A DNA stretch of 64,000 nt, from positions 3,224,001 through 3,288,000 of the forward strand of contig NC_007777.1 of the NCBI RefSeq assembly GCF_000013345.1, written 5' to 3'. A model generated the notes under the pieces. That model worked only from the letters and a program-made list of their open reading frames with translations, had not been told where the DNA came from and did not search any database. This document shows positions 1-64,000 of this stretch, one piece after another; the first letter of the stretch is position 1, and every line of letters starts with the position of its first letter. Position numbers and translations under genes: made by a program. The stretch comes from Frankia casuarinae (lineage in GTDB: Bacteria > Actinomycetota > Actinomycetes > Frankiales > Frankiaceae).

Positions 1-1
1 C

Positions 2-532
2 CGCTTCGACCGCATCGGCGCGCGGCGTCTGGGGTTCGCAAGCGCCCTGACAATGCTCGAGGCCTCCGACGGGGACCTTCGCAGCTACCTCGAGATCGCC
101 GAGGTGATCGAACGCTACTCGCCGAGAGCTGACGCCGACCTGCGTGAGCTCTACCGGCGGATCCTGTTCTCCATCCTGACCGGGAACACCGACGACCACC
201 TGCGCAATCACGCGTTCCTGCGCGAGCGAGACGGCTGGGCGCTCTCTCCTGCCTACGACCTCAACCCCAATCCGGACAACCCGGCCCGGCTGAGCACGGC
301 CGTCGATCTCGACAACACCGACGCAAGCATCGACCTCGCGCTGTCGGTGGGCAACTACTTCCGCTTGTCGCCGCCGAGGGCCCGCGACCTCGTCAGGGAG
401 GTGGAGACCGCCACGGCGGGCTGGCGGCAGGCCGCAGCCGGGCTCGGCATCCCGAAAAGCCAGGCCGACCGGATGGCAGCGGCCTACGAGAGCGAACAAC
501 GACGGATCGCCCGTGCTCTCAGGGTGCCTTGA
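2..532 (+). CDS. HipA-family kinase toxin, C-terminal part (5' end outside window)
   Basis: The frame is open from the first bases of the window, so this is the C-terminal ~176 residues of a longer protein. It carries the HipA C-terminal kinase core: a TGNTDDHLRNHAF segment matching the catalytic loop (Asn-x-Asp-x-His-x-x-Asn) and a SPAYDLNP segment matching the metal-binding Asp region. HipA proteins are Ser/Thr kinases of type II toxin-antitoxin systems; the E. coli enzyme phosphorylates glutamyl-tRNA synthetase. The HipB-like antitoxin normally lies upstream, here outside the window. No start or RBS can be judged. The stop is followed by a strong hairpin at 737-770. Confidence 0.85.
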   Translation, partial: RFDRIGARRLGFASALTMLEASDGDLRSYLEIAEVIERYSPRADADLRELYRRILFSILTGNTDDHLRNHAFLRERDGWALSPAYDLNPNPDNPARLSTAVDLDNTDASIDLALSVGNYFRLSPPRARDLVREVETATAGWRQAAAGLGIPKSQADRMAAAYESEQRRIARALRVP

Positions 533-903
533 GATTGGCTCCGGTATCGGGCGTCACCCGGCCCCGTCCGGCCTATCGGTCAATCCTCGGACATGCCGGC
601 GGCCCCGCCACCAGACACGATCAGCTCATCGCCTTGCTCACCGTCGTCCGTGACACACTCAACGATGTCATAGACGCTGGAGGGGAGCCGGAGCGCCGCC
701 TTCCCGCTACCCGCGCGTGGCGGCCACGGGACGCGAGCGCCGGACACCGTAGAGCTACGGTGTCCGGCGCCGCGGCGGCCGGAAAACCCGGGCGGTCATT
801 GCCGATTGGAACCCGTGCCGGACGCCCTCGCCAACCCCGCTACATGTTTCTCCTAGCGGTTCGCCGTATTTCAGTGGCGTTCCGTCCAGGTCCTCTCGTC
901 AGC
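533..903. other. Intergenic region with one strong hairpin
   Basis: This 371-base stretch separates hipA from the convergent repeat-protein gene. Apart from the perfect inverted repeat at 737-770 I see no credible gene. Open frames exist here but have no start context and no recognisable product. Confidence 0.5.
737..770. terminator. Perfect 16-bp inverted repeat between convergent genes
   Basis: GCGCCGGACACCGTAG is followed by two bases and its exact reverse complement. The hairpin lies between the stop of hipA (plus strand) and the stop of the repeat-protein gene (minus strand), which is where a bidirectional transcription terminator would be expected. There is no U-tract, as is common in actinobacteria. 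Confidence 0.6.
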
Positions 904-1332
904 TCAGTCCCAATCCCAATCCCAATCCCAGTCGTCCTTGTGGCGCCGGTCCTTACCGTCCTTGCCGTCCCACCGGTCCTTACCGTCCTTGCCGTCCCAC
1001 CGGTCCTTACCGTCCTTGCCGTCCCACCGATCCTTACCGTCCTTGCCGTCCCACCGATCCTTACCGTCCCACCCGTCCTTACCGTTCCAGCCGTCCCACC
1101 CGTCCTTACCGTTCCAGCCGTCCCACCCGTCCTTACCGTCCCACCGGTCCTTGCCGTCCCAGCCGTCCCAGCCGTCCTTACCCCAATGATCCTTGGCGAT
1201 CTTTTCATCCACCGGGCCACCGAGATAGCTCGACGCCAGCGCGCTCGTAGCCGCCGGCCCCACGGTGACGAACACTGCCGCCGCCGTAGACACCGCGACA
1301 ACCGCGGCTTTCCGCCTCACGGACTTGTCCAC
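904..1332 (-). CDS. Secreted Asp/Lys/Trp/Gly tandem-repeat protein
   Basis: A 142-residue product beginning at a GTG (1330-1332) with GGAGG four bases upstream. Residues 1-33 form a Sec signal peptide (KSVRRKA, then an Ala/Val-rich core, then SALA). The mature part is nearly all imperfect copies of KDGWDGWDGKDRWDG and ends in an Asp-Trp run encoded by CCCAAT repeats. No enzyme domain is visible. The composition (very Asp-, Gly-, Lys- and Trp-rich, no Cys) suggests an extracellular disordered or metal/polyanion-binding protein, but no function is assigned. A longer in-frame ATG (1416) exists without an RBS. The signal peptide and clean stop support coding despite the repeats. Confidence 0.6.
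   Translation of the reverse strand: MDKSVRRKAAVVAVSTAAAVFVTVGPAATSALASSYLGGPVDEKIAKDHWGKDGWDGWDGKDRWDGKDGWDGWNGKDGWDGWNGKDGWDGKDRWDGKDGKDRWDGKDGKDRWDGKDGKDRWDGKDGKDRRHKDDWDWDWDWD
950..1182. repeat. Minisatellite encoding KDG/KDRWDG repeats
   Basis: Repeated blocks of CCTTACCGTCCTTGCCGTCC and variants in multiples of three bases, all inside the secreted repeat-protein gene. Copy-number change would lengthen or shorten the protein in frame. Confidence 0.75.
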
Positions 1333-1484
1333 GCTTCCTCCAGAACCGAGAGAGAGTGAATCGCTACTATCGGTAACAGAGACTAGCGTGCTCGACGAGG
1401 TCCGCAAACGGATCATCGACCGACTTCGACGATCAGCTAGCCACGGAGCGTGGCCTTAGCGGGATGAAGAGGAGATTCCAACTC

Positions 1485-1809
1485 CTATACACCCGCTGGA
1501 AAGGGAGATGCGGAATGTTGAGGTTCGCGGTTCACGGACTCCCACCACGCATGGTAATTGTCGGGTGGGTAGTAGGCGGTCATGCCCTTCGGCATGAATC
1601 GGTCCAATTCTGACAACGGCGCCTCGTCCGGAGTGATATACGTCAGCTGCCGGGTCGCAGGAGGAGATGGCGCGGTCCGCCTCCTGACGGATCCACCCGG
1701 CCCAGGCGAGCGCTGCTGCGTGTTCGGATTCCTCCGGCGTGTCGCCGGCATCCGTCGAGGGCAGGCCACGCTTCCGCCGCAGCCAGAAGTGATCAAGGTG
1801 GTCTATCGA
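1485..1809 (-). pseudogene. Decayed coding remnant downstream of the membrane-protein gene
   Basis: Directly after the TAG (1810-1812) of the membrane protein, the same frame stays open with coding-like GC3 and reads HLDHFWLRRKRG... up to about position 1650. The signal then continues in another frame (ITPDEAPLSELDRFMPKG...PAGV) to a stop at 1485. Two readings are possible: a C-terminal extension of the membrane protein cut off by a nonsense mutation and a frameshift, or a separate small gene with one frameshift. The product is not recognised and no start codon with an RBS is visible. Confidence 0.4.
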
Positions 1810-2445
1810 CTACAAAATGGCCTGGGAGGCGGGATACAGCTGCTTCAGTAGTTTGCCGAACTCCCCCGATGTGTTCCATCTGTCGAGCACGATTCCGAGC
1901 TGCGCGGCAAGGTCGCCTCGCCTGCCGTCCGCTGGATCTGGGAGGACTGCCTGTATGATCGCCTCGGCATGCTTTTCGAAGGTCATGTCGTCGTCCACAG
2001 TGTGTTCCCACTTCCGCGGCCTCGGCAATCGGCTCTCCGCCTTTGGACTGATCACTGAGACGAGATAGTCCAGCACGGGCATCGCCCGGCCTGTTGCCTC
2101 GATATCCGCATCGCCGCGAGCCAGGTGCCAGACCGCCGCCGAGTCCGCGGCAGAGAACACCTGAGCGAGATCACGCCGTCTCTCCAGCTCGCGTTGGTAC
2201 TCGTCGGAGAGGACGGGAACCGGGGTCATCGCCATCGTAGGGACTACCACTGGCGACGGAGGAGCCTTCTCCGCATCCAGAATCCCGCGCACCGGCCACG
2301 CCTGGACGACTGTCACTCCTGTCAGAGCGAGCGCAAGAACTACCCAGATCAACAACGGCCCGCCCACGATCCACCCCAGAAGAAGCGGCGTGGCGAGGAG
2401 ACCGAAAAGGTTCATGACGAAGACGACCCACTGACTCCTGGTCAT
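1810..2445 (-). CDS. Two-helix membrane protein of the cyclase/P-loop operon
   Basis: A 211-residue protein. Residues ~7-25 and ~28-50 are hydrophobic helices forming an N-terminal hairpin; the rest (~80-211) is cytosolic and mostly helical, rich in charged residues (YQRELERRRDLAQVF, EKHAEAIIQAVL). No known domain is recognised. Its ATG overlaps the TGA of the preceding P-loop gene (ATGA at 2442-2445), so translation is probably coupled and the two products likely act together. In conflict systems a downstream transmembrane protein is often the membrane effector; that is inference from architecture only. Coding-like sequence continues past its TAG, so it may be truncated. Confidence 0.75.
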   Translation of the reverse strand: MTRSQWVVFVMNLFGLLATPLLLGWIVGGPLLIWVVLALALTGVTVVQAWPVRGILDAEKAPPSPVVVPTMAMTPVPVLSDEYQRELERRRDLAQVFSAADSAAVWHLARGDADIEATGRAMPVLDYLVSVISPKAESRLPRPRKWEHTVDDDMTFEKHAEAIIQAVLPDPADGRRGDLAAQLGIVLDRWNTSGEFGKLLKQLYPASQAIL

Positions 2446-4724
2446 CGTTGTTCCTCTCGTCCTGCGGCGGGCGACGGCTGGGTGTCACCTGGCGAGGAGG
2501 GCGGACGCAAGCCGACATCCTCCCCGAAGAGCTCCTTATCGATCCGGTCGAGGAGATAGGTGCGAACTGCGGCCTGGTCGGGCGCCATCGGATCCCCCAG
2601 CGGCCGATCCACCCAACGACCGAGGATCGCCCGCAGCGATGAAAGCAGATCAAAACGTTCACGCAGCGCGTCGACGAGCAAGTCCGGTAAAATCGTCGGC
2701 CCCCGCCCAACAGCCTGCACCACGTCATCCAGCCAGAGATGGACCAGCCCGATCGTTTCCTTCGAGGGCGGCGCATCGGCCTCGAGCACAAGGATCCACC
2801 CGCCACGGAAAAGCTCCCCGCATTCGGGATCGTCGACAGGCCGCCATCCGACGGCGTCCCTGGCATACAACCGAGAGGCCGACACCAGGCGCAGAAAAAC
2901 CTCCGCGTTCCCCGTCGATCCGCGGACGGCATAGGGCGCTCTCACGGACCGGCCAAGTACATAGCGATAGTTGTCCCGGTCGGCGCTTGCCAGGGTCTCG
3001 ACGGCATCGATGGCCGCGCTGGCAACCTGCGGATTCTCATGCGCGGCGAAGTTGTGCAGTCGGGTCAACGCCTGAAACGGATAGATATCATATATTATTT
3101 TACCAGAGAGCTCGATACACATACGCGCCAGGTAGGCGTCCAGCCGATGATCCTCCGACCATGCACGGATCCGCTGCCGGAACTTCCGGCCGCCGGTTCC
3201 CTCCGCTCCCTCCTCCAGGCCCTTCGTAAGCAGGCCCAAGCACGCGGGGATCGCGGCGACACGACGGCGACCGATCCAGTGATACGCAAGATCCAGGGCA
3301 TCATCGGCTCGATCACTCCGCAACGACTCCTCGGTGAACCGTTCCGCGAACCTCGTCAGAACATCGTTGGGCCAAAAGATCCCCGGCGGCGAGGGAAGCC
3401 GTTCCGCCCAATCGAGAAAGGCCGGACGCAACGTCGGGTAGTTGTCCCAGGCATAGTGGCGCGCGGCCACGCCGAATCCCGTCTTCTCAAAACGGATCGG
3501 TCTCTGCTCGTCGCGGACGACACCGATCTCTCCCAGGCGGGCCAGAAAACCTGGGCGGGTCAACGCGTGGTCATCTGGAAGGCGAAACTCACCGGCCCGG
3601 GCGAGCTCCCGTTGCGCAACGAACACCAGGTCCCGATCCGCGTCCTCCAGCATGGCCGCTGTGATGAGAAGGAGAGCGTTCATGCCGGTCCGATCGTTCT
3701 CGAGCAGACAGTCGATCTCCTTCCCATAATCGCTGTCCTGCCGTTTGACCTCCCGCCAGGCCAACCGGAGGCAGTCCGGCAGAGCCGCGCCCGGACGCAT
3801 ACCCAGGAGTTTCGCTGACGCTACGGCCACCCGGCTCACCTGATACAGCGTGGCGGCCCCGAGATCGGCGAGATCGGCGGACTTTTCGATGATCTTTACT
3901 ATCGTCGCAAGATCAGGCTGCGCGCTTGGTTGCATGGATACGGCGAGGTGTGATTGCAGCACGGCACGCCAGTCCGGCCGGCTCATCTCGGGCACGAGTC
4001 GCCGCAGCTCGGCCGGCAGCCATCTCACCGAGTCCGCTGGAAGAATGACCGCCAGATAGCGGGCCGAGCCGGCAACGACGTCCCGCAGCGCCTCAAGCCG
4101 CTTCGCCAGTTCCTCGGAGCGAGACGGCATCAATTCGGACAGGTCGAGAAGATACCGCGCCTGATCGTCCAACGCTTTCTGGGGAATGTCCGGCTCGTCG
4201 TCTGCCTCGACATCGGCGGGAATACGCTCAATCCTCTCCGTCCCGGCCCTGGCACCACCGGCTCCAGCCACCAGCATCCACGCCGCGGCGTGGATGCCGT
4301 CTCCGGGGGATCCCGAGAGCAGCACCAGGCGGTGTTTTTCTATCTTTTCCGCCGCATCCGCGAAGCCGGTGGGCCGAACGAACACTCCGCTCAGCTCGCG
4401 AAGAGTCGCGCCGGAGATGGCTTCGGGCCGGCGAACTCGCTTCTTTGCCAGGTCGATCAGATTCACAATATTCTTGATGTCGCCGTTTCCCAGATGGGTC
4501 TGCGCCCGATTGTCACCACTTACCGAGCCGCCGACGTTGCCTGCTCCACCGGATTTTCCTGCCCCGCTGACATTACCGGTGTTCCCGGCCCCCGGTGGTT
4601 CGGCGGCGGCCGCTGCGCCGGCGCCGGCTGCTTTCTCGTCCGGGGGCACATTACCCGGCGGTTCGTGCGGCAAGGTTTCATCCGCTGGACTGGCGCCAGG
4701 CATAAGACTCCGGATGTCAGTCAT
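2442..4724 (-). CDS. Large protein with shared N-terminal motif and degenerate P-loop domain
   Basis: A 760-residue protein. Residues 1-62 are Pro/Gly/Ala-rich linker; 63-83 hold NVGGSVSGDNRAQTHLGNG followed by Asp-Ile, nearly identical to a motif in the upstream gene product. From ~100 an NTPase-like fold begins: VLLSGSPGDGIHAAAW at 134-149 sits where a Walker A would be but lacks the Lys and Ser/Thr, so ATP hydrolysis is doubtful. YLLDLSEL may be a Walker B relic. The C-terminal ~450 residues are helical and could form repeats. The start chosen is ATG 4722-4724, with GGAGGG about nine bases upstream; it overlaps the cyclase-like gene by eight bases. Larger in-frame starts have no coding character. 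It may be a STAND-like scaffold or sensor; function not known. Confidence 0.8.
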   Translation of the reverse strand: MTDIRSLMPGASPADETLPHEPPGNVPPDEKAAGAGAAAAAEPPGAGNTGNVSGAGKSGGAGNVGGSVSGDNRAQTHLGNGDIKNIVNLIDLAKKRVRRPEAISGATLRELSGVFVRPTGFADAAEKIEKHRLVLLSGSPGDGIHAAAWMLVAGAGGARAGTERIERIPADVEADDEPDIPQKALDDQARYLLDLSELMPSRSEELAKRLEALRDVVAGSARYLAVILPADSVRWLPAELRRLVPEMSRPDWRAVLQSHLAVSMQPSAQPDLATIVKIIEKSADLADLGAATLYQVSRVAVASAKLLGMRPGAALPDCLRLAWREVKRQDSDYGKEIDCLLENDRTGMNALLLITAAMLEDADRDLVFVAQRELARAGEFRLPDDHALTRPGFLARLGEIGVVRDEQRPIRFEKTGFGVAARHYAWDNYPTLRPAFLDWAERLPSPPGIFWPNDVLTRFAERFTEESLRSDRADDALDLAYHWIGRRRVAAIPACLGLLTKGLEEGAEGTGGRKFRQRIRAWSEDHRLDAYLARMCIELSGKIIYDIYPFQALTRLHNFAAHENPQVASAAIDAVETLASADRDNYRYVLGRSVRAPYAVRGSTGNAEVFLRLVSASRLYARDAVGWRPVDDPECGELFRGGWILVLEADAPPSKETIGLVHLWLDDVVQAVGRGPTILPDLLVDALRERFDLLSSLRAILGRWVDRPLGDPMAPDQAAVRTYLLDRIDKELFGEDVGLRPPSSPGDTQPSPAAGREEQR
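4476..4538 (-). other. Shared 21-residue motif, copy in the P-loop protein
   Basis: Encodes residues 63-83 of the 760-residue protein, pattern NVGGSVxGDNRxQTHxGxG then Asp-Ile. Seventeen of 21 residues match the copy in the cyclase-like protein while 14 of 63 bases differ, so the peptide rather than the DNA is conserved. Confidence 0.8.
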
Positions 4725-5841
4725 CGTGTGCGCCCTCCACGCCCGAAGTCCCCTTTTCGTCCACGGCTCCGGGGTCCGGGGCCGTGGTCGGGGATCCCTG
4801 CGTGAAGTTAGAATCACCAAAATTAGGGCGGTCGAGCGGCGCGGCGAACTGGTGGCCCTGGCCATAGTGTTCCGGGCCATGGTGCTCGGTACGCGGCCCG
4901 ATCTGCTGGTCGCCGCGTGGGGCGTGGGTATCTCTACGGGTTGTGCGGATCGGACCAGACGCGGTGTTGATGTCACCGATGCCCACGTGCGTCTGCGGCC
5001 GATTATCCCCGAAGACCGATCCGCCGACGTTGCTGATACCACCGATATTTCTGATGCCGCTGATATTTCTGGTAGCGCCGCTCTGCCCAAGGTCGGCTCG
5101 GCTACGGTCCGATGGCGTGGAAGCCTCGGCCGCCGCCCGCGACGGTGCGGCTGGAACCTCGGGAACGCGGAAGCCGCGGTGCAGCAGGCCGCCCGACGGT
5201 CTCGGCACATACAGGTACGCCTCGTCGCGGTATGTCTTCACCTCGACGGGGGCCTTCACGAACAAGGAGTCGTCCAGCCCGCTGTAACCGCTGAGCACGG
5301 CGTCCTCGTAGGCCCGTGACGACAGGATCGCGGCCACCAGGGTCGTCCGGGGATTCGACTCTTCCAGCAGGTGTCGTACCGCGGCGGCGTCAAGCTGGCG
5401 GTGCAGGGCAATACGGGCCGCACCGCTGCCGTCACCCAGCCGGTTCGTCCCCGAATCGGTCGTCGATCCCACGTGCAGGCTCACCCGCATCCGCAGCGTC
5501 CGGTCGGCCGCGGCAGGTGCGACGGGCGCGACCTTGTTCCGGTACTCCAGCTCCTGCTGGAGGTTGTCCAGGAACGGGTGGACGAGCAACGGCAGCATCG
5601 AGGGCTCGAAGCCGAGCACGTACCCGTCGCCGGTGGTGTCGGAGAAACGTTCCATCGATGGTGATTCGGACCAGCCAGAACGCGCGAACGCTCCGGTGAG
5701 GATGTCCGGCACCGCCCGCGTCATGTCCTCGTGCCAGCGTCCGGGGTAGCCGCTGAAATCCTTGATGTCGACGACGAGCAGGGCCCGGTAAGGGGGCATT
5801 GCCATGCTGTCGGTGCCGCCATGGACCGGTGTAGAGGCCAT
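4717..5841 (-). CDS. Class III nucleotidyl-cyclase-like protein
   Basis: A 374-residue protein. Residues ~18-215 resemble a class III cyclase homology domain: LLVVDIKDFSG (24-31) carries the first metal Asp, DTTGDGYVLGF (68-78) the second, and RMRVSLHVG (118-125) the central strand. The transition-state Asn appears replaced (GSGAARIALHRQ), so activity is uncertain. Residues 258-291 contain ISGIRNIGGISNVGGSVFGD, the motif repeated in the next gene product; the tail (300-374) is polar and low complexity. AAGGA lies seven bases before ATG 5841. The next gene overlaps by eight bases. A cyclic-nucleotide-binding regulator gene lies just upstream. The actinobacterial family is usually annotated as hypothetical. 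Confidence 0.75.
   Translation of the reverse strand: MASTPVHGGTDSMAMPPYRALLVVDIKDFSGYPGRWHEDMTRAVPDILTGAFARSGWSESPSMERFSDTTGDGYVLGFEPSMLPLLVHPFLDNLQQELEYRNKVAPVAPAAADRTLRMRVSLHVGSTTDSGTNRLGDGSGAARIALHRQLDAAAVRHLLEESNPRTTLVAAILSSRAYEDAVLSGYSGLDDSLFVKAPVEVKTYRDEAYLYVPRPSGGLLHRGFRVPEVPAAPSRAAAEASTPSDRSRADLGQSGATRNISGIRNIGGISNVGGSVFGDNRPQTHVGIGDINTASGPIRTTRRDTHAPRGDQQIGPRTEHHGPEHYGQGHQFAAPLDRPNFGDSNFTQGSPTTAPDPGAVDEKGTSGVEGAHDD
4969..5031 (-). other. Shared 21-residue motif, copy in the cyclase-like protein
   Basis: Encodes residues 271-291 of the 374-residue protein. It follows a run of related Ile-Gly/Asn-Ile-Gly-Gly steps. Position (C-terminal here, N-terminal in the neighbour) is what a homotypic docking or amyloid-type signalling motif would show; this is inference. 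Confidence 0.8.
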
Positions 5842-6034
5842 CGCTGAATCCTTCGCGTTCGCGGGAGAGCACGGATGTCGTGCCCGTGTTCTTCAGCGTC
5901 GCGGCGGAAGAGTGACAAAAACGTCCATCGACGGACGGTTCAACGGTGGCACGGACCACATCTCGTCGGCCCACCGGCTCCCGTCAACGGAGAACCAGCG
6001 GACGACCTGGAGCCCGCCGGGCCAGCCGGCATGC

Positions 6035-6712
6035 TCAGCCGGTCGTGATGCCCACCTCGGCCCGCAACCGTGAGATATCCGCCACCGCGAGCCGTGGCCC
6101 CGGCCTCAGCACCTGTTCCTCTCGCAATGCCGCCACATGTGCGGCCACCGTGCTCCGGGCGAGTCCCAGGGACTCCGCGACGGCATCGAGCGAGAACGGC
6201 ACCCGCATCGGATCGGGCAGCTCCGGTCCGGCGAGGGCGACCAGTTCCAACAGCAGGCGGGCGACCCGCTGCCGCGGCGAGAAATGCACGAGCTGATGCT
6301 GATAGGGAACCGTTTCGGACAGCTTGCTCACCACGTAGTCAGCCAGCGCTCCCTGAACACCGTGCCGCCGCAGGAAGGAGTCGAGCGTGGCGGCGGAGAC
6401 CCGATGCGCCTCGCATCGATCGATCGCCTGCACCGTGGCGGTGCGTCCGGTTCCGATTCGCGCCATCTCACCGATCATGTCCCCGGGCGAGCGCAGCGCC
6501 AGCAGGAGGGCCGAGCCCTCCGCGTCCACGCGCACCACCTTTACCCGGCCGGTGGTCAGCAGAAGCAGGAAATCATCTGGATCGCCCTGACGCAGCAGCA
6601 CCTGCCGCGACCGGAAATGGCACCGGGAACCGCATGACAACAACGCCTGCCAGAGACGGTCGCCGAGGATAGCCTGCATTCCCCGCCGGGCAGGCCGGAC
6701 AGAATTGGTCAT
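6035..6712 (-). CDS. Crp/Fnr-family transcriptional regulator
   Basis: A 225-residue protein with a cyclic-nucleotide-binding beta-roll (~15-125), a dimer helix and a C-terminal winged helix-turn-helix (~150-215). The phosphate-binding cassette reads GEMARIGTGRTATV (81-94), keeping the Gly-Glu and Arg-Thr positions that contact cyclic nucleotide in CAP. The recognition helix region is AVAESLGLARSTVAAHVAAL. It lies 193 bases upstream of the cyclase-like gene on the same strand, so it could sense that protein's product or control the operon. The RBS before ATG 6712 is weak; an alternative ATG (MQAILG) is eleven codons in. Ligand unknown. Confidence 0.85.
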   Translation of the reverse strand: MTNSVRPARRGMQAILGDRLWQALLSCGSRCHFRSRQVLLRQGDPDDFLLLLTTGRVKVVRVDAEGSALLLALRSPGDMIGEMARIGTGRTATVQAIDRCEAHRVSAATLDSFLRRHGVQGALADYVVSKLSETVPYQHQLVHFSPRQRVARLLLELVALAGPELPDPMRVPFSLDAVAESLGLARSTVAAHVAALREEQVLRPGPRLAVADISRLRAEVGITTG

Positions 6713-6840
6713 CCCACAGAAGTATCGCGGATCGGGCCCGCATTCGGCGCCGCCACCGAGAGGATGCGACTGAGGTGACCGACCAGCGGTCTTGTCCGAT
6801 CAATCCTTTCTATCCGGTTCGCCCGATTCGCTCTCGGCCG

Positions 6841-6872
6841 CGATGCACCGATGCACCGATGTACCGATGTAC
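6841..6872. repeat. 8-bp tandem repeat, four copies
   Basis: CGATGCAC twice and then CGATGTAC twice, head to tail, between the Crp/Fnr gene and the I66-like gene. Noncoding. Confidence 0.8.
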
Positions 6873-6912
6873 CGTGCCGCGGATGGTCGAACTGCTGCCA
6901 TCCGCGGCACGG
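6872..6912 (-). terminator. Perfect 15-bp inverted repeat after the I66-like gene
   Basis: CCGTGCCGCGGATGG, an 11-base loop, then the exact reverse complement. It lies about 77 bases beyond the stop of the minus-strand gene ending at 6989, as expected for its transcription terminator. Confidence 0.6.
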
Positions 6913-6988
6913 CGCCCGGCTCCCCGTGCCATCGGCGCAGGGCCTCGTTCACCGGCCGGGCCGGGCCCCGGGTGGACGGGTTACTCGA

Positions 6989-7393
6989 CTACTCGACGCC
7001 CTCGAAAATCCAGCCCCTGTCCTCCCTGAAGATAGGTGACAGGGCAACCAGCGGCGGGTAGATGAGCGCCGGGTGAAGTCCCAGGGTCAGTTCATTGTCC
7101 GGGACACCGATGGTGAAGGTACCCGACTGGGGACCATCAGCGATCTTCCATTCACGCGGCTCCGGGAGCACACGTACCCGCTCGAATGTGTCCGGGTCAC
7201 CATCGAAGCTCACAAAAGCCCCGCCGGACGGCTTGCGGATCGTGTAGGTGTCGTCGTTGGCGCGCCGCACCTGCCACACCTGCCCGCCGCCGTTGCCGTC
7301 AGGCAGAAGGACGAGGTTGCCCCCGCCCACGTCGGTGAGGGTCTGCTGCCCGGCGATGCTGATCCGGTAGATGCCGTCGATCACACTTGCCAC
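6989..7393 (-). CDS. I66-like beta-trefoil serine protease inhibitor
   Basis: A 134-residue protein. The pattern (GIYRISIAG... QVWQVRR ... TYTIRKPSGGAFVSFDGDP ... PREWKI ... GTFTIGVP ... IYPPLVALSP ... GWIFEGVE) matches the beta-trefoil peptidase inhibitor I66 family known mainly from fungi, which blocks serine proteases. No signal peptide is present, so it is probably cytoplasmic or exported by another route. The start is the GTG at 7391-7393 with AGAGGAG six bases upstream; a TTG seven codons earlier is less likely. It stands alone, with a hairpin terminator downstream. Family assignment is by motif memory and is moderately sure. Confidence 0.65.
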   Translation of the reverse strand: MASVIDGIYRISIAGQQTLTDVGGGNLVLLPDGNGGGQVWQVRRANDDTYTIRKPSGGAFVSFDGDPDTFERVRVLPEPREWKIADGPQSGTFTIGVPDNELTLGLHPALIYPPLVALSPIFREDRGWIFEGVE

Positions 7394-7648
7394 GCTTGGC
7401 TCCTCTTCCGTCAAAGGAACAACTGGTCACGGTTGCAACCAGCCGCGATTGAGAATGTTGCTGCCTGCACCAGAGTCAGAAGGAAGATCTTCTCTTTGAT
7501 GACATGATGAGACCCTTTTTGGCGGTTCGATGAGCCAGGAAAGCTCTGCGATGGGGCACTGGACGAGCAGACCGTGGTGGCAGCGGACAGCCAGGACGCT
7601 AACACCATCATGCCCGCTGGCGTCGGCGTTTCGGATCAGCGGCGCACA

Positions 7649-8512
7649 CTAAAAATGCAGATCAAGACCCGACTCGCGCCGTCCACGTATCCAACGATAT
7701 CTTCGCACACCAAACCGCGCTTTGTGGCCGGACTTCGCCCTCCTGTTCCCCCCGACGTCCCACCAGCCGCGCCGAGCGGTGTCCCGCCGCGCCGCGGCGC
7801 GGCGGCGCACCGGTGGCGCGAGCCCCGCGAGCGCACCGAGGGCGAGGGCCGCCGTATGGCCGACCGCGTCGAGCTCCCCACGGCTCACCCCCTTCATCAT
7901 CACGGGGAGTACGACGACGAAGGTCAGTGACGCCAGAGCGCGCAGCGACCGGCGGGAGGGCAGCACCACGAGCGCGGTCAGGGCGGTCGCCACGACATAG
8001 CTCGGCCCGACATCCAGGACGTGCAGAGCGGTCCGCGGCAACCCGCCGGTGACGACCCGCAGGTCCAGCACACCCTGGGAGATCAACGTCGCCCCGGCGT
8101 GCCCACCCAGCACGACGGCCAGCGCGGTGGCGCCTCCCGCCGTCGCCTCCAAGCCGCCCACGGCCAGGCCCGCGAACATGAGCCACGGCGCCAACGGCCC
8201 CTCGGGCAGCCACGGAATACTGCCCACAAGCACCCCGAGGGGATGGTGGCGCATCTGGTCGAAGGTTGTGCTCATGGCCCACTGCCAGCGGGTCGCCGTG
8301 GCCGGGTCGACGTACTGGAACACCCGCGCCGCGACGAGGGCGCCGAGCAAGGAGTCGGTCACCGGCAGCCGCCACACGACCGACCACGGGCGTCCCGACC
8401 ACGGGCTGGCGGCGCCCTCGGCCCCGTGAACGTGCTCCGCGCCGGCGGGGCCGTCGTCACCTCTGGCGGTACCGTCGTCGCCTCCGGCGGGGGCCGGTGT
8501 GCGGACGGTCAT
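7649..8512 (-). CDS. Rhomboid-like polytopic membrane protein
   Basis: A 287-residue protein from ATG 8510-8512 (GGAG five bases upstream). After a ~45-residue polar N-terminus come about six hydrophobic segments (residues ~50-250) including LGGHAGATLISQG and LDVGPSYVVATALTALVVLP, then a basic C-terminal tail of ~40 residues. The arrangement resembles actinobacterial rhomboid-like membrane proteins, but the Ser/His dyad of rhomboid proteases (GxSG) is not evident, so protease activity should not be assumed. A longer in-frame start (8674) is less likely. Transcribed in the same direction as the esterase and lipid-modifying genes upstream. Confidence 0.55.
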   Translation of the reverse strand: MTVRTPAPAGGDDGTARGDDGPAGAEHVHGAEGAASPWSGRPWSVVWRLPVTDSLLGALVAARVFQYVDPATATRWQWAMSTTFDQMRHHPLGVLVGSIPWLPEGPLAPWLMFAGLAVGGLEATAGGATALAVVLGGHAGATLISQGVLDLRVVTGGLPRTALHVLDVGPSYVVATALTALVVLPSRRSLRALASLTFVVVLPVMMKGVSRGELDAVGHTAALALGALAGLAPPVRRRAAARRDTARRGWWDVGGNRRAKSGHKARFGVRRYRWIRGRRESGLDLHF

Positions 8513-8699
8513 GGGACTCCGGCCCCCGGTCCACCTCGGATGTTCTCCGCCGGCGCGGCCCATCCCCGCTGATCGCCCCGGCCTGGAATCGAGCACGCCA
8601 CGGAACACTCCCGCCTGACGAGAAGCAGGGCCCATCTGAAGAATGTCTTCGCCCGGCGCTGTCATTCCCGGCACCGCGGCAGCCGACCAGATGTGCCAC

Positions 8700-8793
8700 G
8701 GTCGCGCCGGGCGGATGGTCGCGCCGGGCGGATGGTCACGCCGGGCGGACGGGGCCGACAGTCACGCCGGGCGGATGGTCACGCCGGGCGGTA
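8700..8793. repeat. Imperfect GTCACGCCGGGCGGATG repeats
   Basis: Four to five imperfect copies of a 17-24-base unit at the 3' end of the esterase gene and into the intergenic region, with transitions between copies. Confidence 0.65.
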
Positions 8794-9868
8794 CCGCCCA
8801 CAGCAGGCTGTCTCGAAGCGCCGGACGCCACACGCCGAAGTCGTGGCCGCCGGGGCGCAGCCGCAGCACGACGTCGAAGCCCGGACGCTCCCCCAGGGCG
8901 CGGGCCATCGCCTCCGTGTCGCCCAACGCCTCATGATCGCCATGTCCGCAGTCCAGCCACACCCGCATCGGCGGGAATGGTGGGAGCGTCGCCGCGTACC
9001 GGGCCGGGGTGTTCGCCGCCACGACCAGAGCGAGATCGGGCCGGTTCCCGAACAGGCCGACCATCCCGCCGTCGTGGGTCGGTTTCGACATCCCGGACAT
9101 ATCAATGATCGTCTCGACGAGGTCACGGTGGCGTAGCCCGAGGTTCAGCGCGCAGAACCCGCCGGCGGACATTCCGACGAAGATCCGGTCGGCTCGGTCC
9201 GCGATGGCGCGCAACCGCCGGTCGACCGTCGAGATCACGTCGTCGATCAGATAGGTCTCGATGTTCTCGCCGGGCCGGTCGACGCATTCGCTGTCGTCGA
9301 GCCAACCGTGACTCAGTCGCGGGGCGACGAGGATCGCGGGCCGGCCGACCCCGGCAAGCAGCGCGCCGACCTGCGCGGCCCGGCCCGCCCGGTACCAGTC
9401 GACCGGCACCCCCGGCGAGCCATGCAGAAGGTAGACGACGGGGAACCGGACGTGCGGTTCGGTGAAGTACTGGGGCGGGAGGTACACCAGTGCCTGCTTT
9501 GCCTCCTTCACACCGAACCCGCTGTGCGTGCCGGGGACCAACAGGTCGATAACCGATCCGTCCGGGTGCGGCGGCGCTGGCGCCACAGCCTCCCGCGCCG
9601 ACCCCGTCGGCCAGGACTTCACCCCGATGACGTCGTCGACCCGCGGCAGGTAGCCGTAGTAGGCATTGACCAGATCCGCCGCCGTCACCAACGTGAGCAG
9701 CATGGCGAGGACGCCCATCCCGAACGCGGCGGGGCGTCCCACCCGGTTCCGATGCCCCGCCCGGCGCCGGTGGGCCAGCCACCCGCAGCCTGCCCAGCAG
9801 GCGAGCGACATTCCCGCCAGGGACAGCAGGAACCACTTCCCGATGACGACCAGGGACCCCAAATCCAC
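8762..9868 (-). CDS. Membrane-anchored esterase (antigen-85/esterase D-like fold)
   Basis: Residues ~5-85 contain two or three hydrophobic helices; the C-terminal ~270 residues are an alpha/beta-hydrolase esterase. VVYLLHGSPG is the oxyanion-hole strand, FVGMSAGGFCAL gives the nucleophile elbow (G-x-S-x-G), and RPGGHDFGVW the catalytic His. This is the layout of actinobacterial MSMEG_6394/PA-type mycolyltransferase-like esterases with an N-terminal membrane domain, catalytic face outside. The start is uncertain: GTG 9866-9868 is used because upstream in-frame sequence is an 18-bp minisatellite (Ser-Thr-Ser-Ser-Ile-Leu) giving no coding confidence; the ORF opens as far as 10009. Confidence 0.75.
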   Translation of the reverse strand: MDLGSLVVIGKWFLLSLAGMSLACWAGCGWLAHRRRAGHRNRVGRPAAFGMGVLAMLLTLVTAADLVNAYYGYLPRVDDVIGVKSWPTGSAREAVAPAPPHPDGSVIDLLVPGTHSGFGVKEAKQALVYLPPQYFTEPHVRFPVVYLLHGSPGVPVDWYRAGRAAQVGALLAGVGRPAILVAPRLSHGWLDDSECVDRPGENIETYLIDDVISTVDRRLRAIADRADRIFVGMSAGGFCALNLGLRHRDLVETIIDMSGMSKPTHDGGMVGLFGNRPDLALVVAANTPARYAATLPPFPPMRVWLDCGHGDHEALGDTEAMARALGERPGFDVVLRLRPGGHDFGVWRPALRDSLLWAVPPGVTIRPA

Positions 9869-9893
9869 GCTCCCCTGCGAGTGTGTCCACGGT

Positions 9894-9953
9894 GTAGACA
9901 ATATGGACGACGTAGACAATATGGACGACGTAGACAATATGGACGACGTAGAC
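9894..9953. repeat. 18-bp tandem repeat, 3.3 copies
   Basis: GTAGACAATATGGACGAC three times plus six bases, with no differences between copies. It lies between the esterase start and the next gene's stop. Read on the minus strand it would encode STSSIL repeats if an upstream start were used. Confidence 0.9.
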
Positions 9954-9965
9954 TGAAGGTGATGG

Positions 9966-12317
9966 TCAGTCCGGCCCGGGGCCGGTCGAGGTGTCCTTTC
10001 TTCGGGCACGGTGATGGAGGCCGGCCGTCCCAGGCCGGGGCAGTCGGGACAACCGGGATAGTCGGGACAACCGGGATAGCCCGGACAGATGGTCGCGCCA
10101 GCAGGGCCAGACCAGGAAGGCCTCGGCTTCGAGCATCGCCAAGGCGATCCGTGGTAGCTCGGAACTGGCGGGGTAGCAGATATAACGGGGCTGCCAGGTG
10201 GGTTGAAATTTGGCGTTGAACCGGTACAAGCTATCGATTTGGAACCAGCGGGACAAGAATATTAACAGGGAACGCCAGCAGCGGATGACCGGCCCGGCGC
10301 CCAGGCGCTCGCCGCGTTCGAGCGCGGACCGGAAGAACGCAAAGTTCAGCGACAGCCGTTCGACGCCCAGCTCGCGGGCCTGGCGCAGGGCGCTGACGAT
10401 GAGGAACTCGTTCAGCCCGTTGTCGGCGGTCCGGTCCCGCGTCATCGCGTCCAGCGACAGGCCGTTGGGGCCCCACGGCACGAAATGCAGCAGGGCGCGC
10501 AGCCGGGGCTCGGTGCCGGCCGCGTCGGCATGCGACGTGCCGTCCTCGATGCCGCTTGTCGTGTCGTTCGCCGGGTGGCCCGGAGCACCGTTCACCGGGT
10601 CGTCCGCGTCGTGGGGACCCGCGTCATGGGGACCCGCGTCATGGGAGAACGCCATCACGGCTACGCAGTCGCCGTCCGCGCCGCCGCCGAGGCGGCCGAG
10701 CGCCATCGAGAAGCCCCGTTCCGTCTGGGTACCCCGCCAGGCAGCGGCCTGTGCCTTCAGCCGGGCGATGTCGGCCGGCGCGAGATCGCCGACCCGCCGC
10801 GCGACCGCGGTGTAGCCGGCGCGTTCCACCCGGGCGACCGCCTGGCGAACGTTACGCATCGCCCGGCCCTCCAGCGTGAACGACGCCGTGTCGACGATGG
10901 CCTCGTCACCGAATTCCAGCGCGCACAGCCCGGCGCGGGTCCAGGCGAAGCCACCCGCCTCCGAGCAGCCGAGGACCGCCGGCGTCCACGCATGATCGGC
11001 CGCCTCACGCAGGAACTCCCTGATGGCCCCCGGCCAGGCCTCCCGGTCACCGAGCGGGTCTCCGCTGGCCAGCATCACGCCGGAGACCACCCGGTAGGCC
11101 ACGCAGGCCTTGCCGGTCGGTGACCAGATCACCGACTTGTCCGACCGCAGCGCGAAGTATCCCAGCGAGTCGGCCTTGCCGTGCCGGGCCAGCAGGGCAC
11201 GTATCCGTTCCTCGTCGGAGTCGGTCAGCCGGGGCCGGGGCTCGGGCGGTCGCAGCGCGAGGTAGCCGGTGGTCACTATGGTCAACAGGCCCATCGTCAG
11301 CAGCACGCGGGCGGCGAGGCCGGAGAACCGGTCGGAGGTGAACCGTAGCGGACCGGGGATCCCGACGAGTCCCTCGACGATCTGTTCGAACTGGGCGGAC
11401 AGCGAATGCGGGCCGACGATCCGGTCCTGGCGCACATAAAGCAGCAGGAACCCGATCCCGATCGAGACGACAGTGAGCAGCAGGCCGACGCCGAGCGCCC
11501 GCCAACGCGTCGACGGGTCGCCCTTGGCCCGGAACTCCCCGTGGACCAGCAGCAGGGCGATGAGCAGCGCGGCCGATCCGGCCGCCTCCTCGTAGTCCAG
11601 ACCCTTGGCAACGTGGAGCACGATGCTCACGCCGAGCAGGACCACCACGGCCCGCCAAGCCCGCCGCTTGCGGCGGCGCAGCCCCGGCGTCAGCAGCACG
11701 AGCAGCATGCCGACGACGACGGTGAACGCGGCGGCCTGCTGGGAGGCCGCGGGGGGCAGGAGCACCCGCAGGTCCTCCAGGCGGGAGCGCCACTCCGGGG
11801 TGACCGCGGAGATGACGTCCACCAGGCCGACAACCAGAGCCAGCAGCGCGGCGATCCGAGGCGCCCACGGCTGTTTCCAGGGGGGCAGCACGGGCATCCG
11901 GCCGCTCTTCCTGCCGGGACGGACGCCGGGTGATGTCGTCGACGGCGGGGCAGATGACGGCTGTGAGGCAGACGACGCCGGTGAGGCAGACGACGCCGGT
12001 GAGGCAGACGACGCCGGTGAGGCAGACGACGCCGGTGAGGCAGACGGGGCACGCGGTGCCTGGGGGGCAGGCTGTGCGGAAGGGACAGGAGGGACGGGAG
12101 AGGCCGCGGACCCCCGACCGACCGGACCAGACCGGGCGGACAGGCCCCGGCGGGCGCCGGGCCGCCCGGGTTCCGGCCGCACCGCCGGGCGTGGCCACCA
12201 CCGGCGCCGGATGACGGCGCGCTCGTTCGCCTCGGGCGGCGCGTTTCCCCCCCGCCGCCCGTCGGCGGGGCGCCCGGCCGAGGTGCCCGATGCCCCGGTC
12301 CCGCTCGAGATTCTCAT
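9966..12317 (-). CDS. Phosphatidylglycerol lysyltransferase-like membrane protein (DUF2156/MprF-like)
   Basis: A 783-residue protein: a disordered Pro/Ala/Ser N-terminus (~1-150) with SASPAS repeats, five to six transmembrane helices (~150-375), and a cytosolic C-terminal aminoacyl-transfer (DUF2156) domain (~385-740) with ACVAYRVVSGVMLASGDPLG, LHFVPWGPNGLSLDAMTRD and LNFAFFRS blocks. This family transfers amino acids from aminoacyl-tRNA to membrane lipid, lowering surface charge and giving cationic peptide resistance. Unusual: a ~45-residue low-complexity insertion (HDAGPHDAGPHDAD...) inside the catalytic domain and LSRLSRLSR repeats at the C-terminus. ATG 12317 has only a weak RBS (AGGGAT). 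Confidence 0.8.
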   Translation of the reverse strand: MRISSGTGASGTSAGRPADGRRGGNAPPEANERAVIRRRWWPRPAVRPEPGRPGARRGLSARSGPVGRGSAASPVPPVPSAQPAPQAPRAPSASPASSASPASSASPASSASPASSASQPSSAPPSTTSPGVRPGRKSGRMPVLPPWKQPWAPRIAALLALVVGLVDVISAVTPEWRSRLEDLRVLLPPAASQQAAAFTVVVGMLLVLLTPGLRRRKRRAWRAVVVLLGVSIVLHVAKGLDYEEAAGSAALLIALLLVHGEFRAKGDPSTRWRALGVGLLLTVVSIGIGFLLLYVRQDRIVGPHSLSAQFEQIVEGLVGIPGPLRFTSDRFSGLAARVLLTMGLLTIVTTGYLALRPPEPRPRLTDSDEERIRALLARHGKADSLGYFALRSDKSVIWSPTGKACVAYRVVSGVMLASGDPLGDREAWPGAIREFLREAADHAWTPAVLGCSEAGGFAWTRAGLCALEFGDEAIVDTASFTLEGRAMRNVRQAVARVERAGYTAVARRVGDLAPADIARLKAQAAAWRGTQTERGFSMALGRLGGGADGDCVAVMAFSHDAGPHDAGPHDADDPVNGAPGHPANDTTSGIEDGTSHADAAGTEPRLRALLHFVPWGPNGLSLDAMTRDRTADNGLNEFLIVSALRQARELGVERLSLNFAFFRSALERGERLGAGPVIRCWRSLLIFLSRWFQIDSLYRFNAKFQPTWQPRYICYPASSELPRIALAMLEAEAFLVWPCWRDHLSGLSRLSRLSRLSRLPRPGTAGLHHRARRKDTSTGPGPD
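11971..12042. repeat. 18-bp in-frame tandem repeat, four copies
   Basis: GACGACGCCGGTGAGGCA four times, encoding Ala-Ser-Pro-Ala-Ser-Ser in the N-terminal region of the lysyltransferase-like gene. Confidence 0.9.
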
Positions 12318-12628
12318 GATCCCTATCGTCTCCCGATGGGTCGCTTGCTATGGCGCTCAGGACCTGGAGACGATAAACCGCCCCGTCACGGACGTTCCTC
12401 GTGCCACCCGATCGTAGCCGGGCCGAGTCGCGGGGTGGTCACGCGCAGAAGGCGCCGAGTCGTGGACGAGGGCCAGGCGGGCGTCCCGGGCCGGCAGGGA
12501 AGGACGACCTGGACGATCTCCGCCCGAACGTCTAGACACACCCAGCAGACCAGCTCACATACGACATTTAGGCAGTTAACTCACTTATCTAGCTCACTTA
12601 TTACTCCCATCCGGACGGAGGTGACCCT
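12318..12628. other. Intergenic region between divergent genes
   Basis: This 311-base stretch divides the minus-strand lysyltransferase-like gene from the plus-strand Cys-rich small gene. Bases ~12536-12605 are unusually AT-rich for the window (TTTAGGCAGTTAACTCACTT, then TATCTAGCTCACTTATTAC) and contain direct CTCACTTAT repeats, so they probably carry the promoter of the small gene. No further gene is seen. Confidence 0.45.
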
Positions 12629-12763
12629 GTGAGGTCGATCCGCGGTCTACTCATCCTGCGCTGCCGCTGCGGCCATGCGCGTCATGACCACGAGCACTAC
12701 CGGCCCGGCTCGGATTGCGGCCGATGCGGGTGCCCGGCTTGGACCCTGTGGAGGCGACGTTGA
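12629..12763 (+). CDS. 44-residue Cys/His-rich protein, probable zinc ribbon
   Basis: GTG start (12629-12631) with GGAGG seven bases upstream; TGA at 12761-12763. The product contains CRCGHARHDHEHYRPGSDCG followed by RCGCPAW: two Cys-x-Cys pairs, Cys-x2-Cys and several His, which would suit one or two Zn sites. Such short proteins occur in actinobacteria without known function. GC3 is high and the RBS is the best in this neighbourhood. It stands alone. A DNA- or RNA-binding or metal-homeostasis role is only a guess. Confidence 0.6.
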   Translation: MRSIRGLLILRCRCGHARHDHEHYRPGSDCGRCGCPAWTLWRRR

Positions 12764-12919
12764 CGCCCCTGAACCTAGGGTAAGACGGGCAGGACGCCAG
12801 TCAACCAGATCAGCCGCTTACACAGCGTCACCTCCTGCTGTCCGCCGGACACGATCAACACCAGGTCACACGTCATTGGCCCTTGTGGCCCTCGGCGCCG
12901 ATCCGCGCACCGGCTCAGC

Positions 12920-13882
12920 TCATGATTTCCGGGCTTGGTCTCGGCCCGTCCTCCTCCCGATGTGAAACTTTCTGAGGATGCCGGCGACCGACAGCTCGGT
13001 GTCGAGATACCACGTGCCGACGATTACCCCCCCGATGAGGACGACACCGAAACCGATCAGCCACGACAGGATGGTGAACACGACCCCGATCCCGCCATAG
13101 CTGCGCTCGTTCGCCACGATGGAAGCCGAGAATGCCAGCCGGCTGACGACACCCAGACCAGTCAGGCCGATCGTCGTGAACAGGGCTGTCGGCCACGAGT
13201 CCCGCCAGCTCATCCGGCCGATGGTGAGTACCCGGACCCCGACCCACAAGAAGAGCGCCAGGATCACGGTGGCTACCAGGCCGTAGCAGACCTGACCAGC
13301 CACGGTGCCGGTGAGCAGCGCCCCGAGACTCGTGGTAGCGACGAGAAAGAAGATCAATCCGCAGAGCCAGCCGACCTGGGCCAGTAGGCCGCGTAGCCCG
13401 AATGGCTTCAGTCTGAAGACCCGCACATAAATGGACTGGACGGACGCGGCCAGACTCAGTCCGCCAATTATCAGCCAGAGCACTCCCAGTACTGTCCAGC
13501 CGGTGAGGACGGTTCCGCTCCGCGGGGTAAAGAGTCGTTCCACGGCCATCGCCGCATCATGGCTCAACCCCATGCGCGCGATGATTATGTCCGCCGCACC
13601 GCCCTGCCGCAGTGGCGACAGCGCCGCCAGCGTGATGACAAAAGGAAAGAAAATCATCAGGATCATCGCGGCGAGATTCATCGCCCTGTTAATCAGATCC
13701 GCCTCACGTAGTCTGGACGCCAGGTCTCCTACCGGGGACTGCCCCGCACGCCCCCGGGCTGTCCCGACGCGCGCACAGAGCGTCCTGATCGGCCGCCACG
13801 GCGCGCCGCTGCGGTGAGCGCCAGCGCCGCCGGACGGCCGCGACGCAGGATTGTTATTACTCGTACGCCAGCTCCGGGGCAT
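12920..13882 (-). CDS. YihY/BrkB-family inner membrane protein
   Basis: A 320-residue protein with a basic ~60-residue N-terminus and about six transmembrane helices: MNLAAMILMIFFPFVITLAA, GWTVLGVLWLIIGGLSLAA, GWLCGLIFFLVATTSLGALL, CYGLVATVILALFLWVGV, SWPTALFTTIGLTGLGVV and GVVFTILSWLIGFGVVLIGG. This is the YihY/BrkB fold. Family members were once called RNase BN, wrongly; the true role is unknown. GGAGG lies five bases before ATG 13882. The gene is downstream of the GAP-family membrane gene on the same strand, 94 bases apart, possibly one transcript. Confidence 0.85.
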   Translation of the reverse strand: MPRSWRTSNNNPASRPSGGAGAHRSGAPWRPIRTLCARVGTARGRAGQSPVGDLASRLREADLINRAMNLAAMILMIFFPFVITLAALSPLRQGGAADIIIARMGLSHDAAMAVERLFTPRSGTVLTGWTVLGVLWLIIGGLSLAASVQSIYVRVFRLKPFGLRGLLAQVGWLCGLIFFLVATTSLGALLTGTVAGQVCYGLVATVILALFLWVGVRVLTIGRMSWRDSWPTALFTTIGLTGLGVVSRLAFSASIVANERSYGGIGVVFTILSWLIGFGVVLIGGVIVGTWYLDTELSVAGILRKFHIGRRTGRDQARKS

Positions 13883-13976
13883 GGCGTCCTCCCCACAGCA
13901 CCGGGTTCATCGCCGGATCCGCCGAATGCCCTGTGTGCGGCGCTCGCCCTCCGGGGCGGGGACTCAGGCAGCCGCT

Positions 13977-14609
13977 TCAGTCGATGATGAGGGCGATGAA
14001 AATGATGCAGACGATTATGTTGATGAGCCAGCTGTGAGTGTTCATCCAGTCTCGGACGCGCGGTGCGGCGACTTCTGCCCGTCTATGGAACAGTAGTCGG
14101 GCAAGCAGCGGCAGTGCCGCCACCGTAACGGTCAGCCCGATGAACGGGAGTGCTGCCGCATAGGACGCGTTGTTCTGCTGCAGGTGTATTCCAACCGTCA
14201 TCATAATCACGATGTCCGAGGGCATCAGCAGAATGACGAACAGTCCGACTTGGAACGCCTTCATCAGATCTGCCGCCATCAGCGTCGTCAGCCATTTCGG
14301 CGGCTCCACCGTTTCGCGCCGCACCCAGTTCTTCACGGCGGCGACTGCCAACAGGCCCACCAGTACGTACTGGATGATCTGGCCGGCCGAACCGTTACTC
14401 CTCGAACTTCCCAGGTCGACGGCGCTGTCCAGCAAGGCGGCGAGGCCCATCATGACGGCCACACCGGCCGCTGTCGCGGCCGCCACACCGGCCAGGAACC
14501 CCAGGGATACCCGCCCGGCTCGTGGCGTGGTAACGAAGATGATCGCCGACATGATCTGCGGTCCGATCATCATGGTGATTGCCAGCGGGAGAATCTGGAG
14601 ACCGTCCAT
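13977..14609 (-). CDS. GAP-family (LysE/Sap-like) membrane transporter
   Basis: A 210-residue protein with six predicted helices in a 3+3 arrangement: LPLAITMMIGPQIMSAIIFV, FLAGVAAATAAGVAVMMGLAA, IIQYVLVGLLAVAAV, AFQVGLFVILLMPSDIVIMM, ALPFIGLTVTVAALPLLAR and WLINIIVCIIFIALII. This matches the GAP/Sap family related to LysE exporters; mycobacterial Sap and Gap proteins help export cell-surface lipids. The start MDGLQIL is chosen because GGGGAG lies six bases upstream; an ATG eight codons earlier has no RBS. It follows the SHOCT remnant and precedes YihY. Confidence 0.8.
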   Translation of the reverse strand: MDGLQILPLAITMMIGPQIMSAIIFVTTPRAGRVSLGFLAGVAAATAAGVAVMMGLAALLDSAVDLGSSRSNGSAGQIIQYVLVGLLAVAAVKNWVRRETVEPPKWLTTLMAADLMKAFQVGLFVILLMPSDIVIMMTVGIHLQQNNASYAAALPFIGLTVTVAALPLLARLLFHRRAEVAAPRVRDWMNTHSWLINIIVCIIFIALIID

Positions 14610-14639
14610 GGATGCTCCCCACCGCTTGACCATGCTGAT

Positions 14640-14856
14640 TCACGCGAGACTCCTAGCCCTCTCGCGCTCGAACTCCTGGTCGTTGAGCAGTCCGCGGCGG
14701 TGCAGGTCTCCGAGCTTGGCCAGCTCGTCTGCAATAATGGTCGCGCGGGTCGCGGCGCGGATGTAGCCGCGGACCGCTTCCTCGCTCGCCGAGCCAACAG
14801 CCGGACCGGGTCCTCCCGGCCCCGCGCGCGTCGGGTGCGCCGATTACCACAGCCAT
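14640..14856 (-). pseudogene. SHOCT-domain small protein, apparently frameshifted
   Basis: The C-terminal half reads a clear SHOCT domain: ADELAKLGDLHRRGLLNDQE followed by Phe-Glu-Arg-Glu and a TGA at 14640-14642. That frame has no ATG, GTG or TTG back to an in-frame stop. A well-placed ATG (14854-14856, MAVVIGAPDARGAG) opens the neighbouring frame, so a single-base shift between ~14700 and 14830 would join them. SHOCT domains are short oligomerisation modules at the C-terminus of membrane or phage-associated proteins. A start at a rare ATT/ATC is the alternative. It lies 31 bases before the GAP-family gene. Confidence 0.5.
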
Positions 14857-15400
14857 TACCTACCGCCTGCTCGCCGCGTCAAACCCAGCATCACCCGAAA
14901 CTCACCCTCTCGTCTCGGCCCGATGCCGCAGACGGTGGCCGGGGGCACTAGGTGAGCAGGGGCACTGACGGAAGACGGTCGGCTTGGGGTGTCCGGCCGG
15001 ACTTGCGGGCCTTCGTCTTGGTACCGTCCCACTTCGCTTGAGTTGACCATGGTGTACCCACCAGTCGGCTAGGTCCAGCGTGGCGGCAGTCCGGAGCCGG
15101 TGCGCGGCTGGCTGCCCTACGACCTCTCCCACGACCCTCCCAACGTGCGATCAGCTGGACGATCGATGGTCATCGGCGGCCAAATGTCCACGCACGGCAC
15201 TCACCCGTCCGGGGGATCCTGGAAGTGGCGTCAACGGCACGTGGTGTGCTGGCAGGAAGAAGGCCGGCGCGGGTTACGCGTACGGACGACGGCGCCAGTG
15301 CGCGACAGGGGGACCGCCGGATGACACATCATCGAAGTCCACGAAGCCAACCTGACGGCTACCTTAATATATCGCGGTCATCCACAAGAGCGGTGACACC
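14857..15400. other. Intergenic region, no gene recognised
   Basis: This 544-base stretch precedes parA. Open frames here (15080-15355, 15100-15324) are Arg/Pro/Thr-rich and have no RBS or family features. The last ~40 bases before parA (ACCTTAATATATCGCGG) are AT-rich and probably contain its promoter. Confidence 0.4.
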
Positions 15401-16342
15401 GTGAAAGTGGTCTCCGTCATGAACTACAAGGGCGGAGTCGGAAAGACCACTCTGACGGCGAACATCGGCGCGGAGATCGCCCGCTGGGGAAAACGGGTTC
15501 TTCTGATCGATCTTGATCCGCAGGCGAGCCTCACCTTCTCCTTCTACCGGCCGGAGGACTGGCGGGCGCACCTCGCCGAGGGCCGGACCATCAAACAGTG
15601 GTTCGAAGCCTGGCGGATGGACGGGCCGGTGCCGGGACTCGAGGTACTCGTCACCGCCCCCACGGTGGCGAACTCCCGCATCGCGCATAACGGTGGCCGG
15701 CTCGACCTGATCGCGTCCCACCTTGCCCTCGGCGACGTCGAGATGGATCTCGCCGCGCGGTTGGGTGGGGCACAGATCCACCGGTCGACACGCCACTACT
15801 TCGACGTCTATCTGCGTCTCGCGGCCGGGCTTGCCACCCTGCCCGGGCGGCTCTACGATCTGGTGCTCATCGACTGCCCGCCGAACTTCGGCGTCATCAC
15901 GAGGTCCGCCGTGGCGGCCAGCGACCAGCTGCTCATCCCGGCCCGCCCGGACGAGCTGTCCACCCTCGGAATCGATCACCTGCAGTCCCGGCTGCGCCGG
16001 TTCACCTGGGAATTCAACCAGGTCGCTGATCTGCAGGCCGACCTCCGGCCGGCCGTGAAGAAACTGGAACCGATGATTCTGGGCGTCGTCTTCACGATGG
16101 TCCAGTACTACGGTGGTCAGCCCGTCTCGGCGCTGCGGCCCTACATAGCACAGACCAGAAGCCTCGGGCTGCCCGTCTTCGATGCGATGCTTCGGGAGAG
16201 CAACAAGCACTTCGCCGGCGCGGCCCGCGCCCAGCTCCCCGCCATTCTCACCGAGCAGCTCAGCCGGGAACTCGCCTGGGAACTGCAGAGCCTGGTCGAG
16301 GAGTTCCTCAAACGCATCCGGACGGCGAACCATGGCTCCTGA
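15401..16342 (+). CDS. ParA-family ATPase
   Basis: A 313-residue protein. MNYKGGVGKTTLTANIGAEI (residues 7-26) is the deviant Walker A of ParA/MinD ATPases with the signature Lys; LLIDLDPQASLTF is motif A' and DLVLIDCPPNFG the Walker B. It is somewhat longer than plasmid ParA and lacks an N-terminal DNA-binding domain, resembling the solitary actinobacterial ParA proteins that position cellular cargo. The GTG start has a poor RBS (AGCGGTGA). A small partner gene overlaps its end by eleven bases, so the two are probably co-translated. No parS-like or parB gene is nearby, arguing against a plasmid partition locus. Confidence 0.85.
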   Translation: MKVVSVMNYKGGVGKTTLTANIGAEIARWGKRVLLIDLDPQASLTFSFYRPEDWRAHLAEGRTIKQWFEAWRMDGPVPGLEVLVTAPTVANSRIAHNGGRLDLIASHLALGDVEMDLAARLGGAQIHRSTRHYFDVYLRLAAGLATLPGRLYDLVLIDCPPNFGVITRSAVAASDQLLIPARPDELSTLGIDHLQSRLRRFTWEFNQVADLQADLRPAVKKLEPMILGVVFTMVQYYGGQPVSALRPYIAQTRSLGLPVFDAMLRESNKHFAGAARAQLPAILTEQLSRELAWELQSLVEEFLKRIRTANHGS

Positions 16343-16871
16343 CAGTCGGCCCGCCAGCCACCCGGGTCGGGATGCGGCCCGTCTCGGGGCTGTTCTCCTG
16401 CGCCAGGTGTCCGATCTGCTCGACACCCTGGACGTCCGGCAGCTTGACGATCTCGTGGCGGGTCGGGCGCGGCTCGCGGTCGTCCCCACGCCCACAGCAG
16501 CGCCCACGCCCACAGCAGCGCCCACGCCCACAGCAGCGCCCACGCCCACAGCAGCGCCCACGCCCACGGCCACGGCAGCAGACCCGGGCGGTCGTGCCGC
16601 GGCGGACGGCTCCCGGCTCCCGGCGTCCGTGGACGTCGAGAAGCTGCACGCGACACTGGTCGCCGCCGCGAGCCGGGAGGAAGCCCGGGAGCACCTGGCT
16701 GCCCTGGGCCGGATTCCGGTCCCGCAGCTACGGGCCCTGGCGGGCGCCCTGGGTGTCGACGGTGTCGGCGGCAGGGATCCGAAAGCCACCGTGATCCGAA
16801 AGATCGTGGACGGGACCATCGGTTTCCGGCTCAGCTCCCGGGCGATGCTGGCCGGGGAATCCGAACTGTAG
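16332..16871 (+). CDS. Small ParA-associated protein with PTPTAA repeats
   Basis: A 179-residue protein starting at an ATG inside the parA end. Residues ~12-46 are helical (LLRQVSDLLDTLDVRQLDDLV); ~52-82 are PTPTAA tandem repeats; ~95-179 form a helical C-terminal domain (VEKLHATLVAAASREEAREHL ... QLRALAGALGV ... IRKIVDGTIGFRLSSRAMLA) resembling SAP/Rho-N-like motifs often seen in ParA partners. The likely role is as cargo adaptor or regulator of the ParA; this follows from the gene overlap and not from a known activity. Confidence 0.75.
   Translation: MAPDSRPASHPGRDAARLGAVLLRQVSDLLDTLDVRQLDDLVAGRARLAVVPTPTAAPTPTAAPTPTAAPTPTAAPTPTATAADPGGRAAADGSRLPASVDVEKLHATLVAAASREEAREHLAALGRIPVPQLRALAGALGVDGVGGRDPKATVIRKIVDGTIGFRLSSRAMLAGESEL
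16485..16574. repeat. 18-bp in-frame tandem repeat, five copies
   Basis: CCCACGCCCACAGCAGCG four exact copies and a fifth diverged copy, encoding the PTPTAA linker of the ParA partner. Confidence 0.9.
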
Positions 16872-16931
16872 AGCCGCGTTCTCCGACCGTTCTCCGGCCG
16901 GTGGAGCCGTCGGCTGGCCCGCTCCCGCCGG

Positions 16932-17483
16932 TCATGCCGCACCGAGCAGGAGGCCGAATCCGGTCATCAACACGGCGACGGCGAGTACCAGCGAGGTCAC
17001 GAGATTACGCATGGTGACTCGGCGGGGAGCGCCGTCGAGGTCCGGCTGCGCCTCGGGCTCGCGCGGTGGAATCCGCAGGGCGAGCACGATCGGGTGAAAC
17101 GGCGAGACGCGGTTCGGCGGCCAGGCGACCGCCCGCAGATCGCGCCGTTTGAAGGGGGCGTGACTCGCGCATCCGGTGAGCCAGCCGTTGACCGGGGTCT
17201 CGCAGATGCCGTCGTCGGTCCGGTAGGCCCGGCAGAGCGTCGGCCAACGGAATCCCAACATCACGGTGATCACGAGCAGGGCCACCGGCAGCGCGATCCA
17301 CGTGCCCCGCAGGGTGAGCCACAGCCCGGCGGCACCGAAGGCGAGATAGCAGGCGAGATGGACATGTTTGCGTTCCCGTCGGCTCCTCGTCCGTGAAGCG
17401 GCCCGGCGGGACCGGGTCGGTTGCCGGCGGCGGGCGGACGTCCGGCCCGATCCCGACGAAGATCTCCTGCGCGGCGCTGCCAT
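16932..17483 (-). CDS. Membrane protein with Cys-containing loop
   Basis: A 183-residue protein with a strongly basic N-terminus (~1-38), two helices (HLACYLAFGAAGLWLTLRG, ALPVALLVITVMLGF), a conserved-looking loop (LCRAYRTDDGICETPVNGWL then TGCASHAPFKRRD) with three Cys, and a C-terminal helix (LVTSLVLAVAVLMTGFGLLL). Function not recognised; related proteins of unknown role occur in actinobacteria. The start is ATG 17481-17483, six bases after AGGAGG; an ATG two codons upstream overlaps the RBS. It is convergent with the ParA pair. Confidence 0.7.
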   Translation of the reverse strand: MAAPRRRSSSGSGRTSARRRQPTRSRRAASRTRSRRERKHVHLACYLAFGAAGLWLTLRGTWIALPVALLVITVMLGFRWPTLCRAYRTDDGICETPVNGWLTGCASHAPFKRRDLRAVAWPPNRVSPFHPIVLALRIPPREPEAQPDLDGAPRRVTMRNLVTSLVLAVAVLMTGFGLLLGAA

Positions 17484-17987
17484 GACCATCCTCCTGTCTG
17501 CCCAGGTGCACGGGTGGGATGCGCCGCGGCGTCACGACAGATGCGTGGCCGTCCGTGCATCTGCGCCGACGGTCACGCCCCGCCCCTCGGCTGGCGTCGC
17601 TCCGCGATGGTTCTAGCACAGCTTGATGCCTAATTTAGCGCTTATCCTTTGTTTGCCATCACTTGCCACCAAACGCCAATAATAGGCGTATGATGTGTCC
17701 GTATAGCAGTCATGTTTTCAGTCATGCTTCTTCGCGACAGATCTCGATCAAGGCTTTGGCGGATCCCGCCGGCCTGTCGATCAGTACGGTGAAGGCGCGG
17801 TCGAGATCGGGCAGCGGATACCGGGGATGATCAGACTGGCCGCGACGAGCCTCGGCCTGGTCCCCACCGGCCTCCTTGTCCGACGGGACACGCGCGGGCG
17901 TCCGGGCCGGCCCTGGACCTTCGGCCGCACTGACGCGCCGCCGTTGACACCTGGAGCCGCTCCAGGAAGCTCCTGCTCCTGGCCGGG
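17484..17987. other. Intergenic region with a possible gene fragment
   Basis: Bases ~17620-17710 are AT-rich (TAATTTAGCGCTTATCC, CCAATAATAGGCGTATGATG) and look like promoter DNA. On the minus strand ~17722-17840 reads RYPLPDLDRAFTVLIDRP and ends EICREEA-stop, which resembles the C-terminus of a zinc-type alcohol dehydrogenase; no upstream body of such a gene is present, so at most it is a remnant. Confidence 0.3.
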
Positions 17988-18383
17988 TTACTCGTCCATG
18001 GCACGGAGCAGGCTCGCGGGCAGCGATCGATCCGGGCCGGCTCCCGTAGTCCATCGGGAGCCCCATCGGCCGAGTTCCATCAGGATCGGCGCGAGATCCC
18101 GGCCCGCCGACGTCAGTTCGTATTCCGAACGAGGTGGACGTGGCTGATAAAGCCTGCGTTGCAGGATGCCTCGATCGACGAGCCGGTCGAGGCGCCGAGT
18201 GAGGGTGTGATCGGAGATCTTCAGACGGGTTCGGAAGTCGTCGTAGCGCCGAGCGCCGCCGAACGCCTCTCGGATGATCAGCAGGGACCAGTGATCGCCG
18301 ATCAGCCCGAGCGCGCGAGCGGCCGGGCAGTCGGACTCGTCGTGCTGGTCAAGCACCTGGCCAGTGTATCTGTTGACTTCCAT
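17988..18383 (-). CDS. HxlR-family transcriptional regulator
   Basis: A 131-residue winged-helix protein with the HxlR pattern: DCPAARALGLIGDHWSLLII, REAFGGARRYDDFR, ISDHTLTRRLDRLVDRGI and YELTSAGRDLAPILMELGRW. HxlR proteins bind DNA as dimers and often sense thiol or quinone stress through an N-terminal Cys; here a Cys precedes Pro-Ala-Ala (residue ~19). It is divergent from an MFS pump gene, and a perfect palindrome (18375-18420) spans its start codon, suggesting autorepression and control of the pump. Confidence 0.85.
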   Translation of the reverse strand: MEVNRYTGQVLDQHDESDCPAARALGLIGDHWSLLIIREAFGGARRYDDFRTRLKISDHTLTRRLDRLVDRGILQRRLYQPRPPRSEYELTSAGRDLAPILMELGRWGSRWTTGAGPDRSLPASLLRAMDE

Positions 18384-18420
18384 TTCGGAAGCATCTAGGA
18401 TCCTTTCCGAAATGGAAGTC
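18375..18420. promoter_or_regulatory. 16-bp inverted repeat, candidate HxlR operator
   Basis: GACTTCCATTTCGGAA and TTCCGAAATGGAAGTC are exact reverse complements separated by 14 bases. The left arm covers the hxlR start codon and the right arm lies just before the MFS start, so a bound repressor would block both divergent genes. Confidence 0.65.
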
Positions 18421-18444
18421 GGTCTCGGGGGAGTGGAGGCGCGT

Positions 18445-19941
18445 ATGTCGAGGTCCGCTCAGCCGAAGGAGTCTGCGGCATCACCACTGCTGCTGCCGGT
18501 CGTGTGCCTCGGCCAGTTCCTGGTCGTGTTCAGCCTGTCCAGCGTGAATGTCGCGCTGCCCAGCCTGGCAGCCGATCTTCAGATGAGCCGCGAGACCCAG
18601 CCCTACACGGTCACGGCCTACGGGATAGCCCTGGGCAGCCTGCTCCTGCTGGGTGGCAGGGCTGGCGATCTACTCGGCCGACGGCGACTGTTCCGGCTAG
18701 GCACGGGGGTCTTCGCGGTCGGCACCGTGGTGTGCACGCTCGCCAACGTGACCGGCGTGCTGCTCGCTGGGCGGGCCCTGGAGGGGCTCGGTGCGGCCAT
18801 GCTCGCCCCGGCCGCGCTGGGGACGATCAACGCGATCTACCCGCAAGGGCCGAGCAGAAACAAGGCGCTCGGGGTGTTCGGTGCGGTGTCCAGCGCGGCG
18901 GCCGGGGTGGGCGTCTTGGCGGGCGGGGTCCTCACCGACGGGCCGGGATGGCGGTGGGCGTTCGCGATCAAAATTCCCTTCTGTCTACTCCTGCTCGCCG
19001 TGGTCGGAAGGATCATGCCGGAAACCCGTGACACCCGTTCTCACCACGGCTTCGACATCGCCGGCGCGCTCACCGCGACGGGGTCGATGTTCTCGCTGGT
19101 CGTGGCCATCACACAGGCGGAGCAGCGCGGTTTCACCAGCCCGGCGATCCTTGCTCTGTTCGGATCAGCCGCCGTTCTTCTGATCGCCTTCATCGTGATC
19201 GAGAGCCGCAGCGACGACCCGCTCATGCCGTTGGCCCTCTTCCGCCGGCGTGGTCTCAGCGTCGCCAACGGCGCGACCCTGCTCGTGTGGGCCAGCTTCG
19301 GGTCGGCTTTCCTCCTGGTGGCCCTGTATGTGCAGCAGGTACTCGGCTACAGCCCGATGAAGGCCGGGCTGACATTCGTGCCGATGGCAACCGCGGCCGC
19401 GCTCGCGGCCAACGTCGCCCAGGCGACAGCGAGTCGTTCCGCGCGCGGTCCCAAGCCCGCGCTGCTCGTCGGCCTTGTCCTCCTCACTGTCGGCGTGGCC
19501 CTCCTGTCCCGGGGCGACGCCGACACCAGGTACACGGCGGTGCTGCTGCCGGCGCTCGTGCTGTGCGGCGCCGGTCTCGCGACCTCCCTCACCGCGCTCA
19601 ACGTGGCCGCCTTCAGCGGCTCCAACAGCGACGACTCCGGGGTTGAGGCAGGACTCCTGAGCACCTCCCAGGAGATCGGCGCGGCCCTCGGCGTCTCGAT
19701 TCTCTCGACGGTGTCGGCCCGCGTCATCTCCGATCATCTCGCAGCTCATCCCGGAGATCCGACCGCGATGCTCAGCGGCACGGTCGATGCCTTTCAGGTG
19801 TCCTTCGTCGTCGCGGCGGGCATGGCTGCCGGCGCCTTCCTGCTTTCCCTGATCGCCCTCTCGACGCGGGTTGATATCCCCCCGGCCAGCGTGTCGGAAA
19901 ACCCCCTCGCGGAACCAGCCTCGATAATGCCCTCAAGGTGA
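18445..19941 (+). CDS. MFS drug efflux pump, DHA2 (14-helix) type
   Basis: A 498-residue transporter. Residues ~15-480 give about 14 hydrophobic segments; motif A appears as GGRAGDLLGRRRLF, and LAGRALEGLGAAMLAPAALG is the conserved TM4-5 region of the EmrB/QacA (DHA2) group. Such pumps export lipophilic drugs in exchange for protons. The start ATG 18445 (MSRSAQP) has GGAGG six bases upstream; an earlier ATG (18412) lies inside the palindrome and is less likely. Control by the divergent HxlR regulator is probable. It may provide self-resistance for the adjacent isonitrile cluster; inference from position. Confidence 0.85.
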   Translation: MSRSAQPKESAASPLLLPVVCLGQFLVVFSLSSVNVALPSLAADLQMSRETQPYTVTAYGIALGSLLLLGGRAGDLLGRRRLFRLGTGVFAVGTVVCTLANVTGVLLAGRALEGLGAAMLAPAALGTINAIYPQGPSRNKALGVFGAVSSAAAGVGVLAGGVLTDGPGWRWAFAIKIPFCLLLLAVVGRIMPETRDTRSHHGFDIAGALTATGSMFSLVVAITQAEQRGFTSPAILALFGSAAVLLIAFIVIESRSDDPLMPLALFRRRGLSVANGATLLVWASFGSAFLLVALYVQQVLGYSPMKAGLTFVPMATAAALAANVAQATASRSARGPKPALLVGLVLLTVGVALLSRGDADTRYTAVLLPALVLCGAGLATSLTALNVAAFSGSNSDDSGVEAGLLSTSQEIGAALGVSILSTVSARVISDHLAAHPGDPTAMLSGTVDAFQVSFVVAAGMAAGAFLLSLIALSTRVDIPPASVSENPLAEPASIMPSR

Positions 19942-20402
19942 CACGGTCGCCTTAGACGGGACTTCCGAAGATCGTCGCGCGGGTTCCGCCCGCCTTCTCA
20001 TCGGATCGAACTCGGCCGCGGCCATGCGGCTGCTCCTGCCAGGCCTCCGCTCCCCTCGTCCCGCTCGCGGCCTCCTCCGCTGGGCCGTGCCGTTTCCTCC
20101 TCCCGCAGCACATCCGGCGTCAGTGGCGCTGGCCAGTGATTTCTTTCTGGCCAGCCCGTCAGTACCCGCGCTCCTCAATGAATCGCTCCTTGAGGAGCAG
20201 GTCCGCGACCCCGTTTCCCACCCCGTGGGACGGGGTTGTTGTCGTGTTCGGTGGGGTCAGGGGTGATCCCGGCCCGCCGGTAGTGCCCGCTGATATCTCC
20301 CTCCAGTCTGTCGCATAGGAGACAGCGGAGTCCTTGTTGCTAAATTGCTACGTATCGCCCAGAGTGGTGATGTCCAGTTGTTCAGGAAGAAAGGATTGGC
20401 TG
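19942..20402. other. Intergenic region between the MFS and rhodanese genes
   Basis: No gene recognised. Holds an inverted repeat CTCCTCA/TGAGGAG (20171-20197) and the terminator-like hairpin at 20209-20243. The last 100 bases are less GC-rich and probably hold the promoter of the rhodanese gene. Confidence 0.45.
20209..20243 (+). terminator. Hairpin followed by a T/G-rich tract
   Basis: CCCCGT-TT-CCCAC, a three-base loop, then GTGGGA-CGGGG and TTGTTGTCG. The stem is nearly perfect and is followed by T-rich sequence, as in an intrinsic terminator; it would end transcription from the MFS gene before the isonitrile cluster. Confidence 0.45.
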
Positions 20403-20825
20403 ATGGTAGTGCTTGACCAACGGCTGCTCGAGAGTTGTCGACGCTACGTCGACGACATGCCGCCGCGCTTCAACTACATGACTTCCCCCGAGCTGGCCAA
20501 AGCCCTGGAGTCCCATCCGGACGCATACTTCGTCCTTGACAACCGCACCCCCGAGGCGTATGCGGCGGGCCATATACCGGGTGCCGTGAACATGTGGTTC
20601 AAGGACGTGCTGTCCGACAGCAACCTCGCTCTTCTCCCTCGGGACAAGACAATCGTCATCGTATGCTGGGTGGGCCATACGGCCAGTCAGCTCGTCGCCC
20701 TGCTCGGTCTGCTGGGTTTCACCGTCGCAGGTCTTCAGTACGGCATGGGTGAAAGCCCGGTGCCCGATTCCCCCCGGGCCGGCTGGCGCGATCTGGGCCT
20801 GCCGCTGGAAAAGAAAATTGGCTAG
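20403..20825 (+). CDS. Rhodanese-domain protein
   Basis: A 140-residue single rhodanese domain. YFVLDNRTPEAYAAGHIPGA (residues 42-61) is the signature of the fold, and VIVCWVGHTAS (86-94) holds the active Cys88 in a loop of Trp-Val-Gly-His-Thr, where classical rhodaneses have a CRxGxR-type loop. It should carry persulfide or act as a thiol-binding domain. AAAGGA lies seven bases before ATG 20403. It is 221 bases upstream of the isonitrile synthase on the same strand. Isonitrile synthases do not need sulfur transfer, so participation in the pathway is uncertain; detoxification of cyanide or isonitrile is one idea. Confidence 0.8.
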   Translation: MVVLDQRLLESCRRYVDDMPPRFNYMTSPELAKALESHPDAYFVLDNRTPEAYAAGHIPGAVNMWFKDVLSDSNLALLPRDKTIVIVCWVGHTASQLVALLGLLGFTVAGLQYGMGESPVPDSPRAGWRDLGLPLEKKIG

Positions 20826-21018
20826 CGAATCGCTCACCTGAGCTGACGCAACGCCTATCTGCCCTCACCGCAGGTCAAGACTTCCAAGAACCCGCTTTGA
20901 ATCTTGTCTTGACCGCGAACGGCGCTACACCATGGGATCGAATCCCGGTACTCGGCGTGCCGACCGGTCACAGCCCTCTTTGTCAGGCTGGAATACCGGA
21001 CCGGAGTACTTCTAAAAC

Positions 21019-21037
21019 AGACTCTAAGAGGGAGTCT
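21019..21037. promoter_or_regulatory. Short inverted repeat before the isonitrile synthase
   Basis: AGACTC and GAGTCT separated by seven bases (TAAGAGG), ending ten bases before ATG 21047. It lies over the RBS region (GGGAG at 21030-21034), so it could be an operator or a translational hairpin. Short, hence only moderately supported. Confidence 0.35.
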
Positions 21038-21046
21038 TAATCAGCC

Positions 21047-22015
21047 ATGCCCAACGAAACCGCAACAGAGATCATCGATCTGCTGTTTCAGTTCCGGCGG
21101 CTCTCCGATCCGACGGAGGTCTGCTCGGCCCAGCCCTGCGAGCTCTGCTTCGACATCCATCGCCCAAAGATCGAGTACTGGATCAACCAGAACGAGCCGA
21201 TCCACTTCGTGATCCTCGCTTTCCCGGCCAAGTCACCCAACAGGCAGAAGGTCCTCGGCTCGCTGCCGGATCTCGCCGAGCGCATCGCGCTCGACTTTCT
21301 GCGCTCGATGTGTGAGCACATCGGCCATTTCTATGAGCCCGGAGCCAGGATCACGGTCTGCTCGGACGGGCACGTGTTCGGGGATCTGATCAGTGTCTCC
21401 GACGAGGCCATCTCGTCCTACCGCAGCGACCTGGAGGCGCTGCTGGTCGACATCAGAGCACACAATATCGATCTCTACTCACTGGACGACGCGTTCGGCG
21501 CCGGTGACTTCACCGAGCTGCGTAGGAAACTGGAGGAAAACTATGCCGCAACGGTGGCGGAACTGCGCCAACAGATCGCCACGAGCCCAGCCACGAAGAC
21601 GCAGTTCAACGGCATCCACCGTTTCGTGTTCGAGGATCTGCTGGTGCTGCGCCCGGAGACCAGCCGCACTCAACTCCGGCTCGCCAGCAAGGATCTCGCC
21701 TACCAGATCGTCCGCCGCAGCAACGCCTGGAGCCGACTCGTCGCCGAGCAGTTCCCGTCCGCCGTCCGCCTGTCGATCCACCCCCAGCCCTGCCATTCCG
21801 AGAAAATCGGCATCCATATGATCAGAACCAGGGACAACTGGCTCACTCCCTGGCATGGCGTCGCCATGGACGACGGCAACAGTGTCACGCTGATAAAGCG
21901 CAGCACCGCCGAAAAGCTGAACGCGTCGGTGGTCTGGCGCAATGGACGACCGAGTCACTTCGTCGCTCCGCATCTCATGCGGACGGATTCGAGGGTGAAG
22001 GAGACCGTCTCGTGA
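21047..22015 (+). CDS. isnA: Isonitrile synthase (IsnA/PvcA/DIT1 family)
   Basis: A 322-residue protein. HFVILAFPAKSPNRQKVLG (53-71), LPDLAERIALDFL (73-85), YEPGARITVCSDGHVFGDL (96-114) and the HPQPCHSEKIG segment are the conserved blocks of L-tyrosine/L-tryptophan isonitrile synthases. These enzymes convert the amino group of an aromatic amino acid to an isonitrile using a carbon from ribulose 5-phosphate. Length is typical. The stop overlaps the start of the next gene (GTGA at 22012-22015), a pairing known from pvcA-pvcB and isnA-isnB. The RBS GGGAG is rather far (12 bases) from ATG and partly inside an inverted repeat. Tyr versus Trp cannot be told by eye. Confidence 0.92.
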   Translation: MPNETATEIIDLLFQFRRLSDPTEVCSAQPCELCFDIHRPKIEYWINQNEPIHFVILAFPAKSPNRQKVLGSLPDLAERIALDFLRSMCEHIGHFYEPGARITVCSDGHVFGDLISVSDEAISSYRSDLEALLVDIRAHNIDLYSLDDAFGAGDFTELRRKLEENYAATVAELRQQIATSPATKTQFNGIHRFVFEDLLVLRPETSRTQLRLASKDLAYQIVRRSNAWSRLVAEQFPSAVRLSIHPQPCHSEKIGIHMIRTRDNWLTPWHGVAMDDGNSVTLIKRSTAEKLNASVVWRNGRPSHFVAPHLMRTDSRVKETVS

Positions 22016-22824
22016 GTGCCGGGGCACTGGTCGACGCCAGCTCGGCGCCGCGGCGTTCGCTGCATCCGTTCGGACTGTTGATCGAATCATCCAGTGACAC
22101 GGATCTGACCGCCGTGCCACCCGAGGAGTTGACCCGGTTCGTCGCGGATTCGAAGCTGCTGGTGCTACGAGGTTTCCAATCTCCTTCGACCACCGATCTC
22201 GTCGCCTACTGCCGGCGAATGGGCGAGATCCTGACCTGGGACTTCGGGGAGGTGCTGGACCTGACGGTGCACGAGGACCCACAGAACTACCTGTTCACCA
22301 CGGGTCCGGTGCCCTTCCACTGGGACGGCGCGTTCGCCCGGCTCACGCCACGCTTCATCGTGTTCCGCTGCCTACGCGCTCCCGACCCGGATAGCGGCGG
22401 GGAGACGACTTTCTGCGACACCGCCCGCATTATTTCCGCCGCGCCTGCGCACCTGCGTGACACCTGGGCCGGCGTCCGGATCGACTACCAGACCGAAAAG
22501 ATCAAGCACTACGGCGGGCACATCGTGCAGGACCTCGTGGTGCCCCATGCCGTGACGGGTGTGCCGACTCTTCGTTTTGCCGAGGCGCTCGACCCAGCCG
22601 AATATCTCAATCCGCTGTTCCTCGACATCCACGGCGTCTCACGGAATGATCGCGAGGACTTTCTCGACGATCTGTCGGCCCGGCTCTACGACCCGTCCGT
22701 CAGCTACGCGCACGCATGGCGTTCCGGCGATGTCGTGATCGCGGACAACCATGCGCTGCTACACGGTCGACGGTCTTACTCACTGGCCTCCTCGCGGCGA
22801 CTCCAACGCATTCATGTGATCTGA
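22012..22824 (+). CDS. isnB: PvcB/IsnB-like Fe(II)/2-oxoglutarate oxygenase
   Basis: A 270-residue TauD-family protein. HWDG (His103, Asp105) and HALLHGRR (His251) supply the 2-His-1-carboxylate iron triad, and Arg residues around 262-265 the 2-oxoglutarate contact. PvcB and IsnB act on amino-acid isonitriles and cause oxidative decarboxylation to the vinyl isonitrile, or desaturation with the carboxylate kept. It begins at a GTG overlapping the isnA stop, so the two are translationally coupled. Twenty-seven bases separate it from the halogenase-like gene. The function within this cluster is well supported by the pair arrangement; the exact product outcome is not. Confidence 0.9.
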   Translation: MSAGALVDASSAPRRSLHPFGLLIESSSDTDLTAVPPEELTRFVADSKLLVLRGFQSPSTTDLVAYCRRMGEILTWDFGEVLDLTVHEDPQNYLFTTGPVPFHWDGAFARLTPRFIVFRCLRAPDPDSGGETTFCDTARIISAAPAHLRDTWAGVRIDYQTEKIKHYGGHIVQDLVVPHAVTGVPTLRFAEALDPAEYLNPLFLDIHGVSRNDREDFLDDLSARLYDPSVSYAHAWRSGDVVIADNHALLHGRRSYSLASSRRLQRIHVI

Positions 22825-22851
22825 GCAAAGATTCGAGGAAATGGAGAAGAC

Positions 22852-24708
22852 ATGCGGGATCATTACGACGTTATTATCGCCGGCGGCGGGCCGGCGGGCT
22901 CTACACTGGCCGCGCTGCTCGCCCGCACGTCGGACCTGAAAGTAGCGATCTTCGAGAAGGATGAGTTCCCGCGCGAGCACATCGGCGAGTCGTTCGCGCA
23001 CCCGTTGATCCCGGTGCTGGCAGAGAGCGGAGCGCTCGCGAAGGTGCTGGCCAGCAACTGCTGGGTAAAGAAATTTGGCGGTATCTACAGCTGGGCGCGG
23101 CAGGGTCCGAGCCGGGCGTTCTTCGACCACGCGAACTGGGCGGTGGACGGGGTACACCGATGGGCACTGCACGTCAACCGTTCAGAGTTCGACCAGATCC
23201 TGCTGGAACACGCCCGGGACCTCGGAGTCGACGTCACCACCGGGATGGCCGTCACCGACTTCGCCGCGGCCGCCAACGGCTGTCAGGTGACGCTCGCCGA
23301 CGGCACCGCCGTGTCCGGCGCGTACTTCGTCGATGCCTCCGGTCGCCAGCAGAGCCTGGTCACCAAAAAGCCTCGCGAATGGTTGTCCGGCTACCGGAAC
23401 ATCGCGATCTGGCAGCACTACCTGGGCGGCCTGCCGGCCCAGGGGCTCGACGGCGACTGGAACATCTTCCGGGAGAAGAACCTCTCGCCGATCGGTTGCT
23501 TCGCGTTTCCCGACGGCTGGTGCTGGTACATCCCCGTCCCCAGGATCGTGAACGGGGAGCGGGTGCTCACGCACTCGATCGGCATCGTGACGAGCCCGGA
23601 GGTGCTGAAGGAACCCGGGAAGGACTTCACGGACTCCGAGGTCTTTCTGCGCACCGTCCGCGGCGTGCCGCGGCTGGCCGACCTGGTGGCCGAGGTGACG
23701 CCGATCTCCGACCAGATGATGACGGTCACCAACTACTCCCGGGTCAATGAGCGCTTCGCCGACCTCGACCGGCACTGGATCCTGATCGGCGATGCCTCCT
23801 ACTTCGTGGACCCCCTCTTCTCGTCCGGGGTCGCGTTCGCGGCCAACCAGGCGGCCTCGGCGGCGCTGCTGCTGCGCACCACGCTGCGCGCCGAACTCTC
23901 CCCGGGTCTGGTGAGAGATCTGTGGCAGGACTACGACCACGAGTGGCACGGAATGGCCGAGGTGTTCGCGCTCTCGATTGATCAGTGGTATCACATGATC
24001 GGCGCGGACAACCCGGGCAGCGCATACTGGCACCGGCGCAATTCGAGTCCGCATCTGGACATGCCCGATCGGTCCTTCGACGCGCTGCTCAACACGGCGT
24101 TCACCCCCGACCTGCTCCTGATCATGACGCGCGGCACCGGCCGAATGTCCGACCTGGCGATCGACGGTCCGTACCAGCAGGCTCGCGCGCACGTGATGCT
24201 GACGGAGCCGGAACCGGACGCCGTGCTGGTCGCCGCTCCCGGAGTCCGGATGCGGGCCGGCGTGGCGCTGGATGTCCCCGGCTTCAAAGCGGTGCTCCCA
24301 CCGGCCGACCTCGAACTGGACACGCCCGCCGCGGTACGGGCCGCCGTCGCCGAGTACTGGACCGATCCGGTGGCGGCCGAGGCGAACGGCGGCCTCGGCG
24401 TGCCTTCTCCGACCGCCTCCCCAGTACCGTGCCACCGTTTCGAGTTCGATTCCGACGCACTCGTCGATTCCGGCTCAGGCGCGACGGGGTTTTCGGTGCG
24501 CGGGGTGGACAGTCACGACGGCGCACCGCAGCTGTGGGAGATACTCAGCCGCGGTCCGGTCGTCTACGGCGAGCTCGGCTCGCGGCTCGCCCCCGGTCAG
24601 CGGGTGCTGCTGCAGCGGCTGATAAAGGCCGGAATGGTCACCGTCAAGACCGCGGCGAGGCAGACCACGCCGGGGACTGAAGCCGCCGAGGTCACCCTCG
24701 CGGACTGA
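22852..24708 (+). CDS. Flavin-dependent halogenase-like monooxygenase
   Basis: A 618-residue protein. GGGPAGST (11-18) binds FAD; FPREHIGES (~40-48) is typical of flavin halogenases; KKFGGIYSW near residue 70-80 places a Lys as in phenol halogenases; GWCWYIPVP (~221) fits the W-x-W-x-I-P halogenase motif; GDASYFVDPLFSSGV (~312) closes the FAD site. Residues beyond ~430 form a C-terminal extension ending in a winged-helix-like segment (LWEILSRGPVVYGELGSRL ... LLQRLIKAGMV) not usual for the family. GGAG lies six bases before ATG 22852. A chlorinated or brominated aryl isonitrile is the likely outcome if active; a flavin reductase is needed and none is in the window. Confidence 0.85.
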   Translation: MRDHYDVIIAGGGPAGSTLAALLARTSDLKVAIFEKDEFPREHIGESFAHPLIPVLAESGALAKVLASNCWVKKFGGIYSWARQGPSRAFFDHANWAVDGVHRWALHVNRSEFDQILLEHARDLGVDVTTGMAVTDFAAAANGCQVTLADGTAVSGAYFVDASGRQQSLVTKKPREWLSGYRNIAIWQHYLGGLPAQGLDGDWNIFREKNLSPIGCFAFPDGWCWYIPVPRIVNGERVLTHSIGIVTSPEVLKEPGKDFTDSEVFLRTVRGVPRLADLVAEVTPISDQMMTVTNYSRVNERFADLDRHWILIGDASYFVDPLFSSGVAFAANQAASAALLLRTTLRAELSPGLVRDLWQDYDHEWHGMAEVFALSIDQWYHMIGADNPGSAYWHRRNSSPHLDMPDRSFDALLNTAFTPDLLLIMTRGTGRMSDLAIDGPYQQARAHVMLTEPEPDAVLVAAPGVRMRAGVALDVPGFKAVLPPADLELDTPAAVRAAVAEYWTDPVAAEANGGLGVPSPTASPVPCHRFEFDSDALVDSGSGATGFSVRGVDSHDGAPQLWEILSRGPVVYGELGSRLAPGQRVLLQRLIKAGMVTVKTAARQTTPGTEAAEVTLAD

Positions 24709-24738
24709 CCGAAGCGGCGGCCGGCCAGCCGGGCGCGG

Positions 24739-24771
24739 GCCGGGCCGGTCGCTCACGCCGGCCCGGCCCGG
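24739..24771. terminator. Perfect 12-bp GC-rich inverted repeat between convergent genes
   Basis: GGGCCGGGCCGG, nine-base loop, CCGGCCCGGCCC. It fills most of the 66-base gap between the halogenase stop and the MFS stop, so it is a good candidate for a bidirectional terminator. Confidence 0.65.
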
Positions 24772-24774
24772 GTC

Positions 24775-26277
24775 TCAGCCGGCGTGCGCGGGGACGACCT
24801 CGACGTTGGTAGTCGACTCCCGCCCGGCCCGGATGAGCACGACGATCACCACCGCCGCGAGCGCGATGAGGATGGCGCCCCACAGGAACGCCGTGGTGTA
24901 GCCCTCGATCTGCGCCTGGTCGAGAAGCGCCTTCCCACCCCGCCCGTGATCGGCCAGGTAGTTGGTGACGGCCGTCGCGTAGACGGTGTTGAGCAACGCG
25001 GTTCCCAGCGCCCCGCCGATCTGCTGGGTCGTGTTGACCAGCGCGCTGGCCACCCCCGCGTCGTGCGGGGCGACCCCGATCAGCGCGAGGTTCGACAGGG
25101 GCACGAACGAGAAGCCCATGCCGATGCTGATCAGCAGCTCGGAGGGCAGGATGTGCACGACGTAGCTCGAATCCGTCCCAACCCCGAGGAGCAGCGCCAT
25201 CCCGACCGCCGCGAGCGTCGTGCCGGTGCCGGCCAGCACCCGGGGTCCGACGCGCGGCAGGAACTGGCTGGCAAGCCCCGCGGAGACGATGATCCCGCCG
25301 CTGAACGGCAGGAACGCGAAGCCGGTCTTCAGGGCGCTGTAGCCGAGCGTCTGCTGGAAGTAGTACGTCAGGAACAGGAACATCGCGAACAGGCCGGCCC
25401 CGGTCAGCAGCGAGGCCAGGAACGAGCCGCCGCGGTTGCGCTCCCACGGCACCCGCAGCGGCAGCAGCGGCGCGCTGGTGCGGGACTCGACGACGACGAA
25501 GGCCACGAGCAGCACAGCCGCACCAACCAGCAGCCCGATGGTGCGGGCGTCGCCCCAGCCATCCTCGGCGGCCACGGTGAAGCCGTAGACCAGGGCCACC
25601 AGGCCCGCGGTCACCGTCACCGCGCCGGGCAGGTCGTAGCGGGCCTCGCCCTCCGCCCGGCTCTCGCGCACCACCGGCAGCGCGAGTACCGCGGTGATGA
25701 TCGCGATCGGCACGTTCACCAGCAGGCACCACCGCCAGGAGGCGTACTCGGTGAGCAGGCCGCCGACGATGAGACCGATCGCGGCGCCACCGCCGGAGAT
25801 CGCTCCGTACACGCCGAACGCCTTGGCCCGCTCGTGGCTTTCGGTGAAGGCGACGGTGATCAGCGACAGCGCGGCCGGCGCGAGCAGGGCCGCGAACGCG
25901 CCCTGCAGCGCCCGCGCTGCGAACAGCAGCCCGGCGTTCGGGGCCAGGCCGCCCAGCGCCGAGGCCAGCGCGAAACCGAGGAGTCCCCAGCTGAAGGCCC
26001 GCTTGCGCCCCAGGTAGTCGGCGACGCGCCCGCCGAGCAGCAGCAGACCGCCGAAGGCCACGGTGTACGCGGTGATGATCCACTGCCGGTTCGCGGTGGA
26101 GATGTCGAGATCGGCCTGCGCGTGCGGGATCGCGATGTTCATGATCGCGGCGTCGAGGACGACCATGAGCTGCGCGACAGCGATGATCCAGAGCGCGAGC
26201 CAGCGCCGTGGATCGGGCGAGCCGTCAGCCGCGTCCACCGGACGGTCCTCCGCCTGGTGGTCGAGGGTTGTGGTCAC
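24775..26277 (-). CDS. MFS exporter, EmrB/QacA (DHA2) type
   Basis: A 500-residue, ~14-helix transporter. LWIIAVAQLMVVLDAAIMNI is TM1; GGRVADYLGRKRAFSWGLLG is motif A, and GAAIGLIVGGLLTEYASWRW motif C. The start is GTG 26275-26277 with AGGAG seven bases upstream; sequence further 5' is repetitive and not protein-like. It is convergent with the halogenase gene and downstream of a TetR gene on the same strand, so it most likely exports the isonitrile product or a related toxic compound, under TetR control. Substrate not shown by sequence. Confidence 0.85.
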   Translation of the reverse strand: MTTTLDHQAEDRPVDAADGSPDPRRWLALWIIAVAQLMVVLDAAIMNIAIPHAQADLDISTANRQWIITAYTVAFGGLLLLGGRVADYLGRKRAFSWGLLGFALASALGGLAPNAGLLFAARALQGAFAALLAPAALSLITVAFTESHERAKAFGVYGAISGGGAAIGLIVGGLLTEYASWRWCLLVNVPIAIITAVLALPVVRESRAEGEARYDLPGAVTVTAGLVALVYGFTVAAEDGWGDARTIGLLVGAAVLLVAFVVVESRTSAPLLPLRVPWERNRGGSFLASLLTGAGLFAMFLFLTYYFQQTLGYSALKTGFAFLPFSGGIIVSAGLASQFLPRVGPRVLAGTGTTLAAVGMALLLGVGTDSSYVVHILPSELLISIGMGFSFVPLSNLALIGVAPHDAGVASALVNTTQQIGGALGTALLNTVYATAVTNYLADHGRGGKALLDQAQIEGYTTAFLWGAILIALAAVVIVVLIRAGRESTTNVEVVPAHAG

Positions 26278-26355
26278 AGGGAAGCTCCTAGCCGGTCGGA
26301 CCTGAAACGGGGACGAACGAACGCCACGAGTTCGGGCGAGGCGACCCGGTGCGGT

Positions 26356-26400
26356 GGGGATGGTGCCGATGGGGATGGTGCCGATGGGGATGGTGCCGAT
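26356..26400. repeat. 15-bp tandem repeat, three copies
   Basis: GGGGATGGTGCCGAT three times, followed at 26455-26492 by GGGACA/GTGGCA hexamer repeats. All lie in the 244-base gap between the TetR and MFS genes. Confidence 0.85.
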
Positions 26401-26521
26401 GGACGGCGCCCCCGGGACCGGGCGGTCCGTGGCGGCGTCGGTGACGCGGCAGTGGCAGGGACAGGGACAGTGGCAGTGGCAGTGGCAGGGACATCGAACA
26501 GGAGTTCGAGCAGGGAATAGC

Positions 26522-27217
26522 TCAGGCGTTCGAGTTGACCCCGGACGGGGGTGTTTCGGGCCGGAGTGTCGTTCCGGGCCGGCCAGCCAGCAACGGCATG
26601 AGCACGTCGTCCACCATATGATCGACGAACGCATCGTCGAGCGGCTCGCCGGTGACGAGCAGGCGACAGAAAATCATCGCCATGACGATCTCCATAATCA
26701 CGTCGAAATCGGCCGACACAGAGATCTCCCCCCGTTGCGAGGCCCGAGCGAACATGCAACGGCCGATCTTCGCTTTGTTCTGCAGGATGTTGGCCTGCAC
26801 GACCGCGGCCAGCCGCGGGGACTCGCTCGCGGCCCGGAGCACGCCGATGAGCAGCGCACCGTCGGGACCGGTAATCGTGTCGATCATGAGGTGCACCTCG
26901 GCGGCCAGGTCGTCCCGCAGGCACCCGGTGTCAGCCGGAACGCGGTCGCCGGGACCATGCCGGCGCAGGGCCTCCACGACCATCTCGTCCTTGCACGACC
27001 ATCGGCGGTAGATCGTCGCCTTGCTGGCTCGGGCCCGGGCCGCGACGGCGACCATGCTCATCCGCTCATACCCGACCTCGACGAGCAGTTCCAGCGCGGC
27101 GTCCAGGATCGCCCGTTCCCGGGCGTCGTCCCGGGGCCGGCCACGCCCGGCGCCACTCGGCGGGGAAATCGGTTTTCGCCCTTCCGTCTCGGACGCTTCT
27201 CCGGAGTCGACGCGCAT
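26522..27217 (-). CDS. TetR/AcrR-family transcriptional regulator
   Basis: A 231-residue protein. The N-terminal helix-turn-helix spans ~33-80 (RERAILDAALELLVEVGYER, then MSMVAVAARARASKATIYRR and WSCKDEMVVEAL); the C-terminal ligand domain is of the TetR_C_11/AcrR type (GPDGALLIGVLRAASESPRL ... DFDVIMEIVMAMIFCRLLVT). It is upstream of the MFS exporter on the same strand, so repression of exporter and self is likely. Two palindromes 24 and 51 bases before its ATG are candidate operators. The ATG has no clear RBS, so the true start could differ by a few codons. Confidence 0.88.
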   Translation of the reverse strand: MRVDSGEASETEGRKPISPPSGAGRGRPRDDARERAILDAALELLVEVGYERMSMVAVAARARASKATIYRRWSCKDEMVVEALRRHGPGDRVPADTGCLRDDLAAEVHLMIDTITGPDGALLIGVLRAASESPRLAAVVQANILQNKAKIGRCMFARASQRGEISVSADFDVIMEIVMAMIFCRLLVTGEPLDDAFVDHMVDDVLMPLLAGRPGTTLRPETPPSGVNSNA

Positions 27218-27240
27218 GGCCGCGACGCCGAGGAGAAGGC

Positions 27241-27254
27241 GTAATGAACATTAC
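27241..27254. promoter_or_regulatory. Palindrome GTAATG-AA-CATTAC before tetR
   Basis: Perfect 6-2-6 palindrome 24 bases upstream of the tetR start. Candidate operator; short but AT-richer than its surroundings. Confidence 0.45.
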
Positions 27255-27267
27255 CTGGACCAGAGAA

Positions 27268-27282
27268 ACAGTACCGTACTGT
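27268..27282. promoter_or_regulatory. Palindrome ACAGTAC-C-GTACTGT before tetR
   Basis: Perfect 7-1-7 palindrome followed by a further GTACTG half-site. Size and shape fit a TetR-family operator; it probably overlaps the tetR promoter. Confidence 0.6.
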
Positions 27283-27649
27283 ACTGAAAATACCAGCTCC
27301 CCACACCGTGTGGTGCTGGTCACATCCACTACCCGTCACCAACACCCGTACCCGCACCCGCACCGCGTCGGCCCCGGCCCCGGCCCCGGCCCCGGCCGCA
27401 GGCTCCGGCCGCAGGCTCCGGCTCCGGCCGTGATCCGGGTGTCCCGAACGGACAACGCCCGGGGCCGTCCGTCTGGAATGTCAGTGAACGCCAAGATCAA
27501 GGGATTCATCATGCGATCGGACGTTCGGAACGGTCAGAGCGGCAGGGCATGATGACTGGCGGAGGCGAGAGTTCCGTCCCCGCTGACCCCTGCCCGGCCG
27601 ATCCCCGTCCCGCCGATCCCCGTCCCGCGGACGGCCCTCCGGAAGGGAG
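27283..27649. other. Intergenic region with short repeats
   Basis: Contains CACCCGTACCCGCACCCGCA (27346-27364), CGGCCC-type repeats (27370-27400), GCAGGCTCCGGCC copies (27401-27430) and CCGATCCCCGTCCCG copies (27598-27625). No credible gene. It separates the tetR promoter from the esterase gene. Confidence 0.5.
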
Positions 27650-27706
27650 ATTGTCATCATCCGCTCCGCCCAGCACCGATTCCTCGCCGCTGCCGCCACC
27701 GGCGGC

Positions 27707-28717
27707 ATGCTCGCACTCGGCCTGGGCCTGGCGGCGTGCTCCCGGCACGGCTCCACCCCTCGCCCCTCGTCGCCGACAGCGTCGGGCCCGGGTGGCCCGA
27801 ACAGCACACTCGCGCAGGCCGGCACGCCCGAGGAGTCCGACGGCCTGTGGGTCCTGCGCGACGTGCCCTACGCGCCGGTCTCGCCGGCACAGCGGCTGGA
27901 TCTCTACCGCCCCTCCCCGCCGGCCCCGACGGCGGGTGCCGAGGGGGCCCGGGTGGTCCCCGGGACGGTCCTGCCGGTGGTGCTCACGATCCACGGTGGC
28001 GCGTTCATGCTCGGCGACAAGCGGGACGACCTGCCGGTGGTCCGGGCACTCGTCCACGCCGGATACGCCGTCGCCAGCCTGAACTACCGGCTGTCCGGGG
28101 AGGCGAAGTTCCCGGCCGCGGTCCAGGACGTGAAGGCGTCCGTCCGCTGGCTGCGGGCCCACGCGGGCACCTATGGCCTGGACCCCTCCCGCATCGCCGC
28201 GACCGGCGCGTCGGCCGGGGCCTACCTCGCGGTGATGCTGGGCACGACGAGCGGCGTGGCGATGTTCGACGACCCGGATCTCGGCAACCCCGGGGTGTCC
28301 AGCGACGTCCAGGCCGTTGTCGACTTCTACGGCCCGGTGAACTTCGCCTCGATGGACGCCCAGCTGCGCACGAACGAGCGGTGCACCGTGGCCGACGCCC
28401 AGCACGACCGGCCCCACTCGCCGGAGTCGCGCTTCCTCGGCCGCACCGTGACAGCCGTGCCCCAGCTGGTACGGGTGGCGAGCCCCCTGAACTACCTGAG
28501 CCGCGGGCCGCTGCCGCCGTTCCTGATCGAGCACGGGGACGCGGACTGCACGGTCCCCCACCAGCAGTCGCTGGAACTCGCCCACGCGCTGCGCACCGCC
28601 GGAGCGCCGGCAGTGGACGTGACGATCGTGCCGGGCGCCGGCCACGGCGGTGCCTTCCCGACCCGGGAACGGATGGGCGTCGTTCTGGCGTTTCTGCACC
28701 GCACCATCGGCCGCTGA
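27707..28717 (+). CDS. Secreted esterase/lipase, probable lipoprotein
   Basis: An alpha/beta-hydrolase of the BD-FAE/HSL type: VVLTIHGGAFMLGDKRDD is the oxyanion-hole HGG motif, ATGASAGAYLAV the nucleophile elbow, EHGDADCTVP the acidic region and VPGAGHGGAF the catalytic His. ATG 27707 gives only MLALGLGLAAC before the lipobox Cys. The same frame extends upstream through IRSAQHRFLAAAATGGMLAL, a proper lipoprotein signal, back to a GGAAGGGAG RBS, but contains only ATT or ATC (27650-27658) as possible starts. So the real start may be a rare ATC/ATT, or one base is wrong or lost. Function: ester hydrolysis at the membrane outer face. Confidence 0.75.
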   Translation: MLALGLGLAACSRHGSTPRPSSPTASGPGGPNSTLAQAGTPEESDGLWVLRDVPYAPVSPAQRLDLYRPSPPAPTAGAEGARVVPGTVLPVVLTIHGGAFMLGDKRDDLPVVRALVHAGYAVASLNYRLSGEAKFPAAVQDVKASVRWLRAHAGTYGLDPSRIAATGASAGAYLAVMLGTTSGVAMFDDPDLGNPGVSSDVQAVVDFYGPVNFASMDAQLRTNERCTVADAQHDRPHSPESRFLGRTVTAVPQLVRVASPLNYLSRGPLPPFLIEHGDADCTVPHQQSLELAHALRTAGAPAVDVTIVPGAGHGGAFPTRERMGVVLAFLHRTIGR

Positions 28718-28787
28718 CGGCCGGCACACCACCCGGCGCTCCATCGAGCAACCACCTCTGCGACCTCAGGCCGCGGGCCATCCGGCA

Positions 28788-28799
28788 GGGTCATGACCC
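28788..28799. promoter_or_regulatory. 12-bp palindrome GGGTCATGACCC before the Usp gene
   Basis: Perfect palindrome about 105 bases upstream of the universal stress protein start. Possible regulator site; regulator unknown. Confidence 0.3.
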
Positions 28800-28903
28800 G
28801 GCCGCAGGCCCCACCGGCTCACCCCGCGCGTCACGTCGCGGGGGTCACCTTCAGGCGGAACCATGGCGGTGGCGGGGGACACCACGGCGAGAGGGTGATG
28901 GCG

Positions 28904-29923
28904 ATGTCGGACACCACGGCACAGCCGGACAGCGCGGCACAGCCGAACAGCGCGGCACAGCCGAACAGCGCGGGGTACGCGCGCCCCGCCGGGCCGGCGG
29001 ACGCCCGCAACCCCGCCGGGCAGGCCGTCGAGGTGGCGGACGCGGAGTCCGCCGCCGGTGGGATCGTCGTCGGGGTCGACGGTTCACCCGCGTCCGTCGC
29101 CGCGATCCGGTGGGCCTGTGACGAGGCCGCCCGGCGCCTGGTCCCGGTGATCGCGGTACTGGTATGGGACGTCATGGGCGAACCGCGGCCGGTCTTCGAG
29201 ACCGCGGCGAACGCCGACCGCGAGGGTCTGGCGCACGCCGCCACGCGGGTTCTGGACACCGCGCTGACCGCCGCCCGGGTCAGCGATCCGACAGTGCGGA
29301 TCATCCGGCGGGTCGAGGAGGGCAGTCCCGTCCCGGAGCTGCTGCGGGCCGCGGTCGGCGCGCGGATGATCGTCGTCGGCGAGCGCGGTCACGGGGCCCT
29401 GCACCGGCTGGTGAGCGGCTCGGTGAGCCAGGGTGTGGTGCACTATGCCTCCCTGCCGGTCGTCGTGGTACGGCCGGTCGCCCCGGCCGCCGGCGTCGAC
29501 GACCGGCCGGTGGTCGTCGGCGTGGACGGCTCGGCCCTCTCGCTCACGGCACTACGGTGGGCCGTCGAGGCGGCGATGCTCCGCAAGAGCGCCCTGCACG
29601 TCGTGCATGCCTGGCACCTGGACATCCCGATCTACCCGGGGAGCTACGCCGATATCGGATCGGTGCTGGCGGAGCAGGCCCAGCAGACCCTCGACCAGGC
29701 CGTCTCCACGATCGTCACCGAGCACGCCGGCGGGCTACCCATCCCCGTTATGAAGGAGACCGTCGCCGATGGCCCCGCCCATGCGCTGCTGCGGGCCTCG
29801 GCTGACGCGCAGCTGCTCGTGGTCGGCAGCCGCGGGCACGGCGGCTTCGCCGAACTGCTTCTCGGTTCGGTGAGCCACCAGTGCGTCCTGCACGCGCACT
29901 GCCCGGTGGCCGTGGTCAGGTAG
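28904..29923 (+). CDS. Tandem-domain universal stress protein
   Basis: A 339-residue protein with a repeat-rich N-terminus (AQPNSA repeats, ~1-45) and two UspA domains (~47-190 and ~197-339). Both keep the ATP-binding signature: VVGERGHGALHRLVSGSVS and VVGSRGHGGFAELLLGSVS (G-x2-G-x9-G-S). Two-domain Usp proteins are common in actinobacteria, often in the hypoxia (DosR) regulon. The second of two nearby ATGs (28904) is used because AGAGGG lies eight bases upstream; the first (28898) is too close. It is followed by a convergent LLM-type gene. Confidence 0.88.
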   Translation: MSDTTAQPDSAAQPNSAAQPNSAGYARPAGPADARNPAGQAVEVADAESAAGGIVVGVDGSPASVAAIRWACDEAARRLVPVIAVLVWDVMGEPRPVFETAANADREGLAHAATRVLDTALTAARVSDPTVRIIRRVEEGSPVPELLRAAVGARMIVVGERGHGALHRLVSGSVSQGVVHYASLPVVVVRPVAPAAGVDDRPVVVGVDGSALSLTALRWAVEAAMLRKSALHVVHAWHLDIPIYPGSYADIGSVLAEQAQQTLDQAVSTIVTEHAGGLPIPVMKETVADGPAHALLRASADAQLLVVGSRGHGGFAELLLGSVSHQCVLHAHCPVAVVR

Positions 29924-29973
29924 CGGCGCGGCCCGTGGTCGGGGAACCGGCACGGTTCGTCCGGCGAGATCGA

Positions 29974-31035
29974 TCAGCCGACGCCAGCCGGCGTTGGGAT
30001 GCGGGGGCGCAGCGTGCTCAGCAGGCCGAGGACCCGGTCGGCCAGGTCCTGCTCTCCCCCGCCGGCCGATCCAGCTGATCCGGCGGTGTCCCACGAGCCG
30101 AGCAGGAAGGACGGAGTCAGGCGGACGTAGAGCTGGATCGCGGTAACCCCGGGCTGCACATATGCGGCGATCTGGTCGCGGCACTGCTCGGGCGTGCCGT
30201 GGATGAACAGGGCGTCAATGACCTCATCGGGTAGTGCCCGGGCGGCACCACGCTGGTCCCCGGCGGTCCAGCGCTCGTGGGACTCGGCGAGCCGTTCGCC
30301 GTTGCCGAGCCATTCGTGGAAGGCATGGTAGGGGGTCTGGTTGAGGATCCAGGTGAGGAACGGCCGGCTGTCGCGGCGGGCGACGTCCGGATCGGCGTTC
30401 GGGCTCACGAAGACCTTCACCACCAGCTCCTTGCCCGCTGGCTGCGGTCCGACGACGGCGCGGACCTTGATCAGATCTTCGGGGGACAACAGATTGGTGA
30501 CGGCACCATCCCCCTCGGTGAAGCCGAGCTTGAGCATGCCGGGCCGCAGCGCTCCCAGGATGACCTTCGGCGTCTCGATCGGAGGATTCGGTATGGCGAA
30601 GCCGCGGATCGCGAACGTGTCGAAGGCGCCGGAGACCACCTCGCCGCGCAGCGCCCGGGTGAGGAAACGAAGCGTGTCCCGGGTCCGGCGGAAGGGCTCG
30701 TCGAACGGGATGCCGTTGAGGTCGGTCACGTGGGCGGGCACCGACGAACCGATGCCAAGGACAAGCCCGCCGAACGTCAGATCGGCCAGGGTCGCCGCGG
30801 TCTGGGCGAGCACCGCCGGGCCGCGGGTGTGGACGGGCACGATCGCGCTCGCCAGGCGCACCCGGGGATCCCAGGCGGCGGCGACCGCGAGCGGGGTGAA
30901 CGCGTCGATGCCGCCGCCTTCGGCCGTCCACACGTCGCTGTAGCCAGCGTCAGCGAGTCCCGTGACGATGCGTCGATGGTCCCGCAGCGGGATGCCGGGC
31001 AGAGGAAGGGTGACACCGAAGCGCGGAGTGGTCAC
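29974..31035 (-). CDS. LLM-class (F420-dependent type) oxidoreductase
   Basis: A 353-residue TIM-barrel protein of the luciferase-like monooxygenase superfamily. FGVTLPLPGI at the N-terminus, GYSDVWTAEGGGIDAFTPLA, VRLASAIVPVHTRGPAVLAQ, LTFGGLVLGIGSS and RDTLRFLTRALRGE are the usual strand/helix landmarks. In actinobacteria most such proteins use F420, some FMN; no test distinguishes them here. GAGG lies seven bases before the GTG at 31035. A TAGSAGSAGGG low-complexity insertion is near the C-terminus. It is downstream of a methyltransferase on the same strand (gap 138 bases containing minisatellites). Substrate unknown. Confidence 0.85.
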   Translation of the reverse strand: MTTPRFGVTLPLPGIPLRDHRRIVTGLADAGYSDVWTAEGGGIDAFTPLAVAAAWDPRVRLASAIVPVHTRGPAVLAQTAATLADLTFGGLVLGIGSSVPAHVTDLNGIPFDEPFRRTRDTLRFLTRALRGEVVSGAFDTFAIRGFAIPNPPIETPKVILGALRPGMLKLGFTEGDGAVTNLLSPEDLIKVRAVVGPQPAGKELVVKVFVSPNADPDVARRDSRPFLTWILNQTPYHAFHEWLGNGERLAESHERWTAGDQRGAARALPDEVIDALFIHGTPEQCRDQIAAYVQPGVTAIQLYVRLTPSFLLGSWDTAGSAGSAGGGEQDLADRVLGLLSTLRPRIPTPAGVG

Positions 31036-31077
31036 GGGAGTACCTCACGGGTGGTCGACGGTGTTCGGTCAGATGGT

Positions 31078-31150
31078 CGTCGCGGAGACGGAGGACGAAG
31101 GACGAAGGACGAAGGACGGAGACGGAGGACGAAGGACGGAGACGGAAGGG
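31078..31150. repeat. ACGAAGG/GACGGAG minisatellite
   Basis: Seven-base ACGAAGG units interspersed with GACGGAG-type units, between the LLM gene and the methyltransferase gene. Noncoding. Confidence 0.8.
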
Positions 31151-31173
31151 CGGGAGTTCCCGCGCCCGTAAGC

Positions 31174-32040
31174 TCAGGCCGGGGGGCGCCGGCCCCAGGC
31201 CGCGATGATGCTGGGCCCGAGGTCGAGGAAGTCGGGATCGGCGAGCAGGGCCAGGGCCGAGTCGAGATCGGCGCGGGTGAGCAGGCCGCTGGCGACAAGG
31301 TAGTCGGCGGACTGGCTGAACGTCGCACGCCACAGGCGCCCGATCTCGTTGGAGCCGCCAACCGGGTAGTACGTGGCGTGCAGACCGGCGTCGACCAGGC
31401 CCGCTCGGGTCAGCGGCGCCGGCAGCGTTCGCCCCCACCACAGGTCCGACCCGATCGACGACGCCATTGCCTGGCCGATCGCCTCGAAGGCGTGCCGGAA
31501 TTCGTCGTGCGGTGACGAGTCAACCGGGGACAGCACGAGATCCTCAGTGACCAGCCAGCCGCCCGGGGCCAGCCAGGAGACTAGCCGCCGCAGCACCTCC
31601 TCACGTTCGGGGATGTGCATGAGGACGGTGCGGGCATGGATGAGGTCGAAGGAGCCCGGCTCGAAGTCGTGGGTGCGCACGTCCGCTTGGACGATCCGCA
31701 GGTTCGACCGGCCGGTGTCGTCGAGGAAACTCGTGCTCACGTCGACTGCGGTCACCTCCCCGCCGGGGAACCGGTCGGCCAGCCAGTAGGCGACCGAACC
31801 CGCACCGGCACCGATTTCCAGGAACCGCCCTCCGTCTGCGATTCCCCGCGCCTCGAGAACGGCGTGCGTGGCCGGGTCCACCTGTGATTCCAGCAGTTGC
31901 AGCCGACCGAGTTCCGTGGAGATGTCGTGGCTGAGGATGCCCTGGACGTATCCGACCGACGTGTCGGGCTCGGAACGCTGTGCAGCGATCACGTCTCGCG
32001 CCGGCGCCAAAGCCGCATCGAATTCCGTTGTACTGGTCAT
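31174..32040 (-). CDS. Class I SAM-dependent methyltransferase
   Basis: A 288-residue protein. FLEIGAGAGSVAYWLADRFP is motif I (SAM binding), GGEVTAVDVSTSFLDD motif II, RIVQADVRTHDFEPGSFDLI motif III with the acidic residue, and LVSWLAPGGWLVTEDLVL post III. The substrate is not shown. ATG 32040 has AGGGGAG four bases upstream; the in-frame extension to 32283 lies over 19-bp repeats and is not coding. It precedes the LLM gene on the same strand. A second, unrelated-looking methyltransferase is divergent 432 bases away. Confidence 0.85.
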   Translation of the reverse strand: MTSTTEFDAALAPARDVIAAQRSEPDTSVGYVQGILSHDISTELGRLQLLESQVDPATHAVLEARGIADGGRFLEIGAGAGSVAYWLADRFPGGEVTAVDVSTSFLDDTGRSNLRIVQADVRTHDFEPGSFDLIHARTVLMHIPEREEVLRRLVSWLAPGGWLVTEDLVLSPVDSSPHDEFRHAFEAIGQAMASSIGSDLWWGRTLPAPLTRAGLVDAGLHATYYPVGGSNEIGRLWRATFSQSADYLVASGLLTRADLDSALALLADPDFLDLGPSIIAAWGRRPPA

Positions 32041-32471
32041 CGTCTCCCCTGGGCATGGTTCTGGGCCGGCTCCGGGCGGTCGCAGCCAAGTCCCAGACCG
32101 GTTGCGGACCAGCTCCGGTCCGGCACGGCGGTACCGATGTCTGTGCGGTTTCCACCGTCGTACCTGGTTTCCACCGTCGTACCTGGTTTCCACCGTCGCG
32201 GCTTCCACTGCCGCGAACAGTTTCCGCGTCCCGGCCCGCGACCCATTCCAGTCGGCTCGCGGCGGCGGGTCCAGAGGCATCACGGTGCTGTTACCAGTAC
32301 TAACAGGATGTCGACTATGGACGCAGAAAGCTACCTTGACCCCACACGAACACGATGCCTAATTTCAAAACTCATGGCACGGAACTCGGCGCTTGGCGCG
32401 AGCCCGTGATGCACGATGGCGGACCGTCAGTACGTCGGATCGGTTGACATACCTCGGCTGGGGAGAAGCAG
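32041..32471. other. Intergenic region between divergent methyltransferase genes
   Basis: Apart from the 19-bp repeat at 32148-32198, no feature. AT-richer segments near 32285-32370 (CATCACGGTGCTGTTACCAG, TTTCAAAACTCATGG) probably carry one or both promoters. Confidence 0.4.
32148..32198. repeat. 19-bp tandem repeat, 2.7 copies
   Basis: GTTTCCACCGTCGTACCTG two full copies and a 13-base third. Unit length not divisible by three, in keeping with noncoding position. Confidence 0.9.
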
Positions 32472-33392
32472 ATGACGCAGACCGTCACGGCACAGGCGGC
32501 CCGACTCGGCGGATACGACGACGCCAGCCGGCTTCGGCAGGCTCAGGACACCGACTGGGTGCTCGGGTTCGCCGATCCGACCGCCCGGTCCGTCGCCGAT
32601 CTCGGCTGCGGCATCGGTTCCCTGCTCGCCGCGGCGCTCGACCGCCTGCCCGACGCCGTCGACGCCCTGGGCCTGGATCGTGAGGAGTCCCGGCTCGCCG
32701 AGGCTCGACGCAAGCTCGCCCCCTACGCGACCCGGGTACGGTTCCGCTTCGTCCAGGCCGATCTGCGCCGGCCCCCGCAGCTGGCCGACGATGCGGGTTC
32801 CACGGCGTTCGACCTGGTCACCCTCACCGCGGTCCTGCACTGGATCCACCCTGACGAGGAGCAGCTGGTGCGGTGGATCTCCATGCGACTGCGACCCGGC
32901 GGCGCCTTCCTGCTCACCACCCACCATCCCGAGCACGACGAGTACGGGTTCGGTGGCAGCGACGACCTCGCCCGGCAGGCCCTGGTCCGCCTGGGCCATG
33001 CGGCCGAGGACGTACCCAGGCTGCTGGCGGCGGCCGGGATCATTCCGATCGCCGTACGCACCCTGTCCGTGGACGACACCGCGACCCTGCTCGACGCGTA
33101 CTTCGACATCGACGGCGTCGACGAACGCCCGGCACTCGTGCGGGCCGCGAGCGGCGAAGAGTACCAGCGGTTCCACGCGGCGACCTTTGGCACCTACTAC
33201 AGCCGGCTCGTCGGTGCGGATCGCCAGGAGGACTATTTTCGGGCGATCGGGGAGGTCGCGCAGCACCGCCTCGACACCGACGGGCACATTACCCAGATGC
33301 CGGTACGGCTGTGGCGCTGTCGGCCACGGGCGTCCCGGCCTGCGGAGACGGCCCGGCCTGCGGAGACGGCCCGGCAGCCGATAGGGGGGTAG
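32472..33392 (+). CDS. Class I SAM-dependent methyltransferase
   Basis: A 306-residue protein. VADLGCGIGSLLAAALDRL is motif I, DALGLDREESRLAEARRKL motif II, FRFVQADLRR motif III, and FDLVTLTAVLHWIHPDEEQL motif IV, as in UbiE/trans-aconitate-type enzymes. GGGGAGAAGCAG precedes the ATG. The C-terminal ~20 residues (RPAETARPAETARQ) come from an 18-bp direct repeat and overlap the convergent ABC ATPase gene by 104 bases, so the natural ends of both genes may have drifted. Substrate unknown; product scope may include small aromatic acids. Confidence 0.85.
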   Translation: MTQTVTAQAARLGGYDDASRLRQAQDTDWVLGFADPTARSVADLGCGIGSLLAAALDRLPDAVDALGLDREESRLAEARRKLAPYATRVRFRFVQADLRRPPQLADDAGSTAFDLVTLTAVLHWIHPDEEQLVRWISMRLRPGGAFLLTTHHPEHDEYGFGGSDDLARQALVRLGHAAEDVPRLLAAAGIIPIAVRTLSVDDTATLLDAYFDIDGVDERPALVRAASGEEYQRFHAATFGTYYSRLVGADRQEDYFRAIGEVAQHRLDTDGHITQMPVRLWRCRPRASRPAETARPAETARQPIGG

Positions 33393-35184
33393 GCGGTGCG
33401 GGGAGCCGGGGCACCGCGGCGAGCAGCCGTACGGTGTAGGGGTGCCGGGGGGCGGTGAAGACCGTCTCCACCTCCCCGGACTCGACGATCCGCCCGTCGT
33501 ACATCACCAGGACCCGGTCGCTGAGGTGCCGCACGACGCCGAGGTCGTGAGAGACGAAGACCATGGCCAGACGGTGGGTCCGGCGCAGGTCGACAAGCAG
33601 GTCCAAGACCTGGGCCTGGATGGACACGTCGAGCGCGGATACCGGTTCGTCGCAGATCAGCACCTGCGGTTCCACGGACAGCGCCCGGGCGATGGCCACC
33701 CGCTGCCGCTGGCCGCCGGACAGCTCGACCGGTCTGCGCCGTAGTTCCCGCGCGGAGAGCCCCACCTGTTCCAGCCGTCGGACGGCGGCGTCGCGGCGCT
33801 CGGTCCGCGCGACCCCACCCACCCGCAGCGCCTGCGTCAGGATCCGGCCCACCGTCAGTCGTGGGTCGAAGGAACCCAGCGGGTCCTGGAAGATCGCCTG
33901 GATCTGCCGACGGCGTGGTCGGCGCTCACGCTCCGACACCGAGCTGCCCCGGCCGCCCCCAGGATCCGACGGACCGACCCAGGGAACGCCGCCGAGCAGC
34001 ACCTCACCCGCGTCGGGTTCGGTCAGACCCAGCATGATCCGGGCGAGCGTCGTCTTCCCCGAACCGGACTCGCCGACGAGCCCGAGGGTCTCCCCGCGGC
34101 GCAGCGCGAAGGAGACGTCCCGGACCACCTCGCGTCGCTCTCCGTCCGTCGTCCGGAACGCCTTGCGCAGTCCCGTCGCCCGCAGAAGGATCTCGGCGCC
34201 GGTCGAGCCGCCCGCGTCGAGCCCGGCAGACGCGAGCCCGGCTTCGTCGACGGGTCCGGCCAGCCGGCTGCCCCTGGTCCGTGCGGAGGGCACGGCGGCA
34301 AGCAGCTCGCGGGTATAGGCGTGCGTGGGATCGCCCAGCACCCGCTCGGTCGGGCCACTTTCCAGGATCACTCCGTCGCGCAGCACGGCGACCCGATCGG
34401 CGAGCCGGGCAACGACCGCCAGGTCATGGCTGATGAGCAGCAGTCCCATCCCGCTCGCACGCAGACCGGCGAGCAGATCGAGGATCCGGGCCTGGACCGA
34501 GACGTCGAGAGCGGTGGTCGGCTCGTCGGCGATGAGCAGGTCCGGGGTGCCGGCCAGCGCCGCGGCGATCAGCACCCGCTGGCGCAACCCGCCGGAGAGC
34601 TGGTGCGGGTACTGCCGGGCACGGACCTGTGGATCAGGAATGCCGGCCCGCGCCAGCAGCGTCACGACGCGGGGGCCACGTTCGGCTCGCGCGACCGGGC
34701 CATGCGCCCGCAGCGCCTCGTCGACCTCCTGCTCGACCCGCCGCAGCGGATCGAGGGAGCCGAGGGCGTCCTGGAGCACCAGGCCGATCCGGCGGCCACG
34801 CAGGGCGCGCCATTCCCGGTCCCGCAGCCCGATGAGGTCGGTCCCGCCCAGGCGCAGCCGCCGGGCCTGGACCGTCGCGCCCGCTCCGGCGAGTCCGACG
34901 AGGGCGCGGGCGGTCACGCTCTTACCCGATCCGGACTCGCCCACGAGGGCCACACACTCCCCCGCGCCGACATCGAAGGAGATTCCCCGCACCGCCTCGA
35001 CGGCCCGAGCGCCCCGGCCGAAGGAGACCCGCAGCCCGTCGACGGTCAGCAGGGTCGCGGACGGCTCCTTCGCCCCCCGCCCGCTCGGAGGTATCGAACC
35101 AGGGGGCTCCGACCCCAGCGGTGCCAGGTTCGGCGATGCCAGGTTCGGCGGTGCCGGCGGTGAGACCTGCGGCTGGTCGTTCAC
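33289..35184 (-). CDS. Peptide/nickel-type ABC transporter, fused double ATPase
   Basis: A 631-residue protein fusing DppD- and DppF-like ATPases. Domain 1 (~45-290): Walker A GESGSGKS, signature LSGGLRQR, Walker B LLIADEPTTALD. Domain 2 (~325-590): GESGSGKT, LSGGQRQR, VLICDEPVSALD. Each has the oligopeptide C-terminal extension (HAYTRELLAAVPSA, HPYTVRLLAAVPRL). It powers uptake with the two permeases and binding protein encoded upstream. The GTG start (35184) overlaps the permease stop (GTGA), with GGAGG ten bases upstream. Repeats lie at both termini: LASPNLAP at the N-terminus and GPSPQA at the C-terminus. The 3' end overlaps the convergent methyltransferase by 104 bases. Confidence 0.9.
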   Translation of the reverse strand: MNDQPQVSPPAPPNLASPNLAPLGSEPPGSIPPSGRGAKEPSATLLTVDGLRVSFGRGARAVEAVRGISFDVGAGECVALVGESGSGKSVTARALVGLAGAGATVQARRLRLGGTDLIGLRDREWRALRGRRIGLVLQDALGSLDPLRRVEQEVDEALRAHGPVARAERGPRVVTLLARAGIPDPQVRARQYPHQLSGGLRQRVLIAAALAGTPDLLIADEPTTALDVSVQARILDLLAGLRASGMGLLLISHDLAVVARLADRVAVLRDGVILESGPTERVLGDPTHAYTRELLAAVPSARTRGSRLAGPVDEAGLASAGLDAGGSTGAEILLRATGLRKAFRTTDGERREVVRDVSFALRRGETLGLVGESGSGKTTLARIMLGLTEPDAGEVLLGGVPWVGPSDPGGGRGSSVSERERRPRRRQIQAIFQDPLGSFDPRLTVGRILTQALRVGGVARTERRDAAVRRLEQVGLSARELRRRPVELSGGQRQRVAIARALSVEPQVLICDEPVSALDVSIQAQVLDLLVDLRRTHRLAMVFVSHDLGVVRHLSDRVLVMYDGRIVESGEVETVFTAPRHPYTVRLLAAVPRLPAPPTPLSAAGPSPQAGPSPQAGTPVADSATAVPASG

Positions 35185-36059
35185 GGAGTCCGTCCCTCCA
35201 CCCGCAGGCGGGCATGGCGGCCGAGCACGGTCACGGCGACGACCGTGGCGGCGATCGCCGCCCCGGGGAACACCACGACCCACCAGGCGGTGTCGATGAC
35301 GCCCCGGCCGTCGGCGAGCATCGCCCCCCACTCGGGGGCCGGCGGCTTCGTACCGAGGCCTAGGAAACTCAACGCCGAACCGGAGATGATCGCCGTCCCG
35401 ATGCCGACGGTGGCCAGCACGAGCAGCGGTCCGAGCGTGTTCGGCACGATGTGGCGCAGCATGATCACCGGCCGGGGCAGGCCGAGCGCCACCCCGGCGT
35501 CGACGAACCCGGCATGGCGGACGACGAGGGCACGCGACCGCACAACCCGCGCGTAGCTGGGGACCGCCGCGATGCCGATGGCCACCGCCGCGTTCACCGA
35601 TCCTGGACCGACGATGGTGATGACCAGCAGCGCGAGCAGCAGTTCGGGGAAGGCAAGCAGCAGGTCCACGAGCCGCATGAGCAGCCCGTCGGCGAACCGG
35701 CCGCCGAGGGCCGCCGCGAGGCCGACCGTCGCCCCGATCCCCGCGCCGAGCGCGGTCGCTCCGGCACCGAGCAGTAGCGAATGCCGGGCGCCGGTGACCA
35801 CCCGCGCGAAGACGTCCCGGCCCAGCTGGTCGGTGCCGAACCAGTGTGCCCAGCTCGGTCCGCGCAGCGCCTCGCCGAGGTTCGTCCCGTCCGCGGGATG
35901 GCGGCTGAGCAGCCCCGGCCAGGCGGTCGCGACAAGAAGCAGGACTATCAGCAGGCCGGCCGCGATCAAACCGGGACGCGGCCGGCCACCGCCGGTGCCG
36001 GCCAGGGCACCGGCGGCGGGCGGCTCGGTCCCGGGGCGGGTTTCCCCGACCGCGGTCAC
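35181..36059 (-). CDS. ABC transporter permease, DppC-like
   Basis: A 292-residue inner-membrane permease. Signature features are HWFGTDQLGRDVFARVVTGA near residue 72-91, five to six helices, and the EAA-like loop FVDAGVALGLPRPVIMLRHI (~183-202) that contacts the ATPase. This is the DppC/OppC type. It begins with GTG overlapping the stop of the DppB-like gene (36056-36059) and ends overlapping the ATPase start, so all three are translationally coupled. Confidence 0.9.
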   Translation of the reverse strand: MTAVGETRPGTEPPAAGALAGTGGGRPRPGLIAAGLLIVLLLVATAWPGLLSRHPADGTNLGEALRGPSWAHWFGTDQLGRDVFARVVTGARHSLLLGAGATALGAGIGATVGLAAALGGRFADGLLMRLVDLLLAFPELLLALLVITIVGPGSVNAAVAIGIAAVPSYARVVRSRALVVRHAGFVDAGVALGLPRPVIMLRHIVPNTLGPLLVLATVGIGTAIISGSALSFLGLGTKPPAPEWGAMLADGRGVIDTAWWVVVFPGAAIAATVVAVTVLGRHARLRVEGRTP

Positions 36060-37048
36060 CGGGACACCGCCAGATCAACCGCCGTGGCCCTCCCGGCACC
36101 GGATCCGTCGTCGCGCAGTCGCGGGTCGATGAGCAGGTAGAGCAGGTCGACTACGCTGTTCACGACGACGAAGACCGCCGCGGACAGCAGCACCACCGCG
36201 GTGACCACCGGGATGTCCTTGGCCGAGATCGCCACGAGGGTCACCCGACCGATCCCCGGCCGGGCGAACACCGCCTCGGTGACGACGGCGCCGCCGAGCA
36301 GGCTGCCCACCGCCCAGCCGAGCAGGGTGACGAGCGGGAGCGCGGCATGGCGCAGGGCATGGCGGGTCAGCACACCCACCGCGCCGATGCCGCGGGCGCG
36401 AACCGAGACGACGAACGGAGCCTCCAGCGCGGCGTCAAGGCCCTCCCGCAGCACCTGGGCAAGGACCCCGGCGATCGGCAGGGCCAGCGCGGACGCCGGG
36501 AGGACCAGTCCGGACGGGCCAGTGGCGCCGGCGCTGGGAAACCAGCCGAGATGCGCGGAGAAGAGGGTGATGAGCAGGATGCCGATCCAGAACGTCGGGC
36601 TCGACACGACGAGCAGCTCGGCGCTGGTCGCCAGCATCCGGCCGAGCCGGTGGGTGGTGCCGCCCCGGCCGGCGGTCGACACCGCGAGTCCGACCGCCAG
36701 CAGCGCGGCGAGTGCGGACGCCGTGAGCGCCAGCTGCACCGTCGGCCACACCTGACCGGACAACACCTCCACGACCGGCCGCTGCAGCTGGTAGGAGGTG
36801 CCGAGATGGCCGGTCACCAGGCGGCGCAGCCAGGTGCCGTACTGGACGACGAGCGGCGACTGGAATCCGTACGTCTCGTTGATCTGCTCCCGAAGCTGCG
36901 GCGAGATCCCGAACGTAGGCCCGATCAAAGTGTCGACAGGATCACCCGGTACGACGTGCAGCGTCACGAAGGCCAACGTCGCCGCGCCCCATAGGACCCC
37001 GGCGCCCACGACCAGCCGGCGCAGCAGGAACCTCGCCACAGCCCGCAC
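36056..37048 (-). CDS. ABC transporter permease, DppB-like
   Basis: A 330-residue permease with the DppB N-terminus (RFLLRRLVVGAGVLWGAATL, AFVTLHVVPGDPVDTLIG) and six helices; the EAA-like loop is VVSVRARGIGAVGVLTRHAL, followed by AALPLVTLLGWAVGSLLGGA. The GTG start is four bases after the stop of the binding-protein gene. Works with the DppC-like permease to form the membrane channel. Confidence 0.9.
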   Translation of the reverse strand: MRAVARFLLRRLVVGAGVLWGAATLAFVTLHVVPGDPVDTLIGPTFGISPQLREQINETYGFQSPLVVQYGTWLRRLVTGHLGTSYQLQRPVVEVLSGQVWPTVQLALTASALAALLAVGLAVSTAGRGGTTHRLGRMLATSAELLVVSSPTFWIGILLITLFSAHLGWFPSAGATGPSGLVLPASALALPIAGVLAQVLREGLDAALEAPFVVSVRARGIGAVGVLTRHALRHAALPLVTLLGWAVGSLLGGAVVTEAVFARPGIGRVTLVAISAKDIPVVTAVVLLSAAVFVVVNSVVDLLYLLIDPRLRDDGSGAGRATAVDLAVSR

Positions 37049-37052
37049 TAGA

Positions 37053-38720
37053 TCAGCCCACCCAGCTGTCGTAGAACAGCGGGAAGGCGTCCGCGTCGAA
37101 GGTGATGTCGTGGACCTTCGACGCCGTGCCGACGGTCCGGGTGAACACGTAGATCGGCAGGGTGTACGCGTGGTCGATCACATATTTCTGCACCTGCCCG
37201 TAGGCCTTCTTGCGGGCGGCGAGATCCGTCGTGCCGGCGCCGGTCGCGAGCCAGTCGTCGACCTCCGGCACCGCGATCCCGGAACTGTTCGCCCCGCCCT
37301 GGGTGAACGCCAGATTCGAGGCGAACAGTGTACGGAGCAGGTCGGGGTCGGACTTGCCCCAGCTGTAGGCGATCAGGTCGTAGCCGCCGGCGTTGCGCTG
37401 GGTGGTGTAGGCGCCCGAGTCCATCGAGTAGAGCTTGGTGGCGATGCCGACCTTCTTCAGGTCGGCCTGTACCGCCTGGCTGACGATGTCGCGCTGCTCG
37501 CGGTTGAAGGCGCCGACGTAGGGCCAGTCGAGGACGAGACGCGCGCCGTTCTTCGTGCGGTAGCCGTCGGCGTCGCGGCCGGTGTAGCCGGCCTCGTCGA
37601 GTAGCTTGTTCGCCGCGGTGACGTCATGGGGGAAGGCCTTCTCGAGGCTGCGATCGTAGGCGATGTTCTTTGGCGTCAGCGTGCTCCACGCGCGGGCGTA
37701 CTGGCCGGCGTAGACCGTCTTCACGATCGTGTCGACGTCGACGGCGCGCTGGACGGCCTTACGGACCCGCTCGTCGGAGAACGGCGCACGCCTGGTGTTG
37801 AAGTAGATCGAGTAGTTGGCGTTCTGCGGAATCACCTTGAGTAGCCGCAGGGAGGTATCGCCCTCGATCGCGGCGACGTTCTGCGCCGGCACGCCGTCGG
37901 CGGCGTCGATCTCCCCACTGCGCAGCGCGCTCACCCTCGTCGCGTCCTCGGGCAGGAAGCGGATGGCCAGCTTGTCGAGGTAGGCGGCGCCGGTGTGCTT
38001 CGCGCCGCCGGGGGCCGAGGTGTAGCCGTCGTTGCGGGTGAACTCGGCGACCGATCCCTTCACATAACGGGTGAAGCGAAACGGCCCGGTACCCACCGAG
38101 TTCGGCCCGCCCGAGCAGAGGGTGTCCGGCGCGTCGGCGATCTTCTTCGACGACTCGATGCCGAGGTAGGTCGTGGCGGCCGCGGCGAGGAATGCCGCGT
38201 ACGGCTTGGAGAAGGTGACCTTGGCCGTGTGCGGGTCGACGACCTCGGTGCCGACGTAGGGGCCGAGCAGCGCCACCGCGTACTGCGACTTCGTTGACTT
38301 CGCCGCGATGTGGTCGAAGTTCGCCTTCACCGCCGCCGCGTCGAACGGTGTGCCGTCGTGGAACGTCACGCCGTCCTTGAGCTTGAAGGTGAACGTCTTC
38401 GCGTCGGCTGAGACCGTCCACGACGTGGCCAGCCACGGGCCGACCCCGCCGCCCGGCTGCTGCGTCACGAGCGAGTCGAACACACCCCGCTGGATGACGG
38501 CGGTGACGTCGGCCGGGCTGACGTGCGGGTCGAGGCAGTCGCCCTCGGTGGCCACCGCGAAGGTGAGCGTGCCGCCCCGGTGCGGTGTTCCGCCCGCCCC
38601 GTTCGCGCTGGTGGAGCCGGCGGGTGCCGGATCGGACGCGCAGGCGCCGAGCATGGCGGCGGCGGCCGCGACGGCCGCGACGCGGACGGCGGGGTGGAAT
38701 CGGGGACGTGGGCGTTTCAT
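37053..38720 (-). CDS. Peptide-type ABC transporter substrate-binding lipoprotein
   Basis: A 555-residue SBP_bac_5 family protein and first gene of the transporter operon. A signal peptide ends in the lipobox LGAC (Cys27), so it is anchored to the outer face of the membrane. GTLTFAVATEGDCLDPHVSP, FKLKDGVTFHDGTPFDAAAV, VGTGPFRFTRYVKG and FNTRRAPFSDERVRKAVQRA are the family landmarks. Ligands of this family include peptides, nickel chelates, opines and glutathione; the sequence alone does not decide. No recognisable regulator is encoded next to it. Confidence 0.92.
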   Translation of the reverse strand: MKRPRPRFHPAVRVAAVAAAAAMLGACASDPAPAGSTSANGAGGTPHRGGTLTFAVATEGDCLDPHVSPADVTAVIQRGVFDSLVTQQPGGGVGPWLATSWTVSADAKTFTFKLKDGVTFHDGTPFDAAAVKANFDHIAAKSTKSQYAVALLGPYVGTEVVDPHTAKVTFSKPYAAFLAAAATTYLGIESSKKIADAPDTLCSGGPNSVGTGPFRFTRYVKGSVAEFTRNDGYTSAPGGAKHTGAAYLDKLAIRFLPEDATRVSALRSGEIDAADGVPAQNVAAIEGDTSLRLLKVIPQNANYSIYFNTRRAPFSDERVRKAVQRAVDVDTIVKTVYAGQYARAWSTLTPKNIAYDRSLEKAFPHDVTAANKLLDEAGYTGRDADGYRTKNGARLVLDWPYVGAFNREQRDIVSQAVQADLKKVGIATKLYSMDSGAYTTQRNAGGYDLIAYSWGKSDPDLLRTLFASNLAFTQGGANSSGIAVPEVDDWLATGAGTTDLAARKKAYGQVQKYVIDHAYTLPIYVFTRTVGTASKVHDITFDADAFPLFYDSWVG

Positions 38721-39388
38721 GGATGCTCCAGATAGGGCGGACGCGACGATGGCCTCACCGGGTCATGCGGCCCGGCGGCCGAGGGGCACGGGGAGCCGCA
38801 GCCGGCGGCCCGGGCGCGTGCCGTACGAGCACGGACCAGCACGAACGGGGAGGTAGTCGCCGATGGTGCTACTGCCGTACCAGCCCAGACAGGCAGCGGT
38901 TCATCCTGTTATCGCGGCTCATAGACATCGCCGCAAGCCCGTGCGCGTCGCCCCGCGGCCCGCCCCGCCCGAACCGACCCCGCCCGAACCGACCCCGGCC
39001 GAAAGGCACCCTCAGGTAACCTGAGCGGGGTCAAACGGTCGTAGCGACGCCCCGATACCCGAGATGGCGTGGACCGATGCCCGCGACATGCGGGCCCCAG
39101 GTCATGGCGGTCGACTACGCCCTGGCGGGCTGGCCGCCCGGCACATCCCCGGCCATCCGGCGGACTAAAGTCCCCGCCGAGGAGATCTGCACCGACCCCC
39201 GATCCCGGCGGCGGACCATGCCGAAAGGCCAACTCACCCGCGCACCAGGGAAGATCACAGATATCTGATCATGCTATGAAAGATCACACCACCAGCGCTG
39301 GTGGATCCAGGTAGACCGCAGGAAGGAAGGGCCGACACGGTCGGCACAGCCAGCGCAGCTGTCACACATACACAGGCACGCCACGACG
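38721..39388. other. Intergenic region upstream of the ABC operon
   Basis: A 668-base stretch. Holds CCCGAACCGACC repeats (38976-39001), a GGACTAAAGTCC palindrome at 39162-39173, and AT-rich sequence at ~39255-39300. Open frames here (38909-39232, 39069-39314) are not protein-like. The ABC operon promoter should lie in the left part. Confidence 0.45.
39162..39173. promoter_or_regulatory. GGACTAAAGTCC palindrome resembling a DosR/DevR box
   Basis: The core GGACT-WW-AGTCC matches the symmetric part of the actinobacterial DosR consensus (GGGACTTTNGTCCC type). Flanks are CGC on the left and CCG on the right. No gene starts within the usual ~100 bases in either direction except a doubtful one, so it could be an orphan site. 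Confidence 0.4.
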
Positions 39389-39583
39389 TCATCGGGCGAG
39401 ATACGCCCGCGGGAACGCCACGACCTCCGCCAACGCCTCCCTCGCAGCCCCCGAACTAGGCACCGCGATGTGCCAGCAGTGCCCGGTGCCCGCCCACGCG
39501 CGGTACGTGGCACGGCCCCCGGCGGCGGAAGCCCCGCGTCCCGTGCGGCCAGCAGGGCCGCCGCCGTGCAGATGCAGCACCAT
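39389..39583 (-). CDS. Possible small protein of unknown function
   Basis: A 64-residue frame starting at ATG 39583 and reading ...YRAWAGTGHCWHIAVPSSGA... up to AFPRAYLAR. Codon-position GC bias looks coding and no overlap with other genes exists, but the RBS is poor and the N-terminal third is Gly/Arg low complexity. It lies 37 bases downstream of the XRE-type regulator on the same strand, so could be co-transcribed. Could also be a degraded remnant. Confidence 0.3.
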   Translation of the reverse strand: MVLHLHGGGPAGRTGRGASAAGGRATYRAWAGTGHCWHIAVPSSGAAREALAEVVAFPRAYLAR

Positions 39584-39620
39584 CGCGCGCCGGCCGCCGG
39601 CCGCCGGCCGCCGGTCGCGG

Positions 39621-40490
39621 TCAGGCCGAGAGCCGCTGCCGCGCGGCGGGGTCCGGGCGCCCCGCCGCGCCCGGCGTCTCGGCCGCCAGCCGGGTGAGCA
39701 GCTCCCGGTCCGCGGGCGTCGCGGGCGTCTGGAGCCAGATGGTGGACTCCGGATCATCACCCGGTCGCAGCACCGACAGCATCAGCGAAATGTCGCCGAG
39801 CGGCGTGGCCGCGCTGACCGTGCGGCCCGTGAACACGCGCACGGACCGGCACTGCCACCAGGCACGCAGCTCGGGGCGCGCCTGTTCGAGCAGCTCCAGC
39901 ACGGCACGGCCGCGCTGGTCGTCGGGATGATGACCGATCTGGGCGCGGAACTGGGCGAGCAGGTCCTTGGCCACGTCCTCGGACCCGCCCATCCCGTCCC
40001 GGGTCCGGGGCTGCGCCACCAGCAGCCACAGCAGGTTGCGCTGGGGCTCGGGCACGTCGGCGGGATCCCCCCACAGGACGGTGTAGGCGTCGTTCCAGGC
40101 GGTGACGTCGAAGCGCCGGTCGAGCAGCAACGCCGGACAGTTCGGCCAGTTGTCCAGCACCGAACGCAGCGCCTTGACGAGGGTGTGGTGGCGGTCCGCT
40201 GGCGGCGTGTGCAGGCCGGCGAGCGCCAGGGCGTGGCGACGACCGTCGTCGTCGAGCCGCAGGGCCCGGGCGACGGCCTCGAGGACCTGCCGGGACGCGG
40301 CGACCCGGCCTTGTTCCAGCCAGGTGTACCAGGCGAGGCCGAGGCCGGAGAGCGCGGCGACCTCCTCCCGGCGCAGCCCCGGGGTGCGGCGGCGAGGTGT
40401 GGCGGGCAACCCGACGTCCTCGGGTCGCAGGCGCTCACGGTGGGCACGAAGAAAGAATCCAAGCTCACGCTGGCGGGCGTCGTCGCTCAT
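39621..40490 (-). CDS. XRE-family regulator with MmyB-like ligand domain
   Basis: A 289-residue protein. The N-terminal helix-turn-helix (~5-75) has the actinobacterial MmyB-type pattern LGFFLRAHRERLRPEDVGLP, then RRTPGLRREEVAALSGLGLAWYTWLE split over residues ~35-60. The C-terminal domain (~105-275) is the MmyB-like PAS-type ligand-binding domain (LLLDRRFDVTAWNDAYTVLW, RNLLWLLVAQP) thought to bind fatty acids. Start MSDDARQ (ATG 40490) is chosen; the frame upstream runs through a CGGCACATC repeat (Pro-Asp-Val) and is unlikely to be translated. Often controls a divergent dehydrogenase; none is adjacent. Confidence 0.82.
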   Translation of the reverse strand: MSDDARQRELGFFLRAHRERLRPEDVGLPATPRRRTPGLRREEVAALSGLGLAWYTWLEQGRVAASRQVLEAVARALRLDDDGRRHALALAGLHTPPADRHHTLVKALRSVLDNWPNCPALLLDRRFDVTAWNDAYTVLWGDPADVPEPQRNLLWLLVAQPRTRDGMGGSEDVAKDLLAQFRAQIGHHPDDQRGRAVLELLEQARPELRAWWQCRSVRVFTGRTVSAATPLGDISLMLSVLRPGDDPESTIWLQTPATPADRELLTRLAAETPGAAGRPDPAARQRLSA

Positions 40491-40952
40491 CGGTTCCAGT
40501 CGGATCGGGCGGCCTGGTCGACACCGCCGATCCGGCACATCCGGCACATCCGGCACATCCGGCGGGCGGGACAGCATCGACACAGGGACACGCGGTCAGC
40601 AGGACTGCTACTACCCTCAGTCGCCAACAACGCCTAACAGCAGTCACCCATGTGATGGCTGAAATCCAGCCACCGCCGCCGGATCAGCGCAGGCCGAAAC
40701 GGCCGAGCGGACCGTCCAACGCAAGAGGACACAGCCCCATGGTGGCATCGCCCGGCAGCCATGTCCGGCGCTTACCCGGAGAGATCGCGCCATTTACATG
40801 ATCGAATAACGTCAGCACGAATTTCGACACCCGAAGCAACCTATCAATAACCACAAGTAATAGATCTGTGATGATCAGCCGGAATCCGGATCATCGAAAA
40901 CACCGACTCGCGGAACGTGTTCATCCCGCCATGGCGCCCGCGGCCACCCCGA
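40491..40952. other. Intergenic region between two minus-strand regulators
   Basis: Contains three to four CGGCACATC repeats (40533-40564), then unremarkable sequence, then an AT-rich segment ~40795-40875 (ACCTATCAATAACCACAAGT, AATAGATCTG) that could hold a promoter. No gene recognised. Confidence 0.4.
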
Positions 40953-41873
40953 TCATTCGATCATCCGGTCCGGCGCCGATCCGCGGCCGGACCCACGCCC
41001 ACGGCCCGTCCAGCCGGCATGCGGACCGTCCAGCAGTCCGTGCCGATAGGCGTAGAGGCCGGCGCGTAGCCGGTCCGGCTGGCCGATCTTGCGCATCGCA
41101 CCGGTGAGGTACCGCTTGACCGTTGCCTCGGCCAGGGCGAGCTCGCAAGCGATCTCCGCGTTCGACAGACCGCGGGCGAGTTGGCCGAGCACCGCGCGTT
41201 CCCGGGAGGTCAGCCCGAGGGCCTGCGGTGGCAGCTCGGCCTGGACCGGCGGCCCCGGCACCCCCGTCGGCGGCGGCGCGGGCAGGAAGACCACGCCGCC
41301 GAGCGCGGCGATGGTGACCGCGTGGGCGAGGTCGGCAGGCGGGGCGTCCGGCAGCACCGCCCCCGACGCACCGGTGGTGAGGATCTGGGTCAGTTCGGCG
41401 CAGGTGGCCAGCGGCCGCAACAGCAGAACGCGCGTGGTGGGGATCCGGTCGCCCTCCACGCGCAGCCGGCGCACCGCCGCGAGGTCGGTCGCGAGATCCC
41501 CCGCGAGCCCGAGCAGCAGGACCCGGGGACGCGAGCGGCGGATCTGCGGCAGCGCGGCATCCAGCCGATGGCCGCGGCCGACGACGTCGAGCCGGCAGAT
41601 CGTCGAGAGCAGCAGGTGCAGCCCCGCCCCGGTCACCGGATGGGCGTGCAGCAGAAACACCGACACGCCGCCGTCGATTCCCGTGGGCGTGAGATCCTTG
41701 GCGTACGCGGGACACTCGGGCTGCGCGGACGCCTCGGCGCGAACGGGAACCCCAGGACAGGCCGAAACCCTGACCCACGGCGGACCCCCGGAGGACCCGG
41801 AGGACCCGGAGGACGCAGAGGACCCGGAGACCTCGGCACGGACGGGAGGGGGCGAGGCGGCTCCGATCGTCAT
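40953..41873 (-). CDS. LuxR/NarL-type regulator with degenerate receiver domain
   Basis: A 306-residue protein. The C-terminal LuxR helix-turn-helix (~215-280) is clear: LTSRERAVLGQLARGLSNAE followed by IACELALAEATVKRYLTGAM. Residues ~70-190 look like a receiver fold (VSVFLLHAHPVTGAGLHLLL, RPRVLLLGLAGD) but the acidic pair at the end of strand 1 is His-Ala and no phospho-acceptor Asp sits at the end of strand 3, so phosphorylation is unlikely. The first ~65 residues are Ser/Gly/Pro-rich. ATG 41873 has GGAG close upstream. No sensor kinase gene is adjacent. It precedes nothing obviously co-regulated; the HpaB pair is upstream on the same strand. Confidence 0.8.
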   Translation of the reverse strand: MTIGAASPPPVRAEVSGSSASSGSSGSSGGPPWVRVSACPGVPVRAEASAQPECPAYAKDLTPTGIDGGVSVFLLHAHPVTGAGLHLLLSTICRLDVVGRGHRLDAALPQIRRSRPRVLLLGLAGDLATDLAAVRRLRVEGDRIPTTRVLLLRPLATCAELTQILTTGASGAVLPDAPPADLAHAVTIAALGGVVFLPAPPPTGVPGPPVQAELPPQALGLTSRERAVLGQLARGLSNAEIACELALAEATVKRYLTGAMRKIGQPDRLRAGLYAYRHGLLDGPHAGWTGRGRGSGRGSAPDRMIE

Positions 41874-42081
41874 GACTCCGGGTCCTTACCACGAGGAGCG
41901 AACGCGGGCCGGCGGTATCACCCCGTCGTCCCGCGTGCAGGGGGCTGGCCTGACCGTAGGCACCTTCGGGTAGCTCAACCAGGTAGGCGGTGGTATCGCT
42001 AACACCCTCCGCGCACACCGTCCCCGGACCCCTCCGCCCGGTCCGACAGCCACCGGTCCGACAGCCACCTGCCGTCAAGCC

Positions 42082-43647
42082 TCAGAGCGGACGGGTGATC
42101 AGCTCCCGGATCTGGTCGGTGACAGGTCCCAGGTCATCCCGGCGGAGCAGGTTGATCCGGTTGCGGGTGATGTCCCCGCGGTGGACGAACTCATAGAGGT
42201 CCTGACGCTGCCCGAAGCTGTCCGCCGTGAGCTCCCAGGCCAGCCGGAACAGCCGTGACTTCTCCTCGACCGGGAGGTTCGCGCCCCGCATGTACCGATC
42301 GAGATAGGGCCGCAGGTCGGCGGCGGCGAGGTCACGCTCGCTGGGCTGCATGAGGACACCCGACGAGCCGATCCGCCGCACGATCTCCACCGCCCGGCCG
42401 GCGACCTGCGCCGACCACACGCGGCTCGCGTCGGTGTTACCCGGCGCGAGCAGGCCGCCGTCCGTCGTCTCGGCCCTGGCCTCCCCCGCGTCGAGAAAGT
42501 ACCCGACGAGGTCAACGTAGCTCGCCAACTCCCCGAGGTCCTCCTGGACGTGACGCAGCCCCGAGGCTCCGATCGCGTCGGCGAGCAGCGTGCCGACGGC
42601 GAGCAGGGTCCGCAGCCGTTCCTGGTAGCGGATGTGGCCGGCGGCCGCGCTCCAGGCGTTGATCCGTCCGAGTCCGACCCGGGCGAGGTTGCCGTCGCGC
42701 AGCAGGAACACCCGGTCCCACGGAACCAGCACGTCGTCGAAGAACAGCATGGCGTCCTGCTCGTCGAACCGGGACGCGAGCGCGTGGGCGTGCCCGTACG
42801 GCCGGGCCCCCAGCGGCTCCCGACAGAGGATCTTCACGCCTGGGGTAGCCAGCGGCAGGCCGAACCAGATCACGAACTGCTCGGCCTCGCGCTGCGCGAA
42901 GCTCGCCGAGAGGTACACGAGCACCTCGTGGGCCAGTGGGGCCAGCGTCGTGAGCTGCTTGGCGCCCCGGACGACGACGCCGTCGTCCCGCTCGGCGATG
43001 ATGCGCAGCGCGAGATCGGGATCGTCCACGGGGCTGGTGGTCCGGTCGATCTGCGGGTCGCCCAAAGCGTGGCCGAGGACCAGGTCATTGGCCGCACAGT
43101 GCCGGTAGAAGGCCACCGCGTTGGCGCCGAAGCCGGCCTGGTTGCACTCCAGATGCTCCCGGAAGTCGAGCAGACCCACCGCCACGTTCGCCATGAACGA
43201 CGGCGACCGGCCGTGCTGACCCCAGGACTCGCGCATCCACACGCCCGTGCTGCGCCGCCGGGCCCGCAGATCGTCCAGCGTGCGCGGCAGCTGGTAGGAC
43301 CAGCCGACGCGGGTTCCCGCCTCGGGTTCGTGGACGGTGAGCACGTCGCGCAGATCCGGGTCGTGCTGCAGGTCGAACAGCCGGGCCAGCTCGTCAACGG
43401 CGCCCCGGAAGGCTGGATGCGTCGCCACGTTCGCGACCTTCTCCCCGTCGAGCCACACCTCGCGGCCGTCGTTGAGGCTCGCCCGGTACCGCTCCCCGGT
43501 CATCAGCCCCTGCGCGGCAGGCGGCGGGGTTCCCAGCGGCGAGTCGGCCGGGGGATCGGCCGTCGCACCGGCGGGGTGGTCACCGGCGGCTGGTCGGCCC
43601 GGATCGTCGATGGCGCCGGGATGACCGCTGTCGGTCACGAGGGTCAT
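42082..43647 (-). CDS. 4-hydroxyphenylacetate 3-hydroxylase (HpaB) family monooxygenase
   Basis: A 521-residue protein. After a disordered ~45-residue N-terminus, MTGERYRASLNDGREVWLDG, the HPAFRGAVDELARLFDL block, WGQHGRSPSFMANVAVGLLD, FYRHCAANDLVLGHALGDPQ and FFDDVLVPWDRVFLL match FADH2-dependent HpaB monooxygenases, which ortho-hydroxylate phenols with flavin supplied by a separate reductase. No HpaC-type reductase is adjacent. The ATG overlaps the stop of the upstream Cys-motif gene (ATGA at 43644-43647), implying a joint function. PvcC of the paerucumarin pathway is an HpaB homologue, but this gene is ~17 kb from the isonitrile cluster, so a link is speculative. Confidence 0.87.
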   Translation of the reverse strand: MTLVTDSGHPGAIDDPGRPAAGDHPAGATADPPADSPLGTPPPAAQGLMTGERYRASLNDGREVWLDGEKVANVATHPAFRGAVDELARLFDLQHDPDLRDVLTVHEPEAGTRVGWSYQLPRTLDDLRARRRSTGVWMRESWGQHGRSPSFMANVAVGLLDFREHLECNQAGFGANAVAFYRHCAANDLVLGHALGDPQIDRTTSPVDDPDLALRIIAERDDGVVVRGAKQLTTLAPLAHEVLVYLSASFAQREAEQFVIWFGLPLATPGVKILCREPLGARPYGHAHALASRFDEQDAMLFFDDVLVPWDRVFLLRDGNLARVGLGRINAWSAAAGHIRYQERLRTLLAVGTLLADAIGASGLRHVQEDLGELASYVDLVGYFLDAGEARAETTDGGLLAPGNTDASRVWSAQVAGRAVEIVRRIGSSGVLMQPSERDLAAADLRPYLDRYMRGANLPVEEKSRLFRLAWELTADSFGQRQDLYEFVHRGDITRNRINLLRRDDLGPVTDQIRELITRPL

Positions 43648-44606
43648 GGCCTGATCTCCGCTCTGTGGACAATGTCGGTGGTGCCGGTGGTGCCGGTGGT
43701 GCCGGTGGCGCCGGTGGTGCCGGTGGTGCCGGTGGCGCCGGTGGCGGTCCAGACGCAGCCACGGTCGACCTGCCCCGGTCCGGCGACCGACCCGGCCACG
43801 ACGGCAGGCTGGCCGCCCGGAGCGGGCACGGCCACGCCGGCTGACGGGACCGAGGGGTCGTCATGCAGCAGGCGGAAGGCCGGTTCGTATCCCTTGGCCC
43901 GGATGTTCGCCGAGAGGGCAGTGGTGCAGAACGAACAGGGGGAGGCCAGGGTGAGGGGCACGCCCCGGGCGCGGGCCTGCTCGCGGTAGTCCCAGATGCC
44001 ACAGTGCGAGATGATCAGGGTCGCTTGCATGGGCTCGTCGGTGTCGACCGCGTAACGGGAGGAGTAGAGATCCGCCTGGCGTGCGAGCCGGTGGACGACG
44101 TCGGCGGGCCGGCCGGTCGGCTCGGGCTCCACCTTGCCGAAGACCGAGGCATTGGCCCTCGCCCAGTCGACGAGCTCCGCCTCGCCCCAGCGCGACACGA
44201 TGAACCGTTCGATCAGTGCCTGCGCGCGGAAGAACACCCGCTGCCAGGCCGTCGGATCACGATCGTCGGGCGTCGGGAAGTCGGCGAAGATCTCGGCCTG
44301 GGTATGCAGCCAGTCGAGTAGACGCAGATCGGCGTGGTGTTCCAGCAGGAACGTCGTCATCCCCGACTCCGCCTCGAGCAGGCGCTGCTGCCACAGGGCT
44401 ACGCGGTCGTCTCCGGTCATGTCGAGGGCCGGAGCCGGGGTAGACGACCCGGACGCCGTCGCCCGCGGGGATGCGCCGGGCGGCTCAAGGTGGGCGTGGG
44501 GACGGGTGCCGAGGACCGCCATCGGCACCGACGCGGCCGAGGACATGGACATGGGTATGGCCATCGGCGTGGCAACGGCACGGGGCACGTGTGTGGGAGC
44601 CTCCAC
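43644..44606 (-). CDS. Unrecognised protein with a Cys-x21-Cys-x2-Cys motif
   Basis: A 320-residue protein from GTG 44606 (AGGAG four bases upstream). Residues ~45-130 are helical; ~150-215 contain LIISHCGIWDYREQARARGV followed by PLTLASPCSFC, three Cys that could bind a metal or cluster, with a pattern faintly like ATC-hydrolase/DUF6125-type proteins. The C-terminal ~70 residues are low complexity, ending in a Thr/Gly run from GGTGCCGGT repeats. Coupled by ATGA overlap to the HpaB-family gene, so probably handles the same substrate or supplies a cofactor. No function assigned. Confidence 0.65.
   Translation of the reverse strand: MEAPTHVPRAVATPMAIPMSMSSAASVPMAVLGTRPHAHLEPPGASPRATASGSSTPAPALDMTGDDRVALWQQRLLEAESGMTTFLLEHHADLRLLDWLHTQAEIFADFPTPDDRDPTAWQRVFFRAQALIERFIVSRWGEAELVDWARANASVFGKVEPEPTGRPADVVHRLARQADLYSSRYAVDTDEPMQATLIISHCGIWDYREQARARGVPLTLASPCSFCTTALSANIRAKGYEPAFRLLHDDPSVPSAGVAVPAPGGQPAVVAGSVAGPGQVDRGCVWTATGATGTTGTTGATGTTGTTGTTDIVHRAEIRP
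43676..43742. repeat. 9-bp GCCGGTGGT in-frame repeat
   Basis: About seven copies of GCCGGTGGT/GCCGGTGGC, encoding Thr-Thr-Gly/Ala-Thr-Gly at the C-terminus of the Cys-motif protein, just before the HpaB start. Confidence 0.85.
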
Positions 44607-45132
44607 GGATCTCCTGTCCCTGGCGGCCCCGGCTAAGCGGGCCACCGCGACGACCGTTCCGGAGACCGGACGGTCAGGATGAATCACGACGGAAACGACG
44701 CTAAGTGCGCAGATGATGTAGAAATACCGACCTTTGGTGCATCTTCGTGCCACTTTCGGCGTCCGTCTCCTCACACGTTGTCGCCGTATGCATCGGCGCC
44801 GCACGGTTCGTCCGCCGCCGGCAACTCCGGCGGCCGTCGGCAACTCCGGCGGCCGTCGGCAACTCCGGCGGCCGTCGGCAACTCCGGCGGCCGTCGGCGA
44901 CTTCGCGGCAAAGGTGTGGGCGGAATGCCGGGTGCGGTACTTGCGGTTCCGGCGAGGGCGCAGCGGATACGCTCGGTGCCTTAGCCCTCCATCGACTTAC
45001 CCGGGGGTGGCTGCGGCAGCGGTCGCCTTCCCACCCACGTGATCAGTATCCGGGACGCGTGTATCTATCAGGACGCGAGCGCCCCTCCGATTCCCCTGAC
45101 CCTTCAAGGCACCAGTCCCCCGGAGGTTCCTG
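44607..45132. other. Intergenic region between divergent genes
   Basis: Contains the 19-bp repeat at 44820-44895. The divergent clgR-like gene and Cys-motif gene both need promoters here; an AT-richer segment lies at 44688-44730 (GATGATGTAGAAATACCGAC). No gene recognised. Confidence 0.4.
44820..44895. repeat. 19-bp tandem repeat, four exact copies
   Basis: GGCAACTCCGGCGGCCGTC four times without differences, followed by a diverged GGCGACTTCG. Exact identity implies recent expansion. No spacer variation, so not CRISPR. Confidence 0.93.
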
Positions 45133-45885
45133 ATGGCGATGACGGATGATGCCGAGATGCCGTTGCTGCGCCGGCTGGTCGGGCAGGCGCTGCGCCGACG
45201 TCGCCTCGCTCAGGGCCGCACCCTGCGGGACGTGGCGGACGCGGCGCGGGTGTCGACGCCCTACCTCTCGGAGATCGAACGCGGCCTGAAGGAGGCGTCT
45301 TCGGAGATCCTCGCCGCGGTCTGCCGGGCGCTGCACATCCGGCTGTCCGATCTGCTGGACGAGGTGCGTCTGGAGCTCGCCCGGCTCGAACCCGAGGTCA
45401 CCCCCGTGACATCGCCTGGGCCGCTGTCCGCCGTCCACGGGCAGGCGACACCACCGATCACGGCCCGCGTCATCTCCGCTGACCTGCACGCCGCCAGCGG
45501 CACCGCGGCCACCGCCAGCATCACGGGCTCGGCTGGCATCGAAACAACCGGTGTCGGCGCAACGGTCGGCGCGGCGTCGCCCTTCGGCGTGTCGCCGAAC
45601 CTGGGACTCTCGCCGAGCTTCCGGGCCGCCGTCCATACCGGCCGGGTGGTGGTGCCCAGCCCGCGGCGAGCCGCCGTCGCTCCCGGTCCGCGGGGATCGG
45701 GGAGATCGGAGGGGCCGGGCAGGTGGTCCCGGCCCGCGGCCGCCTTCCGGCCGCAGCATAGTCGGCCGGAAGGCGGCCGCGGGCACGCTCGTCGACAGGT
45801 CGGCCTGTGGCCAGTCGACGTGTGGCAGGCCGACCGGAGCGGCCAACCGCCGGATCGCACCCGGTCAGGCGCTGCGTGCCGATAG
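45133..45885 (+). CDS. clgR: ClgR-like XRE-family regulator
   Basis: A 250-residue protein. Residues ~10-75 are a classic Cro/CI helix-turn-helix: [20 protein letters not shown], then [20 protein letters not shown], then a helix [20 protein letters not shown]. This is the ClgR pattern; ClgR activates clpP and other protease genes in actinobacteria and is itself degraded by Clp. The convergent position next to clpP genes supports the name. The C-terminal ~150 residues are low complexity and unlike ClgR, which is normally ~110 residues; they cover a strong hairpin and overlap the clpP stop by 21 bases, so the gene may have lost its original stop. GGAGG lies six bases before the ATG. Confidence 0.8.
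45733..45783. terminator. Perfect 21-bp inverted repeat, probable clpP terminator
   Basis: The left arm CCCGCGGCCGCCTTCCGGCC (plus a final G), nine-base loop CAGCATAGT, and an exact complementary right arm. It lies 82 bases beyond the stop of the minus-strand clpP operon and inside the 3' part of the clgR reading frame. Confidence 0.65.
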
Positions 45886-46539
45886 AAGCCGGGCGGCCTT
45901 ACGGCTCATGATGACCTCGTCGATGAGGCCGTACTCCTCGGCCTCATCGGCACTGAAGATCTTATCGCGTTCGGTGTCGCGACGGATCTCCGTCTCGGTA
46001 CGACCGGTGTGGCGGGCGAGCATCGTCTCCTGCAGCGCCCGTACGCGCAGGATCTCCCGCGCCTGGATCTCGATGTCGCTCGACTGGCCCTCGCCCTGCG
46101 CCGACGGCTGGTGGATGAGGATCCGGCTGTTCTCCAGCGCGAACCGCTTCCCCGGCGTGCCCGCCGCCAGCAGCACCGCCGCCGCCGACGCCGCCTGACC
46201 CATGCAGATCGTCGAGATGTCCGGCCGCACGAACTGCATCGTGTCGTAGATCGCCGTCAACGACGTGAACGACCCACCCGGCGAGTTGATGTAGATCGAG
46301 ATGTCCCGGTCGGGATCCTCGGACTCCAGGAACAGCAGCTGCGCCATCACGTCGTTCGCCGACACATCATCGATCTGCACACCGAGAAAGACGATCCGCT
46401 CCTTGAGCAGCTTCGAATACGGATCCATCGAGTACTCGCCGCGGGAGGTCCGTTCCACGATGTTCGGCAGGACGTGACGGGCCCTCGGCGCACCGCCACC
46501 CAGCATGATCCCGCTCGCGGCGGGAGGCCGCCCGGTCAT
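45865..46539 (-). CDS. clpP: ATP-dependent Clp protease proteolytic subunit (second gene)
   Basis: A 224-residue ClpP. The catalytic triad is visible: Ser118 in [16 protein letters not shown], His143 in [11 protein letters not shown], and Asp188 in [35 protein letters not shown] is the oligomerisation/handle region. ATG 46539 overlaps the stop of the upstream clpP (ATGA), with GGGAG six bases before. The two ClpP proteins probably form a mixed tetradecamer as in other actinobacteria. Neither clpX nor clpC lies in the window. Confidence 0.95.
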
Positions 46540-47252
46540 CGCCCGCTCCCGCCGCCGGGGCCGAAACCGGTGCGGCCCGCCCGCCGCAAACCCATGCCCG
46601 CTCCACTGACCACACTGGGTACCTGATCCGCCCGGACAACCACATGATCGACGAGGCCGTACTCCTTGGCCTCCTCGGCCGTGAACCACCGGTCCCGGTC
46701 GGAGTCGGTCTCGATCTGCTCGACGGTCTGCCCGGTGTGGAAGGCGATTCGCTCCTGCAGCGTGCGCTTGGTGTACAGCATCTGCTCGGCCTGGATGGAG
46801 ATGTCGGCAGCGGTGCCGCCGATGCCACCGTGCGGCTGGTGCATCATGATCCGGGCATGGGGCAGCGCATAGCGCTTACCCGCCGTGCCGGCGCAGAGCA
46901 GGAACTGCCCCATCGAACCGGCGAGGCCCAGCGCGACCGTCGCCACGTCGTTTCCGACGTACTGCATCGTGTCATAAATCGCCATGCCGGCGGACACCGA
47001 GCCACCCGGCGAATTGATGTAGAGGTAGATGTCGGCCGCGGGATCCTCGGCGGCGAGCAGCAGCAGCTTGGCGCTGATCGCGTTGGCCACCGCGTCCTCG
47101 ACCACGGAACCAAGGAACACGATCCGGTTCTCGAGGAGCCGGCTGAACACCTGGTCGTCCGCGGAGCCGAGCCCGGATGCGGCGGCCTGCACGGTAGCCC
47201 GGCGCGGACTCCCCGGCCCGGCCTGCGTGAGGCGCGAAAAAGATTCGATCAT
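46536..47252 (-). CDS. clpP: ATP-dependent Clp protease proteolytic subunit (first gene)
   Basis: A 238-residue ClpP with Ser113 ([15 protein letters not shown]), His138 ([10 protein letters not shown]) and Asp183 ([15 protein letters not shown]); [20 protein letters not shown] is the handle region. The sequence is more like the ClpP1 type with MMHQP and GG-rich loop. ATG 47252 has GGAGG seven bases upstream. A remnant IS607-type element ends 186 bases upstream, so the clpP promoter must lie within this short gap or read from the insertion. Confidence 0.95.
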
Positions 47253-47437
47253 GGTGCGTCCTCCCGCCGGCCGTCGGGAATGGGTGCGAGCACGATGGGC
47301 CGGCGTCACCAGCGTTGCCGAGAAATCCGCGCCCACGACGCTGATCTGCTGGCGGCATATCTGCTCACGGCAGACGCAACGTCCCGTGGAACGACTCCAG
47401 CGGCCTTCCGTTGCATAAGAGCGCCTGATAGCGGCGC

Positions 47438-48765
47438 TCATGCCGCCTCACCTTGCGGTGAAGCACTCCCGGTCCGACCGGCCCGAGCCGTGCCGGGTTC
47501 CCGTTTCCCAGCCGCCCGCCCCGCGGACGGGGTCCTACGGTCGGCTCCACGGGCGTTTACCGTCTCCGACCTACTGGCGGCGACGAGGTTGGACAGGTTG
47601 ACCGCGGCGTTCAGGTCGCGGCCGCCTACCAGCCCGCAGGACTGGCAGGCGAAGATACGGTCCGACAGGGTGAGGCCTGGGTTTCGCCAGCCGCAGTCGG
47701 AACAGGTCTTCGAGCTTGGATACCAGCGGTCCGCGACCACGAGCGTCGATCCGTACCAGAGGGTCTTGTAGGCGAGCTGGCGGCGGACCTCGGCCATCCC
47801 GGTATCGGACACGGCACGGGCAAGACGGCGGTTACGGACCATCCCGGCCACGTGCAGGTCTTCCACCACGATCGTGTCGTGGGTCTTGGCCAGCCGGGCG
47901 GTGAGCTTGTGCAGCCCGTCGCGGCGCTGGTAGGCGACGCGGGCATGGAGGCGACCGAGGGTGGCGGCGTGTCTACGGCGACCGGCGCTGCCGGGCGTGG
48001 AGCGGGCGTAGGCCCGCGACGCGCGGCGCAGTTCGCGCAGCGACCGGGCCAGCGGCCTGGGGTTCTCGACGGTCTCGCCGGTCGACAGGACGGCGAGGTG
48101 CCTCACACCCAGGTCGACCCCGACCGGGCCGCCCCGGCGCTGCCGGGTAGACGGCTTGCCGGGGACATCACGGTCGGCCTCCACGGTGAACGCCACGAAC
48201 CAGCGCCCCGCGGTCCGGGACACGGTCGCGCCCAGCAGGCGTGCGGACCCGTCGACGAGCCGGCCGGTCAGCGCACCCATCGGCTCATGCACCTTGACCC
48301 GGCCGACCCGGGGCAGCTTCACCTGCCGATCCCCAGCCGGACCGTAGGCGCCGGTGGTGTACCGGAACGAGTCACGGGCCCTCCCGCGCTTCTTGAACCG
48401 GGGAAACCGACCCGCCGGCCCTTCCGCTTCCCTTACCGGGAGTCGGTGAAGTTCTTCAACCCCCGGGCAAGCTGATCCAGGCCAGCGCGGAACGCCTCCT
48501 TCGAGCACCGCGCCCACCACGGGGCCAGCTTGTGTTTCGCAGCGTTCCAGGCCAGCCGCAACGCGGGCAGCGTCCACGACACCGGGGTGAGCAGATCACC
48601 GGTCAGCCCGTAGGACTGTTCGGCCTCGCGCTGCGCGAACGCGGCTTTCACCCGGACCAGACCCCAGTTGTAGGCGAACCGCTCTGCCCCGGCATGCCGG
48701 CGCAGAGCGGCAAGCCGGACGGTGTTTGGATCGAGAGCGAACCGGTACGCCTGGAAAGTCTTCAT
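47438..48765 (-). pseudogene. tnpB: TnpB (IS605/IS607 type), broken by a stop and a frameshift
   Basis: The N-terminal part (MKTFQAYRFALDPNTVRLAA ... LDQLARGLKNFTDSR) ends at an in-frame TAA (48433-48435). The same frame would continue GKRKGRRVGFP, then one C is missing from a CCCC run (plus 48400-48403), after which FPRFKKRGRARDSF continues in the other frame to the end. The downstream part holds a full RuvC core: Asp in GVDLGVRHLAVLS, Glu in TIVVEDLHVAG, Asp in GGRDLNAAVNLS, and a zinc ribbon CSDCGWRN...CQSCG. TnpB is an RNA-guided nuclease whose guide RNA overlaps the tnpB 3' end; here it would lie near 47300-47500. Confidence 0.85.
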
Positions 48766-49333
48766 CCGTCCGTCTCCATGGCGGCGGCGACCGCGCGGGC
48801 GGCCCGGCTGGCTGCGGCGCGACGACCATACAGTCGGGCGCACAGCGACGTCAGGATCTCGGTGACGTCCCGGACAAGGTCGTCGTCCACCTCCGCGGAG
48901 TCGACAACGAGCAGGCGTCGGCCCTGCGCGGACAGTGCCGCCTCGACATACTCGGCGCCGACCCGGGCAAACCGGTCCCGGTGCTCCACGACGATCGTCG
49001 ACACGTCCGGGTCCCGCAGCAGGCCGAGGAACTTCCGCCGGTGACCGTTGAGTACGGAACCGACCTCGGTAACGACCCGACCGACCGTGACACCGTTTTC
49101 GCCACACCACATCGCGACGCGGGCAACCTACCGGACAGGTCGAAGCGCTGGTCCGCTGACGACACCCGCGCGTACACCACCGCGGCAACCTGCCGGACAG
49201 GGGCGGCAGGCTCGTCGACGATCACCAGCCCGCCGACCTTACGGGCAGGGACCGGGAGGAAGCCGTCGCGGTACCAGCGGCGTGCCGTGGTGTACCCGAC
49301 GCCGTTCGCAGCGGCCCACTCCTTAAGGTTCAC
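48762..49333 (-). pseudogene. tnpA: IS607-type serine recombinase TnpA, broken
   Basis: Starts at GTG 49333 (MNLKEWAAANGVGYTTARRW, a MerR-like DNA-binding segment), then VVYARVSSADQRFDL with the catalytic Ser. At ~49130 a base is missing and the other frame reads through TAG where a Gln codon would be expected, before VARVAMWCGENGVTVGRVVT and TIVVEHRDRFARVGAEYVEA continue to the end. So a frameshift and a nonsense codon lie within five codons of each other. The start of tnpB overlaps its stop. Confidence 0.85.
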
Positions 49334-49678
49334 ACGGCCACTATACGGCGCCATCAGACGCCATCAGACGCCGATTCGACAACAGCTAACAACCCCAAGG
49401 GGATACGGACGACGACGCCTGCCCGACCGGTCCCGGATCCCGTGGCGCCCCCGCCGGATCGTCCGGTCCACCCAGGCGGCACCCGCCGACCCTCGACCCG
49501 TGTCGAGCCGACCGCCGGAGGGTGTCCCTGCCCGGGAAGGCCGCAGTTCGGTGACGAACCCCAGTCCCGGACCGTCACCGATCTCCAGCAGCGCGGCTCG
49601 ACCACCGCCACGGGACATGAGGTCACGCCACCGCGGCCAGGCCGGTGGGGGCGCTGTGCCTCGTGATGCCGGGCCGGG
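49334..49678. other. Intergenic region between the IS element and merR
   Basis: No gene recognised. A frame with SGPRRTDPARHHEAQRPHRP-type sequence is low complexity. A 10-base direct repeat CGCCATCAGA (49349-49369) sits close to the IS left end and could relate to insertion. Confidence 0.35.
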
Positions 49679-50221
49679 TCAGTTCTCCTCGGGCCCGAAG
49701 GGATCATCGAGAAAATCGAGGAACGAGCTGTCCAGGCGACCGGGACCAAGATCGTCTTTATCGGCAACGTCCCGGTGATCCGGACTTTCCCGCAGCGACC
49801 GGGCGGTATCGTCCCGCAGTCCAATCATGAAGTCCTCGGCGAGACGCACCTGTTCCTGCAGGGATGCGAGCTTCTCCTCGGCCAGGGTAACCCAGGTTCT
49901 CAACCGTTCCCGCAGTTCCCTGCGATGATCCGGGGCAAGATCGGGCTGGCTGATCCGCTCACGCAATGTGATGAGAGAGCGCATCTCCTCGAGCGTGAAC
50001 CCCAGCGGTTTCATCTTCTTGATGAGGAAAAACCGGTCGAGTGCGTCGTCGTCGTACAGCGGGAAACCACCCGAGGTGTGGCCTACCGGCGCGAGCAGGC
50101 CGGCATCCTCGTAGAAGCGGGCGGTACGCAGGGACAAGGTCACCAGGGTGGCAACGTCACCGATCCGGTAGCGGCCGTCACGGGCATCGGCGGAAGACCC
50201 GGCGCTGCTGGTTATGGACAA
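49679..50221 (-). CDS. MerR-family regulator 1
   Basis: A 180-residue MerR protein. GRYRIGDVATLVTLSLRTAR followed by FYEDAGLLAPVGHTSGGFPL is the winged helix; LIKKMKPLGFTLEEMRSLI follows, then a coiled-coil (RRELRERLRTWVTLAEEKLA SLQEQVRLAEDF over two segments) ending in MIGLRD. No Cys cluster for metals. TTG 50221 with AAGGG about five bases upstream is the preferred start; a GTG at 50236 is the alternative. The acidic tail (DFLDDPFGPEEN) is unlike its neighbour. About 60% of the coiled-coil positions match the next gene, indicating a tandem duplication. Confidence 0.8.
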   Translation of the reverse strand: MSITSSAGSSADARDGRYRIGDVATLVTLSLRTARFYEDAGLLAPVGHTSGGFPLYDDDALDRFFLIKKMKPLGFTLEEMRSLITLRERISQPDLAPDHRRELRERLRTWVTLAEEKLASLQEQVRLAEDFMIGLRDDTARSLRESPDHRDVADKDDLGPGRLDSSFLDFLDDPFGPEEN

Positions 50222-50432
50222 TTCAACCCTTATCACGTGAGCATGGCGACTGGTATTCGAGTGTCAAGCGTCTCTAGTATCGGCCACTCGCAGCTACACA
50301 GGACCGGTAAAGATCTAGTAATCCACGGCCGACGCCGACCGTGACGTCGGTCACCAACGGACTCCGGTTGCTCCACAGGAGCCCGAGCGCCGGCCGCCAC
50401 CCCGGATCGGTGACCATGGATTCACGAGTCCG

Positions 50433-50867
50433 TCATACCGTCCGATCCGCATCACCGTGCAGGCCGATGACGAAGTCCTCCGCGACTCCCGCCTGCTGCC
50501 GCAGGGTGGCCAGCTTCTCCTCAGCCAGCACGACCCAGGTATGCAGCCGCTCGCGCAGTTCGGTCCGCCGACTCTCGGAGATCGTCGAATCCGACAGCTC
50601 GTCGCGCACCGACAACAGCGACCGCATCTCCTCCAACGTGAACCCCAGCGACTTCATCTTCTTGATGACCAGCAGCCGATCGACGGCCTCGTCGTCGTAC
50701 AGACGGAAGCCACCCGGCGTACGTCCGGCGGGAGTAAGCAGTCCGGCTTCCTCGTAGTACCGGACCGCGCGCAGCGAAAGCCCGACCCGCTCGGCAACCT
50801 CACCTATCTGACGGGTGTTTCCGCGGGCCGCGCGGAACGCGGAACGATCGCGACGCGTCGTGGACAC
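50433..50867 (-). CDS. MerR-family regulator 2
   Basis: A 144-residue paralogue of the preceding gene: TRQIGEVAERVGLSLRAVRY followed by YEEAGLLTPAGRTPGGFRLY, then LVIKKMKSLGFTLEEMRSLL and a coiled-coil with LRERLHTWVVLAEEKLATLR ending AEDFVIGLHGD. GTG 50867 is chosen as start from AAGGG six bases upstream, the same arrangement as in MerR 1. The two genes are 211 bases apart on the same strand. Target genes are unknown; both may act on the shared TTGACACTCG element in their upstream regions. Confidence 0.82.
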   Translation of the reverse strand: MSTTRRDRSAFRAARGNTRQIGEVAERVGLSLRAVRYYEEAGLLTPAGRTPGGFRLYDDEAVDRLLVIKKMKSLGFTLEEMRSLLSVRDELSDSTISESRRTELRERLHTWVVLAEEKLATLRQQAGVAEDFVIGLHGDADRTV

Positions 50868-51267
50868 CGTAACCCTTACGTTCGTGCCTCGAAGACTCGG
50901 GCTAAAATGGTTGACACTCGACTCTACGGCCTGTCCTGCGGAGACTCGAACAGAGTCCGCAACTAGGCCCCGAACCCCACACCGCCACACCGTGAGCACA
51001 CTGGAAGAACAACGCCCACCCATGGCAACATCCACAACCACGCCGGCGGCGTGGACCCCTGGCGAGGCAGCGGGCAGGGTGGGGCCCAGCCCGGGTCGCC
51101 CACGTCACCCCACGTCCGCGGACTCCACTCACGTCACGGGGGCCGATCGGTCGACGCCGGGATCGTGAACCGGCAGGCTCAGTGCGGACCCCATCGCTTC
51201 GCGCCAGGGGCGGTGGGACATCGGCGGACAGGCCCCGATCGCGGGCCGGCAGAACGAGGAGACGGCT
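50868..51267. other. Divergent promoter region between merR 2 and the epimerase
   Basis: A 400-base stretch with TTGACACTCG at 50909-50918, the same decamer present on the minus strand upstream of merR 1. AT-rich AAAATGG and TTCGAGG nearby. No gene recognised. Confidence 0.45.
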
Positions 51268-51693
51268 GTGCTGACCAGGATCGACCACGTCGGGATCGCG
51301 GTGGCTTCCCTCACCGAGGCCATCCCCCGCTATGAGGAGGCATTCGGTCTGGAGGTCGTGCACCAGGAGGAGAACGAGCGCCAAGGGGTGCGCGAAGCGA
51401 TGCTGCTGGTCCACAGCGGCAAGACCGGGAACTCCTACGTCCAGCTGCTGGAACCGCTGCGCGAGGACAGCCCGATCGGGAAGTTCCTGGCCAAGCGGGG
51501 GCCGGGCATCCACCACATCGCCTACGGCGTCGCCGACATCGACAGCGCCCTGGCGACCCTGACCATGACCGGATTCGATCTGGTCAACAAGACTCCGGTG
51601 CACGGCACCGCCGGCAGCCGGATCGCGTTCATCCATCCCAAGGGCCTCGGAGGCGTGCTCACCGAACTCGTCGAGGCCGCCGAGGGGCACTGA
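51268..51693 (+). CDS. mce: Methylmalonyl-CoA epimerase
   Basis: A 141-residue vicinal-oxygen-chelate protein. RIDHVGIAVASL gives the first metal His, GPGIHHIAYGVADIDSAL the second region, and GVLTELVEA the metal Glu. Length and pattern match methylmalonyl-CoA epimerases, which interconvert the (2R) and (2S) CoA esters between methylmalonyl-CoA mutase and propionyl-CoA carboxylase. GTG 51268 has GAGGAG six bases upstream. The mutase is not in the window. Confidence 0.9.
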   Translation: MLTRIDHVGIAVASLTEAIPRYEEAFGLEVVHQEENERQGVREAMLLVHSGKTGNSYVQLLEPLREDSPIGKFLAKRGPGIHHIAYGVADIDSALATLTMTGFDLVNKTPVHGTAGSRIAFIHPKGLGGVLTELVEAAEGH

Positions 51694-51855
51694 GCCGGGC
51701 CGGACGACCCCGCGTCGCAGCCATCCCCTGACCGGCCCCTGTCCGGGCGGGGCAGCGAAGGCGCGGGGCGATGAATCCCCGGCGGCGCGCCCGGCGGCAC
51801 CCGGCGACGGCCCCGGCCCATGGCGGATCATGGACCGGGGATCACCGGTCGCGGA

Positions 51856-52350
51856 TCACCGGCGGCTTCTCGCGGCGGACACGTTCGCGGTCGGGACCGG
51901 ATCGAGCGGGACCACCGATGAACCGTTCCACTGGTAACGCACGGTCGCACCACCCGCTGTCGGGCAGCACATCGGGTCGCTTGGCCGGTAGAGATCGTAC
52001 TGGAGGGCGACGACCCGGTCGGTGGACCAGATCCAGCGGATCGTGGCGCTCGGCTGCGGCGAGTCGTAGCCGATGAACCGGCCACGATGGAAGAAGAACG
52101 CCCGCTGCGGATGCCCGTCCCCGGATGTCGACAGCAGTCCGACGATCACGCTGAGATCGTTGCTCCGGTCATAACCGCCGAGGACGATCGGCGTGTACCC
52201 CGCCGATCGGACCACCGCCGCGGCGTTGGCGATGCCCAGCGCCGGCGCGCCGGAGGTGGACGAGGCAGCGGAGGCTGTTCCGGCGATCCCGCCCATCAGG
52301 GTGAACGTACCGATCATCACTGAAACGGCAAGTCCGCGACGTAGCGCCAT
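51856..52350 (-). CDS. Secreted LppP/LprE-like protein
   Basis: A 164-residue protein with signal peptide (MALRRGLAVSVMIGTFTLMG ... ASA, cleavage ~30). The mature part has the LppP/LprE signature GYDRSNDLSVIVGLL, FFFHRGRFIGYDSP, LQYDLYRPSDPMCCPTAGGA and VRYQWNG, with a Cys-Cys pair. Mycobacterial members are lipoproteins needed for full virulence; here there is no lipobox Cys, so it is likely released. GGAGG lies five bases before ATG 52350. Confidence 0.78.
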   Translation of the reverse strand: MALRRGLAVSVMIGTFTLMGGIAGTASAASSTSGAPALGIANAAAVVRSAGYTPIVLGGYDRSNDLSVIVGLLSTSGDGHPQRAFFFHRGRFIGYDSPQPSATIRWIWSTDRVVALQYDLYRPSDPMCCPTAGGATVRYQWNGSSVVPLDPVPTANVSAARSRR

Positions 52351-52567
52351 GAGACCTCCCAGGTTCCGTGCTGACCCGACTTCCGTGCCGACCCGGCCCA
52401 ACCTAGATGCCCTCTTCGGTGGGCGCCGACCAGCTAGGGGGTATGGCCGGTATGTCGCCCGATTCGAACCGGTCAGTCCCCCGGCCGGCGGATCTGGCGG
52501 GCTCCACACCGGAACGGGCGGGAAGCCGTGCTGTCGGGGGCACTGTCGGGGGCACTAGTGTCGGTGG

Positions 52568-53290
52568 GTGGCGTACCCGCCCGAACCCTGGGAGCTGCGC
52601 GGTAGGATGGTCGTCTCCGTCTGGTTCGTGCCCCGCGCGGCGCTGGCCGGCGCCTTCCCCCGGGCGGTGACCGTTCTCGGCCGGGTCCCGGTGGCCACCG
52701 TCTGGGTTCGCTACGATCCGCGTGGCGTCCTCGCCTACCGTGAGGTCATGGCCGCCTTGCTGGTATGGCACAGGCGGCACCTGCGCGTGACGGTCCCGCA
52801 TATCTGGGTGGACAGCCCGGCATCCCAGGTCGGCGGTCGCGCCCTGTGGGGGATTCCCAAGGAACTGGCCGTCTTCACCGAACGACCGGGCACGTCCACA
52901 CGACCGGAAACGGCCGGGGACGCCGACGGCACCCACCTGCACGCCCGGGACGCCACCGGGACGATCGTCGCCGCGGCGGTAAGCCGGGGACGGCGGCTGC
53001 CGGGCAGGTGGCCGGTCCGCTTCCGCGTGGTGCAGGATCTCGACGGTCAGCCCCGGGTGAGCCCGGTGCGGCTGGCCGGGCGGCTCGCCCTGCACCGGTC
53101 ACGATGGGACCCGGCGGCGGAGGGTCCGCTGGGTTTCCTCACCGGGCACCGGCCTCGGCTCACCGTCCGTCTGGACGACTTCCGGATGATTTTCGGAGCC
53201 GGAGCCGGCCGGGACGGAATCCCTCGTCCGACCCGACGTGCCCGCCGAGGGGCCTGTCGAGAGGCCCGGCCGCCCCGCCGACCGGCCTGA
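52568..53290 (+). CDS. Acetoacetate-decarboxylase-like protein
   Basis: A 240-residue protein. PHIWVDSPASQVGGRALWGI followed by PKELAVF contains the region of the Schiff-base Lys (Gly-Ile-Pro-Lys), and MVVSVWFVPRAAL, VWVRYDPRGVLAYREVMAAL match the fold's first half. Many actinobacterial members lack decarboxylase activity. The last ~45 residues are Arg-rich and overlap the convergent aldehyde dehydrogenase gene by 131 bases, so the original stop may have been lost. GTG 52568 is used; the RBS is weak. Confidence 0.75.
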   Translation: MAYPPEPWELRGRMVVSVWFVPRAALAGAFPRAVTVLGRVPVATVWVRYDPRGVLAYREVMAALLVWHRRHLRVTVPHIWVDSPASQVGGRALWGIPKELAVFTERPGTSTRPETAGDADGTHLHARDATGTIVAAAVSRGRRLPGRWPVRFRVVQDLDGQPRVSPVRLAGRLALHRSRWDPAAEGPLGFLTGHRPRLTVRLDDFRMIFGAGAGRDGIPRPTRRARRGACREARPPRRPA

Positions 53291-54905
53291 CCCGCCCGGC
53301 CACCCGGCTGGCCCAGCCGGCCCAGCCGCCGCCGTGCCGGAGCCGCGCCGTCACCGCGGTGACGGCGAGCGCACCCGGCGTCCGGCGGAAGGTGGTCAGG
53401 GTCGCTCCCGGCACGTGCATCCGCAGGGTGGCGACCGAGCGGGGGCGGACGAACTCGCGCAGCCCCTCCGCGCCGTGCACCCGGCCGAACCCGCTTTCGC
53501 CGCTGCCCCCGAAGGGCAGGGCGGGCATCCCGGCAAACGCCAGCACCGCGTTGACGGACACCATCCCAGCGTCGAGCCGGCTGGCGATCTCGTCTCCCCG
53601 GGACCGGGAGAAAACCGTCGCACCGAGCGCGTACGGGGTGCCGTTGGCCAGCGTGACGGCCTCGTCAACGTCGGCGACGGTCCGGACGGTGGCGACCGGC
53701 CCGAACGTCTCCTCCTGCACGGCGGGGCTGCCCTCCGGCACGTCGACCAGCACGACCGGTTCGATGAAGGTGTCCCCCACCGACTCCGTCCCGCCGATCA
53801 GGGCGGTCGCGCCGCGGGCCAGCGCGTCAGCCACGTGGCGGCGCACGATCGCCGCCTGGCCGGGCATCGTCATCGGACCGTAGGATGCGTCCCGGTCGGC
53901 ACCGGGACGAACCCCGTCGAGCTCGCGGCGCAGTGCGGCGAGGAAGGGCGCGGCGACCGCCTCGGTCACGTAGATCCGCTCAACCCCGGCACAGGTCTGG
54001 CCGCCATTGGACATCGCTCCCCAGGCCGCTGCCCGCGCGGCGGCGGCCACGTCAGCGTCGTCGGCGACGATCAGCGGGTCCTTGCCGCCGCATTCGATCA
54101 CCACCGGGACGAGGGACGACGCGCAGGCCGCCATGACCAGGCGGCCGGTCGCGGGCGAACCGGTAAAGGCAATCTTGTCGACCCCGGCTGTACACAGGGC
54201 GGCACCGGTCGGACCGAAGCCGGTGACCATGGTCAGGACCCCGGCCGGCGCGTCCGGATTCGCCGCGGCGAACGCCGCGACCAGGTACGCGCCCACCGCC
54301 GGGGTGTACTCGCTGGGCTTGAAGACCACCGTGTTACCGGCTGCCAGGGCATACGCGATCGAACCGCTCGGGGTGAACAGCGGATAGTTCCACGGCCCGA
54401 TCACCCCGACGACCCCGAACGGGCGGTACTCGATCCGTCCGGTGTGGTTCGCCAGGAACGGGCCGGGCGACACCCGGCGGGTCCGCAGCACGCGGGCGGC
54501 GTTGCGGGCCGCCCAGCGGATGTGTTCCAACGTCAGCAGCAGCTCGATGCGGGCATCGGCGGCGGTCTTGCCGTTCTCGGCGTGCAGGAGGTCGATCAGC
54601 TCGGTCTCGTGACGGACGAGGTGCGCCGCCCAGCGCAGCAGATGGTCGCGCCGCCGTGCCGCCGCGAGCCCCGCCCACCAGCCCGCCGCCGACCGGGCGG
54701 ACGCCACGGCCGCCCGCACCTGGGTCGGCTCCATCACCGGGAAGCTCGCGACCACCGCGCCGGTGGCCGGATCCGTCGACAGGAGCGTCCCGATGCCGGC
54801 CGCCGGGTAGACCGCCGGACCGACCCCCTCAGTCACCCCGGTCTCCCGGTTCGCTACGGTCTGCGGGTTCTGCGGGTTCTGCGGGTTCTGCGGGGTCGGC
54901 CGCAT
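53160..54905 (-). CDS. Aldehyde dehydrogenase (NAD(P)-dependent, succinate-semialdehyde type)
   Basis: A 581-residue protein. VIGPWNYPLFTPSGS is the NAD-binding entry, IECGGKDPLIV carries the general-base Glu, and NGGQTCAGVERI the catalytic Cys; EETFGPVATVRTV and PFGGSGESGFGRVHG are also conserved. The best match by eye is the group including ALDH3-like/succinate-semialdehyde enzymes. The N-terminus has a GGGTTCTGC repeat (Gln-Asn-Pro) and the C-terminal ~80 residues are a basic low-complexity extension beyond the usual ~500, overlapping the opposite gene. The Gly/Ala/Val-rich tail near the end could be a membrane-active helix. Confidence 0.88.
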   Translation of the reverse strand: MRPTPQNPQNPQNPQTVANRETGVTEGVGPAVYPAAGIGTLLSTDPATGAVVASFPVMEPTQVRAAVASARSAAGWWAGLAAARRRDHLLRWAAHLVRHETELIDLLHAENGKTAADARIELLLTLEHIRWAARNAARVLRTRRVSPGPFLANHTGRIEYRPFGVVGVIGPWNYPLFTPSGSIAYALAAGNTVVFKPSEYTPAVGAYLVAAFAAANPDAPAGVLTMVTGFGPTGAALCTAGVDKIAFTGSPATGRLVMAACASSLVPVVIECGGKDPLIVADDADVAAAARAAAWGAMSNGGQTCAGVERIYVTEAVAAPFLAALRRELDGVRPGADRDASYGPMTMPGQAAIVRRHVADALARGATALIGGTESVGDTFIEPVVLVDVPEGSPAVQEETFGPVATVRTVADVDEAVTLANGTPYALGATVFSRSRGDEIASRLDAGMVSVNAVLAFAGMPALPFGGSGESGFGRVHGAEGLREFVRPRSVATLRMHVPGATLTTFRRTPGALAVTAVTARLRHGGGWAGWASRVAGRVRPVGGAAGPLDRPLGGHVGSDEGFRPGRLRLRKSSGSRPDGR

Positions 54906-55006
54906 GGGGAGCTCCTCGCCGCGGGTGGCGGAACGTCCTTCCCTTACCCGGCGAGGATATGACCGCCACCCACAGAGAAACGAGTCCCGTCATCCTCAGA
55001 TCATCC

Positions 55007-56260
55007 TCAGAGGAACGAGTCGCGGTACGCGGCGAACCACTCCCGTTGCCGGCGCTGATCGGCCGTCTCCTCCGCGGCGACATGGTCGAGCATCGAGGAG
55101 GGGTCCGGCGGGTCGAGGGCGAGGGTGTCCCGACGCAGATCGGCCGCGGCGACGTCGGCCCGCCGGCGGACCTCGTCGAACCAGCCGGCCTCGACCTCGG
55201 CGGCGAGCAGCCGACGGAGGCGCTCGATGGGATCCCGGGCCTGCCAGGCGGTGATCTCGTCCGGCGGCTGGTACCGAGTCGCGTCGTCGGAGGTGGTGTG
55301 CGGGGCCATCCGGTAGGTGTTGGCCTCGATGAGCACCGGGCCGCGACCGCTGCGCGCACGGTCGAGCGCCCAAGTGGTCACCGCGTGCACCGCGAGCACG
55401 TCGTTACCATCGACGCGCAGGCCGGGGAAGCCGAACCCGTCGGCCCGGCGGGCCAACCGCACCGGGGACTGCCGTCGGCTCGGCGTGGAAATCGCCCACT
55501 GATTATTCTGGCAGAAGAAGACGACGGGCGCACCGAAACTCGCCGCCCACACGAATGCCTCGTTGGCATCACCCTGACTCATCGCACCGTCACCGAGATA
55601 CACCATCACCGCCATGTCGGTATCGGTATCGGTGCCGCCGGTGCCGGTGCCGCCGGTACCGCCGGTGCCGGTGCCGGTGCCGGCTGCGCCGTCAAGGAGC
55701 ACCCCCATCCCGAAACCGACGGCGTGCAGCGTCTGGGCCGCCAGAACAATCGTGTAATTAGCCATATTGTGACGGTGCGTGTCCCAGCCATCGTGACTCA
55801 CTCCCCGCAGCAGCCGAATCACCTCGACCGCCGGGACACCGCGGTGCCAGGCGACCGCGTGTTCCCGGTAACTGGGGAACAGGTAATCCCGGGGACGCGC
55901 GGCCGCGGCGGATCCGACCTGCGCAGCCTCCTGCCCCCGCAGCGGGATCCACAGGACCAGCTCACCCTGACGTTGCAGGGCCGTGGCCTCCTCGTCCAGC
56001 CGGCGGGCCAGGACCATGGAGGTGTAGAATTCCATGCGCAGCTCGTGGTCGGCGAGCACCGAGAACCGAGAATCGGCGACCAGCGAACCATCGGGGGCGA
56101 GCAGTCGGATGCCGCCGTCGTTGAGTTCACCCGCCGCGGGTGAGGTGTTCTCCCCGAACGCGCCAGGAAAACGATGCGGAGCGAGACCGTCCACCGAATC
56201 CGGTTCGAGCCGCCGCATCGGCCCGCCGGTAATCAGTTCCGGATCCCGTACGACATTCAT
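55007..56260 (-). CDS. Thiamine-diphosphate dehydrogenase E1, alpha subunit
   Basis: A 418-residue protein like 2-oxoacid dehydrogenase E1-alpha (PdhA/AcoA/BkdA1). [14 protein letters not shown] (128-141), the TPP motif [20 protein letters not shown] starting at 223, and [12 protein letters not shown] are clear. Residues ~190-215 are a Gly/Thr/Asp-rich insertion (from GCCGGTGCCGGT repeats) just before the TPP motif, where normal enzymes have a short loop. No beta subunit or E2 gene is adjacent, so the partner must be elsewhere. GGGGAGGGG lies upstream of ATG 56260 at a slightly long spacing. Upstream of the aldehyde dehydrogenase gene (101-base gap). Confidence 0.88.
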
Positions 56261-56462
56261 ACCGAGCACCCCTCCCCACCCGAAGATCGCAGGACGTCCT
56301 ACCATCGGAAACCATCGAAAAAGAGCGGTGTACCCATGCGACACTACGCGGTGCGGACGGGGTGAAAACACGGACGCGGTAACGACGAGATTCCGGCCAC
56401 AGGATTCCGAGGCCGCAGAGCGATGCCGGAAGGATGACGATGCCGGGAGGATACTGACTATC

Positions 56463-56804
56463 GTGACGCACGTGGGCGTCGTCCGGTCCCTGCTGCTGTT
56501 CGTGGTGGCCGCGGTCACGGAGATCGGTGGTGCCTGGCTCGTGTGGCAGGGCGTGCGCGAGCACCGCGGGCCGGTCTGGGTGGGGCTCGGGATCGGGTTC
56601 CTGGCCGCCTACGGCTTCGTCGCGACCCTCCAACCGGACGCGCACTTCGGCCGGATCCTCGCCGCCTACGGCGGGGTCTTCGTCGCCGGTTCCCTGCTCT
56701 GGGGCGTGGCCGTCGACGGCTTCCGACCCGACCGCTACGACCTCGCCGGAGCCGCGATCTGCCTGCTCGGCGTCGCCGTCATCATGTACGCCCGGCGCGT
56801 GTGA
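56463..56804 (+). CDS. YnfA/UPF0060-family small membrane protein
   Basis: A 113-residue protein with four helices: [58 protein letters not shown] and [17 protein letters not shown]. This is the YnfA family, structurally like small multidrug resistance transporters. The GTG start at 56463 has a distant GGGAGG; the next in-frame GTG is three codons on. It is divergent from the E1-alpha gene. Confidence 0.82.
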
Positions 56805-56844
56805 CGGCTGACGGCTGACGGCTGACGGCTGACGGCTGACGGCG
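56803..56844. repeat. 7-bp tandem repeat, six copies
   Basis: GACGGCT six times, starting at the stop codon of the ynfA-like gene and reaching the RBS region of the next gene. Confidence 0.9.
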
Positions 56845-56857
56845 CACAATATGGCTC

Positions 56858-57250
56858 ATGGCGCGCACCGCGGAACGTGTACGGGTCGTGCTGGAGCGTT
56901 CCGGTGGGCTTCTCGGGCGCAGCGTGCGCCGCGGTCTGGACACGGTCGATCTCAGTGAGCAGGAGGCCGAGAACCTGCGCCGCCTGGCCCGCGAGGCGGT
57001 GCACCGCGGCGGTCTCGTGGCCACAACGGACGCCGCGGATGCCGGTCAGGTAGATTCCATCGAGGCTCGGGGTTCCACCGAGGCCCGGGAGCAGCGCGAC
57101 GTCGGCGCGGACCGGTTCGTCTACACCCTGGAGATCGACCGGGCCGGGGAGCACGCGGTGCGGACGTTCTCCGAGCCGGTGCCCGACGAGGTCCGCCCGC
57201 TGCTGGCGCTGCTGCGCACCGCGCCGCTGCTGCCCGCGAGCCGTCCCTAG
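56858..57250 (+). CDS. Emfourin-like metalloprotease inhibitor
   Basis: A 130-residue protein matching the emfourin family (inhibitor of thermolysin-like M4 proteases): VRVVLERSGGLLGRSVRRGL near the N-terminus, LDTVDLSEQEAENLRRLARE, a YTLEIDRAGEHAVRTFSEPV strand pair and VPDEVRPLLALLRTAPLL. No signal peptide. Emfourins are usually beside a protealysin-like protease gene; none is near, so the partner is elsewhere or lost. ATG 56858. Confidence 0.75.
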   Translation: MARTAERVRVVLERSGGLLGRSVRRGLDTVDLSEQEAENLRRLAREAVHRGGLVATTDAADAGQVDSIEARGSTEAREQRDVGADRFVYTLEIDRAGEHAVRTFSEPVPDEVRPLLALLRTAPLLPASRP

Positions 57251-57252
57251 CG

Positions 57253-57519
57253 GTGTCGCTGACAGCGAGGTTGACCACCTCGCGCACCGCGGACCCAGTC
57301 GTCGACGACTGGCACCGCTTCGCCGGCCTGGACCGACCCGGCAACCACTGGGACCGTCCCAGCTGGACGCTCGGACGCCGCTGCTACCCCTGGATGCTGA
57401 CGTTCGAGAACGCCACCGAACTGCACACCCTGGCCGCGCAATGCCAGGATCGACCACGCCTGCCCGTTCTCGACCCGGTACCGTCGGAAAGAACCGGACG
57501 TTCTCCCGCTTCGGCGTGA
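57253..57519 (+). pseudogene. N-terminal remnant of a 2'-5' RNA ligase-like protein
   Basis: Residues ~14-75 read VVDDWHRFAGLDRPGNHWDR, GRRCYPWMLTFENATELHTL, AAQCQDRPRLPVLDPVPSER. That resembles the first part of actinobacterial 2'-5' RNA ligase/cyclic phosphodiesterase-like proteins (HWDRP...GRR-Y-W-LTFE...CQ...LDPVP, normally followed by His-x-Thr). The similarity stops at ~57485 before either catalytic His-x-Thr, and the frame ends soon after. GTG start two bases after the previous stop. Confidence 0.5.
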
Positions 57520-57634
57520 TGGCTGGACAACTCGGGCGGCAGTAGATGCCGGTGGTGGTGACGGCGGAGAAGAACGCGCCATCGAAGCGCGCGTCCCGGC
57601 TACGCAGCGCCTCGTAGCGGCTCTGGTCCGTCAT
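57485..57634 (-). pseudogene. N-terminal remnant of an Ada/AlkA-type DNA repair protein
   Basis: Fifty residues reading MTDQSRYEALRSRDARFDGA, FFSAVTTTGIYCRPSCPAIT, PKRENVRFFP. This is the start of the Ada metal-binding domain fused to AlkA glycosylases in actinobacteria; the methyl-acceptor Cys and the next zinc Cys (CRPSC) are present, the following Cys-x2-Cys and the glycosylase are not. Homology ends abruptly at the same point where the opposite-strand RNA ligase remnant ends. Confidence 0.75.
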
Positions 57635-57971
57635 CACTCCACCCACTCTCGACGAGTCCCGCCTCGCATGCTGGCGGAAATCGGACGTCGTGCCCGCAGG
57701 CGCCTGGCAAGCGCGGCCATCCCCGGAGACCACACCTATCCGTCGTTGAGTCGTCACCTCTGGTTGCGAACGCCCTCGGATCCGACCTACGGTCACATGG
57801 GTAATCGGACCACTACCCGGAGATGATCTGGCTCGACCGTACCCGCGCCCAGGCCAGGTCTCCGCCGCACGGGCGGTGCGCTCCTCCGGACCGGCCCTCC
57901 ACATCTCCCATGCGGACGGGGACCACCGGATCGGCCCATCAGCAAGAGGTATCCATCAGCAGGAGGTAATC
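57635..57971. other. Region upstream of the ClpB operon
   Basis: A 337-base stretch before the CbpM-like gene. I looked for HAIR (CTTGAGT-N7-ACTCAAG) and CIRCE elements; only GTTGAGT at ~57745 resembles a half HAIR site and there is no partner. AGCAAGAGGTATCCATCAGC and AGCAGGAGGTAATC near the end are a partial duplication of the RBS region. No gene recognised. Confidence 0.4.
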
Positions 57972-58370
57972 GTGGGATGGGCAGTCGGAAGCGATCCCGG
58001 CCCGACCGTCCCGGTCACCCGGATCACCCACCCGGGCGGCGTCGAACCCGGTCTGGATCTTCTCGGACTGGACTCCTTCTGCCTGCTCACCCGGCTGGGT
58101 CCGGACATCGTCCGCCGGTTGGTCGCCCTCGGCCTGCTCGACGTGCGCGTCGACCGGGCAGGGCAGTGGTGGCTGCCGATCCGCGCGGTCGGGCGGGCGG
58201 TGCGTATCGAACGGCTGCGCCGCGACCTCGGCATTACCTATGCGGCCACCGGCGTCGTGCTGGACCTGCGCGACCGCATCGACGAGCTCGAACAGCGCGG
58301 CCGGGGCCATCGCGACGGCCCCGGCCGCGATGGCCCCGGCCGTGACGGCCCCGGCGAGGAGTACCGATGA
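57972..58370 (+). CDS. CbpM-like chaperone modulator
   Basis: A 132-residue protein. Residues ~20-105 are MerR-like helices (LDLLGLDSFCLLTRLGPDIV, RRLVALGLLDVRVDRAGQWW, LPIRAVGRAVRIERLRRDLG, ITYAATGVVLDLRDRIDELE) as in CbpM/HspR-like proteins that modulate DnaJ-type chaperones. The tail is GRDGP repeats. GTG 57972 follows AGGAGG at five bases. The stop overlaps the clpB start (ATGA), so translation is coupled; usually this gene comes with dnaK-dnaJ-clpB, here only clpB is present. Confidence 0.78.
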   Translation: MGWAVGSDPGPTVPVTRITHPGGVEPGLDLLGLDSFCLLTRLGPDIVRRLVALGLLDVRVDRAGQWWLPIRAVGRAVRIERLRRDLGITYAATGVVLDLRDRIDELEQRGRGHRDGPGRDGPGRDGPGEEYR

Positions 58371-61009
58371 AGTTGACCAAGCTGACCGAGGGCGCCCAGG
58401 ACGCGCTGAAGGCGGCCCAGACCAGGGCGATGCGATTCGGCCACACCGAGGTCGACGGGGAACATCTGCTCGCCGCGCTTGTCGAGCAGCCGGACGGGCT
58501 GGTCCCGCGCCTCATGGTCGCATCGGGTGGTACCCCACCCGCCCTCACCGGTGCGGTGGAGACGGAGCTGGAGCGCAGACCGCGGGTGTCCGGACCGGGG
58601 GTCCGACCGGGGGTCCGACCGGGCGAGGTGTACATGACGCAGCGGCTGTCCAGGGCCCTCGACGCCGCCGAACGGGAGACACACCGCCTCGGCGACGAGT
58701 ACATCTCGGTCGAACACCTGCTGCTGGCCCTGCTCGAGGAGGGACCCACGACACCGGCCGGCCGGATCCTGCACGAGCAGGGTCTGACCCGGGAACGGCT
58801 GCTCATCGCGCTGACCCGGGTGCGCGGAGACCGGCGCATCATCTCCGCCTCGCCGACGGCCACGGACGACGCGCTGGAGAAGTACGGACGCGACCTCGTC
58901 GTCGACGCCCGCAACGGCCGCCTCGACCCCCTGATCGGGCGGGACGCCGAGATCCGCCGAGTGATCCAGATCCTGTCCCGCCGGACGAAGAACAATCCCG
59001 TGCTGCTCGGCGACCCCGGAGTCGGCAAGACCGCGATCGTCGAGGGCCTCGCCGACCGGATCTTCCGCGGGGACGTTCCGGACAGCCTGCGGAACAGGAG
59101 GGTGTTCCAGCTCGACCTGGGCGCGCTGGCGGCCGGGACGGCGCACCGCGGTGCGTTCGAGGAACGACTCAAGGCGGTCATGGCCCAGGTCACGGCATCC
59201 GAAGGGCGGATCCTGCTGTTCGTCGACGAACTGCACGCCGTCCTGGGGGCGGGTGCCGCCGAAGGGAAGACGGATGCCGGCAACGTGCTCAAGCCGCTGC
59301 TGATCCGCGGCGACCTGCACCTGATCGGGACGACGACACTCGAGGAGTACCGCCGGCAGATCGAGTCCGACCCCGCGTTCGCACGCCGGTTCCAGACCGT
59401 CATAATCAACGAGCCATCGGTGGCGGACACCATCTCCATCCTGCGCGGGCTGCGAGGACGGTTGGAGATCTTCCACGGGGTTCGGATCGCCGACGCGGCC
59501 CTGGTCTCGGCGGCGGTGCTGTCCCATCGGTACATCAGCGACCGTTTCCTGCCGGACAAGGCGATCGACCTCGTCGACGAGGCGGGCGCCATGCTGCGCA
59601 CCGACATCGACTCGATGCCGACCGGCCTCGACGAGATCACCCGTAGGGTGGTCCGGCTGGAGATCGAGGAGGCCGCACTCGCGCAGGAATCCGATCCGGC
59701 GAGCATCGCCCGACTGGACCAGCTCCGTGGGGAACTCGCCGACGTGCGGGCCGCGGCGAACACGATGCGCGCGCGGTGGGAGGCCGAACGCCAGGCCATT
59801 CGGCGGGTCCGGGGGCTGCGGGAGGAGATCGAACAGGCCCGGCGGCGGGCCGAGGATGCCGAACGGGCACACGACCTGGGGACCGCGGCGGAGCTGCGCC
59901 ACACCCGCCTGCCCGAACTGGACCGGCGGCTCGCCGACGAGTCCGAACGGCTCACCCCCCAGCGGGGCGGCCACCGGTTGCTGCGCGAGATGGTGACCGC
60001 CGATGAGATCGCCGATCTGGTCTCCCGCTGGACGGGGATCCCGGTGGCCCGGCTCCTCGAGAGGGAACGGGAGAAGCTGCGACGCCTCGACCAGGTCCTG
60101 CGCGCCCGGGTCGTCGGACAGGACGAGGCGGTGCGGCTCGTCGCCGACACGGTGCTCCGGGCCCGCGCGGGCATCGGGAACCCGCGCCGCCCGATCGGGT
60201 CATTCCTCTTCCTCGGGCCGATGGGGATCGGGAAGACCGAGTTGGCCCGGGCCCTGGCGACGGCCCTGTTCGACTCCGAGGACAGTCTGATCCGCATCGA
60301 CCTGGGCGAGTACCAGGAGCGGCACAGCGTCGGCCGGCTGCTGGGCGCCCCACCCGGCCAGACCGGGCTCGTCGAGGGCGGGCAGCTCACCGAGGCGGTA
60401 CGACGCAAGCCCTACGCGGTGGTGCTGTTCGACGAGATCGAGAAGGCACACGCCGACGTCCTCAACATCCTGCTGCAGGTCCTGAGCGACGGTCGGCTCA
60501 CCGACGCCCGGGGACGCACCGTCGACTTCCGTGGCACCGTCGTCATCCTGACCTCCGGTGTGGGGTCCGAACGGCTCACCGGCGGTCCGGACGCCGAGGG
60601 GACAGCCGGGCCCGAGGTCCGCGTTCGGATCACGGCCGACCTGCGCCGGGCGTTCCGGCCCGAGTTCCTCCACCAGCTCGACGAGGTCGTGCTGTTCTCC
60701 CCGCTGACCCTGCCCGAGATCGAGCGGATCGTCGACCTGCTGGTGGACGACCTGCGGGCCCGATTGGCGGATCGGCGCATCACCCTGGACATCACCGAGC
60801 CGGCCCGGATGTTCATCGCCCGTCAGGGCTACGACCCGGTCCATGGCGCCCGCCCGCTGCGCCGCTACCTGCAACGCGAGGTGGAGACCCGGATCGGGCG
60901 GGAAATGATCGCCGGTGAGGTCGACGACGGTTCCGCGGTGGTCGTCGACCTCGCCGGAGACACGCTGACGGTCCGGCACGGACGGTCCGGCACGCTCAGC
61001 GGTCGCTGA
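58367..61009 (+). CDS. clpB: ATP-dependent disaggregase ClpB
   Basis: An 880-residue Hsp100 protein: Clp N-domain (~1-145, with two Clp-N repeats), NBD1 Walker A GDPGVGKT (~214) and Walker B ILLFVDELHAVLG, a coiled-coil M-domain (~405-530, RARWEAERQAIRRVRGLREE ... LRHTRLPELDRRLADESERL), and NBD2 Walker A GPMGIGKTE (~617) with VLFDEIEKAHADVLN. No ClpP-binding IGF loop is expected or seen. ClpB rescues aggregated protein together with DnaK. The N-domain contains a GVRPGVRPGEV repeat from 12-bp units. Convergent with the GNAT gene, ends overlap by 14 bases. Confidence 0.95.
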   Translation: MKLTKLTEGAQDALKAAQTRAMRFGHTEVDGEHLLAALVEQPDGLVPRLMVASGGTPPALTGAVETELERRPRVSGPGVRPGVRPGEVYMTQRLSRALDAAERETHRLGDEYISVEHLLLALLEEGPTTPAGRILHEQGLTRERLLIALTRVRGDRRIISASPTATDDALEKYGRDLVVDARNGRLDPLIGRDAEIRRVIQILSRRTKNNPVLLGDPGVGKTAIVEGLADRIFRGDVPDSLRNRRVFQLDLGALAAGTAHRGAFEERLKAVMAQVTASEGRILLFVDELHAVLGAGAAEGKTDAGNVLKPLLIRGDLHLIGTTTLEEYRRQIESDPAFARRFQTVIINEPSVADTISILRGLRGRLEIFHGVRIADAALVSAAVLSHRYISDRFLPDKAIDLVDEAGAMLRTDIDSMPTGLDEITRRVVRLEIEEAALAQESDPASIARLDQLRGELADVRAAANTMRARWEAERQAIRRVRGLREEIEQARRRAEDAERAHDLGTAAELRHTRLPELDRRLADESERLTPQRGGHRLLREMVTADEIADLVSRWTGIPVARLLEREREKLRRLDQVLRARVVGQDEAVRLVADTVLRARAGIGNPRRPIGSFLFLGPMGIGKTELARALATALFDSEDSLIRIDLGEYQERHSVGRLLGAPPGQTGLVEGGQLTEAVRRKPYAVVLFDEIEKAHADVLNILLQVLSDGRLTDARGRTVDFRGTVVILTSGVGSERLTGGPDAEGTAGPEVRVRITADLRRAFRPEFLHQLDEVVLFSPLTLPEIERIVDLLVDDLRARLADRRITLDITEPARMFIARQGYDPVHGARPLRRYLQREVETRIGREMIAGEVDDGSAVVVDLAGDTLTVRHGRSGTLSGR

Positions 61010-61715
61010 ACCCCGGGCGGTCGCCGAACCTCTTGCGGAGGACGACGAAGTAGAGATCTGGTCGCAGCGGCCGGCCGAACCGTTCGTCGTCGTAGGGGAA
61101 CGGGCTCGTTCTGGTGGTCAGGACGTATCCGCGCCGCTGATACCAGGCGATCAGCTCGGCCCGTTGGGCGATGACCAGCAGGTCCGTCCAGGCCGCGGAG
61201 CAGGCCGTCACGGCGTGCCGTTCGGCGAGCCGCAGCAGAGTGTCGCCGAGCCCGTTGCCCTGGCGGGTCGGGCTTACCGCGAACATGCCGAAGTAGGACC
61301 CGATCAACGGTGATACATCCGGGCCACACCGCTCCGCGTCAGCCTGCCCGTGGGTGGCATACCCCGACCGGGTCACCTCGGTCGCATCGGTCACCTCGGT
61401 CGCCGCGTGCTCCGACCGGGCCGGTGGCTCGACCCGTCGTTCCACGTGGCAGCAGCCGAGGAGGGCTCCGTCCGGGTCCTGCGCGAGCAGCACCACGCTG
61501 TCCAGCGCCGCCAGTGCCGCGCCGACCGCGGCGGCGTCGGTGCGCCGCCCGGCGAGCAGGTCGGCCTCGGTGGTCCACCCCGCGCGACTGGACTCCCCCC
61601 GGTACGCGGACTCGACGAGCTCAACGATCGCCGCGACGTCGGCCTCGGTCGCACGGCGGAACGTGAGGTCGCCCGGGTAGGCATGGGAAACCGATCGCAT
61701 CCTCCCCATCCTCAC
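60996..61715 (-). CDS. GNAT-family N-acetyltransferase
   Basis: A 239-residue acetyltransferase. TFRRATEADVAAIVELVESA is the N-terminal motif, SYFGMFAVSPTRQGNGLGDT followed by LLRLAE the acetyl-CoA-binding motif A (Gln-Gly-Asn-Gly-Leu-Gly), and IAWYQRRGYVLTTRTSPFPY motif B. Residues ~100-130 are a Thr/Ala/Glu low-complexity insertion (ATEVTDATEVT). It begins at a GTG overlapping the sirtuin stop (GTGA); internal ATGs 2 and 5 codons later could serve. Pairing with a sirtuin suggests a reversible lysine acetylation couple. Confidence 0.85.
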   Translation of the reverse strand: MRMGRMRSVSHAYPGDLTFRRATEADVAAIVELVESAYRGESSRAGWTTEADLLAGRRTDAAAVGAALAALDSVVLLAQDPDGALLGCCHVERRVEPPARSEHAATEVTDATEVTRSGYATHGQADAERCGPDVSPLIGSYFGMFAVSPTRQGNGLGDTLLRLAERHAVTACSAAWTDLLVIAQRAELIAWYQRRGYVLTTRTSPFPYDDERFGRPLRPDLYFVVLRKRFGDRPGFSDR

Positions 61716-62659
61716 AGCTCCCGGGGGTAGTCCCCCGGGAATGCGAGCGAGCGCATAGCGGGTAACGGGACGGGAGAACGGGCGGACGGGGGCGTCACGG
61801 CGGCGGCGAGACGGGGAAGCAGCAGGCCCAGAGGCGCGTCGACTCGGACGGCCGCGCGGCTGTCCCCCCGAGTCGGACCCTGGTTGACGATCGCGACCGG
61901 GATGTCGAGCTCCGCCGCACGGAGCACGAACCGGTAGCCGGACATCACCGTCAGCGACGACCCGAGGATCAGCAGCGCCCTGGCCCCCTCGACCAGCCGG
62001 AGCGCCTCCGCGACACGCGGCCGCGGCACGGTCGCACCGAAGAACACCACGTCCGGTTCCAGCTCGTCACCGCCACACCGGCGGCAGCCCACCATGACGA
62101 AGGCGGCGACCATGTCGTCGGGGAGCGTGACATCGCCGTCCGGGTTGGTCTGCGCGGCGCCGACATGGAATCCGGGATTGACCGCCCGCAGACGCTGGTC
62201 GAGCTCGAGGCGAGGGCTCACGTCGCCGCAGCCGCGACACAGCACGCGCGACAGCCTACCGTGCAAATCGATGACGCGCCGTGAGCCGGCGCGCTGGTGC
62301 AGGCCGTCAACGTTCTGCGTCACGACGCCGGTCACCAGGCCGTCCTGCTCCAACCGGGCCAGTGCCCGGTGGCCCGGGTTCGGCTCCGCCCGGGCCACCC
62401 GCCGCCACCCTGCATGGCTGCGGGCCCAGTAGCGGTGCCGGGCCGCGGGATCATCGGTGAACTCCTGGTACGTCATCGGGGTGTGACGGCGCAGTGCCCC
62501 GTTCGGACCCCGATAGTCCGGAATACCGGAGTCGGTGGAGATCCCCGCACCGGTCACCACCGCGACCCCGCCGGCCGCGACCAGCGAGCAGAGCCGGTCG
62601 AACGCCTCGCCCCCGCCACCCGCCGCCTGCTGTCGCGCACCGTCCCTCACACCGTCCAT
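61712..62659 (-). CDS. Sir2-family NAD-dependent protein deacylase
   Basis: A 315-residue sirtuin. VAVVTGAGISTDSGIPDYRG is the NAD-binding GAG motif, VTQNVDGLHQRAG the QNVD segment, and IDLHGRLS the catalytic His; CRGCG and CRRCG are the two zinc Cys pairs. ALLILGSSLTVMSGYRFVLR is the C-terminal NAD site. It removes acyl groups from lysines using NAD+. Start ATG 62659; sequence upstream is a 21-bp repeat and not coding. Overlaps the GNAT gene by four bases, which should be co-translated. Confidence 0.92.
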   Translation of the reverse strand: MDGVRDGARQQAAGGGGEAFDRLCSLVAAGGVAVVTGAGISTDSGIPDYRGPNGALRRHTPMTYQEFTDDPAARHRYWARSHAGWRRVARAEPNPGHRALARLEQDGLVTGVVTQNVDGLHQRAGSRRVIDLHGRLSRVLCRGCGDVSPRLELDQRLRAVNPGFHVGAAQTNPDGDVTLPDDMVAAFVMVGCRRCGGDELEPDVVFFGATVPRPRVAEALRLVEGARALLILGSSLTVMSGYRFVLRAAELDIPVAIVNQGPTRGDSRAAVRVDAPLGLLLPRLAAAVTPPSARSPVPLPAMRSLAFPGDYPREL

Positions 62660-62709
62660 GCTGCCCGATCTACCCGTGCCCCGGATGCCCGTTCGGCGCC
62701 ACCACTCCC

Positions 62710-62772
62710 TGCCCGTCCGGGGATGAAGCCTGCCCGTCCGGGGATGAAGCCTGCCCGTCCGGGGATGAAGCC
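62710..62772. repeat. 21-bp tandem repeat, three copies
   Basis: TGCCCGTCCGGGGATGAAGC followed by C, three exact copies, between the divergent sirtuin and HypC-like genes. Confidence 0.92.
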
Positions 62773-62910
62773 GGGGGAAGACGTCCCGGCAGGTTGATGT
62801 TTCGGACACCGGCATCGATACGTCGTGTAGTCGTCGTAGCCGGGTGGTGTGATCAGGCTCTGAGTCGTACGGTTGCGGCGAAGCCAGCCTTCCCGAGGAT
62901 GGTTACGACG

Positions 62911-63318
62911 ATGGACGGCGAGAACGCACAGGTCGGCACCAGGCACGCCGAGTCGGGGGACGCCCGGCGCCACCCCTCCGGCTCAGTCGCTCATGGCAGG
63001 TCAACCGCGTCGACCACGACCAGGACCACCGTCAAAACCGTCGGCATGGCCGCCGGCACGAGCGCGGGCCGACCGGCCGCGATGGAGGCTGAGCTGGCCT
63101 CGGTCCATCCCGGTCCGGCCGCGCCGGTATGTGAGGCGGCCGGGCGCATCGCCCGGTCGGAGGAGACCATCGAGGCGGAGGTCATCCGCCTCTTGCCCGG
63201 AGCCCTCGCCGTCGTCCGCACTCCCGCCGGAACGGAGGAGGTGGGCATCGCCCTGGTTGACGCCCATCCCGGTGATGCCGTGCTGGTTCACGCCGGGGAG
63301 GCGATCGCCGTTCTCTAG
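62911..63318 (+). CDS. HypC/HupF-like hydrogenase accessory protein
   Basis: The C-terminal ~70 residues (AEVIRLLPGALAVVRTPAGT, then EEVGIALVDAHPGDAVLVHA, GEAIAVL) match the beta-barrel of HypC, whose ending GDYVLVHAGFAI is diagnostic. HypC carries the Fe(CN)2CO precursor for NiFe hydrogenase assembly through its N-terminal Cys, normally residue 2. Here the only Cys (PVCEAAGRI) follows a ~70-residue low-complexity extension if ATG 62911 is the start; ATG 63046 or 63082 are shorter options with no better RBS. It precedes another gene by 50 bases. Probably the left edge of a hydrogenase cluster. Confidence 0.55.
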   Translation: MDGENAQVGTRHAESGDARRHPSGSVAHGRSTASTTTRTTVKTVGMAAGTSAGRPAAMEAELASVHPGPAAPVCEAAGRIARSEETIEAEVIRLLPGALAVVRTPAGTEEVGIALVDAHPGDAVLVHAGEAIAVL

Positions 63319-63368
63319 CTCATCCGTTCGTCCGTCCGGGCCAGACCCATCCAGGGCAGGGGGATGCA

Positions 63369-64000
63369 ATGACGGTTCGTTCGCCGTTCAACCAGACCGC
63401 GGCGATCGCGGACGCCGAGATCTACCGCGAGGAGCCCATCCGTCCCGACCGCGCCATCACACGCGGCTCGGACCGGCGGATCGGGGTGCTGACCCCACCG
63501 TGCTATGCCCTCGCCCACCCGGAGGAGCGTTCGCACGCCCACGCGGAGTGTCTCCTGGAGTGCGGCCCCGCCGCCATCCCCGACGTCACGCTGCGAGTCC
63601 GGGTGCGCTACCTGCAGATGACGGTCCGTTTCGTGGATCGTGGCCCCGGGGACGGGGGCCGCTTTCCACCAGGCGGCCGGCCTGCGGGAGATGCCGAGCC
63701 CCGCGGCTGGGACGAGTTCGTCCCGCGCCAGGTCGACGATGTGGTGACGGTCACGGACCTGTTGGCGGCGCCTCCCGGCAGCGCGGTACCGACCGCCGCG
63801 GGGCCGCGGCGGAACTGGCTGCCCCGCCTGAGCGCGCCACGGCCAAATCCATGGGAGCTGGCCGGTCCGGCGAGCGGTGGCGTCTCGGCGGGACTCGGAC
63901 CACCCCACACCGTCCGGTTCAGCGCCCCCTCCGGTCGGCGGGTGGAGACCGTGAGCGGCCACGGCGAGGCGGAACCGACCCGCATCACCTGGGACAGCTG
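63369..64000 (+). CDS. Unrecognised protein of the HypC-like gene's operon, cut by window end
   Basis: Open from ATG 63369 (AGGGGG six bases upstream) to the window end, at least 210 residues. NH2 part reads SPFNQTAAIADAEIYREEPI, then LTPPCYALAHPEERSHAHAE, CLLECGPAAIPDVTLRVRVR. Two Cys near residues ~44 and ~59-63 and the AHAECLLE motif hint at a metal site. Later part is Pro/Gly-rich. I do not recognise the family. Its 50-base distance from the HypC-like gene suggests one transcript and a role in hydrogenase maturation or function. Confidence 0.7.
   Translation, partial: MTVRSPFNQTAAIADAEIYREEPIRPDRAITRGSDRRIGVLTPPCYALAHPEERSHAHAECLLECGPAAIPDVTLRVRVRYLQMTVRFVDRGPGDGGRFPPGGRPAGDAEPRGWDEFVPRQVDDVVTVTDLLAAPPGSAVPTAAGPRRNWLPRLSAPRPNPWELAGPASGGVSAGLGPPHTVRFSAPSGRRVETVSGHGEAEPTRITWDS

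Follow-up and report, generated by a model that had tools for sequence, protein, structure and literature searches.

A genomic island acquired by Frankia casuarinae, which we take to be a soil bacterium and probably a nitrogen-fixing plant symbiont, appears, on a modest balance of probability, to direct the synthesis of a halogenated metabolite derived from an isonitrile. Within the 64,000-nucleotide stretch of DNA analysed here (the window), a single three-gene operon encodes an isonitrile synthase (IsnA), an isonitrile desaturase (IsnB) and a flavin-dependent halogenase-type enzyme (FDH), and a rhodanese gene upstream perhaps contributes to the route. The genes present and their order, the extent of the island, the protein families, the conserved motifs and the recurrence of the operon are observed directly, and we infer each chemical step; the product would be a vinyl isonitrile that carries chlorine and is probably indolic, and the rhodanese perhaps converts it into an isothiocyanate.

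The operon lies on the forward strand. isnA (21047–22015, 322 aa) and isnB (22012–22824, 270 aa) overlap by the bases GTGA (22012–22015), and the ATG of the FDH gene (22852–24708, 618 aa) follows the isnB stop codon by 27 bases, as a preliminary description of this DNA had reported. Its assignment of an isonitrile operon is borne out by the Pfam profiles: IsnA belongs to the isonitrile synthase family DIT1_PvcA (PF05141; 269.8 bits, cut-off 26.4) and IsnB matches TauD (136.1 bits, cut-off 27). In the isnA leader, the sole exact copy of the palindrome AGACTC-N7-GAGTCT (21019–21037) adjoins a likely ribosome-binding site; since this pattern, when up to two mismatches are allowed, is as frequent as in shuffled sequences, any role for it is a guess. 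The closest PDB entries to IsnA are 9dhm, 9dh4 and 3e59 (E 2e-76 to 2e-75), and its sole curated NCBIfam match is the L-tyrosine isonitrile synthase PvcA equivalog (NF045653), at 283 bits for a cut-off of 600. A residue rule separating Tyr from Trp specificity in IsnA was sought and none was found, and the 13 records of IsnA relatives in a plasmid collection added nothing.

IsnB matches PIsnB (7tcl, E 4e-57) and PvcB (3eat, E 9e-46) in the PDB. As in Fe/2OG isonitrile desaturases generally, equivalents of H101, D103, H250, R261 and R265 are present in 28 of 28 aligned rows, R261 being presumably part of the set of metal, 2OG and carboxylate residues. In the available text of PMC9467999, metal-site (His-Asp-His) and Arg roles have been assigned to residues 101, 103, 250 and 265, and two selectivity classes are distinguished: vinyl-isonitrile desaturases of the PIsnB type carry Lys or Arg at position 107 and Asn or His at 188, and isocyanoacrylate desaturases of the PvcB type have Leu and Cys, respectively, at these positions. 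IsnB has Ala at both positions and, as judged from its sequence, is outside both published classes; if this reading is true, it represents a third, testable IsnB type. Its pocket, Ala-Phe-Ala with Ala188, occurs in 10 of 11 FDH-adjacent IsnBs, the eleventh having Val-Phe-Ala, so that [A/V]FA with Ala188 is found in 11/11 of them, against Met-Tyr-X with Asn188 in 7/7 IsnBs of the other type. Single swaps at the selectivity positions left the desaturase product unchanged, and replacement of Met105-Tyr106-Lys107 of PIsnB by Ala-Phe-Ala led to the loss of stabilisation by tyrosine isonitrile (available text of PMC9467999); the IsnB pocket thus fits one not made for tyrosine isonitrile. A sister IsnB type with Ala-Phe-Val adjoins StyA-like enzymes (302 bits for the copy at locus L139, below the model cut-off of 550), which fits an aryl-vinyl product, and a two-domain rhodanese, unlike that of the island, is located near isnAB in three of four such clusters.

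FDH scores 76.5 bits against the Trp_halogenase profile (Pfam cut-off 21), in agreement with the earlier view that a halogenase-type flavin enzyme belongs to the operon, and the motifs singled out at that stage, FPREHIGES (39–47), KKFGG (73–77) and WCWYIP (223–228), were all located. K74, W223/W225/I227/P228 and F318/P321/S324/G326 show no variation across the 20 sequences aligned (FDH and 19 relatives; L082, L085, L086 and L100 were left out of this alignment, A2, but are in the tree). These residues correspond to a catalytic Lys, WxWxIP and FxxPxxSxG, the first and last of which we take to be flavin-halogenase motifs, and they align with those of FasV, Mpy16, PltA and CmlS. The best matches of FDH are CndH, FasV, PltA and CmlS, not tryptophan halogenases; the top fold match by VIA-align is CndH (Z 35.6, 391 residues), and the fold alignment with CmlS (461 residues) extends into the C-terminal part, where FDH, an enzyme of the CndH/CmlS kind, has an extension. 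Its score against the CmlS equivalog NF033113, 143.7 bits, is far below the cut-off of 900. The non-halogenating hydroxylase QhpG reaches 124 bits in NCBIfam and, in the fold comparison, a Z of 29.6 that exceeds those of the tryptophan halogenases, and the uncharacterised flavoprotein 3nix aligns at Z 30.6. Grouping with non-halogenating monooxygenases had been named beforehand as what would speak against a halogenase; by ranks, used here in place of a reference tree, halogenases come first in sequence and fold, which is not the outcome so named, but QhpG follows closely (124 vs 144 bits for CmlS; Z 29.6 vs 35.6 for CndH). FDH looks like a halogenase in both sequence and fold. In the FDH tree, from which L081 and L102 are omitted as duplicates of L023 and L028, respectively, and in which at least rows L021 and L086 run past a stop near the C-terminus, the copies linked to isnAB are not monophyletic and the Frankia copy is placed without resolution.

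Synteny across the genus delimits the acquired island at approximately 16872–24757; in another Frankia genome (L125), its two flanks are only about 140 bases apart. Between the two border zones, no direct repeats of at least 8 bases were found, only inverted matches of 8–9 bases. Beyond the operon, the island contains an HxlR-type regulator (17988–18383, reverse strand; PF01638, 83.3 bits), a second MFS exporter of the DHA2/EmrB kind (18445–19941 with the start chosen here, the longest ORF beginning at 18364, forward strand; PF07690, 145.8 bits; TIGR00711, 198 bits, below the cut-off of 230) and the rhodanese. A 16-bp perfect inverted repeat between regulator and exporter (18375–18420, arms 18375–18390 and 18405–18420) is likely an operator. 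The isnA palindrome was rejected as a further HxlR site, the repeat arm occurring in the window, with up to three mismatches, only as its own two arms. The convergent MFS exporter, whose start we place near 26277, and the TetR gene downstream (together 24775–27217, reverse strand), previously counted with the cluster, are positioned as described but belong to the genus backbone: the exporter is present in 13 of 13 Frankia genomes (100% in this genome, 81–87% in the other 12), TetR adjoins it in 5/5 regions of other Frankia genomes, and in these five the pair directly borders the ParA side, isonitrile genes being absent from the junction. On this synteny we reject both as members of the cluster.

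The rhodanese gene (20403–20825, forward strand) encodes a single-domain protein of 140 aa (PF00581, 50.9 bits), in which the Cys of CWVGHTAS, read directly, is taken as the active-loop Cys, and which is a candidate isonitrile sulfurtransferase. Its start coincides with the first position of the segment set out in the preliminary description, which mentioned neither this gene nor the HxlR regulator and second exporter of the island. The gene is inside the island, not in the genus backbone, and ends 221 bases before isnA. No counterpart was found in the other loci examined at E 1e-3, and nine records of relatives from the plasmid collection brought no further information. According to the available text of PMC12112954, a rhodanese of Burkholderia turns an isonitrile into an isothiocyanate, and the island rhodanese suggests that the Frankia route may similarly go past the isonitrile.

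The order isnA-isnB-FDH was found again in Streptomyces, Micromonospora and Allokutzneria (genes at these loci were called with a rough custom gene caller, and family names come from Pfam or NCBIfam scans). isnB is the next gene upstream of FDH in 8 of 21 distinct loci from the FDH searches. Among 392 Streptomyces genomes, PF05141 is present in 9/9 genomes with FDH against 74/383 without it (Fisher 6e-7), and an Ala-Phe-type IsnB in 5/9 against 3/383 (Fisher 9e-8), none being detected at E 1e-60 in the other four FDH genomes. Collectively, recurrence in other families and co-occurrence in Streptomyces place the three-gene order beyond chance. In 13 of 24 loci, isnAB is not adjacent to FDH, and two FDH genomes (Streptosporangium and Planobispora) have no PF05141 match, which argues that the substrate of FDH is not always an isonitrile. 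In Streptomyces buecherae and S. philanthi, the FDH orthologues (56%) belong to a cassette resembling the one proposed, in a S. buecherae strain, for the indole-chlorooxazole streptochlorin (available text of PMC10127220). As anticipated in the preliminary description, no account of an actinobacterial isnA-isnB-flavin halogenase cluster was found in the open-access literature searched.

In the proposed pathway, IsnA would convert an aromatic amino acid into an isonitrile, a reaction shown for the family, and IsnB would desaturate this intermediate to give an aryl vinyl isonitrile, CO2 most likely being lost in the same step. The altered IsnB pocket and the genes that accompany related IsnBs point to indole rather than phenol. 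Next, the electron-rich vinyl isonitrile would be halogenated by FDH, most likely at the isonitrile-bearing vinyl carbon and less likely on the ring. The rhodanese may add sulfur to the isonitrile carbon, the isothiocyanate serving as product or as self-protection, with HxlR presumably involved in sensing and the island exporter in export.

Alternatively, FDH could chlorinate the ring of an isonitrile made from tyrosine to give 3-chloro-4-hydroxystyryl isonitrile, as CndH presumably does in chondrochloren. This is unlikely, even if CndH is the top VIA-align match of FDH (Z 35.6, 391 residues), the tyrosine PvcA model is the only curated NCBIfam match of IsnA (283 bits) and the FAD oxidase encoded after FDH elsewhere belongs, as seen for the S. 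buecherae copy, to the VAO/PCMH class; the streptochlorin cassette is also said to include a chondrochloren-type decarboxylase (available text of PMC10127220). Indeed, the IsnA score does not reach half of the model cut-off (600), the Met-Tyr-Lys pocket seen in PIsnB, a tyrosine enzyme, is missing from IsnB, and the link to streptochlorin suggests indole. That FDH is not a halogenase but oxidises the vinyl isonitrile, as a monooxygenase or an epoxidase, seems quite unlikely: the invariance of Lys, WxWxIP and FxxPxxSxG in 20/20 sequences, the first place of halogenases in both rankings and the presence of a StyA-like gene besides FDH at loci L028 and L078 have to be set against the nearness of QhpG in sequence and fold, the match to 3nix (Z 30.6) and the StyA-like monooxygenases of related isnAB clusters.

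It is very unlikely that the whole family makes streptochlorin-like 5-aryl-4-chlorooxazoles and that Frankia retains a partial route. The FDH-antiporter-FAD oxidase-GSDH cassette of S. buecherae AC541 and S. philanthi matches the order of the published proposal (available text of PMC10127220), both genomes carry IsnA and an Ala-Phe-Ala IsnB elsewhere, and a FAD oxidase follows FDH, directly or past the antiporter, in 10 of 24 loci. However, the Frankia genome has no orthologue of this oxidase, just a 34% partial match; the only IsnB found in S. philanthi adjoins an aromatic prenyltransferase, so that IsnA and IsnB may serve another product there; and the streptochlorin cluster is itself only proposed. 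More plausible, if given less than even weight, is that the rhodanese performs ordinary cyanide or thiosulfate housekeeping and that the end product is a free halogenated isonitrile, which is compatible with the other readings. The 221 bases before isnA and the failure to find the gene in other isnAB-FDH loci examined support this view, while its location in the island rather than the genus backbone and the different rhodanese near sister isnAB clusters argue for a role in the pathway.

Broadening the preferred reading, that of vinyl-carbon halogenation, we offer a doubtful and rather speculative extension to unrecognised actinobacterial isonitrile clusters. The halogenase would chlorinate the isonitrile-bearing vinyl carbon; where a FAD oxidase is present, a halohydrin would be oxidised to an alpha-chloro-beta-keto isonitrile closing spontaneously into a 4-chloro-5-aryloxazole; streptochlorin would arise by this route, with the isonitrile carbon as C2 of the oxazole. 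The Frankia copy would end with the rhodanese and a chlorinated indolyl isothiocyanate. If true, this would give an isonitrile-based origin to a natural oxazole. The preferred reading, if true, would itself link isonitrile biosynthesis to flavin halogenation in actinobacteria, provide a candidate reactive small molecule for a probable plant symbiont, and offer a specific genetic hypothesis on how streptochlorin is made, a compound for which a cluster has only been proposed, and that one without isonitrile genes.

Among known systems, the paerucumarin (pvc) cluster of Pseudomonas shares PvcA and PvcB homologues, but the PvcB-type Leu and Cys are missing from the Frankia IsnB, and the pvc flavin enzyme PvcC is of the HpaB class, unlike FDH. 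CndH and CmlS have the same fold as FDH, with 25–26% identity over the aligned part and different gene partners. The rhabduscin-type isnA-isnB with PIsnB combines a synthase with an Fe/2OG desaturase that keeps the metal, 2OG and carboxylate residues (available text of PMC9467999); it has Met-Tyr-Lys and Asn in place of Ala-Phe-Ala and Ala188, whereas the Frankia locus has a flavin halogenase-type gene directly downstream. The sinapigladioside system of Burkholderia gladioli, likened here by description, similarly unites an isonitrile route with a rhodanese (told in the available text of PMC12112954). The streptochlorin cassette proposed in S. buecherae ID71268 has an FDH-related halogenase (the 56% identity is to the AC541 copy), and the word isonitrile is absent from the available text of that paper (PMC10127220). 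Unlike the Frankia locus, that cassette includes a Na/H antiporter, a FAD oxidase and GSDH, and isnAB is not found beside it; of its genes, only FDH is seen at the Frankia locus, and an orthologue of the FAD oxidase is absent genome-wide. The wel (welwitindolinone) clusters likewise combine genes for isonitrile synthase with one for a flavin halogenase, WelH; according to the available text of PMC4236562, welH is found in some wel clusters only and is missing from hpi and amb, and nothing halogenated was obtained when the authors assayed WelH. The wel clusters are cyanobacterial and include a prenyltransferase, unlike the Frankia locus.

The operon comprises isnA, encoding an isonitrile synthase (21047-22015), isnB, encoding an Fe/2OG desaturase of the PIsnB/PvcB kind (22012-22824), and FDH, encoding an enzyme of the flavin halogenase kind (22852-24708), all assigned by Pfam, NCBIfam and PDB searches. 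The GTGA overlap, the 27-base gap and the motifs named in the preliminary description are all present in the sequence, bearing out the operon it proposed. A profile search found one copy of PF05141, the isonitrile synthase family, in the Frankia casuarinae genome; 2/13 genomes of the genus, its own included, have a match, the other one being partial and divergent. Collectively, this predicted isonitrile-halogenase operon is real, recurrent and acquired.

When the regions around the exporter were compared, the ParA-side DNA was found to adjoin the exporter/TetR side in five further Frankia genomes. Relative to these, the common DNA of the left side, which carries the flanking ParA-like gene (15401-16342), ends at ~16,850-16,871, and the exporter/TetR side resumes at 24,724-24,775; in one compared locus, L125, the two flanks are separated by ~140 bases. 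Since the flanks adjoin in these genomes, ~7.9 kb has either been acquired at this locus or been deleted from the other five. This island contains HxlR, an MFS exporter, a rhodanese, isnA, isnB and FDH; its HxlR gene and exporter flank a perfect inverted repeat of 16 bp. The convergent exporter and TetR, initially considered as cluster members, belong instead to the backbone, this exporter being present in 13/13 genomes of the genus. Next to the ParA-like gene, another stretch (~11,900-15,400), with ORFs at 12920-13882 and 13977-14633, is unmatched in the five compared regions, so the site appears to have undergone two changes. The ORF following the ParA-like gene has a series of short, PTAA-like repeats in frame (~16,420-16,520).

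Regarding the nature of FDH, its seven PDB sequence matches with E < 1e-26 are all halogenases according to their molecule names (CmlS and ChlB4 according to the entry titles), and the next one, 3nix (E 8.5e-19), an uncharacterized flavoprotein, is not. Using an AlphaFold model (20 sequences, mean pLDDT 81.9, pTM 0.86), Foldseek returned CmlS, FasV, RadH, CndH and PltA as top matches, and VIA-align CndH (Z 35.6), FasV (33.2), Bmp2 (31.2) and PltA (30.9), with the tryptophan halogenases AbeH (28.4) and PrnA (27.1) ranking lower. The longest VIA-align alignment shown is with CmlS (461 residues, model 3-603). In addition, K74, WxWxIP and FxxPxxSxG are invariant in 20/20 aligned sequences. However, QhpG, a hydroxylase, reaches an NCBIfam score of 124 bits versus 144 for CmlS, and aligns to the model with Z 29.6, above the tryptophan halogenases, over 412 residues and a range also extending to residue 598. 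Hydroxybenzoate hydroxylases likewise align with Z up to 27.2.

Scanning the genome collection retrieved ten FDH relatives at 51-60% identity. The isnA-isnB-FDH arrangement was also found in Streptomyces sp. DH12, S. roseolilacinus, Micromonospora matsumotoense and Allokutzneria, while S. zagrosensis contains isnB-FDH and an apparent isnA remnant. Among 392 Streptomyces genomes, nine contain FDH (12 copies, E < 1e-100), with isnAB upstream of three copies. Both FDH searches together gave 21 distinct loci (L041 is from the same genome as L023), eight of which have isnB directly upstream of FDH, and 11/24 when the window, L030 and L100, found by other means, are added. In the Streptomyces sample, PF05141 is present in 9/9 FDH genomes versus 74/383 others (Fisher 6e-7), and an Ala-Phe-type IsnB in 5/9 versus 3/383 (Fisher 9e-8), four FDH genomes thus being without it. 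PF05141 was present in 18/20 genomes searched on account of FDH or isnAB loci, a set which leaves out the L021 genome, includes two genomes picked by isnA (G360 and G384, the latter without FDH at the cut-off) and two that look like one genome (G422 and G764). The FDH genomes without a PF05141 match are Streptosporangium and Planobispora. In these Streptosporangiaceae loci (L025 and L027), FDH is near a PKS-aminotransferase gene, called by family scan in L025 and by similarity in L027; a carboxyltransferase and an enoyl reductase are also nearby. A HAD-family hydrolase, identified by family scan of the L021 copy, is directly upstream of isnA in L021, L022, L026 and L079, and could possibly handle a sugar-phosphate by-product of IsnA.

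Alignment with PIsnB (7tcl) and PvcB (3eat) showed that FDH-adjacent IsnBs all share HWDG-[A/V]-F-A and Ala188 (11/11; ten AFA, one VFA at positions 105-107 of PIsnB). AFA also occurs in 5/6 same-clade IsnBs located elsewhere in FDH genomes, while the seven IsnBs of other type have Met-Tyr-X and Asn188, X being Lys/Arg in six and Met in one. In PIsnB, the very change to Ala-Phe-Ala is reported to have abolished stabilization by tyrosine isonitrile (PMC9467999). A sister type, AFV, is found in three FDH-lacking Streptomyces genomes. Across the 392 genomes sampled, AFA was restricted to FDH genomes (5/5) and AFV to genomes without FDH (3/3), counts of related copies which are not independent events. 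Counting against a clean split, however, the sixth non-adjacent clade copy (L109), from the FDH-bearing S. zagrosensis, is AFV.

The island rhodanese (20403-20825) retains a Cys at the expected active-loop position. In Burkholderia, a rhodanese is reported to convert an isonitrile into the isothiocyanate sinapigladioside, as described in an article on sponge isothiocyanates (PMC12112954). On this precedent, an isothiocyanate would be a plausible end product in Frankia, with less than an even chance. In the stretches examined, the AFV isnA-isnB clusters contain StyA-like genes (4/4) and, except for L109, a two-domain rhodanese (L139, L031 and L140), and are likely to be a family making aryl-vinyl isothiocyanates or epoxides; cupin matches were limited to L139 and L109. 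L028 (Allokutzneria) and L078, both FDH loci, also contain a StyA-like gene.

S. philanthi is a streptochlorin producer. A gene order similar to that proposed for streptochlorin was observed in L024, from this species, and in L023, from S. buecherae AC541, in both of which species IsnA and IsnB are located away from FDH. The proposal, made for an S. buecherae strain, involves a halogenase, a Na/H transporter, a chondrochloren-type decarboxylase and a glucose/sorbose dehydrogenase (PMC10127220). Judging from its position, the FAD oxidase of L023 and L024, assigned to the VAO/PCMH class from the S. buecherae copy, would correspond to this "decarboxylase"; such an oxidase follows FDH, directly or behind the antiporter, in 10/24 loci. 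No report of streptochlorin together with an isonitrile was found in the open-access literature searched. By analogy with general isonitrile chemistry, a streptochlorin-type route could proceed through a halohydrin, its oxidation and ring closure via the isonitrile carbon.

No description of an isnA-isnB-FDH cluster was found in the open-access literature searched, which lacks most subscription papers; the nearest precedent found is welH (PMC4236562). In S. philanthi and S. buecherae, an IsnB adjoins an Orf2-type aromatic prenyltransferase. This pair, with an AFA IsnB directly followed by the prenyltransferase and apart from IsnA and FDH, occurs in L106 (S. buecherae), L107 (S. philanthi) and L108, the Orf2-type family being confirmed in L106 and L107 only. 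In L086 (7768-13884), isnA-isnB-FDH is followed by a UbiA prenyltransferase, with a P450 upstream of isnA; L100, from another genome, is near-identical, these two families having been scanned in L086 only. These prenyltransferases and the P450 of L086 suggest that IsnAB products may feed several routes, the arrangement of L086 corresponding to a hapalindole-like logic in Streptomyces.
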